Shown: piece by piece, positions 1 through 33,885 of the stretch
Numbering within the stretch: position 1 is the stretch's first letter
Layout: every line of letters begins with the position of its first letter
Source: Acidobacteriota bacterium
GTDB lineage: Bacteria; Acidobacteriota; Thermoanaerobaculia; Multivoradales; JBCCEF01
DNA: 33,885 bases
Reading direction: 5' to 3'
Assembly: GCA_039028635.1 (NCBI GenBank)
Contig: JBCCHV010000071.1
Span: forward strand, 1 to 33,885
Position numbers and translations under genes: made by a program
Notes under the pieces: generated by a model
Database searches by the model: none
The model's input: only the letters and a program-made list of their open reading frames with translations
Told to the model about the DNA's origin: nothing

Positions 1-40
1 CCTGTAACAACGCGTACATGGATATTAGCAAAAAATCTCA

Positions 41-65
41 AAAGCTCCCTCCGGGGAGCTTTTTC
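41..65. terminator. Intrinsic terminator, probably bidirectional
   Basis: A perfect 9-bp stem (AAAGCTCCC at 41-49, partner at 54-62) with a TCCG loop is followed on plus by a short T-run. On minus it is followed by a stretch containing six Ts (complement of the A-run at 29-35). It could end a plus-strand gene lying left of the window and also transcription coming from the minus-strand gene at 286-915. Confidence 0.7.
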
Positions 66-120
66 GCTTGGAGCGAGTCCCTTTTCTCGTGAGCGACCTC
101 TTCTGGTCATGCTTTGAGCC

Positions 121-234
121 GGGGCTCGTCGCCCTTTCGGGCGCCTCGGTTCTTCGGTCCGGGGCTCGCCGCCCTTTGGGCGTCTCGGTGCTTCGGTCCG
201 GGGCTCGTCGCCCTTGCGGGCGCCTCGGGCTTCA
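121..234. repeat. Three tandem copies of a ~40-bp GC-rich repeat
   Basis: Units start at 121, 161 and 200 and are 40, 39 and about 35 bp long. Each begins GGGGCTCGYCGCCC and contains a small hairpin (GCCC, 3-4 nt loop, GGGC), followed by a TCTTCGGTCC-like tail in the first two copies. The loops differ (TTTC, TTT, TTGC) while the stems are conserved, so the hairpin may matter. The repeat lies between two terminators and no gene is supported here. Confidence 0.75.
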
Positions 235-244
235 TTCTGGGGTG

Positions 245-273
245 CCGCCCGGCGGGTTGGCCGGGCGGTTTTT
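245..273 (+). terminator. Intrinsic terminator (plus orientation)
   Basis: A perfect 9-bp GC-rich stem (CCGCCCGGC at 245-253, partner 260-268) is followed by five Ts at 269-273. The T-run is only on the plus side, so it would stop plus-strand transcription through the tandem repeats before it enters the 3' end of the minus-strand gene at 286. No plus-strand gene lies immediately upstream, so its client transcript is unknown. Confidence 0.6.
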
Positions 274-285
274 GAGCTGCTCCGC

Positions 286-915
286 TCAGATGGTGATGAG
301 GGTGGTTTCGGCGAGGTTGACGTAGCTGCTGCGTCGGTAGTCCCAGGCGACGTAGGTGGCGAGGAAGCCGGGTTGCCACTGTTGGCCGATGGCTTGGGGC
401 AGGCCGCTGGTGACGTAGCGGCTGTCGCTGTGGTCGGTTGGCCAGTGGGAGATGACGCCGGAGCTGTCGTCGGGAACCTGGCCGGCGTAGAGGCCGACCC
501 AGTCCCAGTAGCCAACGGCGCTGTCGGTGGTGCCCCCGAGGATGATCCGGTTGGCCGGGTCGCGGTCGAGGGTGACGGTGACTTCGAAGCTGTCGGTGGC
601 TCGGATGTCGGGGCGGGAGGAACTGGTCCGCTGGGCTGAGTCTCGGGCGACGTAGACGTAGCGGCCGGCTCGGTAGTCCCAGCCCACGTAGGCGACCAGG
701 AGGTTGGAGCGCCACGGGGTGCCGAGGGTGTCGGGGAGCCGGCTGACCCATTGCCAGGTGACGAGGTTGGAGGAGGGGTCGCTCGGGTAGGAGCCCTGGT
801 AGACGCCGATCCAGTCCCAGTAACCAACCGCCGGGTTGTCGGCATCGAGCCGGATTGAACCGCCACGGTTCGACAAGGACGCCGACACCGGATGACTTTT
901 CCGTTCTATCAACAT
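286..915 (-). CDS. Two-domain DWIG-motif (SKICH/Ig-like) protein of unknown function
   Basis: This 209-residue protein consists of two copies of one domain. The first spans roughly residues 15-95 and the second 108-205. Each copy carries the pattern VGYWDW(I/V)G(V/L)Y near its start and a later (V/A)AYVxWDYR or ATYVAWDYR motif, so it arose by internal duplication. The DWIG-Y pattern recalls SKICH-like beta-sandwiches, which bind partners rather than catalyse; that assignment is tentative. No signal peptide or membrane segment is visible at the N-terminus (MLIERKSHP). The ATG start is supported by an AAAGGA box about 8 nt upstream. The gene is transcribed divergently from the ECF sigma factor at 1124, leaving a shared 208-bp intergenic region. 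The coding frame is convincing because of the internal homology; the function is not known. Confidence 0.75.
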   Translation of the reverse strand: MLIERKSHPVSASLSNRGGSIRLDADNPAVGYWDWIGVYQGSYPSDPSSNLVTWQWVSRLPDTLGTPWRSNLLVAYVGWDYRAGRYVYVARDSAQRTSSSRPDIRATDSFEVTVTLDRDPANRIILGGTTDSAVGYWDWVGLYAGQVPDDSSGVISHWPTDHSDSRYVTSGLPQAIGQQWQPGFLATYVAWDYRRSSYVNLAETTLITI

Positions 916-1054
916 TGGGGAGTTTCCTTTCTGAGTTGTTCAGGGAGTTAGGGATTTCTGTTGTCGTGGGCGTTACAGCAAGTGCGATCAGGCGGTGGGT
1001 TGGCGGGATCTCGGCGATGGGGTCGCGAGCCCGGTTTGCTCGCCCACTGGCGAC

Positions 1055-1079
1055 GCCCGGTGGAAATCCGGGCTAGAAT
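1055..1079 (+). promoter_or_regulatory. Possible promoter -10 with inverted repeat before the sigma-kinase operon
   Basis: A TAGAAT hexamer at 1074-1079 resembles a sigma-70 -10 element, but no convincing -35 lies 16-18 bp upstream. In that place is a perfect 6-bp inverted repeat (GCCCGG at 1055-1060 and CCGGGC at 1068-1073). It could be an operator or a hairpin. Transcription would begin about 38 nt before the sigma factor start. Weak evidence. Confidence 0.3.
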
Positions 1080-1123
1080 TCAAGGCGGTCCGTTGCCCTC
1101 CCTTCAGCGGATTTTTCTCGGCC

Positions 1124-1687
1124 ATGATCGACCCTTCTGCTGGACACATGACGCGCCTGTTCTCCCGCTGGCGAGGCGGAGACGAGGAGGCTGCCGGGGA
1201 GCTGCTGCCGCTGGTCTATGACGAGCTGCGCCGGCTGGCCCGGGCCTACCTGCGACGCGAGCGGGTGGGGCACACGCTGCAGCCCACGGAGTTGGTGAAC
1301 GAGGCCTTCCTGCGCCTTTTCGGGGCCGAGGCGGAGGCCCTCGATCGGGCCCATTTCTTCGCCCTGGCTTCCGGAGTGATGCGGCGCGTGTTGGTGGATC
1401 ACGCGCGCCGGTTGCGTGCCGAGAAGCGGCCTTCTCCGAACCACCGCATGACGTTGCAGACGGATGTTCGGCAAGCGCCGGGGCCGGAGGTGGAGGTGCT
1501 GGATCTGCACCGTGCTCTGAAGCGCTTTGCGGCCTTTGCGCCGCGACCGGCTCGCTTGTTGGAGCTGCGCTACTTCGGCGGCCTGACCCTCGCTGAAGCG
1601 GCGGAGGTGGCGGGTGTTTCGCGGGCGACGGCGGCGCGCGATTGGGAGGCGGCGCGGGTCTGGTTGAGCGGGGAGCTCGGACGATGA
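1124..1687 (+). CDS. ECF-type RNA polymerase sigma factor (TIGR02999/sigma70-ECF, kinase-linked type)
   Basis: The 187-residue product has the layout of ECF sigma factors. Region 2 contains LLPLVYDELRRLARAYLRRE and the conserved HTLQPTELVNEAFLRLF, with HFFALASGVMRRVLVDHAR after it. Region 4 contains LLELRYFGGLTLAEAAEV followed by the recognition-helix segment GVSRATAARDWEAARVWL. The HTLQPT-LVxEAYLRL pattern is typical of the TIGR02999 subfamily. ATG 1124 was chosen; ATG 1148 (MTRLFSRW) is an equally possible start because many relatives begin there, and neither has a strong ribosome site. Its stop overlaps the kinase ATG by four bases (ATGA), so the two are probably translationally coupled. 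Sigma factors of this type often sit beside Ser/Thr kinases, which may control them in place of an anti-sigma factor; none is visible here. Confidence 0.93.
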   Translation: MIDPSAGHMTRLFSRWRGGDEEAAGELLPLVYDELRRLARAYLRRERVGHTLQPTELVNEAFLRLFGAEAEALDRAHFFALASGVMRRVLVDHARRLRAEKRPSPNHRMTLQTDVRQAPGPEVEVLDLHRALKRFAAFAPRPARLLELRYFGGLTLAEAAEVAGVSRATAARDWEAARVWLSGELGR

Positions 1688-4350
1688 CGGACGGCGATTC
1701 GAGCACCGGGCCGCGGGGCGAGGCGGCCGACTTCGATCGCCGGCTGTACGCCCTCATCGAGCGGGTGGTGGCGGTTCCGGAGGCGGAGCGGGAGGCAATC
1801 CTCGCGGCCAGCGAGCCCGACCTGGCGCGGGAAGTGCGACTGCGCTTGGCGGCGCGGGAAGAACGCGGCGATGATTTCTTGGTCACTCCGAGCCTGGTGG
1901 TCGGACCCGCCGAGCTGCCGCGGCAGGTGGGCCCCTATCGGCTGGTCGAGCTGCTCGGGGAAGGGGGCATGGGGCGGGTCTACCGAGGGCAGCAGACCGC
2001 CCCGGTCGAACGAGAGGTGGCGGTCAAGATTCTGCGCTTCCCGAGTTCCGGGCGGGCCCGTTTCAGCGCCGAAATGTTCGCCATGGGGCGTCTCGCCCAC
2101 CCCAATGTCGGCAAGATCCTCGAAGCCGGGACGACCGATCAAGGCGAGCCCTTCTTCGCCATGGAGCTGATCGACGGGGCGCCGATCACCAACTTCTGTG
2201 ACCAGCGGGCCCTCTCCCTCGAGGCCCGCTTGGGGCTGCTGATCGAGGTCTGTCGTGGGGTCGAGCACGCTCACCGCAAGCTGTTGTTGCACCGCGACAT
2301 CAAGCCTTCGAACGTGCTGGTGACGGAGATCGACCAACGGCCCGTTCCCAAGCTGATCGACTTCGGCATCGCCAAGGGCCTGGACGGTGCCCTTGCCGGC
2401 GATACTCTGGCGACCGGCGACCGCCTGGTCGGGACCCCGGCCTACATGAGTCCCGAGGCCCTGGGTCTGGGCGGTGATGTCGACACGAGGTCCGATGTCT
2501 ACTCGCTCGGAGTTCTGCTCTTCGAGCTCCTCACCGGCCACTTGCCCTGGCCGGAGCAGTCGTTGGCGACGGCGACCCTCGAGCGGTCGGCGGACGTGGC
2601 GGTGACGCGGCCGAGCACCCGGGTGAGCGGGCTCGAGCCCGGGGTGCGGGGCGAGGCGGCGCGGCAGAGGAGCCTGCAGCCACCAGAGCTGACCCGGCGG
2701 CTGCGCGGTGATCTCGACTGGATCACCCTGAAGGCCCTCGCCTTCGTTCCCGGCGAGCGCTACGCCTCCGCCGGTGAGCTCGCCAACGACCTCGAGCGCT
2801 TTCTCGCCAACCAGCCGGTGACGGCGCGGGCACCCTCGACCGGCTATCTGCTTCGCAAGCTGGCGCGGCGCCATCGCGGCCGGTTCATCGCCGCCGCCGT
2901 CGTATTGGTCGCTCTCGCCATCGGCATGGTGGGGACGACGCTCGGCTTGCTGCGCGCCAACCGCGAGGCCGAGCGCGCCAACGTCGAGGCGGCGGAGGCG
3001 CAGCGGGCGCGTCAGAGCTCGGATCAGCTCGCCGACTATTTCGTCGACCTGTTCACCGTCTCCGAGGGCACCGACGATGTCTCCCAGACCACCGCCGCGG
3101 AGCTGTTGAATCGCAGCGGCGAGGCGCTGGGATCGCGCTTGAAGGACCAGCCCAGGGCGCGCGGCGTCCTGCTCTCGAAGCTCGCCGGGATCTACGCCGA
3201 GTGGGGTGAGCTCGACCGCGCCGACCGGCTGCTGCAGGAGTCCTCCGCCTTGCTCGAAAGGGCTGATGGGGACACCCGTTCGGAGCGCGTCGATGCCCTC
3301 GGCACCTGGATCAGCGTGCACTGGAAGCGGGCGCGCTACGACGACGCCGTGGCGGTGGCGGAAGAAGCCTTGAGGCTGCACGGCGAGGTCGACGATGGGC
3401 AGGACACCGTACGGCGCGTGCAACTGCTCGCCGAAGGGGCGATCGCAGCCCTTTACACCGGACGCACCGTCCGGGTGAAGGAGTGGCTCGAGGAAAGCGA
3501 AGAGCTGCTCGCCGGGCTGCCCGCCGAGGCCCCAGGGGTGTTCGCAATGCGCTCCTTGACCGATATCGGCTGGGGAGGGCTGGCCTACCTGCGCCAGGAG
3601 TGGCGGGACGGTATCGAGCTCTATCGCCGAGCGGCGGACACGCTCGAGCGCCAGCTCGGCCCGGAGCATCGCCGGCTGACCGTCCTTTGGACCTTCATCG
3701 GCAACGGCGAGATTCGTCTCGGCGAGCTGGTGGCGGCGGAGCAGAGCCTTCAGCGCAGCCTCGCTCTGGGCGAACGCTACTCCTTCTCCGATGGCTACAA
3801 GCTGCCCGAGACCTTGGGCGCCTTTGGGCGCTTGCGGCGCGCGCAGGGTCGTTACGAGGAGGCCGAAGACTGGCTCCGGCGCAGCCTCGAGACCCGGCGT
3901 CAGCGCCTGCCGCCGGATCACCCGGCCTTGGCCGAGGACCTCCATGAGCTCGCCTGGACGATCTGGCAGGGAGATCCCGGACGGGCTCCGGAGGCGATCG
4001 ACTTGCTCGAGGCTGCCGCGGCCTTGCTGGAGCGCAGCGGTGCCAAGGTCTACCGCAATGGTTTCGAGGTGCCCCAGCAACTCGCCACCGTCTACCTCGC
4101 GGTGGGGCGACCCGCGCGGGCGGAAGTCTCCTTTCGCCGCGCCTGTGCTCTGGTCGCCAGCCTCGAAGAGCCGCTGGCGAGCGATCTCGGGGACTGCCAC
4201 CTCGGCCTTGGGCGCAGCCTGGCGGCCCTCGGCCGGTCCGGCGAGGCGCGCACCGCCTTGCAGCAGGCCAGGGCACGCTTCCGCGATGCCGAGGCGCCGG
4301 GGCGCCTCGACGAGGTGACGGCCGAGCTGGCCAAGCTGCCGCGCCGCTGA
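1684..4350 (+). CDS. Transmembrane Ser/Thr protein kinase with C-terminal TPR region
   Basis: The 888-residue protein begins at the ATG overlapping the sigma factor stop. An N-terminal stretch of about 80 residues precedes a Hanks-type kinase domain at about 84-375. Visible motifs are the glycine loop GEGGMGRV (92-99), ATP lysine in VAVK (115), catalytic HRDIKPSN (203-210), metal-binding DFG (226-228) and GTPAYMSPEA near 250, so it looks catalytically competent. One membrane helix lies at about 401-424 (FIAAAVVLVALAIGMVGTTL). It is followed by a coiled, Ala/Glu/Arg-rich linker and helical repeats to the C-terminus, with TPR-like units such as LGAFGRLRRAQGRYEEAEDW. The kinase is thus cytoplasmic and the TPR part is on the other side. 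Coupling to the upstream ECF factor suggests a signal pathway ending in sigma-dependent transcription, which is inference. Substrates cannot be read from sequence. Confidence 0.95.
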   Translation: MTDGDSSTGPRGEAADFDRRLYALIERVVAVPEAEREAILAASEPDLAREVRLRLAAREERGDDFLVTPSLVVGPAELPRQVGPYRLVELLGEGGMGRVYRGQQTAPVEREVAVKILRFPSSGRARFSAEMFAMGRLAHPNVGKILEAGTTDQGEPFFAMELIDGAPITNFCDQRALSLEARLGLLIEVCRGVEHAHRKLLLHRDIKPSNVLVTEIDQRPVPKLIDFGIAKGLDGALAGDTLATGDRLVGTPAYMSPEALGLGGDVDTRSDVYSLGVLLFELLTGHLPWPEQSLATATLERSADVAVTRPSTRVSGLEPGVRGEAARQRSLQPPELTRRLRGDLDWITLKALAFVPGERYASAGELANDLERFLANQPVTARAPSTGYLLRKLARRHRGRFIAAAVVLVALAIGMVGTTLGLLRANREAERANVEAAEAQRARQSSDQLADYFVDLFTVSEGTDDVSQTTAAELLNRSGEALGSRLKDQPRARGVLLSKLAGIYAEWGELDRADRLLQESSALLERADGDTRSERVDALGTWISVHWKRARYDDAVAVAEEALRLHGEVDDGQDTVRRVQLLAEGAIAALYTGRTVRVKEWLEESEELLAGLPAEAPGVFAMRSLTDIGWGGLAYLRQEWRDGIELYRRAADTLERQLGPEHRRLTVLWTFIGNGEIRLGELVAAEQSLQRSLALGERYSFSDGYKLPETLGAFGRLRRAQGRYEEAEDWLRRSLETRRQRLPPDHPALAEDLHELAWTIWQGDPGRAPEAIDLLEAAAALLERSGAKVYRNGFEVPQQLATVYLAVGRPARAEVSFRRACALVASLEEPLASDLGDCHLGLGRSLAALGRSGEARTALQQARARFRDAEAPGRLDEVTAELAKLPRR

Positions 4351-4375
4351 GCACTCTTCCAGCCATCGCGGTCGA

Positions 4376-4404
4376 CTCTCCGGTTCGACCGGTGAGACCG
4401 TTTT
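4376..4404 (+). terminator. Possible weak terminator after the kinase gene
   Basis: An imperfect hairpin (CTC-T-CCGGT at 4376-4384, loop TCG, ACCGG-T-GAG to 4396) is followed four bases later by TTTT at 4401-4404. It falls 26 nt after the kinase stop. The stem is short and the T-run weak, so read-through into the 4474 gene is possible. Confidence 0.3.
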
Positions 4405-4473
4405 CGACGCTGCTGCGCTGTCGCGGATGGGAGGGCCCTGGGAGGGCCTTCGAAATCCACTGGAGGGCCTGCC

Positions 4474-7400
4474 ATGTCGTCGAAAGTTTGCCGCACCCTG
4501 TTCTCGCTTCTGCTGTTTTCAGTCTCGCTCAGCCTTCTGACCACTCCAGCCTGGGCCGACGTGCCTTTCGGTTCATCCGTCGATGTCGATACCGGCCTCC
4601 CCGACGCTCGCGATGTGGTGACGGCGGACTTCGATCGCGATGGCGATCTCGACCTGCTGGGTGCGATCGCGAGTGTCGACGATGTCGTTTGGTGGGAGAA
4701 CGCCCTCGGTGACGGCTCAACGTGGAGCCGACACGATCTGAACCTCAATGCCGACCTGCCTCTCGACGTCGAGGCGGCAGATCTCGATGGCGACGGCGAT
4801 CTCGACGCTTTGGCCGCCGTTTTCTTCGATGGCGCGATTCTGTGGTGGGAGAACGACATCGATTCCGGCCTGGCTTGCGGCACGGACTTCTGCGAGGCAA
4901 CGGTCTCCGCCGCCGCCAGCGGCGCCAGCGATGTGGCGGTGGCGGATGTCGACCGTGATGGTGATCTCGATGTGGTGGCGGCGCTGAGGCTGGCGAACCA
5001 ATTCGTCTGGTACAAGAACGATGGTAGCGCCAGCTCGTGGACCTCCCACGTGATCGCCAGCGCGATCGCGCAAGCCCAAGCCGTGGCGCTGGCGGATCTC
5101 GATGGCGACGGCGATCTCGACGTTCTTGGCGGGTCGGCCTCGGTTCAGGGGCTCGTCTGGTTCGAGAACAATCTCGATGGCGCCGGTGCCTGTGCCGGTG
5201 CCTGGTGCCAGACCACCCTCGATGCCGACTTCACCGGGGGTGTCGCCAGTGCCGACCTCGATGGCGATGGCGACCAGGATCTGCTGCAGACCGGCAACTC
5301 GGGGGTGGTGGTCTCGTGGTGGGAGAACACGGTCGGCGATGCTTCGGCCTGGAGCGAGCAGCCGATTACTCTCACCGCGTCGAGCGCCGTCGGCGTGTCG
5401 GCGGTGGATCTCGACTCCGATGGCGATCTCGATGTCCTGGTGCAGGCGAGTGGCGCGGCACGCTGGCTGGAGAACAGCGCCGGCGACGGCACCGTTTGGG
5501 CTGAACGCATCTTCGACCTCGACGACGACTTCCTGCTCACCGCTGGCGATCTCGATGGCGACGGCGATCTCGATGTCACCGGTGCAGGCGATGGTGTGGA
5601 CGCCATCCGTTGGTGGCCCAACGAAACCTTGCATCGCAGCGCTCTGTACGTCACCGAGCGGACGATCTTGGCGAGCGGCGATGACGGCGACACGGCGATT
5701 CTGGTCGACGTCGATCTCGACGGCGACCAGGATCTGGTGGCCGACGGCGGCAGTCCGACGTCGGTGCTGTGGATGGAGAACGATGGCACGCCGCGCGACG
5801 GTGGCTGGAGCGAGACCACGATTCAGGCGGTGGACTTCGCCCTCGGGCTGGCGGCGGAGGACTTGGATCAGGACGGCGATCCGGATCTCATTGCGACCCT
5901 CGGCAATCCAATTCGGTTGTCTTGGCTCGAGAACCCGGCCGACCCGGTCCACGATAGCTGGACCGAGAGGGAGCTGGTTGCGGATCTGCTGGTGATCGGC
6001 ACCATGCCCGATGACGTCGATCGCGACGGCGACCCGGACCTCGTTCTCTACACCGCCTCCAACGAGCTCCTGTGGTTGGAGAACGATGGCAATCCCGCGA
6101 CCGGTGTCTGGACTTTGACCCAGATCATCACCTCCGGTCTGGCCGCCGATCCGGTGCTGGTCGACCTCGACCGGGATGGCGATCACGATCTCGTCGGCCG
6201 CTGGAAGAGCGATCTATTCTCCGCCGCCGGGTTGGTTTGGTGGGAGAACGACGGCACGCCGGAAGGCCCGGACTGGACCCGCCGAGACGTCGCCGCGGCC
6301 TTCGACGCCGAGAATCTCGCCGTCGGCGATGTCGATGGCGATGGCGATCCCGACATCATGGCGGTGGACGACAACGTTGCCGAGCTGGTGTGGTTCGAGA
6401 GCGACGGCTCGCCCCTCGATGGTGGCTGGACGAGGCGGGTCGCGGACACTGCCGTCGTGACCTCGCTGAGGGTTCGCCTGGCCGACGCCGACCGGGACGG
6501 CGATCTCGATCTCTTCGGTGCCGAAGACGCCGACAGCGCGGCGCTTCTGTGGTGGGAGAACGATGGTTCACCGAGCGATGGTGGTTGGGTGCTCCACCCG
6601 GTCGCCAACGGCCAGCTCGATCCAGAGAATCAGGAGATCGGCGATGTCGACGGCGACGGCGACCTCGACTGGATCTTGGCGCAAGAAGATTCGGGCGAGT
6701 TCACCTGGTGGGAGAACCAGGGCGGTCAGTTCGCGCTGCCGACCCTCGATGCGGTGGCCGAGCCGACTCCCAACGAAGGCGCAGGCGACGTCCTGCTGCT
6801 GCGCATCGATGGCGCGCACCGCGGCCGCTCTAGGGACGGTTCCGCCGAGCTGGCGACCCTCGAGCTTCGCTTCGAGGATGACGCTGCCGACCCGCTGACC
6901 GACGCCGAGCTCAATGTCCTGGTCGATCGACTTCGTCTCTATCTCGACGATGGCGATGGCGAGTTCGAACCGGGTGGCGACGATGCGGAGCTCTTCGTCG
7001 CCGCGGGACCGTTCGCGCCCACCGAGGGGGTTTTGACCCTCACCCTCGTCGATGGGGATCCTGCTCTCGAGATCGCCGTTGGTGTGAACACGACCTGGTG
7101 GCTGGCGGCCGATTTCGCTTCGAATGCCGGCTCTCAGGCCCCGGACTCGTTTCAGGTGAGTCATCTCACCAGCGCCTCTTCGACCGGCGAAATGGCCACC
7201 ACCGACCTGCCGCTGTCCCTCGAGTTCGCGGCGGACGTGGCTTCGTCGGTTCTCGCCATCAATGGTGCCCCGGCGGTCGAGCCACCGATTGCGGATCAGG
7301 TGGCGAATGCCGGCGCCCTCTTCGAGCTGGATGTCGCGGCGAGCTTCTTCGATTTCGAGCCCGGTGCTCTGACCTATTCTGCGACCGGCCTGCCCGACTC

Positions 7401-9489
7401 GATGAGCATCACGGGCGGTGGTTTCATCTCGGGCATGCCGACCCTGGCGGAAGCCGCGGCTTCGCCTTACTCGGTGATGGTCACCGCCACCGATGCGGGA
7501 GGCTTGATGGGTATCGACACCTTTTCGCTGTCGGTGGATCCGTTCGGCGGAACGATCGTGATCGACGGTGTCTGTACCCTCTCCGATGCGATTCTCTCGG
7601 CGAACTCGAACAGCGACGTCGGCGCCTGCACCGGTTCTGGAGGCGTCGAGACCTTGGTGCTCGACAGCCCGGTCACCCTGACCGTGGCGGATACGGTGAA
7701 TTCCTCGGCTTTCTCCGGCGACTTCGCCGGCTTGCCGGACGTCACCAGCGAGTTGGTCATCGCAGCCGGCACCGCCAGCCTGATTGAGCGCGACAGCGGC
7801 CTCGGCTGCGTGGCCAATGGACCCGACTTCTTCCGTCTGTTCAATGTCCTCACGGGGGGGCGGCTGATCCTGCGCGGGCTGACCTTGCAGGGCGGTTGTG
7901 CTGGACGGGGAGGAGCCATCGCCGTTCGGGTGGAGGCCGGCCTCGAGCTCGAGGACTGCCGTCTGATCGCCAACCAGGCCCAGGCGAGCCCGGGATCCAG
8001 TACCACCCGGGGAGGCGCTGTTTTCGCGCAGAAGGACTCGACCGGGGTGGTGGTGACGGGCACTCTCTTCGCGGACAACCGGGCAGATGCCGCCGCTACC
8101 GTTGATGTAGCTGCCGAGGGCGGCGCTTTGTATCTCGAACCCAACGCCATCGTCGAGGCGACGATCGCCGAATCGACTTTCCGGCGCAACCAGGCTCTCG
8201 GTGGAGCCGGTCAGGCGGCGCGCGGGGGCGCGATTGCGGCAGGCGTGGTGACCTTGGCGAGCATCGTCGAGACCTCCTTCGAGGAGAACCTGGCGCTGGG
8301 CGGTGACGGCAACGCCGGCGGCGCAGCGGAAGGCGGGGCACTCTTCGTGGCGGCCTCGACGACCTTGACGGAGCTCGTGTTCGTCGGCAACTCGGCGGTT
8401 GGAGGTGACGGCACCGGGGATAGCGGTGGGGTGGCGCTCGGTGGAGCGGTTTTTCGGGAATTCGGGAGCTCGCCGGTAGCGTGGAGCGGCTTGGTGTTCG
8501 AGCGCAACCAGACGGTCGGTGGGAATAGCACCTCGGCCGCTGGAGGGGGAGCCCAGGGAGGCGCTCTGTCAGCCGTCGACGTCGACATCGAACGCGCCTT
8601 CTTCGAGCTCAACTCCTCCTTCGGCGGTTCCGGGGTCACCGGTGGGTTTGCTGCCGCCGGAGGCGCCCAGGTCGACAACGGAGGATCTCTTCGGCAGGTC
8701 AGCTTCGTTGGTAACCGCACTCGCGGCGGCGATGGCACGAGCGGCGATGGTGGGGGGGCGAACGGTGGCGCTTTGCGGTCCATTGGTGAGCTCGAGGTCA
8801 CGGCCGCAACGGCGAGTGAAAACGAGGTCAGGGCCGGGGATAGCGCGACCGCTTCGGGTGGCCAGGCCAGCGGTGGTGGAATGTCGATCTTCGACGGCAG
8901 CCTGTCCCACGTCACCGTGACCGGCAATCGAGTCATCGCCGGCAGCGGCGGTGAAAGCGATGGCACCGCCGTCGGAGGTGGCGTCTTCGTTGGCTCTGTT
9001 TTTCCCTTCGATAACTCCATCCTGGCGGGCAACACGCGTGCCGACGGCGGTGGCTCGCCGATCGCCAACGACTGCTTCCGTCTCGGGGTCAGCGACAGTC
9101 AGGGATTCAATCTGGTCGAGGCGCCGGACAACTGCGACTTTTCGGCCAGCGGTGACCAGACCGGCCTCGATCCCCTGCTCGGTGCACTACGCCGGATGAA
9201 CTGCTCGGTGCCGCTGCCGAACGGCCTGTGCTTGCCGGTTCAGGTGCCCGACATCGCGAGCCCGGCCCTCGACCAGGGAAGCTGTGTCGTTTCAACAGCG
9301 ACCGAGGATGCTCGTGGCTTCGCGCGGCCCTTCGACAACCCCGGCACCGCCGATGCCGCCGATGGCTGCGACATCGGTGCGGTCGAGTACACCGACGCCA
9401 ATGACGACGGTCTCGAAGACGGTCGCGAGATCTTCGGCGATGGCTTCGAGTCCGGCGACACCGCGGCCTGGAGCCAGGAAGTGTTTTAG
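4474..9489 (+). CDS. Large secreted FG-GAP/VCBS-repeat and right-handed beta-helix protein
   Basis: The 1671-residue product starts with a signal peptide (SLLLFSVSLSLLTTPAWA, cleavage about residue 28). Residues about 40-750 hold 14 copies of the calcium-binding motif DxDxDGDxD, each followed by a strand ending in WWEN or similar, spaced about 50-60 residues. This is the pattern of FG-GAP/VCBS beta-propeller blades. Residues about 770-1020 form beta-sandwich-like regions, including a putative Ig/cadherin-like segment (ANAGALFELDVAASFFD). From about 1030 (CTLSDAILSANS) to 1570 lies a Gly/Ala-rich repeat region typical of right-handed beta-helices, then a DGCDIGAVEY segment as in choice-of-anchor Q domains. 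The C-terminus ends DGFESGDTAAWSQEVF, a motif recurring at the ends of secreted proteins in this kind of organism and possibly a sorting signal (inference). ATG 4474 has GGAGG eight bases upstream. Likely cell-surface or secreted; ligand unknown. Confidence 0.92.
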   Translation: MSSKVCRTLFSLLLFSVSLSLLTTPAWADVPFGSSVDVDTGLPDARDVVTADFDRDGDLDLLGAIASVDDVVWWENALGDGSTWSRHDLNLNADLPLDVEAADLDGDGDLDALAAVFFDGAILWWENDIDSGLACGTDFCEATVSAAASGASDVAVADVDRDGDLDVVAALRLANQFVWYKNDGSASSWTSHVIASAIAQAQAVALADLDGDGDLDVLGGSASVQGLVWFENNLDGAGACAGAWCQTTLDADFTGGVASADLDGDGDQDLLQTGNSGVVVSWWENTVGDASAWSEQPITLTASSAVGVSAVDLDSDGDLDVLVQASGAARWLENSAGDGTVWAERIFDLDDDFLLTAGDLDGDGDLDVTGAGDGVDAIRWWPNETLHRSALYVTERTILASGDDGDTAILVDVDLDGDQDLVADGGSPTSVLWMENDGTPRDGGWSETTIQAVDFALGLAAEDLDQDGDPDLIATLGNPIRLSWLENPADPVHDSWTERELVADLLVIGTMPDDVDRDGDPDLVLYTASNELLWLENDGNPATGVWTLTQIITSGLAADPVLVDLDRDGDHDLVGRWKSDLFSAAGLVWWENDGTPEGPDWTRRDVAAAFDAENLAVGDVDGDGDPDIMAVDDNVAELVWFESDGSPLDGGWTRRVADTAVVTSLRVRLADADRDGDLDLFGAEDADSAALLWWENDGSPSDGGWVLHPVANGQLDPENQEIGDVDGDGDLDWILAQEDSGEFTWWENQGGQFALPTLDAVAEPTPNEGAGDVLLLRIDGAHRGRSRDGSAELATLELRFEDDAADPLTDAELNVLVDRLRLYLDDGDGEFEPGGDDAELFVAAGPFAPTEGVLTLTLVDGDPALEIAVGVNTTWWLAADFASNAGSQAPDSFQVSHLTSASSTGEMATTDLPLSLEFAADVASSVLAINGAPAVEPPIADQVANAGALFELDVAASFFDFEPGALTYSATGLPDSMSITGGGFISGMPTLAEAAASPYSVMVTATDAGGLMGIDTFSLSVDPFGGTIVIDGVCTLSDAILSANSNSDVGACTGSGGVETLVLDSPVTLTVADTVNSSAFSGDFAGLPDVTSELVIAAGTASLIERDSGLGCVANGPDFFRLFNVLTGGRLILRGLTLQGGCAGRGGAIAVRVEAGLELEDCRLIANQAQASPGSSTTRGGAVFAQKDSTGVVVTGTLFADNRADAAATVDVAAEGGALYLEPNAIVEATIAESTFRRNQALGGAGQAARGGAIAAGVVTLASIVETSFEENLALGGDGNAGGAAEGGALFVAASTTLTELVFVGNSAVGGDGTGDSGGVALGGAVFREFGSSPVAWSGLVFERNQTVGGNSTSAAGGGAQGGALSAVDVDIERAFFELNSSFGGSGVTGGFAAAGGAQVDNGGSLRQVSFVGNRTRGGDGTSGDGGGANGGALRSIGELEVTAATASENEVRAGDSATASGGQASGGGMSIFDGSLSHVTVTGNRVIAGSGGESDGTAVGGGVFVGSVFPFDNSILAGNTRADGGGSPIANDCFRLGVSDSQGFNLVEAPDNCDFSASGDQTGLDPLLGALRRMNCSVPLPNGLCLPVQVPDIASPALDQGSCVVSTATEDARGFARPFDNPGTADAADGCDIGAVEYTDANDDGLEDGREIFGDGFESGDTAAWSQEVF

Positions 9490-9564
9490 CCCACCCGTCC
9501 CGTTCCGAACCCTGGTCGTCGCGGGGTCAGGAGTGCTTCGGGAGGCTCCCCTGCCGAGGAGGTC

Positions 9565-9837
9565 TTATGGATCCTGCGGCGAGGGCTGAACGAGCTTACG
9601 GCCGACGAGAAGTCCCTCGACGCTGAGGTCTTCGTCGGCGTCGGGCCAGTGACTGCCTTCGCCTCGGCCGAGGAGTTGCCAGTTGGCGCGGGCTTCAGGA
9701 GAAGCGTCCAGCAGGCGCGGAAACCAGGCCAGCGGCACGATCAGGGTTCGTCCGTCTTCGAGATGGACTAGCAATTCGTTGTCGCTGACTTCGATCTGCT
9801 CGGCGAGAGCCTGGGGCTCAACGAGTGAAGTAGTCAA
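9565..9837 (-). CDS. DUF2442 domain protein, partner of the DUF4160 pseudogene
   Basis: The 90-residue product carries the DUF2442 signature: LEDGRTLIVPLAWFPRLLDA, EARANWQLLGRGEGSHWPD and DEDLSVEGLLVG. The frame stays open upstream to 9909, but the start is placed at TTG 9837 because a GGAGG box lies six bases before it and the upstream part overlaps the DUF4160 gene out of frame. The predicted gene overlaps the 3' end of that gene by 20 bp, the usual order for these families. DUF4160/DUF2442 pairs are widespread two-gene units often suspected to be toxin-antitoxin-like; this role is not established. With the DUF4160 partner broken, DUF2442 may be an orphan remnant. It converges with the end of the large beta-helix gene 75 bp away. 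Confidence 0.85.
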   Translation of the reverse strand: MTTSLVEPQALAEQIEVSDNELLVHLEDGRTLIVPLAWFPRLLDASPEARANWQLLGRGEGSHWPDADEDLSVEGLLVGRKLVQPSPQDP

Positions 9838-10056
9838 ACCACGCCTCCAAAATTCTCTGTCGATGCTCTTCGACGAGCCGATGCAGCCGCCGGAGCTCGT
9901 GAGCTGCAAACCCCGTCGAGCTCGCCAGGCTTACCGGATTGAGCCAGAACTTGGCGAGCATGCGGTCTTGCTGGACGTGGACATGGGTGGCTCGTGTCCT
10001 TCATTGCTGAAGAAAAAGAGACGATAAGGGCCAGTCCGCAGAACCGTGGGCGACAC
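9818..10056 (-). pseudogene. DUF4160 family gene with a one-base frameshift
   Basis: Reading on minus from GTG 10056, one frame gives MSPTVLRTGPYRLFFFSNEG followed by HEPP. The neighbouring frame continues HVHVQQDRMLAKFWLNPVSL and ends in LEAWFDYFTR with stop at 9818. Together these reproduce the DUF4160 family layout, including the expected EPPHVHV core, but the two halves are in different frames. One base is missing in the CCACCCATG stretch around 9980-9985. The total span is 239 nt, one short of 80 codons, which fits a single deletion. It lies upstream of and overlaps the DUF2442 gene. The start is only 9 bp from the edge of the repeat element at 10066, which may have displaced its promoter. 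A sequencing error cannot be excluded. Confidence 0.8.
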
Positions 10057-10065
10057 TGCAGAAGC

Positions 10066-10273
10066 CTAGCAGGTTGCTGAAAAACTCATCGGCAACCTGC
10101 TAGCAGGCTGCTGAAAAAGTCCGCTTCGCGACTTTTCCAGCGCTGCTAGCTATTTGTTTCGAGAGGGGCTACGCGCCCCTGACTGCGCGTCCCGGGCTAA
10201 GCGCCCCTGACTGCGCGTCCCGCTCCGGCCCAAAGAAGCGCGGTTCTTGGGCCTCCTCTCCCGTCGCGGCGGC
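10066..10273. repeat. Dispersed multi-hairpin repeat, copy A
   Basis: Copy A opens with a hairpin element (CTAGCAGGTTGC at 10066-10077, exact inverted partner 10092-10103). It shares its terminal CTAG with a second, longer hairpin (CTAGCAG at 10100-10106 pairing with CTGCTAG at 10143-10149, plus an inner AAAAGTC/GACTTTT stem). A GAGAGGGGC stem region, a tandem 28-bp duplication (10166-10193 and 10194-10221), a GGCCCAAAGAA/TTCTTGGGCC hairpin and a GC-rich tail follow. From 10100 on, the sequence matches 33755-33885 nearly base for base, except for 42 extra bases here and one extra A. The right edge is not known; 10273 is where copy B is cut by the window end. Confidence 0.85.
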
Positions 10274-10464
10274 TGAGCCGCCGCCGGGCCCCACGGCGTG
10301 AGCGCCGAGGCCGGACGCGCTCTCCCGGCATTGCTTTCCCGGCCGCATAGCGCTCGATGGACGTGTTCATCCCGGGGCGTGTCGCCTCGAGGCTTCCCGA
10401 AAGAGATCGCAGACAAGGCTTCTCGTTCCGCCCGCTCCTAGGGGCTACGTTCCTCCGCTCGATC
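10274..10464. other. Non-coding GC-rich stretch right of repeat copy A
   Basis: No coding region is supported. The stretch begins with a GCCGCC arm that pairs with the end of the repeat (GGCGGC-TGA-GCCGCC around 10268-10282), so it may still belong to the element. Reading frames open on minus here are rich in Arg, run into the repeat and show no family motif. Confidence 0.45.
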
Positions 10465-10493
10465 TTGACCAGGAGCCCGGGGCGGGATAGGGT
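10465..10493 (+). promoter_or_regulatory. Candidate sigma-70 promoter for rpmG
   Basis: TTGACC at 10465-10470, a 17-bp spacer and TAGGGT at 10488-10493 form a plausible promoter with a good -35 and a poor -10. It would give a leader of about 120 nt before rpmG that includes the palindrome at 10570-10588. Confidence 0.4.
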
Positions 10494-10569
10494 GCGGAGG
10501 TTTCGCTGCGAGGCAGGTGTCTCAGAGCGAACGCGAAGGAACAAACGACGTCCCCAAGGCTCGACCTTG

Positions 10570-10590
10570 CGCCCGTACGGTACGGGCGTT
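10570..10590 (+). other. Strong palindrome in the rpmG leader
   Basis: CGCCCGTAC at 10570-10578 and GTACGGGCG at 10580-10588 form a perfect inverted repeat around a single G, followed by TTTG. It lies 35 bp before the rpmG start. It may be a terminator of upstream transcripts, an attenuator, or a protein-binding site; the T-run is too short to decide. Confidence 0.5.
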
Positions 10591-10623
10591 TGTCATTTCG
10601 GGCCGCGGGCGCGAGGAGGCATT

Positions 10624-10779
10624 ATGCGCGACAAGATCAAGCTGGTTTCGTCTGCTGGCACCGGCTACTTCTACACCACCACCAAGAATAAGAAGCTCTC
10701 GACCGAGAAGCTGCGGCTCAAGAAGTACGATCCGAAGGTGCGCAAGCACGTCGAGTTCGTCGAAGAGAAGCTGCGTTAG
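10624..10779 (+). CDS. rpmG: 50S ribosomal protein bL33
   Basis: The 51-residue product matches the bL33 family over its whole length ([20 protein letters not shown], then [20 protein letters not shown]). It is a component of the large ribosomal subunit near the E site. There is no cysteine, so it is the zinc-free (C-minus) form. The ATG is preceded by GAGGAGG at a good distance. It is monocistronic here: the following terminator at 10836 ends it, and no secE, nusG or tRNA gene lies next to it, although these often neighbour rpmG. Confidence 0.97.
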
Positions 10780-10835
10780 TCCATCGCGGCGATCCGCCGC
10801 CGAACCGGGCTCGTCAAACCCGGTCCCCCTCCCGC

Positions 10836-10866
10836 GCCCAGCGCCTTGCCGCTGGGCTTTTGCTTT
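10836..10866 (+). terminator. Intrinsic terminator of rpmG
   Basis: A perfect 8-bp stem (GCCCAGCG at 10836-10843, CGCTGGGC at 10850-10857) with loop CCTTGC is followed by TTTTGCTTTT. A weaker hairpin (ACCGGG/CCCGGT) lies just upstream at about 10804-10823. It separates rpmG from the convergent sulfatase gene, whose stop codon is at 10867. Confidence 0.9.
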
Positions 10867-12297
10867 TCAGTTCGCCAGATAGCCGAGGGCCTCGAGCTCT
10901 TCGCGCAGGTCATCCGGGATGTCCTGGGGCGTCGAGCGGTTGCGCAGGCCGGCGAAGCGATGGGCGATGAGCTCGCGTAGGGCGACGACTCGGGCCGGGT
11001 GCTGATCGGCGACGTTGACCGTCTCGCCGGGATCCCGCCGCAGGTCGTAGAGCTCGACCGGCTCGAGGGGGTAGTGGTCCAACGGCACGCCGGCCATGCA
11101 CACCGGCTGGACGTTGTCGGGGTTGTCGACCAGCTTCCAGCCGTCGTGGACCACGGTGTGGATGCGCGTGTCGCCGTACTCCGAGTAGGCCGGCTTGCCG
11201 GAACCGCCCTCCCCGGGTCGCTGCAGGTAGGGCACCAGCGAGGAACCGTGGAGGTCCGGCGGTGCCGGCAGGCCCAGGAGGTCGAGCATGGTGGGCAGGA
11301 TGTCGATCAGCTCGACGTCTTGGGGCACCGAGGCGCCGCTCGGCAGCAAGCCGTCGGCAACGAAGGCCAGCGGCACATGGAGCGTGGTCTGGTAGACGGA
11401 GCAGGCGTGGTAGAGGTAGCCGTTGTGCTCGTAGAGCTCCTCGCCGTGATCGGCGAGGAAGACGATCAAGGTGTTGGGCCGCTGCTTCACCTCGTCGAGG
11501 AGACGGCCGGCAAAGCGGTCGGTACCGATGACGGCGGCATCGTAGAGAGCGTCGAGGTGGATGAGGTCGCGCGGGATGAGGGCGAGGCGCTGCTTCATCA
11601 CCTGATCGAGGCGCCACTTCTTCGGCCCTAGGATGCCCTGGTACCCGGGGTCGAGCTGAGTCGCCGCGAGATCGCCGCCGTTGTAGTAGGGCGAATGCGG
11701 TCCGAACAGGTGGACCCAGAGGAAGAAGGGCTCTTCACCGGCCGGTTGGGCGAGCCATTCGAGGGCTTGATTGACCGCTTTCCCGTCTTGCCCGCCACTA
11801 CAGGAGAAGTCGTCCCAGCCGCGGTGATTGGCCCGGCACATGTTGCTCAGGAAGGCGCCCGTGCGGTAGCCGGCGGCTTCGAGGACGAGGGGTAGGGTGG
11901 CGAGATCGTCCGGAAGCGAGTAGCCGTTTTCGATCAAGCCGTGGCCGCTGGGATAGAGACCGGTGAGGGCCGAGGCCATCGAAGGCCAGGTGAGGGCGCG
12001 GGGAGCATGGGCGTTCGCGAAGCGCACCCCTCCGGCAACCAGATGATCGAGGTGAGGGCTGGTCGGCCGGCCCTCGTAGCCATAGGCGCCGAGGCGGTCG
12101 GCGCGCAACGTGTCGACCGAGAGCAGCACGACGTTCCAGCCCTCGGCCGCCGCCTTCAGGCCGCGCGCCGGCTCGGGGGGCGCTGGCGGCGTCTCGCGAC
12201 AGGCGGTCATTAGCAGGGCCGTGATCGAGACGGCCAGCAGGAAGAGGCGGCTGTCGGCCGCGAAGGGTCGGCTTGGGGATGTCCGCGGGCCCGCCAT
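10867..12297 (-). CDS. Sulfatase-superfamily lipoprotein with Thr at the nucleophile position
   Basis: The 476-residue protein has a lipoprotein signal (LFLLAVSITALLMTAC, lipid-attached Cys33). It carries the sulfatase/alkaline-phosphatase-superfamily fold motifs: VDTLRADRLGAYGY with metal ligand Asp62, TWPSMASALTGLYPSGHG, and LADHGEELYEHNG with Asp283/His284. Classical sulfatases have C/S-x-P-x-R, whose Cys or Ser becomes formylglycine. Here the motif is T103-W-P-S-M, so neither the formylglycine precursor nor the Arg is present. Threonine nucleophiles are known in phosphoethanolamine and glycerolphosphate transferases of the same superfamily, so a phospho-substrate hydrolase or transferase is a fair alternative. 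It ends in ELEALGYL, a C-terminal pattern shared with the sulfatase at 18841. Probably anchored to a membrane and periplasm-facing. It converges with rpmG. Confidence 0.92.
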   Translation of the reverse strand: MAGPRTSPSRPFAADSRLFLLAVSITALLMTACRETPPAPPEPARGLKAAAEGWNVVLLSVDTLRADRLGAYGYEGRPTSPHLDHLVAGGVRFANAHAPRALTWPSMASALTGLYPSGHGLIENGYSLPDDLATLPLVLEAAGYRTGAFLSNMCRANHRGWDDFSCSGGQDGKAVNQALEWLAQPAGEEPFFLWVHLFGPHSPYYNGGDLAATQLDPGYQGILGPKKWRLDQVMKQRLALIPRDLIHLDALYDAAVIGTDRFAGRLLDEVKQRPNTLIVFLADHGEELYEHNGYLYHACSVYQTTLHVPLAFVADGLLPSGASVPQDVELIDILPTMLDLLGLPAPPDLHGSSLVPYLQRPGEGGSGKPAYSEYGDTRIHTVVHDGWKLVDNPDNVQPVCMAGVPLDHYPLEPVELYDLRRDPGETVNVADQHPARVVALRELIAHRFAGLRNRSTPQDIPDDLREELEALGYLAN

Positions 12298-12596
12298 GGA
12301 AGGCGCAGTCTACCCTGAGCCGAGGTCCGCGGAGAGGCCGATACGCCACTTCCTCGGCACCGGTCTGGTTGCTGTGGTATTTTCTAATTGCCTTGTCGGT
12401 CCCGCAGCCGCGGAAACCGACTCCAACTTTTCCCTCGAGCTCGCGCAGCGATCGCGCTGACGCCTCAGCAGGTTCCTGCCGAGGCGATTTGAGAATCCCG
12501 CTGGTCGGGAGGTAGGACCGCCGACCGGCAGCGGCCTCGAAGGTGCGCCCGGATGCCCGAGCCCCGCCCCCGCTCCAAGACAGGAAGGAGCGGAAG
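12298..12596. other. Divergent intergenic region, sulfatase / second sigma factor
   Basis: About 300 bp separate the two divergent starts and must contain both promoters. An AT-richer patch (GGTATTTTCTAATTG around 12376-12390) is the likeliest promoter area, but no -35/-10 pair with proper spacing could be recognised on either strand. An imperfect inverted repeat (GCCTCAGCAGG / CCTGCCGAGGC, roughly 12462-12486) is present. No coding region is supported. Confidence 0.4.
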
Positions 12597-13265
12597 ATGG
12601 TCCAGTCGAAAGAAACCGTCGATGGCACGGCGGAAGAGGTCTTCGTGGAGCGCTACGGAGCGCTCCTCGAACGAGTGGTCTCGGGAATCGTCGCTCGCCG
12701 TCGGGGCACCTGGAGGGCGGCGAGCGAGGGCTGCGAGGATGTGATTCAGGAGGTTTACTGTCGGCTCTTCGAGCGCGGTGTCGTGCCGCTGCTCGAGCTC
12801 GGGGAAGGGCAGGTGGTGGTCTACTTGCAGCGGGTGGCTCGCCATGTGCTGCTGGATCGTCAGCGCTCTCGACGAACCCGCAAACGCGGCGGTGGCTGGG
12901 TGCGGACCGGCTGGGCTTCGGCGCAGCATTCCTTGGTGGCGGCGGACTCGCCGGAGCAGACGGTGCTGGGGGCGGAGCGTCGCCGGCAGTTCGTCGCGGC
13001 CTGTCGTCGCCTGGCCCGGCGTGGCCCGGCCGGTTGGCGTGATGCCGAGATCTGCGCCCGGGTGTTGCTCGAGGGCTGGACCAGCCGCGAGGTCTCGCGG
13101 GCTTTGCGCGGTGCTCTGGCGCCGACCAGCATCGACTCTCTGCTCTGGCGCATGCGGCGGCGCCTCCAGGAGGCTGAGTTGCCGGAGGGCTGGCGCCAGG
13201 CGCTGGAGACCGCCTTCGGTCTGCGGAGCTCGCGAATAGCCGCTCAACGATATTCGGAGATATGA
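12597..13265 (+). CDS. ECF-like RNA polymerase sigma factor (divergent)
   Basis: The 222-residue product resembles a sigma-70 family member. The region-2 helix pattern is FVERYGALLERVVSGIVARR followed by CEDVIQEVYCRLFE and VYLQRVARHVLLDRQRSRRT. A region-4-like segment follows in the C-terminal half (DAEICARVLLEGWTSREVSR, then a recognition-like helix with SIDSLLWRMRRRLQE). The linker of about 60 residues is longer than usual. ATG 12597 is chosen because GGAAGGAG lies six bases upstream; the frame stays open further upstream to 12543 without support. Its stop overlaps the start of the amidohydrolase gene by four bases (ATGA), implying translational coupling. No anti-sigma factor is adjacent. 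The target regulon is unknown. Confidence 0.8.
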   Translation: MVQSKETVDGTAEEVFVERYGALLERVVSGIVARRRGTWRAASEGCEDVIQEVYCRLFERGVVPLLELGEGQVVVYLQRVARHVLLDRQRSRRTRKRGGGWVRTGWASAQHSLVAADSPEQTVLGAERRRQFVAACRRLARRGPAGWRDAEICARVLLEGWTSREVSRALRGALAPTSIDSLLWRMRRRLQEAELPEGWRQALETAFGLRSSRIAAQRYSEI

Positions 13266-14203
13266 TGGCGTCAATGCGAATCGTGACGGATCCCCGCTGC
13301 CTGGAGCACGCGGCTCCGCTGGGGTATCCGGAGAAGCCGGAGCGCCTGCGGGGCGTGCTCGCGGCGTTGCGCCGGGACGGCTTCGAGGTCGTCGAAACGG
13401 AGCCCACGAAGCGGCCCCGCGAGGCCGTCGAGGCGCTTCACGACGGCGCCTATGTGGAGCGCTTCGCGCGCGCTGTGGAGCGCGGCGACGGTCTTCTCGA
13501 TTCGGCCGACAACCCTCTGTCAGCAGGGACCTTCGAAGCCTCTTTGGGGGCGGTCGAAGCCATCTTGGCGGGCGCGGACTGGGTGATGGCGGAAGCCGGC
13601 CGCAAGGCGATGGCGGCGGTGCGGCCGCCGGGCCATCACGCCGAGGAGGCGCGCGCCATGGGCTTCTGCTTCTTCAATGGCATCGCGGTGGCGGCGCAGG
13701 ACCTGATTCGCCGGCAGCTCTGCCAGCGAGTGGCGATCTTCGACTTCGACGTCCATCACGGCAACGGCACCCAGCATCTCTTCGAGGAGCGCTCCGACGT
13801 GTTCTTCGTCAGCACCCATCAGTTCCCCTTCTATCCGGGAACCGGTGCGGCCGAAGAACGCGGTCAGGGCGCCGGAACCGGTACCACCCTCAATCTGCCG
13901 ATGGCGGCCGGGGCCGGGGATGAGGAGTATGGACGGGTTTTCGAGGAGTCCGTGTTCCCCGCCCTGCGGCGCTTTGCTCCCGACGTACTGCTGGTATCGG
14001 CCGGATTCGACGCCTGGCGCGGCGATCCGCTGGGCGGTATGCGGGTCAGTGCCGAGGGCTTTGCGGACTGGGGGCGTCGTCTTGCCGCCCTCAGTGCAGA
14101 GCTCTGTGAAGGGCGGCTGATGATGGTGCTGGAGGGGGGATATGACCTCGATGAGCTTCCGGAGCTGGTGTCGGGGTGTTGCCGAGCGATGCTTGGAAAT
14201 TGA
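13262..14203 (+). CDS. Histone deacetylase family (class II-like) amidohydrolase
   Basis: The 313-residue product has all hallmarks of the zinc-dependent arginase/deacetylase fold: RPPGHHA (121-127), DFDVHHGNGT (161-170, zinc ligands Asp163 and His165), STHQFPFYPGTG, SAGFDAWRGDPLGG (zinc ligand Asp250) and LEGGYDL with the transition-state Tyr294. The catalytic set is complete. Bacterial members remove acyl groups from polyamines, acetoin-related enzymes, or other acetyl-lysine targets; the substrate cannot be read from sequence. The length is that of a single-domain enzyme and no signal peptide is seen, so it is cytoplasmic. The ATG at 13262 overlaps the sigma factor stop; a second ATG directly follows, and a third start (MRIVTD) is possible 12 nt downstream. 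Confidence 0.95.
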   Translation: MMASMRIVTDPRCLEHAAPLGYPEKPERLRGVLAALRRDGFEVVETEPTKRPREAVEALHDGAYVERFARAVERGDGLLDSADNPLSAGTFEASLGAVEAILAGADWVMAEAGRKAMAAVRPPGHHAEEARAMGFCFFNGIAVAAQDLIRRQLCQRVAIFDFDVHHGNGTQHLFEERSDVFFVSTHQFPFYPGTGAAEERGQGAGTGTTLNLPMAAGAGDEEYGRVFEESVFPALRRFAPDVLLVSAGFDAWRGDPLGGMRVSAEGFADWGRRLAALSAELCEGRLMMVLEGGYDLDELPELVSGCCRAMLGN

Positions 14204-14212
14204 CGAGAATCA

Positions 14213-14241
14213 TTGACAGTCGATAGAATTGGGCGAATAGT
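14213..14241 (+). promoter_or_regulatory. Sigma-70-type promoter for the secreted Ig-like protein
   Basis: A consensus TTGACA at 14213-14218 is followed by a 17-bp spacer and AATAGT at 14236-14241 (four of six matching). Transcription would start near 14248 and yield a leader of about 120 nt before the ATG at 14372. The region is AT-richer than its surroundings, as expected of a promoter. Confidence 0.65.
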
Positions 14242-14371
14242 TGAGACTTTACTTTAAGTTTTCGGCGCCGTGCGGCCTTGGACAGCCGTTGTCGCCGGCG
14301 AGTCTCAGGATCGACGGACGCAGCGCAAGAGGCCGGAGAAACGGATTGGTCCGGTCTGGAGGAAGTGAGCC

Positions 14372-15580
14372 ATGAGGCGAAATATCGTCACTCTTGGTTG
14401 GATTCTTTGCTCTCTGATGTTGGTGAGCCCTGCCTTGGCCCAGGAGCCTTTCGGCTCTTTCGGTGGTCGTAGCGATGGTGGCAATGGTGCTGCGGGTATC
14501 GTCGGAATGTTCGGTTGGGCCCTTGACGACGATGGTGTCGCCGCGGTCGATTTCTATGTCGACGGGGTGATCGATGGCCGGGCCCTCTACGGCCGGCACC
14601 GTCCGGGAGTCGAGGCGGCCTACCCGGGTTTTCCGGATTCGGCGACGGCAGGCTTTTCCTACAGCCTGGACACCACGCGCTATCCCAACGGCCTCCATAC
14701 CGTGACCCCGCAGGTGATCAGCACCACCGGGCAGCGCAAGTGGCTCAACTCGAGAGTCTTCGACTTCAACAACACCACCCATAATCTCGTGCCCTTCGGC
14801 AGCATCGATTCGCCGCTGCCGAACACCGAGCTGTTCGGCAACTGCGATCTCGCCGATCCGCAGCGGCGCTACAGCGTGGTGACCGGGTTCGGTCTCGACG
14901 CCGGCATCGAGATCGGTGACTCCGGTATCGGCTACGTCGAGCTGCTGATCGATGGCTCGATTTTCGCCAATAGCCGCACCGACTGTCGCTACATCCCGGA
15001 GACCGGCGGCCTGACCAACTGCTACGGCCTGCGTCGCCTAGACGTCGAGCGGGTGTTCCCGAGCGTGCGGGATGCCCCGCACAGCGGTTTCCGCTTCGTG
15101 CTCGACCTCGGCTTCTTGATCGAGGAGCTGCAGTACGTCGAGGGCTTCCACGTGCTGTCGATTCGCGCCGGCGATGTTGCCGGCCAGGTGGCCGAGATCG
15201 CCGAGCTGCCGGTGACCTTCCTGTGCGACGACCGGGTGGGGAACGAGGGTGCCTTCGGCGCCATCGACCTGCCGGAGATCGGGCTGACCTTCAGCGGCGC
15301 CATCGAGTTCACCGGCTGGGCTCTCGATTGGCAGGGCGTCTCGAACGTCGCCGTCTGGGTCGATGGCCAGTTCCAGGGCAATGCCGTCACCGGCTTGCCG
15401 CGGCCGGGCGTGTCCTCGCAGTTCCCGGGTTTCCCGGAGAGCGACTTCCCGGGCTGGTCCTTCAGCCTCGACTCGACCGGGCTGTCGAACGGGTTCCACA
15501 ACTTCCAGGTCATCGTGACCGACGACTTGGGAGCGACCACCATGATCGGAGAACGCTCCTTCACGGTCGACAACCCGTAG
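14372..15580 (+). CDS. Secreted protein with repeated Ig-like GWALD domains
   Basis: The 402-residue product begins with a signal peptide (IVTLGWILCSLMLVSPALA, cleavage near residue 23). The first domain (about 27-135) and last domain (about 295-400) are clear duplicates. Both have an FGWALDDDGVAAVDFYVDG-type strand pair, then (H/P)RPGV...(Y/F)PGFP, then a F(S)YSLD or WSFSLD strand and a NG(L/F)H turn. The middle part (about 140-290) is a diverged unit with four cysteines. Such domains resemble bacterial Ig-like modules in secreted or surface proteins; no enzyme motif is visible. The ATG has GGAGGA upstream. It is probably monocistronic, with a promoter at 14213 and a terminator at 15606. Function unknown; adhesion or surface display is only a guess. 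Confidence 0.88.
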   Translation: MRRNIVTLGWILCSLMLVSPALAQEPFGSFGGRSDGGNGAAGIVGMFGWALDDDGVAAVDFYVDGVIDGRALYGRHRPGVEAAYPGFPDSATAGFSYSLDTTRYPNGLHTVTPQVISTTGQRKWLNSRVFDFNNTTHNLVPFGSIDSPLPNTELFGNCDLADPQRRYSVVTGFGLDAGIEIGDSGIGYVELLIDGSIFANSRTDCRYIPETGGLTNCYGLRRLDVERVFPSVRDAPHSGFRFVLDLGFLIEELQYVEGFHVLSIRAGDVAGQVAEIAELPVTFLCDDRVGNEGAFGAIDLPEIGLTFSGAIEFTGWALDWQGVSNVAVWVDGQFQGNAVTGLPRPGVSSQFPGFPESDFPGWSFSLDSTGLSNGFHNFQVIVTDDLGATTMIGERSFTVDNP

Positions 15581-15605
15581 AGCTCGAGCTCTCGCAGGAC
15601 CCCGA

Positions 15606-15632
15606 ACGCCCGCTCATCGAGCGGGCGTTTTT
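15606..15632 (+). terminator. Intrinsic terminator
   Basis: A perfect 10-bp stem (ACGCCCGCTC at 15606-15615, GAGCGGGCGT at 15619-15628) with loop ATC runs into TTTTT. It ends the secreted Ig-like gene 25 bp downstream of its stop. Confidence 0.95.
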
Positions 15633-16022
15633 GGTTGGCGTCGACCTTGATTCCTTAGTTTTAGCCGCGAGGCCCGCGGTTTCGAGCTGGTGAAGGTCGC
15701 CTCGAAATCAAACGGCGTCGCTGAGCCGATGGACGTTGGGCGTTCTCGGACGCTGCCTCTCAGCCCGGTGCGGGCCCTTCCGCTCGAGGAAGCCCCCGGC
15801 CAGCGAGTCGTCTACTCGAGCAGGCACCCAAGCGCGAGCAGCGCGTCAAGTGACCGAGGGATGGCCGCGAGTGAGCAGCCCTGGAGTGGGGCACCCGGCG
15901 AGGGGCGCCCGGGCGAGGGGCCAAAGCCTTGGCCCCCCTCGCGGCCCACGGCAGGTGCGCGTCGCCACGCAGGCCGGGCCGCGCAGGCCGGGCCGCGCAG
16001 ACTGGGCCGCGCGAGCAGCCGG
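15633..16022. other. 390-bp GC-rich stretch without a supported gene
   Basis: It holds short repeats (GCAGGCCGGGCCGC-type units in tandem, about 15968-16010) and one strong hairpin (GGGGCCAA at 15917-15924, TTGGCCCC at 15929-15936, loop AGCC). Neither has a T-run on the minus side that would make a standard terminator for the protease gene ending at 16023. Open frames on both strands are Arg/Gly/Pro-rich without motifs. Confidence 0.5.
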
Positions 16023-17663
16023 CTAGGAACCGTCGGCGTTGCTGGTCGTCGGCGCGAGGGTGTTGCGGGCCTGCTGGCGCTCTGCTTCATCGAGCTGCTG
16101 ACGCCGGGCGAGTAGCTCGCCCGCTTCGCCGAAGAGCTCCAGAGCCCGCTGGACCTGAACGTCGCCGCGGGCCAGGACGCGGTGACGGGCTTCCTGGCCG
16201 AAGGCGGAGTTCATGATCTCGGCATGGATCTGACGCACCGAGAGCTCGCGACCCACGTCGTCCATTTCTTCGTCGAGCTGCTCGCGGGTGGCGAACTCTT
16301 CGTCGATCAGCCACTGCTCGAAGGCGTCGGCGAGGTCCTCCGGCGGTTGCCAGGTGTCATCGCTGACCTGCTGGCGACTGGCGTAGTCGACGGCGAAGGC
16401 GAAGAAGGTGCTGCGGGCGAAGAGATACTGCTGGAAGGGGGTGAAGTCCGTCGGCTCGATCTCGACGTCGGGAGTGATTCCGCCGCCGCCGTAGACCTCC
16501 CGTCCGAGGTCGGTGCGGAAGATCTCTGCCGGATCGCCTTCGCCGACCGCCTGGCGTGGGTCTTCGGCCGTCGGATCATAGTTGTAGTAGTCGAAGAAGG
16601 AGGTGTAGTCGCGCTGGATCAGGCGTCCCGAAGGGGTGTAGTACTTCGCCGTGGTGAGCGCCAGGCCGGCCCCGTAGGACAGGCTGTAGACGGTTTGCAC
16701 CAAGCCCTTGCCCCAGGTCGGGGTGCCCACCACCAAGCCGATGTCGTGGTCCTGAACCGCACCGGAGAGGATCTCCGCCGCCGAGGCGGTGCCGCGGTTG
16801 ACCAGCATGATCACCGGCACCTCGAGCTCGTCGTACTTGTCCGAGGCACGATAGGACTGGAACGAGTCGCGGGTGCGGCCGCGGGTCTCGACGATCTTGC
16901 TGCCGTCACCTAAGAACTGGTCCGCGACCTCGATGGCCTGGTCGAGCAGGCCGCCACCGTTGTTGCGCAGGTCGACCAGCAGACGCTTCATGCCGGCGGT
17001 GCGCAGCGTGTCGAGGGCTTCCTTGACCTCGCGGCCGGTGCCGCGGCCGAAGTCGGAGATCTGCACGTAGGCGGTCTCTTCATCGAGCATGTAGGCGAGG
17101 CGCACCGTCGTCTGGGGGATCTCGGCTCGAGTGACGGCGAGCTGCAGGGGTTCCGCAAGGCCGCGTCGGGCGATGGTGATGTTGACCTGCGTGTCCTTCG
17201 GTCCCTTGAGTCGATCGACCGCTTCGTCGAGGGTCATCGACTCCGTCGACTCACCTTCGATGGTGCTGATGATGTCGCCGGCCCGCATTCCGAGGCGCGA
17301 TGCCGGAGTGCCTTCGATGGGGCTGATCACGGTGAGCTGACCGTTGCGGACACCGACCAGGATGCCGAGTCCGTAGAAGCTGCTCTGCTGCCGCTCGCGC
17401 ATGCCGGTGTAGGCCTTGGGCGGCAGGAAGCTGGTGTGGGGATCGAGACGCCGGAGCATGCCCTGGATGGAGGCATAGACCAGGTCCTTATAGGAGACCT
17501 CGGCGCCGTAGCGGTCGTGGGCCACGGTCACCAAGTCGGTGTAGGTGCGGAGGGTGTCGCGGGCGTCATCGGTCAGCGCCAGGACGCGATCACCGACCAG
17601 ACCGCCGCCGATCAAAGCAAGTACGAACAAGGAGATGGCGGCTCTTTTCCACAGTTTGCTCAT
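16023..17663 (-). CDS. S41 family carboxy-terminal processing protease (CtpA/Prc type)
   Basis: The 546-residue protein begins with a signal anchor (RAAISLFVLALIGGGLVGD, residues 8-25). It contains a PDZ domain at about 95-178 (YGLGILVGVRNGQLTVISPI with the following GMRAGDII) and the S41 protease core. The catalytic Ser294 is in NRGTASAAEI and the Lys319 in WGKGLVQT, forming the Ser-Lys pair; a Gln323 follows at the usual spacing. The family cleaves proteins near their C-termini in the periplasm. The ATG at 17663 gives the expected signal sequence; the frame remains open to an upstream TTG at 17714 that is less likely. The last ~130 residues (DDTWQPPEDL onward) form a charged helical extension. 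It is divergent from tatA with a 113-bp gap. Substrates are unknown. Confidence 0.95.
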   Translation of the reverse strand: MSKLWKRAAISLFVLALIGGGLVGDRVLALTDDARDTLRTYTDLVTVAHDRYGAEVSYKDLVYASIQGMLRRLDPHTSFLPPKAYTGMRERQQSSFYGLGILVGVRNGQLTVISPIEGTPASRLGMRAGDIISTIEGESTESMTLDEAVDRLKGPKDTQVNITIARRGLAEPLQLAVTRAEIPQTTVRLAYMLDEETAYVQISDFGRGTGREVKEALDTLRTAGMKRLLVDLRNNGGGLLDQAIEVADQFLGDGSKIVETRGRTRDSFQSYRASDKYDELEVPVIMLVNRGTASAAEILSGAVQDHDIGLVVGTPTWGKGLVQTVYSLSYGAGLALTTAKYYTPSGRLIQRDYTSFFDYYNYDPTAEDPRQAVGEGDPAEIFRTDLGREVYGGGGITPDVEIEPTDFTPFQQYLFARSTFFAFAVDYASRQQVSDDTWQPPEDLADAFEQWLIDEEFATREQLDEEMDDVGRELSVRQIHAEIMNSAFGQEARHRVLARGDVQVQRALELFGEAGELLARRQQLDEAERQQARNTLAPTTSNADGS

Positions 17664-17776
17664 GATCAAAGTGTAACACCCCGGCGGGCCGAAAAATGCC
17701 GTCAATCTTGACAATCGGACCGTTTTCCTTGACTTGATTCGGTCGAGACCTCAAGATCGAGTGAAGGAGGAGTATT

Positions 17777-18061
17777 TTGTTCGGTCCACTCGGTGGTCCC
17801 GAGCTTCTCTTCATCTTGGCGGTGGCCCTGCTGGTCTTCGGACCCAAGCGGCTGCCCAAAGTCGGCCGAACCCTCGGCAAGGCGATGGGCGAATTTCGTC
17901 GTGCCAGCACCGATCTCCGGCGTACCCTGAACGCCGAAATCGCGCTCGAAGAGGAGGACGAGCCGCCGGCTCCGCGGCCCGCTCCCAAGGCGGCGCCGGC
18001 GAAGACCGAACCGACGCAGTCGTCTCAGACGACCGCCCAGCGTCCCGCCGAAGTCGAGTGA
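17777..18061 (+). CDS. tatA: Twin-arginine translocase subunit TatA/TatB
   Basis: The 94-residue product has the TatA/B pattern: a short N-terminal membrane helix (PELLFILAVALLVFG, about 8-22), the FGPKRLPKVGRTLGKAMGEF hinge with amphipathic helix, and a charged, Pro-rich tail (APRPAPKAAPAKTEPTQ). It would form the protein-conducting part of the Tat pathway in the inner membrane. The start is TTG 17777, preceded by AAGGAGG with six bases between. It overlaps the tatC start by four bases (GTGA), so the two form an operon. No separate tatB lies here; this protein may serve both roles or another TatB may be elsewhere. Confidence 0.93.
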   Translation: MFGPLGGPELLFILAVALLVFGPKRLPKVGRTLGKAMGEFRRASTDLRRTLNAEIALEEEDEPPAPRPAPKAAPAKTEPTQSSQTTAQRPAEVE

Positions 18062-18834
18062 GCGAGTCCCTCGAGCTACCCGCCGGAGAGCAGGAAGAAG
18101 TCCTGCCCCAGATGAGCCTCCTCGATCATCTCGAGGAGTTGCGCAAGCGGCTGGTCTACTCTCTGATCGCTCTGTTCGTCGGCTTCCTCGCCTGTTGGAT
18201 GGTGGTCGACGAGATCTTCGCTTTCCTGTCGCGGCCGATCGAGCGCTTTCTGCCGGAGGGCACCAAGCTCGCCTTCTTGGGGGTCACCGACCCCTTCATG
18301 CTCTATGTGAAGGTGGCGTTGCTCGCATCCGTCTTCCTGGTGACGCCCTTCCTGCTCTACCAGGTGTGGCGCTTCATCGCGCCGGGCCTCTACAAGCGCG
18401 AGCGCCTGATGACCTTGCCCTTCGTCATCTTCGGCACCCTGTTCTTCGTCGCTGGCGGTGCCTTCGCCTACTACATCGCCTTTCCCTTCGCGGTGGAGTT
18501 CTTGCTCGGTGTCGGCGAGCAGTTCCAGCCGATGATCACGATCGAGCGCTATTTCCGCTTCCTGCTCACCGTGATCCTCGGTCTCGGCCTGATGTTCGAG
18601 CTCCCGATCGTCATCGTCATGTTGTCGATGGCGGGCCTGGTCACCCCCAGGTTTCTGTTGCGGCACTTCCGCTGGGCGGTGCTGATCATCTTCGTGGTCG
18701 CGGCGATCATCACTCCGACGCCGGACGTGGTGAACCTCTGCCTCTTCGCCCTGCCGACCATCGGCCTCTACCTCCTGGGAGTCGGCGCCGCGGCGATCTT
18801 CCGTCGGCGCCCCAAGGGTGAAGACGCCGACTGA
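18058..18834 (+). CDS. tatC: Twin-arginine translocase subunit TatC
   Basis: The 258-residue product matches TatC. It has the N-terminal MSLLDHLEELRKRL motif (from residue 19), the TDPFMLYVKVALLASVFL segment, PFLLYQVWRFIAPGLY, and six hydrophobic helices in all. TatC is the receptor for twin-arginine signal peptides, working with TatA/B in the inner membrane. GTG 18058, overlapping the tatA stop, was chosen; ATG 18112 (MSLLDHL) is an alternative. The gene ends 6 bp before the stop of the convergent sulfatase gene, leaving no room for a terminator between the two. Confidence 0.97.
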   Translation: MSESLELPAGEQEEVLPQMSLLDHLEELRKRLVYSLIALFVGFLACWMVVDEIFAFLSRPIERFLPEGTKLAFLGVTDPFMLYVKVALLASVFLVTPFLLYQVWRFIAPGLYKRERLMTLPFVIFGTLFFVAGGAFAYYIAFPFAVEFLLGVGEQFQPMITIERYFRFLLTVILGLGLMFELPIVIVMLSMAGLVTPRFLLRHFRWAVLIIFVVAAIITPTPDVVNLCLFALPTIGLYLLGVGAAAIFRRRPKGEDAD

Positions 18835-18840
18835 GCCGCT

Positions 18841-20724
18841 TTACAGGTAACCGAGGGCGCGAAGGCGCTCGCGGTCTTCTTCCGTGACCTCGCCGGCGGT
18901 GGCTTTGGGGGCCGGCCGGCGGCTGCTAAGCCAGCGCTCGAGGAGGGCGATCAGGCGCTCTTCCTCTTCATCGCCCTGGCCGGCGAGGTTTTGGCGCTCG
19001 TTGGGGTCCTCGGCGAGGTCGTAGAACAGGTAGCCATCTTCCTGGAAGGGGCTCCCGACGGTCGAGATCAGCTTGTGATCGTCGGTTCGCACCATCGCCC
19101 CGTGACCGTGGGCGTGCTCGCTGAACACCACCCGGCGTCCCTTTTCGCCGTGTTCTTGGAGGGCCAGGCCATCGCTCTCGGGAGCCTCGACGGCGGCTGC
19201 CGAGAGCAGGGTGGGGAAGAGATCGATGCTCTGCACCAGGGCGTCGAGGCGGCGGCCCCGATGCGGCCGTCCGGCGGCGTCGAGGGGGACCTGGCCATCG
19301 GGCCAGCGGATCATCAGCGGAACATGGGTGGTGGTGTCCCAGAGGCCGTTGTGGCGGTAGAGGACGCCGTGATCGCCGAGGTTCTCGCCGTGGTCGGCGA
19401 CCAGGGCGAGGAGGGTCGAGTCGAGGCGCTCGATGCCGGCGAGAAAGCCCGTCAAGCGATCGATCTGACGGTCGAGGTAGGCGACCTCGCCGTGATAGAG
19501 GTCGACCTGCCCTCCCAGAACACGCTCTTCGTACTCGCGCGGCCCCGGCTGCCGGAAGAGGGACCAGCCGGCAATGCTGCCCAGGCCGTAGGGCTCGGCG
19601 GCCCGCAGGCCGGAAGCCCAGGGCTGGGGCGGGGTGTGGGGAGTGTGGGAGTCGAACAGGTGGAGCCAGATGAACAGGGGACGGCGATCGTCCGAGGCCT
19701 GATGGTCGGCGATGAAGTCGATCGCCATGTCGACCACCAACTCGCCGGCGAACACCTCCTCGGTCACCACCACCTCCTCGAAGCCCTGGCCGAGGCCCGA
19801 GACCCGCGGCCCGAGGTGGCGTGCCGAGATGATCGCCAGGGTGCGGTAGCCGGCCTCGGCGAGCAGCTCGGCGAGGGTTTCGTGATCTTCCGGTAGCGGC
19901 GTGATCAGGTCGTAGATGCCGTGGTTCTTGCCGTAGAGGCCGGTGAGAATCGAGGTGAAGCTCGGGTTGGTGACGTTGAAGGCCGAGAAGGCGCGGCTCC
20001 AGACGTCGCTTTCGCTGGCCAGGCGGTCGATCGCCGGCGTCAGGCTGGGCTCGAATCCCCGGGGTCCGAGGGAGTCGGCGCGCAGGGTATCGAGGCCGAG
20101 GAGGAGGATGTCGGGACGATCGGTCGGTGCGGTGGGTTTCACCGGCAGGCGGCGGTAGAGGGCGGGGCTGCCCCATAGAGCCCAAGGGGTGACGCCCTCG
20201 GTGAGCCGAACGCCGGGCAGCGGGTCGATCTGGAAGAGGATCTCGATGGCGGTGTCGCCGAAGCGCGACAGGTCGATCTCGAGGGTCGCCGGTGCCAGCA
20301 CGCCGTCCGTCTCGACCGCGCTGGCCCAGAGCTCGTGGACGATGCCGTCGGCGTCGCGTACGCCGGCTCGGTAGCGGCAGCGACAGGCGCCGTTCGGGCT
20401 GCCCAGCGGAATGAAGGAGAGGTAGGCCTCGGCCGGCAGATCGACCGGCCAGGCGAGGCGGGTCCCACCTTGCTGGCCGAGGGAGCGGGCCAGGCTGCCG
20501 GCGCGCCGGGCGCGGTACTTGCGACTGCCTACGTCCTTTTCGCTGCGCAGGCCGAGGTTGTCGAGGCGACGCTCGAAGGAACGGCCGCGTCGCGGCGTCG
20601 GCTGCTCGATCTCGGGCCGCGCCGTCCACAGGTCGTAGCGCTGCCAGGAGTGGCTGATCTCGGCCGGCGGCGGGGGGCCACAAGCGGTCAACAGCAGGAG
20701 GGCGAGAACGGCGGTCGGGCGCAT
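18841..20724 (-). CDS. Sulfatase-superfamily lipoprotein with N-terminal beta domain
   Basis: The 627-residue protein starts with a lipoprotein signal (MRPTAVLALLLLTAC, Cys15). Residues about 85-195 form an extra beta-rich domain before the sulfatase fold. The fold begins at LLLGLDTLRADSLGPRGF (metal ligand Asp212), continues with NVTNPSFTSILTGLYGKNHG and reaches VADHGENLGDHGVLYRHN in the last third. As in the sulfatase at 10867, the nucleophile site is Thr (T252-N-P-S-F), not Cys or Ser, so a formylglycine enzyme is unlikely. The C-terminus is RLRALGYL. The start lies 41 bp after the acyltransferase stop in the same direction, so it may be the last gene of the Kdo/lipid A operon; a role in lipid A or envelope phosphate modification is inference. 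The frame runs upstream beyond this start, but that part overlaps the acyltransferase in another frame. Confidence 0.93.
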   Translation of the reverse strand: MRPTAVLALLLLTACGPPPPAEISHSWQRYDLWTARPEIEQPTPRRGRSFERRLDNLGLRSEKDVGSRKYRARRAGSLARSLGQQGGTRLAWPVDLPAEAYLSFIPLGSPNGACRCRYRAGVRDADGIVHELWASAVETDGVLAPATLEIDLSRFGDTAIEILFQIDPLPGVRLTEGVTPWALWGSPALYRRLPVKPTAPTDRPDILLLGLDTLRADSLGPRGFEPSLTPAIDRLASESDVWSRAFSAFNVTNPSFTSILTGLYGKNHGIYDLITPLPEDHETLAELLAEAGYRTLAIISARHLGPRVSGLGQGFEEVVVTEEVFAGELVVDMAIDFIADHQASDDRRPLFIWLHLFDSHTPHTPPQPWASGLRAAEPYGLGSIAGWSLFRQPGPREYEERVLGGQVDLYHGEVAYLDRQIDRLTGFLAGIERLDSTLLALVADHGENLGDHGVLYRHNGLWDTTTHVPLMIRWPDGQVPLDAAGRPHRGRRLDALVQSIDLFPTLLSAAAVEAPESDGLALQEHGEKGRRVVFSEHAHGHGAMVRTDDHKLISTVGSPFQEDGYLFYDLAEDPNERQNLAGQGDEEEERLIALLERWLSSRRPAPKATAGEVTEEDRERLRALGYL

Positions 20725-20765
20725 GGTGGCGGGCAGTCTAGCAGCGGAAATCGGGCCGGTCGGGG

Positions 20766-21662
20766 TCAATCCTCGTCCGCTGGCCGGCGCCGCCAGCGGC
20801 GATGCATCCAGACCCATTGCTCGGGCCGGCGGCGCACCTGCTCCTCGATCGCTCGGGTGATCGCTGCGGTGGCTTCGGTGGCGTCCGAAGGGAGCTCGAG
20901 GGGGGGGTGGAAGGTCACCTTGGGACGACCGTCGGGAAGGCGCTCGGCGAAGGTCGGGACGGTGACGACGCCCGGCCGGAGGGCGATCTTGGCGGCACCT
21001 ACCGGGGTGAAGGCGAGGCGTCCGAAGAACGGCACGAAGACCCCGTCGACCTTGGTGTCCTGATCGATCAGCATCGCCAGGGCGCCGCCGCGGCGCAGCG
21101 TCGTCAACAGCAGACGGGCGGCTCCGGGAGCGCCGCGCTCGATGGTGGCGGAGCCGAAGCGGCGGCGCAGGTCGACCATGATCTGCTGCACGTTGGCCTC
21201 GTCGAAGACGCGCGCCACCACCGCCATCTCGAGGCCGCGGCAATTGGCGACCATGGCGAGCGTTTCCCAGTTGCCGCAGTGGCCGCTGACCACCAGGATG
21301 GGTTGGCCTGCGGCCTGCAGGGCGGCGATGTGCTCCCAGCCCTCGACCGCGATGAGGGGTTCGAGATCGCCGCAGTCGCGGTGCCGCAGGTGGAGGAGCT
21401 CGGCGAGGTTCATCCCCTGGTGCAGGAAGCATTGCTTCGCCAATCTCAGGCGCTCCTTTGCCGAAAGCTCGGGCAGGGCGAGGGCGAGGTGATCGTCGGT
21501 GCGGCGCCGGTCGCGTCGGCCGAGGACCCAGGAGAGGCGGCCGAAGATGCGGCCGAAACGCTGCGCGCTCCGCCAAGAGAGGCGGCCGAGGACTGCGCTG
21601 AGGGCGATGATCGCGCCGCCGATCAAGCGGGCGCGGATGGGCTTACGGGAGGGCTCAGCCAT
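20766..21662 (-). CDS. LpxL/HtrB-like lysophospholipid acyltransferase
   Basis: The 298-residue protein carries the LpxL/LpxM family core: a basic N-terminal helix, then VVSGHCGNWETLAMVANCRG with the H-x4-E catalytic pair (His128, Glu133), and the later LIDQDTKVDGVFVPFFGR segment, followed by an R-rich tail (WVWMHRRWRRRP). These enzymes add secondary acyl chains to the Kdo2-lipid A intermediate at the inner membrane, after Kdo transfer. The ATG at 21662 lies within the ATGGCTGA overlap of 8 bp with the kdsC stop, giving coupling. It fits the Kdo operon by chemistry. It could also be an acyltransferase for another lipid, but the location favours lipid A. The C-terminal stop is 41 bp before the sulfatase lipoprotein start. 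Confidence 0.9.
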   Translation of the reverse strand: MAEPSRKPIRARLIGGAIIALSAVLGRLSWRSAQRFGRIFGRLSWVLGRRDRRRTDDHLALALPELSAKERLRLAKQCFLHQGMNLAELLHLRHRDCGDLEPLIAVEGWEHIAALQAAGQPILVVSGHCGNWETLAMVANCRGLEMAVVARVFDEANVQQIMVDLRRRFGSATIERGAPGAARLLLTTLRRGGALAMLIDQDTKVDGVFVPFFGRLAFTPVGAAKIALRPGVVTVPTFAERLPDGRPKVTFHPPLELPSDATEATAAITRAIEEQVRRRPEQWVWMHRRWRRRPADED

Positions 21663-22194
21663 CGTGCAGGCGCTGCGCCAGCGCGCGCCACCGGTCACCT
21701 TCGGACAGGATGAGCTCGATCATCTCGCGAATGGCACCGTGGCCGCCGGCCGCGCTCAGCACCACGTCGACCGCTGCGCGCACCTCAGCGGCGGCGTCGG
21801 CGGGGCAGAAGGACAGGCCGCAGCGGCGAATCGCCGGCAGATCCTGGAGGTCGTCCCCGACGTAGGCGACTTGCTCGGCGGTGAGCCCGAGCCGTGCGAC
21901 GATCTTTTCGAAGGCGGGTCCTTTGTCGGAGCAGCGCGTGACGACCGGATCGAGGCCGAGCTCGTGCACCCGGCGGTCGAGGGCCGGACCACCGCGCCCG
22001 GAGAGGATGCCGACTCCCAGGCCCTGTTCCCGAGCCAGCTTGATGGCGAGGCCGTCGCGGACGTGGAAGATCATCGGGTCCTCGCCGCTCCCGACATAGA
22101 ACAGCCGTCCGTCCGTCAGCACGCCATCGACGTCGAGCAGCAGCCAGCGGAGGGCGCGGGCGCGGCTCGCAAAATCGTCTGCAGAGAGCTTCAA
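21655..22194 (-). CDS. kdsC: 3-deoxy-D-manno-octulosonate 8-phosphate phosphatase (KdsC type)
   Basis: The 179-residue HAD phosphatase shows LLLDVDGVLTDG (Asp21, Asp23), the ILSGR motif with Ser65, the CSDKG Lys91, and VGDDLQDLP (Asp114/115). It has no cap domain and is the length usual for KdsC. It dephosphorylates Kdo-8-phosphate to Kdo. The start is the TTG at 22194, which overlaps the stop of kdsD (TTGA) and gives tight coupling; no ATG lies before the DVDG motif in frame. An ATGGCTGA overlap with the following acyltransferase continues the coupling. Confidence 0.9.
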   Translation of the reverse strand: MKLSADDFASRARALRWLLLDVDGVLTDGRLFYVGSGEDPMIFHVRDGLAIKLAREQGLGVGILSGRGGPALDRRVHELGLDPVVTRCSDKGPAFEKIVARLGLTAEQVAYVGDDLQDLPAIRRCGLSFCPADAAAEVRAAVDVVLSAAGGHGAIREMIELILSEGDRWRALAQRLHDG

Positions 22195-23189
22195 AACAGC
22201 TCCAGGCCCCAGAGGTCGTGCAGGTGGACGATGCCGTCGAGGTGACCGTCCTCGGCGGTCACGAAGAGCGAGGTGATGCGGTGGTCTTCCATCTCTTTGA
22301 GGGCAGCGGCGGCGAGCTCGTCGCCGCCGATGGTGCGGGGGCCGGGCCGACCGACTTCGACGGCGGTGCGGCCGAGGGGATCGCTGTCCTCGGCCAGCAG
22401 CCGGCGCAGATCGCCGTCCGAGATGCAGGCCAGCAGCTTGCCGTCGGCGTCGACGACGGCGGTGATCCCGAGGCCCTTGCGCGACATCTCGTAGATAGCG
22501 TCGCGCAGGGCCGCCGAGGCGGTCACCCGCGGCAGATCGTCGCCGGCGTGCATCAGCTCGCGCACCCGCATGAGGCGCTTGCCCAGGCTGCCGGCGGGGT
22601 GCAGGCGGGCGAAGTCCTCGGAGGAGAAGCCGCGCGCCTCGAGGAGGGCCATGGCGAGGGCGTCACCGAGGGCGAGGGTGGCGGTGGTCGATGCCGTCGG
22701 GGCGAGGTTGAGGGGGCAGGCCTCGCGGTCGATGGCGGCGGAAAGATGAAGGTCGGCGTGCTGCGACAGCGGGCTCTCGGGATTGCCGGTCATGACGATC
22801 AGCGGGATGCCGAGGCGCTTGACCGTGCCGACCAAGCGCAACAGCTCCTCGGTGGCGCCGGAGAAGGAGGCGGCGAGCACGACGTCGCCGGGCACGATGA
22901 CTCCGAGGTCGCCGTGGACCGCTTCCGCCGGATGCAGAAAAAGAGCCGGCGTGCCGGTGGACGACAGGGTGGCGGCGATCTTCTTGAGCACCAGCCCGCT
23001 CTTGCCCATGCCGGTGCAGACCACCCGGCCCGGCGCCTGGCGAATCAGCTCGACGGTCTGGTCGAAGCGCTCGTCGAGCTGGTCGATGAGGCCGGCGATG
23101 GCGTTGGCCTCGGTGGTGAAGACTTCGCGCGCCACCTCGCGCGGCGGGCGGCCGCGGTGCGGAGCGGGGTTGGTGGATTTGGCGCTCAT
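22191..23189 (-). CDS. kdsD: D-arabinose-5-phosphate isomerase (KdsD/GutQ type)
   Basis: The 332-residue product has an N-terminal SIS domain (TGMGKSGLVLKKIAATLSST, then AEAVHGDLGV, SFSGATEELL and NLAPTASTTATLALGDALA). Two CBS domains follow at about 207-332 (ending HDLWGLELF). It interconverts ribulose-5-phosphate and arabinose-5-phosphate, the precursor of Kdo-8-P. The ATG at 23189 was chosen because the domain begins some 20 residues later; the frame is open upstream only inside kdsA. It lies 25 bp after kdsA and overlaps the start of kdsC by four bases. The CBS tandem suggests ligand control, as known in the family. Confidence 0.95.
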   Translation of the reverse strand: MSAKSTNPAPHRGRPPREVAREVFTTEANAIAGLIDQLDERFDQTVELIRQAPGRVVCTGMGKSGLVLKKIAATLSSTGTPALFLHPAEAVHGDLGVIVPGDVVLAASFSGATEELLRLVGTVKRLGIPLIVMTGNPESPLSQHADLHLSAAIDREACPLNLAPTASTTATLALGDALAMALLEARGFSSEDFARLHPAGSLGKRLMRVRELMHAGDDLPRVTASAALRDAIYEMSRKGLGITAVVDADGKLLACISDGDLRRLLAEDSDPLGRTAVEVGRPGPRTIGGDELAAAALKEMEDHRITSLFVTAEDGHLDGIVHLHDLWGLELF

Positions 23190-23214
23190 CGCTCGAAGAC
23201 TGGCTCGCAGAGGT

Positions 23215-26584
<3,370 letters not shown>

Positions 26585-26589
26585 GTCCC

Positions 26590-26618
26590 AATCTACGTGC
26601 TCCCCGCGGCACTGTCAA
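26590..26618 (-). promoter_or_regulatory. Promoter of the Kdo operon, predicted leaderless
   Basis: On minus, TTGACA (26618-26613) and TAGATT (26595-26590) are separated by exactly 17 bp. Only GGGAC lies between the -10 and the GTG of kdsB. Transcription would start at or within a base or two of the GTG, leaving no room for a ribosome-binding site. The -35 is consensus and the -10 matches four of six positions. Confidence 0.7.
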
Positions 26619-26730
26619 CGGCGTCACGGCGTGAGAAGATGCGGTGACGTTTCTGCGACGAGCCGATTTCTCGCGTGGCTGTGAAGACCGCGGTCGGCCC
26701 GTCCCGATCGAACCCCTGCGCCTTCGGTCC

Positions 26731-27450
26731 ATGCGATCCCTCGCCTTCAAGGCCCCCCGCCCCGGGGAGCCGTCTCCGTCCGCCGAAGATCCGGCGCAGC
26801 TCGGCTTCGAGTTGAAGTATGCCTTCGATCGCTGGTCCCTTGGCGTTGTCGAGAGTCATCTCGCGGCGGCCTGTCGGCGCGATCCGGAGCACCCGAGCAA
26901 TACGGTGGTCAGCGTCTATTTCGATACTCCCGATCTGGTGCTGTTGCGGCAGAAGGCAGACAGCCTCTATCTCAAAACCAAGCTTCGCCTGCGCTGGTAT
27001 CGCTCCCCCGGAGCGCCTCCCTCGCAGGCTTTCTGGGAGCTCAAGCGGCGGGTCGGCAACCGGCGCTCGAAGCGGCGTTGGCCCACCACTCTCGAGGGGG
27101 CGGCGATCGAACGGCGATCCTTCGCGGCTCTCGCCAGCTTGCCGATGCCCCCCGACCTGTTGGCCGAAGAGCTGCCCTGGCCGTTGTTGCCGATCCTCCA
27201 GGTCGCCTATCGCCGTCGTCGCTATGTCGATCCCCACGGCGGCGTGCGCATGAGCTGCGACAGCGCCATCACCGCGGAGCGCGGGCACCCCCTCCTCGGC
27301 AGGAGCCGTCGCGGGGTCCTCGCCGGCGGCGTGGTGGAGGCCAAGGGGAGTCGTGCGGTGGCGCCGCCGTGTCTGCAGGGGTTGTTTGGGCGATTGTGTT
27401 TTCGCAGCTCTTTTTCGAAGTATGACGCCTGCTATCGCAGCTTGACATGA
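26731..27450 (+). CDS. VTC-domain polyphosphate polymerase-like protein
   Basis: The 239-residue product is a VTC/CYTH-like tunnel-fold enzyme. Visible are FELKYAF (Glu27, Lys29), SVYFDTPDL, KTKLRLRWYR with the basic cluster (82-91), FWELKRRVG (Glu103, Lys105), YRRRRYV, VVEAKG (203) and SSFSKYD at the end. The alternating acidic and basic residues are those expected to hold metal and phosphate chains. Such domains make or bind polyphosphate. The ATG 26731 gives 25 residues before the first strand; the frame is open upstream to a GTG at 26644 and no ribosome site decides between them. It is followed within 44 bp by the DUF4956 gene, a common pairing. The stop at 27450 follows SLT. It is cytoplasmic by its lack of a signal. 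Confidence 0.85.
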   Translation: MRSLAFKAPRPGEPSPSAEDPAQLGFELKYAFDRWSLGVVESHLAAACRRDPEHPSNTVVSVYFDTPDLVLLRQKADSLYLKTKLRLRWYRSPGAPPSQAFWELKRRVGNRRSKRRWPTTLEGAAIERRSFAALASLPMPPDLLAEELPWPLLPILQVAYRRRRYVDPHGGVRMSCDSAITAERGHPLLGRSRRGVLAGGVVEAKGSRAVAPPCLQGLFGRLCFRSSFSKYDACYRSLT

Positions 27451-27493
27451 GGTCGATGGCGATGAATTGCGACGTTTCCTGGGAGAGGTGGCC

Positions 27494-28198
27494 ATGAGCC
27501 TGCAAGCTGGTTGGAAGGCGTTGGACGTATTTCGCGATCCCGAAGTGGCGGCCATCGGTCCGCTGCCCTTTCTCCTCGCCATGGCCCTTTCCCTGGCCTG
27601 CGGCCTGTGGATCGCCTTTCTCTACCGCAGCTTCTATGCTCGCACCGAGACCGGCTCGCAGATTCATCGCTCCTTTCCCCTGCTCGCCCTCGCGATCACC
27701 GCGATCTTCGTCTGTATTCAGTTCTCCTTGCCCCTATCCCTCGGCCTGTTGGGTGCGCTTTCGATCGTGCGCTTTCGTACCCCGATCAAAGAGCCGGAGG
27801 AGATTGGCTTCCTGATGGTGGTGATCGCCACCTCGCTGGCCTGTGCCACTTTTCAGTTCGTTTTTCTGGCCATTCTCCTCGCGCTGGTGCTTTTGGCGCT
27901 GCTCCTACGGGGTCTGGCGCCCTCCTTCCTGACTTCGACCACCCGTCACGGCATGCTTCTGCTGACCCTGCCCGGTGAGCGCTGGCAAGAGGCCAAGGAC
28001 GAGCTGTTCGCCGAGCTCGGCCGCAGCGTGCCGCGGGGGCGCCTCGAAAGCCTCACCGTCGGTGAGGCCGAGGTGGCGGTGACCTACGGTTTCCGGAACC
28101 TGGCGCCGGCCGAGCTGGTCGAGCTCGAGGGTCGCCTGACGGGGACCGTTCCGGAGCTCGCCTTGACTCTCAGCTATCACCGACCGGGAGCTCCGTGA
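27494..28198 (+). CDS. DUF4956 membrane protein
   Basis: The 234-residue product has about four membrane helices in the first 140 residues (around 24-44, 61-80, 104-120 and 121-139) with the family signature LGALSIVRFRTPIKEPEEIG at 87-106. A cytoplasmic domain of about 90 residues follows (TTRHGMLLLTLPGERWQEAK onward). The family is of unknown function and is repeatedly found beside VTC and CotH genes, which is also the case here. The ATG 27494 is preceded by GAGAGG. The stop overlaps the CotH start by four bases (GTGA). Confidence 0.93.
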   Translation: MSLQAGWKALDVFRDPEVAAIGPLPFLLAMALSLACGLWIAFLYRSFYARTETGSQIHRSFPLLALAITAIFVCIQFSLPLSLGLLGALSIVRFRTPIKEPEEIGFLMVVIATSLACATFQFVFLAILLALVLLALLLRGLAPSFLTSTTRHGMLLLTLPGERWQEAKDELFAELGRSVPRGRLESLTVGEAEVAVTYGFRNLAPAELVELEGRLTGTVPELALTLSYHRPGAP

Positions 28199-29643
28199 AG
28201 GCTTGGCCGGGGCGGGGAATCTGGGGCACTTCGGCCCTGCTTCTCCTGCTCGCGGCGGCGATTGTTTTCGAGCTCCACCCGGCGGGCCGCGCGGCGACCT
28301 CGGCGGCGCAGCGTCAGCGGGTCGGCGGCGCCGAGATCGGTGACGGGCGTCTGCCGAAAATCCTGGCCGCCCTCGGTGCTCTGCGCAGCCGCGCGCCGGA
28401 AAGCGGTTCCGACCAGCCGCGGCGGATACCGGCCGCGGCGGAGCCGGTGGATTGGGAGACCGCCGGCGCGCGCCGCGACGGCTCCGGCGTCGGTTCCGAG
28501 GCCGGCGAGGGCCCGCGTCGGCTCTCGATCACGGTGTCGCCGGCGGCTCTCGAGGGTTTGCTCGAGCAACCTCGGCAGAAGCTCGAAGCCTCCGCCGAGA
28601 TGGTGCTGCGACAGGGTGAGCGCGTGCTCTATGCCGGCTTCGTCGGCTTGCGTCTTCACGGTGGCCGCAGTCGCCGGTTCGGTCCGGTGCGCAGCTGGCG
28701 GCTGGTCTTCCGGCCGACGCAGGGGGCCGCGGGGCTGGCGCTGAGTCTGCTCCATTGGCCCGGAGATGAGCCTCTGACGCGGCTGATCGTCCATGGCGAC
28801 CAGCGGACCGATGCTGCCGGCGACCTCTGGCGCATGACCAATCCGATCGCCCTCGAAGTGGCGCAGCGGCTGGGCGCCGCGGTGCCCCAAACGGCGCCCG
28901 CACGGCTCGAGATCAACGGCCGAGACCACGGCCTGGTGTTTCTCACCGAGCCGATCGATCTCGCCTATCTGCGTCGCCACCGCGGCCATGACCGCTTCGT
29001 CTTGGTGCGGTCGAAGCGCGATCGGCGCGAGAGCCGCTGGCGAGCGGGAACGGTCCTGCACTGGCGCCTGGCCCAGAAGTGGTGGCGTCGCCAGCCCGAC
29101 CGCAGCTACGACGAGATTCGGGCGCGCTACGATCTGGCAAGCCTCGAGGCCTGGTTTCTGGCCTCCCTGACCTGCGGCACCACGGATGCCTATCAGGGGG
29201 CCCTGGTGCGCGACGAGAGCGCGCCGCTGGGACGCTGGAGCTGGATCGCCTGGGACATGGATCAGAGCTTCATGGCAGCGCGCCAGCCGATGACCGAGCC
29301 CTGGCAGGAAGACGTTTGGGCGCACCTCCTGCGGCGCCCTCGGGACGACTTTCGCAATCCCATTCTGCGCACCCTGATCCGCAACAGCCCGCAGTACCGG
29401 CAGCGCCTGGCGGAGCGTCTGCGTTGGGCCCTCGACGAGCGCCTCGACGAGGCCTTCCGCGACGCCCTGTTGGGCCGCTATCGGGAGATCGCCGAGCACT
29501 ACCAGGTGGCGGACGACGAGTCGCTGGATCGCATCGAAGAGTTTCTCGAGAGGCGGCCAGCGGTGTTGCGGGCCCGCGTCGCCGAGCGCTTGCCGCGCGG
29601 AGATCTGGGGGGAGCGCTACCGCCGTCGCCGACGCCGAGATAG
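28195..29643 (+). CDS. CotH-family protein kinase-like protein, membrane-anchored
   Basis: The 482-residue protein starts with an N-terminal hydrophobic anchor (GTSALLLLLAAAIVFEL, residues 11-27). CotH-like blocks follow: VGLRLHGGRSRRFGPVRSW, LEINGRDHGLVFLTEPIDLA, HDRFVLVRSKRDRRE (from about 264) and the catalytic-type WSWIAWDMDQSFMA (about 347-360), with WDMD as the metal-binding signature. The kinase fold is atypical and phosphorylates secreted or spore-coat proteins in known examples. It starts at a GTG overlapping the DUF4956 stop. It probably faces the periplasm. Its substrate may be linked to the polyphosphate genes, but that is inference. Confidence 0.9.
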   Translation: MKAWPGRGIWGTSALLLLLAAAIVFELHPAGRAATSAAQRQRVGGAEIGDGRLPKILAALGALRSRAPESGSDQPRRIPAAAEPVDWETAGARRDGSGVGSEAGEGPRRLSITVSPAALEGLLEQPRQKLEASAEMVLRQGERVLYAGFVGLRLHGGRSRRFGPVRSWRLVFRPTQGAAGLALSLLHWPGDEPLTRLIVHGDQRTDAAGDLWRMTNPIALEVAQRLGAAVPQTAPARLEINGRDHGLVFLTEPIDLAYLRRHRGHDRFVLVRSKRDRRESRWRAGTVLHWRLAQKWWRRQPDRSYDEIRARYDLASLEAWFLASLTCGTTDAYQGALVRDESAPLGRWSWIAWDMDQSFMAARQPMTEPWQEDVWAHLLRRPRDDFRNPILRTLIRNSPQYRQRLAERLRWALDERLDEAFRDALLGRYREIAEHYQVADDESLDRIEEFLERRPAVLRARVAERLPRGDLGGALPPSPTPR

Positions 29644-29656
29644 GCTCGGCGCCGTG

Positions 29657-30778
29657 ATGGCTCGCCCCCTATCCCTCGCCGGCTGGCTCTTGGCCGGCCT
29701 TTTCCTCGCCTGGCTGGCGGTTGCCCAGCTCCCCGGGCGCTCGCTGTTCGATCTCGACCGCCCGGGCCTCTCCCCGGCGCGCTGGATCTGGCCCGAAGGA
29801 CCGCGCGATCGACGGTCGCCACTGGCCTTCTGGGCAGTGGCGGACTTTGCCGTGACCGCGCCTCGCCGAGCGGTGACCCTCGAGGTCATCGCCGACGAGG
29901 AGTACGTCGCCTATCTCGATGGCCGTCGGGTCGGCTTCGGCCGCTTCTCAGCTCAGCGAGGTCTCGATGCCTGGACCCTCGCCGAGGGCCTCGAGGTGGG
30001 CAGTCATCGGCTGCTGATCGAGGTGCGCAGCGGGCGCGGTGCTGGTGGGTTGCTGGCCCGTTTGGTGGCCGATGACGGTGAAGTCCTGGCGGCGAGCGGT
30101 GAGGCCTGGCGGATCGAACGACGTGCCGAGGCCGGCGTTCTCGCCGGTTGGCTGCCGGTCGAGACTCCGGAGGGCAAAGGCGTGACGCTCTCTTGGGGCC
30201 CACCGGTGGTCGGTCGCTGGCAGGATCTCGGCGTCCGGTCACCTCGGCCGGCGTGGCCGTTGGCGACGGCGGAGGGATTCCGTTTGCCGGTGCGGGCGCG
30301 CCTGGTCGGGGAGGCGGAATCCTGGCGCCAGCGCGGCGAGACCGCGACTCCGATCGACCTCCGAGAGCCGGTGCCGGGGGTGATCTTCGACTTCGGGGCC
30401 GTGGTTTCGGGAGTCCTGCACCTCGAGCTCGGCGGTGGCGAAAACGTTCGCTGTGCCCTCGCCTTCCTGTCCGATCGGCCGAGTGACCCCTTCACCTCTG
30501 ATGGCGTCGGTGAAGGTGCGCTGGTGCGGCCGGTGGTCCCGGTGCCGGGGAATCGGCGCTGGCAGGCGGCGGAGGCGGTGTCCTTTCGCTACGTCACCGT
30601 CCTCGGGGCGATCGGCGGGGCCACGGCCTGGCTCGAGCCGGCCGCCGCCGACGGCGAGGAGGCCGAGGCGAAGGGCCCCTTGGGACTCTCGGGGCCGCGC
30701 CTACGAACGCCGATCGAGGACGAAATCCGGCGCGAGCTCCAGCGCTTCCCGGGCCTCACAGGGGCGGAAGAACTCTAG
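29657..30778 (+). CDS. Membrane-anchored beta-sandwich protein resembling the N-terminal domain of bacterial alpha-L-rhamnosidases
   Basis: The 373-residue product has an N-terminal anchor (SLAGWLLAGLFLAWLAVAQL, residues 5-24). A segment then resembles the rhamnosidase N-terminal domain (ARWIWPEG, FWAVADFAV, EVIADEEYVAYLDGRRVGFG, then AWTLAEGLEVGSHRLLIEV). A second beta domain covers about 195-330 (GVIFDFGAVVSGVLHLELGG). The glycosidase catalytic domain is absent, so a binding role is more likely than hydrolysis. It is 13 bp behind the CotH gene and closes this four-gene operon. Its 3' end runs 78 bp over the 3' end of the polyprenyl synthase gene on the other strand. ATG 29657 is chosen; an overlapping GTG at 29654 is possible. 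Confidence 0.75.
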   Translation: MARPLSLAGWLLAGLFLAWLAVAQLPGRSLFDLDRPGLSPARWIWPEGPRDRRSPLAFWAVADFAVTAPRRAVTLEVIADEEYVAYLDGRRVGFGRFSAQRGLDAWTLAEGLEVGSHRLLIEVRSGRGAGGLLARLVADDGEVLAASGEAWRIERRAEAGVLAGWLPVETPEGKGVTLSWGPPVVGRWQDLGVRSPRPAWPLATAEGFRLPVRARLVGEAESWRQRGETATPIDLREPVPGVIFDFGAVVSGVLHLELGGGENVRCALAFLSDRPSDPFTSDGVGEGALVRPVVPVPGNRRWQAAEAVSFRYVTVLGAIGGATAWLEPAAADGEEAEAKGPLGLSGPRLRTPIEDEIRRELQRFPGLTGAEEL

Positions 30779-31723
30779 CTCCGCCTTGGCCCGGGCCGAG
30801 TAGTCGCGGGCGATCTGACGGGTTTCGTCGAGGGTGCCCTCGCGCTCGACGAGCTCGAGGATTTGCTGAGCGGCGACGCGCTCGAAGGCGCGGTCCTCGA
30901 GAACCTGGGCGATCAGCTGACGGTCGGCCGGCGCGATCCGCGGCAGGAGCAGGATCAGCGGTAGCGTCAGCTTGCCCTCCTTGAGGTCCGAGAGCACCGG
31001 CTTGCCGAGCTCCTCCTCACGGCCATCGAAATCGAGCAGGTCGTCGACCAGCTGAAAGCAGACGCCAAGATGGGCGCCGTAGCGCTCGAGAGCCTCTCCG
31101 GCCTCCGGCCGCAGCGGCGGAATCAAGGCCGGGACGGCGCAAGCGGCGGCAAACAGGCGCGCCGTCTTGCGGTCGATGATCTCGAAGTACTCGTCGGTGG
31201 TGAGATCGATCGCCCCCAAGCGATGCAGTGCCAGGAGCTCCCCTTCGGTCATCCGCAGGGTGGCGTCGACCAGCTTCTGGAGCACTTCGACGCGCTGGTG
31301 GGACAAGGCCTTCTGCATCGCCAGGGTATAGATCCAGTCCCCCAGGAGAACCGTCGGGTGATTGCCCCAGATCTGATTGAGGGTGGCTTGGCCGCGGCGC
31401 AGATCGGCGTGATCGATGACGTCATCGTGGATCAGGGTGGCGGTGTGGATCAGCTCGACCACCGCGGCGTAGGTCACCTCTTCCTCGCCGTCGCGGCCGA
31501 GGAGGCGCGAAGCCAGCAGCACCAGGGCCGGTCGCACTCGCTTGCCGCCGCCCTCGGCGAGGTAGGTGCCGGCCTCGCGAATGCGCGGCACGTCCGCTGC
31601 CAGGGCCTCCCGGAACACCGCTTCGGTGGCCTCGAGCTTGTCCGCGATCAAGGCGAGGAAGGACGCCGGGGAGCGGCGTGGGGTGAGGGGGGTGGGCTGC
31701 GATGGCAAGGGCTGGCCTTTCAT
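30701..31723 (-). CDS. Polyprenyl diphosphate synthase (octaprenyl-type, long chain)
   Basis: The 340-residue enzyme shows both Asp-rich motifs: DDVIDHADLRRG (Asp100, 101, 104) and FQLVDDLLDFDG (Asp227, 228, 231). GKRVRPALVLL precedes them. The residue five before the first motif is Ala, which in this family goes with long chains; the product may be the quinone side chain. It condenses isopentenyl diphosphate with allylic diphosphates in the cytoplasm. The ATG 31723 lies 24 bp after the end of the preceding gene (31748), so they may be cotranscribed with yajQ. The 3' end overlaps the convergent gene ending at 30778 by 78 bp. Confidence 0.93.
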   Translation of the reverse strand: MKGQPLPSQPTPLTPRRSPASFLALIADKLEATEAVFREALAADVPRIREAGTYLAEGGGKRVRPALVLLASRLLGRDGEEEVTYAAVVELIHTATLIHDDVIDHADLRRGQATLNQIWGNHPTVLLGDWIYTLAMQKALSHQRVEVLQKLVDATLRMTEGELLALHRLGAIDLTTDEYFEIIDRKTARLFAAACAVPALIPPLRPEAGEALERYGAHLGVCFQLVDDLLDFDGREEELGKPVLSDLKEGKLTLPLILLLPRIAPADRQLIAQVLEDRAFERVAAQQILELVEREGTLDETRQIARDYSARAKAELEFFRPCEAREALELAPDFVLDRRS

Positions 31724-31747
31724 GGTTTTCTCTGCGCTGCGCCGGGC

Positions 31748-32380
31748 CTAGAAGGCCTCGACCGGGGTGAAGCTCTCCTCGCCGACCAACTCGCCGTCGG
31801 TGAAGCGAAAGACCTTGCCGCTCTCGAAATACCACCAGGAAGTGTCCTTGCGGCTTGAGGAGACCCGCTCCTTGACCTCGTCTGGTTTGCCCATCTGGGC
31901 GTAGATGCGGCGTTCGTCGTCGCTACGAATGCCGGCGACGAAGCGCTGCAGGGTCTGCACGAACTCGGCGTCCTCGATCACGATCGGCACCACCAACGGA
32001 TTGCTCTTCTCCAGGCGGCGGCTGATGTCGAGGGTTTCGAGGGCCTGCAAGCGCTCGCCGGCGGGCTTGCGCACGGCCACTCCGACGATCAGCTCATAGG
32101 CGTTGTAGTAGCGATGCCAGTGCCACTCGATGCTGTATTCACCGCGCTCGTCGGTCACAGCCGTCAGGCGGGTGGAATCGCGCTTCTCGCGGCTCAGACG
32201 CCTCAGATTGACCCGGCTCCGAGAAGCTTCGAGCACCACCCGAACGCCGGGCAAGGGCTTGCCGGCGGCATCGGTGACGATGCCGGTGACGCGGACCGCC
32301 TCGCCGTCGCGGTAGGAGGCCGCCGCCGGAAGGGTGCCCAAGGCGAGCAGGAGGAGGCCGATGACGGCGAGGTTCTTCAC
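31748..32380 (-). CDS. Secreted protein with carboxypeptidase-regulatory-like domain
   Basis: The 210-residue product starts with a signal peptide (NLAVIGLLLLALGTLPAAAS, cleavage about residue 21). Residues about 28-105 look like a CarboxypepD-regulatory beta-sandwich (VRVTGIVTDAAGKPLPGVRV ... TDERGEYSIEW). The last 60 residues (IYAQMGKPDEVKERVSSS, then WWYFESGKVFRFTDGEL) recall small outer-membrane assembly domains of the SmpA/BamE kind by their GxPxEV and WxYxxG-like pattern. That resemblance is loose. The GTG start overlaps the yajQ stop by four bases (GTGA), so it is coupled to yajQ. Function unknown; probably periplasmic. Confidence 0.8.
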   Translation of the reverse strand: MKNLAVIGLLLLALGTLPAAASYRDGEAVRVTGIVTDAAGKPLPGVRVVLEASRSRVNLRRLSREKRDSTRLTAVTDERGEYSIEWHWHRYYNAYELIVGVAVRKPAGERLQALETLDISRRLEKSNPLVVPIVIEDAEFVQTLQRFVAGIRSDDERRIYAQMGKPDEVKERVSSSRKDTSWWYFESGKVFRFTDGELVGEESFTPVEAF

Positions 32381-32874
32381 GAGCTCCGGTAGTTGGTGAA
32401 GTTCAAGGGAACGTCGAGATCCATTTCCTTGAGGTGCGCGATGACCTCCTGGAGCTGGTCCCGCTTCTTGCCCGAAATGCGCAGCGAGTCGCCCTGGATC
32501 GAGGCCTGAACCTTGAGCTTCAAGCGCTTGATCTCGGCGACGATCTTCTTGCTCGTCTCGGTCGGGATGCCCTGTTGAAAGGTGACCGTTTGTCTTGCCG
32601 TGCCGCCCGCCGCCGGTTCGACCTCACCAAAGCGGCAGGACTTGAGGTGAATCTTGCGCCGCACCAGCTTGCTCTTGACCACCTCGAGGGCCTGGCTGAC
32701 GTTGAAGTCGTCGTTGGCTCGCAGGTGGATTTCTTCGCCTTCGAGGGCAACCCCCGCTTGCGCCTTCTTGAGGTCGTAGCGGCTGGTGATTTCGCGGGCC
32801 GCCTGGTCGACGGCGTTGCGGACTTCCTGGAAGTCGACGGTGGAGACGATGTCGAAGGAGTTGTCGGCGGCCAT
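32377..32874 (-). CDS. yajQ: YajQ family nucleotide-binding protein
   Basis: The 165-residue product opens MAADNSFDIVSTVDFQEVRN and contains the family blocks AREITSRYDLKKAQAG, VKSKLVRRKIHLKS, QGIPTETSKKIVAEIK and QASIQGDSLRISGKKRDQLQ, ending DVPLNFTNYR. YajQ proteins have two RNA-binding-like folds and bind nucleotides; in Xanthomonas a relative binds cyclic-di-GMP. ATG 32874 was chosen because it gives the conserved N-terminus and the promoter just upstream (TATAAT at 32915-32920) would exclude the longer frame. It is first in a likely operon with the secreted protein and the polyprenyl synthase. Confidence 0.97.
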   Translation of the reverse strand: MAADNSFDIVSTVDFQEVRNAVDQAAREITSRYDLKKAQAGVALEGEEIHLRANDDFNVSQALEVVKSKLVRRKIHLKSCRFGEVEPAAGGTARQTVTFQQGIPTETSKKIVAEIKRLKLKVQASIQGDSLRISGKKRDQLQEVIAHLKEMDLDVPLNFTNYRSS

Positions 32875-32914
32875 GAATCGAGCCCTTGTCCGCGGGGCAC
32901 CCGCAGACCTGGTC

Positions 32915-32943
32915 ATTATAGCGAGAACCGGCGCCCCGGTCGT
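32915..32943 (-). promoter_or_regulatory. Promoter for yajQ
   Basis: On minus, a perfect TATAAT (complement of ATTATA at 32915-32920) lies 17 bp after ACGACC (32943-32938). The -10 is consensus and the -35 matches only the central GAC. The start of transcription would be about 32908, giving a leader of about 34 nt to the yajQ ATG. Confidence 0.7.
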
Positions 32944-33087
32944 GGCGCGGTACGGGAGTCGTGGACGCCTCTCCGGAGGCGGCCGAAGGCGGAGGATACC
33001 CCAAGCTCTGCTGCCGGTGCAGGACGGCCGCGGCGGGAGTCGATCTCGGTCCGAGCCGCCGAGCCGGTACCGCCTCTCCGCGGCGGC

Positions 33088-33717
33088 TCAGTTGTCGCGC
33101 CAGAGAATGGTCGCCGGGGGCGAGAACACCCCCTCCTCGGAAAGCGGTTGGTAGCCTGAAATCTCGAAGCGGGTCTTGCCCCCTTCGCGGTCTTCATAGG
33201 CCACCTCGAGCAAGCGATCGCCTTCCTCGGCAACCACGAAACGGGCGCTCGCCAGCTCGACGGTGGCGCTGAGCGGGGTCAGCTCGACCACCGTGAGCTT
33301 GCCTTCCGAGGTCGCCGTCGCCTGGTAGCGGGTTGCGAGCTGTTCGACCGACAGCAGGAGCAGGTCGAGACCGGGCTCCGCTTCCGGATCGACCCGATAG
33401 CGCCGTCCGGTGCTGTCGTCCCGCACCCAGAAGTGAGCTTCGTCGCCGCACACCAGGAAGCTCTTCGGGTAGGGGTCCTGGTAGTCCCAGCGCAGGCAGT
33501 CGGGAAGTGCCAACGCGAGATCCCCATTCTCCTGCTCGCCTTCCGGGAAACCCGCCGGCACATAGTGATGGACGAAGCTGGCGCGGGTCGGTCCGCCCTC
33601 CCGCAGGCCGTCCCTGAGGGTGGTCAGGGCGGACCAGGGATCGACGCTGTGGGCAGCGGTGGGCAGAAGGGCCAGCAGGGCGAAAAGGCCGAGGATGGCG
33701 AAACGGCAGTGCTTCAT
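33088..33717 (-). CDS. LolA-like outer-membrane lipoprotein carrier protein
   Basis: The 209-residue protein begins with a signal peptide (RFAILGLFALLALLPTAAHS, cleavage near residue 24). The body has the LolA fold pattern: ASFVHHYVPAG, then LPDCLRWDYQDPYPKSFLVCG, EAHFWVRD, and YRVDPEAEPGLDLLLLS, with a final VAYEDREGGKTRFEISGYQP. LolA shuttles lipoproteins across the periplasm, which would fit the lipoprotein-rich content. The identity is by pattern only and short of certain; a related outer-membrane-associated LolA/LppM-type protein is the alternative. A stem-forming GAGCCGCCG/CGGCGGCTC lies at the stop codon but lacks a T-run. The ATG 33717 is about 40 bp from the repeat copy B. Confidence 0.75.
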   Translation of the reverse strand: MKHCRFAILGLFALLALLPTAAHSVDPWSALTTLRDGLREGGPTRASFVHHYVPAGFPEGEQENGDLALALPDCLRWDYQDPYPKSFLVCGDEAHFWVRDDSTGRRYRVDPEAEPGLDLLLLSVEQLATRYQATATSEGKLTVVELTPLSATVELASARFVVAEEGDRLLEVAYEDREGGKTRFEISGYQPLSEEGVFSPPATILWRDN

Positions 33718-33754
33718 GGGATTAGGTTATCCGATGCCAGGCCCTCCCGGCCTG

Positions 33755-33885
33755 CTAGCAGGCTGCTGGAAAAGTCCGCTTCGCGACTTTTCCAGCGCTG
33801 CTAGCTATTTGTTTCGAGAGGGGCTGCGCGCCCCTCTCCGGCCCAAGAAGCGCGGTTCTTGGGCCTCCTCTCCCGTCGCGGCGGC
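33755..33885. repeat. Dispersed multi-hairpin repeat, copy B (cut by window end)
   Basis: The 131 bases match copy A from 10100 on. Three hairpins can be drawn: CTAGCAG/CTGCTAG with inner AAAAGTC/GACTTTT, GAGAGGGGC/GCCCCTCTC with loop TGCGC, and the perfect 10-bp GGCCCAAGAA/TTCTTGGGCC. Unlike copy A it has no 28-bp duplication, so this copy looks closer to the ancestral form. It lies just upstream of the LolA-like gene and continues beyond the window. Confidence 0.85.

Follow-up and report, generated by a model that had tools for sequence, protein, structure and literature searches.

A VTC-DUF4956-CotH gene module occurring without PelG, most likely inserted beside a resident envelope gene in a genus of Acidobacteriota

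Do four genes that follow one another closely on the same strand of an Acidobacteriota genome form one functional unit, and what could such a unit do? The window analyzed in this study, a stretch of 33,885 nucleotides, is contig 71 of a 117-contig, 6.28-Mb assembly. Its plus strand carries four consecutive reading frames, encoding a polyphosphate-polymerase-like VTC-domain (triphosphate tunnel) protein, predicted to be cytosolic (26731..27450), a DUF4956 membrane protein consisting of a helix bundle, an RFRTPIKEPEE loop and a C-terminal ferredoxin-like or ACT-like domain (27494..28198), a CotH-type kinase with an N-terminal membrane helix and a catalytic domain predicted to be extracytoplasmic (28195..29643), and a membrane-anchored beta-sandwich protein resembling lectins and rhamnosidase N-terminal domains, here called F4 (29654..30778). 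The preliminary description of these genes as co-directional with overlaps or short gaps is borne out: the GTG start of cotH at 28195 shares 4 bases with the DUF4956 stop codon, and 10 bases separate the cotH stop (29643) from the F4 start, GTG 29654. The start of the VTC gene, which ends with its stop codon at 27450, is ambiguous (ATG 26731 or GTG 26644); that of the DUF4956 gene is most likely ATG 27494, preceded by the stretch GGGAGAGG, TTG 27467 being a possible start as well. To the left lies a divergent gene that, judging from synteny and its translation, we take to be kdsB (25790..26584, minus strand), and to the right a convergent polyprenyl synthetase gene (30701..31723, minus strand; PF00348, 227.4 bits), which overlaps the 3' end of F4. 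A scan for promoters and terminators detected a single site resembling a promoter, which lies on the strand of kdsB, and nothing that would pass convincingly as a terminator.

The family assignments made earlier for the first three genes stand, as all of them exceed the Pfam cut-offs: PF09359 for VTC (68 bits, cut-off 23), PF16316 for DUF4956 (53.9 bits, cut-off 30.6, with the frame from 27467), and PF08757 for CotH (63.6 bits, cut-off 23.8). Each is present in one copy in the window genome. All three are also matched in the genome of Corynebacterium glutamicum, which served as a control. F4 matches no family in the Pfam scan. For the four proteins, NCBIfam gave nothing meaningful and PADLOC gave no match, the latter speaking against an anti-phage system.

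The resemblance of F4 to rhamnosidase N-terminal domains was confirmed by a profile of 31 F4 proteins, which matches the lectin 6kbj (E 2.4e-18) and the rhamnosidases 3w5m and 2okx (E ~2e-15) over the N-terminal half of F4. Its assignment to a four-gene unit did not survive the survey of 98 related genomes. F4 is found in 87 of them, whereas VTC, DUF4956, and CotH occur in 16, 15, and 14, respectively, and the association between VTC and F4 is nil (Fisher p 0.43, relatedness ignored). Of the 15 genomes with both genes, two have them close together: the window genome and its congener G001, whose locus L033 is, besides that of the window, the sole case of the trio lying between kdsB and F4. In the genomes outside the genus that possess both, VTC and F4 are located on different contigs; for instance, in G005, whose trio (L038) is the closest one from another genus, F4 is on a different contig. 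The full sequences of 17 trio loci from other relatives (L034-L050) gave no F4 match, and no relatives of F4 were found in the contigs of named genomes. Twenty further F4 neighbourhoods (L053-L072) were read with the window proteins as tblastn queries; the gene finder used in the analysis missed F4 itself, owing to its 3' overlap. They contain kdsB in 15 cases, the polyprenyl synthetase in 10, and LolA in 16, and 18 of the 20 carry one or more genes of the block KdsC-KdsD-KdsA-PyrG-KdsB / F4 / polyprenyl synthetase-CarbReg-YajQ-LolA, while in none of the 20 did tblastn match the VTC, DUF4956, or CotH protein of the window. The gap between kdsB and F4 is occupied by a GDSL-type protein gene in L063 and by a gene for an ABC1-type kinase-like protein in L069.

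Since F4 usually lies in the kdsB block without the trio in the relatives, F4 is the probable resident and the trio the newcomer. The comparison shows that F4 has a history of its own, as a putative envelope gene that resides throughout the order next to genes for lipopolysaccharide and the outer membrane. In this genus, the site between kdsB and F4 is where the trio was most likely inserted, and F4 may by now share a transcript with it. The opposite reading, that the four genes constitute one functional operon in which F4 is a glycan-binding partner directing the kinase, draws on the tight co-directional spacing, on the lectin- or rhamnosidase-like domain of F4, and on the identical four-gene order in the single congener G001, where F4 is 45% identical. 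It is nevertheless very improbable, given that 72 of the 98 relatives have F4 without VTC, that the proximity of the two genes is confined to one genus, and that the 17 trio loci read from other relatives contain no match to F4. Thus F4 is discarded as a fourth partner.

That VTC, DUF4956, and CotH often occur together, as proposed in the preliminary description, was upheld by the survey. Among the 98 relatives, VTC and CotH are found together in 14, VTC without CotH in two, and CotH without VTC in none, so that VTC is present in all 14 CotH-bearing relatives; DUF4956 is present in 15 of the 16 VTC-bearing ones (Fisher p 4e-15 for VTC-CotH and 9e-17 for VTC-DUF4956, relatedness ignored) and accompanies VTC in 33 of the 35 VTC loci retrieved. 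A DUF4956 profile scan of named genomes gave at least 578 confirmed loci, of which the best 80 were used. VTC is present in 73 of these best 80, CotH in 65, and all three genes in 61; in the 7 loci that lack VTC, the record ends near the DUF4956/CotH pair. The record titles of the best 80 name Spirochaetia, Desulfobacterales, Desulfobulbus alkaliphilus DSM 24258, Planctomycetota, Oligoflexia, Fibrobacteres, Verrucomicrobia, Kiritimatiellae, Bacteroidetes, Pelagibacteraceae single cells, Pseudoalteromonas, Myxococcales, a Dehalococcoidales MAG, and a Woesearchaeota MAG. These comparisons show what appears from the sequences to be a strong and widespread bacterial unit.

Across 317 genomes of the phylum, VTC was found in 18, CotH in 38, and both in 15. 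VTC is thus rarely present without CotH, whereas CotH often occurs without VTC (23 of 38 genomes), which refutes the idea that every exported CotH depends on VTC. A search for another fourth partner, by clustering the neighbours at the best 80 of the at least 578 loci, gave families present in at most 12 of the 80; by eye, the two top clusters resemble glycosyltransferase 2 and sugar epimerase. Among ten neighbours at other trio loci, hand-picked for their glycan-like look, 7 match glycan-related families and 3 match none. The polyphosphate kinase PPK1 is present in the window genome and in 82 of the 98 relatives and has no association with VTC (Fisher p 0.49, relatedness ignored). The suggestion that VTC stands in for a missing PPK1 is therefore refuted here.

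The preliminary description knew of no account of what these genes do. This is roughly right with respect to function, but the trio itself has been described before, and deletion phenotypes have been published. Pel clusters of Gram-positive bacteria are reported to carry accessory genes for CotH, a polyphosphate polymerase, DUF4956, and DUF4832 (PMC7112168). In Streptococcus intermedius, deletion of the DUF4956-like gene and of cotH lowers aggregation and changes the level of Pel, while for the polymerase deletion no loss of aggregation is reported (PMC12345266). The accessory group of streptococci, clostridia, and bifidobacteria, cotH-PPP-DUF4956(-DUF4832) (PMC7112168; SIR_1592-1594, PMC12345266), resembles the window trio in the adjacency of the same families and in combining a secreted CotH with a four-TM protein that has a C-terminal ACT domain. 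Unlike it, the window locus has no DUF4832 match in the Pfam scan of neighbouring genes, and its CotH is predicted to be membrane-anchored and lacks the usual lysine (see below). A similar arrangement is VTC-'tubulin'-CotH of NELoc-2 in Clostridium perfringens, described with a membrane protein of ~222-226 aa between VTC and CotH (PMC2879425); we infer that these 'tubulin/FtsZ' proteins belong to DUF4956.

The 2025 report on S. intermedius states that the syntenic arrangement was not found outside Pel (PMC12345266). PelG (PF16933) was not found in the window genome or in the 16 VTC-bearing relatives, the one weak match among the 98 relatives being in a VTC-less genome. Nor was it found in any of the 50 named genomes tested, which were taken from the best 80 of the at least 578 DUF4956 loci and of which 41 hold all three trio genes; among 14 control genomes, PelG was matched in Thermotoga maritima only. 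Because the trio occurs where PelG is not found, the published statement that no such arrangement was found elsewhere does not hold generally. What is new here is this Pel-free form of the trio, together with an altered class of CotH.

The structural model of the window CotH (pLDDT 79.4) has an N-terminal helix at residues 7-27 and superimposes on CotH of Bacillus cereus (5jd9) with Z 30.0 and an rmsd of 2.7 over 322 residues; the next matches are phosphatidylinositol 4-kinases (Z ~13) and secreted Fam20 kinases (Z ~11). Asp331 and Asp354 correspond to D228 and D251 of B. subtilis CotH by their 23-residue spacing, which is the same in 5jd9. In B. subtilis, D228Q and D251A cause loss of function (PMC7821199). 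In one alignment of 43 CotH proteins, from which the two rows of L120 and that of L130 were left out as copies of genomes already included (G324 and G045), D354 is conserved in 43 and D331 in 42, and both are kept in all 23 CotHs of the window type. Thus the window protein is similar to the spore-coat kinases (5jd9/5jda; PMC7821199) in fold and in the two catalytic aspartates. It differs from them in being, by prediction, exported and anchored, and in the absence of the lysine of the N-terminal motif: after the glycine-rich turn, where 5jd9 has FEKKSY, the window CotH has valine. Lysine occupies this site in 2 of the 23 window-type proteins, a set that includes the ordinary-looking and probably misaligned L139, versus lysine or arginine in 20 of 20 CotHs from VTC-less genomes. 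Loss of the lysine is not a mark of all trio CotHs, as most of the long type-B CotHs have a lysine close to that site, judged from their consensus aligned to a different reference than the window-type set. A hydrophobic N-terminus is present in 52 of 52 CotHs, a count biased upward by choosing starts that maximise hydrophobicity; with starts chosen in the same way, the 20 CotHs read from VTC-less genomes of the phylum also look exported. From the N-terminal helix of the model, the catalytic domain of the window CotH is predicted to lie outside the cytoplasm.

The 234-aa DUF4956 protein carries the RFRTPIKEPEE signature noted earlier, in which R93, F94, R95, K99, and P101 are invariant in 62 sequences. 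The earlier term 'four-helix membrane protein' is close; the model (mean pLDDT 88.0) has five long helices followed by a C-terminal ferredoxin-like domain. In a Foldseek search, this domain matches MgtC 7qa5 (E 4e-4) and 2lqj (E 2e-3), with many ferredoxin-like folds scoring similarly, and a second structure search contained no MgtC chain among the 50 matches listed.

The best PDB match of the VTC profile is Vtc4 (3g3q, E 4e-23), and the residues K29, R86, R88, K105, K114, R162, R173, E203, K205, and K230 of the window protein, invariant in 25 sequences, correspond in the profile alignment to K200, R264, R266, K281, K294, R361, R373, E426, K428, and K458 of Vtc4, where R264, R266, E426, and K458 are named in papers and the remaining numbers were counted from the alignment. 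The window protein thus shares with the eukaryotic VTC complex (Vtc4, 3g3q; PMC9911596) the tunnel domain, the same catalytic residues and a membrane partner. It is unlike it in that the 239-aa protein shows a single Pfam family and no SPX domain, that DUF4956 is not of the Vtc1 family by Pfam, and that an invariant glutamate, E27 (25 of 25), stands two residues before the first tunnel lysine, where Vtc4 has threonine (T198). By our own mapping, the position of E27 seems to correspond to Glu-4 of AtTTM3, which belongs to the acidic patch of tripolyphosphatases (PMC4641920). At the chain exit, where a basic patch would mark a polymerase and an acidic one a tripolyphosphatase, the window protein combines E27 at the place of Vtc4 T198 with K205 at that of K428. 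As this glutamate recalls the tripolyphosphatase patch, the VTC protein is likely, rather than certainly, a polyphosphate polymerase.

We propose, with confidence no better than middling, that the locus contains a copy of the VTC-DUF4956-CotH module inserted between kdsB and F4, in which polyphosphate is made at the membrane and an exported kinase phosphorylates the envelope. On the cytosolic side of the membrane, VTC would likely use ATP to build a phosphate polymer; DUF4956, as we guess from the constant pairing, could hold VTC at the membrane and gate or pass its product; and the anchored CotH, with its catalytic domain outside, would phosphorylate an envelope glycan or protein, F4 being a separate envelope protein. 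For the kinase, polyphosphate could be the donor, a regulator, or an unconnected product. The original guess of an envelope polyphosphate and phosphorylation system thus seems fair for the first three genes, where the VTC residues, the CotH aspartates, and the membrane helix are kept, and finds no support for F4. In favour of this chain are the surface-glycan genes that neighbour some trio loci elsewhere. Against it are the CotHs of VTC-less genomes in the phylum, the presence of PPK1 here and the fact that, to our knowledge, enzyme activity has not been ascribed to any of the prokaryotic members. The VTC protein could instead be a tripolyphosphatase or another tunnel enzyme, the trio sensing or degrading phosphate compounds, with DUF4956 acting like MgtC in the control of phosphate or ATP. 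The glutamate at the place of Glu-4, the similarity of the DUF4956 C-terminal domain to that of MgtC (7qa5), and the designation of the streptococcal homologue as MgtC-like in PMC12345266 agree with this reading. We consider it rather unlikely, as K205 sits at the place of Vtc4 K428, in the strand where AtTTM3 would have Glu-171 by our own mapping, Vtc4 is the best profile match, and the exported kinase partner is left unexplained.

No less doubtful, though conceivable, is the suggestion made for Pel, that the trio tunes the output of an extracellular polysaccharide via protein phosphorylation and that polyphosphate is incidental. It agrees with the altered Pel level and aggregation of the S. 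intermedius deletion mutants and with the glycan genes among neighbours of other trio loci, but these neighbours were selected for such a look, and the polysaccharide cannot be Pel here or in the 50 named genomes without PelG. The polymer is possibly not needed for the effect of the kinase, since no loss of aggregation is reported for the S. intermedius polymerase deletion. The same observation weakens a bolder version of the proposed module, an export of phosphate currency in which VTC makes polyphosphate, DUF4956 lets it pass, and the lysine-lacking CotH uses it in place of ATP on envelope glycans or proteins, at a site devoid of ATP. This version would explain why a polyphosphate-type synthase is constantly paired with an exported kinase and why the N-lobe motif of the window-type CotHs is altered, but exported-looking CotHs exist in genomes without VTC and type-B trio CotHs seem to retain a lysine, and we regard this version as improbable.

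The locus illustrates how a tandem gene array can mislead, its fourth gene being accounted for by the insertion. The trio spans many phyla, and DUF4956 is seldom mentioned in the literature searched, mostly as entries in tables and lists. Its frequent occurrence without PelG frees the module from the Pel interpretation. The source of ATP for CotH in the spore coat is called unanswered in PMC7821199; the phosphate supply of an extracytoplasmic kinase is a question that the trio makes testable.

The gene content of the junction between kdsB and the beta-sandwich protein gene (F4) varies between families. Among the F4 neighbourhoods of relatives, one contains a GDSL-type protein gene at this position (L063:8010-9266) and another an ABC1-type protein gene (L069:4620-6314). 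This difference between families suggests that the kdsB-F4 junction is a recurrent insertion site.

Elsewhere in the window, the gene for an ECF sigma factor precedes one for a Ser/Thr protein kinase that carries TPR repeats (1148-4350). Other products of the window are a protein of 1671 aa that contains nine FG-GAP repeats together with a putative Ig domain (4474-9489), and a histone-deacetylase-family protein (13265-14200; 298 bits). Two sulfatase-family proteins are also borne by this single 34-kb contig, both on the minus strand (10867-12297 and 18841-20724). Judged by eye, a sulfatase-like cluster adjoins the VTC, DUF4956, and CotH genes in seven of the 80 named loci, the best 80 of at least 578.

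A second CotH type, 800-1000 aa long, accompanies DUF4956 and VTC within loci L140-L192 (for instance, L143, L147, and L178) and in the relatives G022, G029, G033, and G063. Among 28 proteins of this type, the position corresponding to the first catalytic Asp, assigned by eye, is occupied by His in 93%, the second catalytic Asp is retained in 96%, and the C-terminal repeat region carries near-invariant DxDF, DxSGS, DK..S.GE.S, and KD.S motifs.

Finally, among the best 80 of at least 578 loci, the DUF4956 module was found in single-cell genomes of Pelagibacteraceae (L140, L143, L151, L160, L174, L180, L184, L188, and L189), whose very small genomes are an odd setting for such an accessory envelope system.
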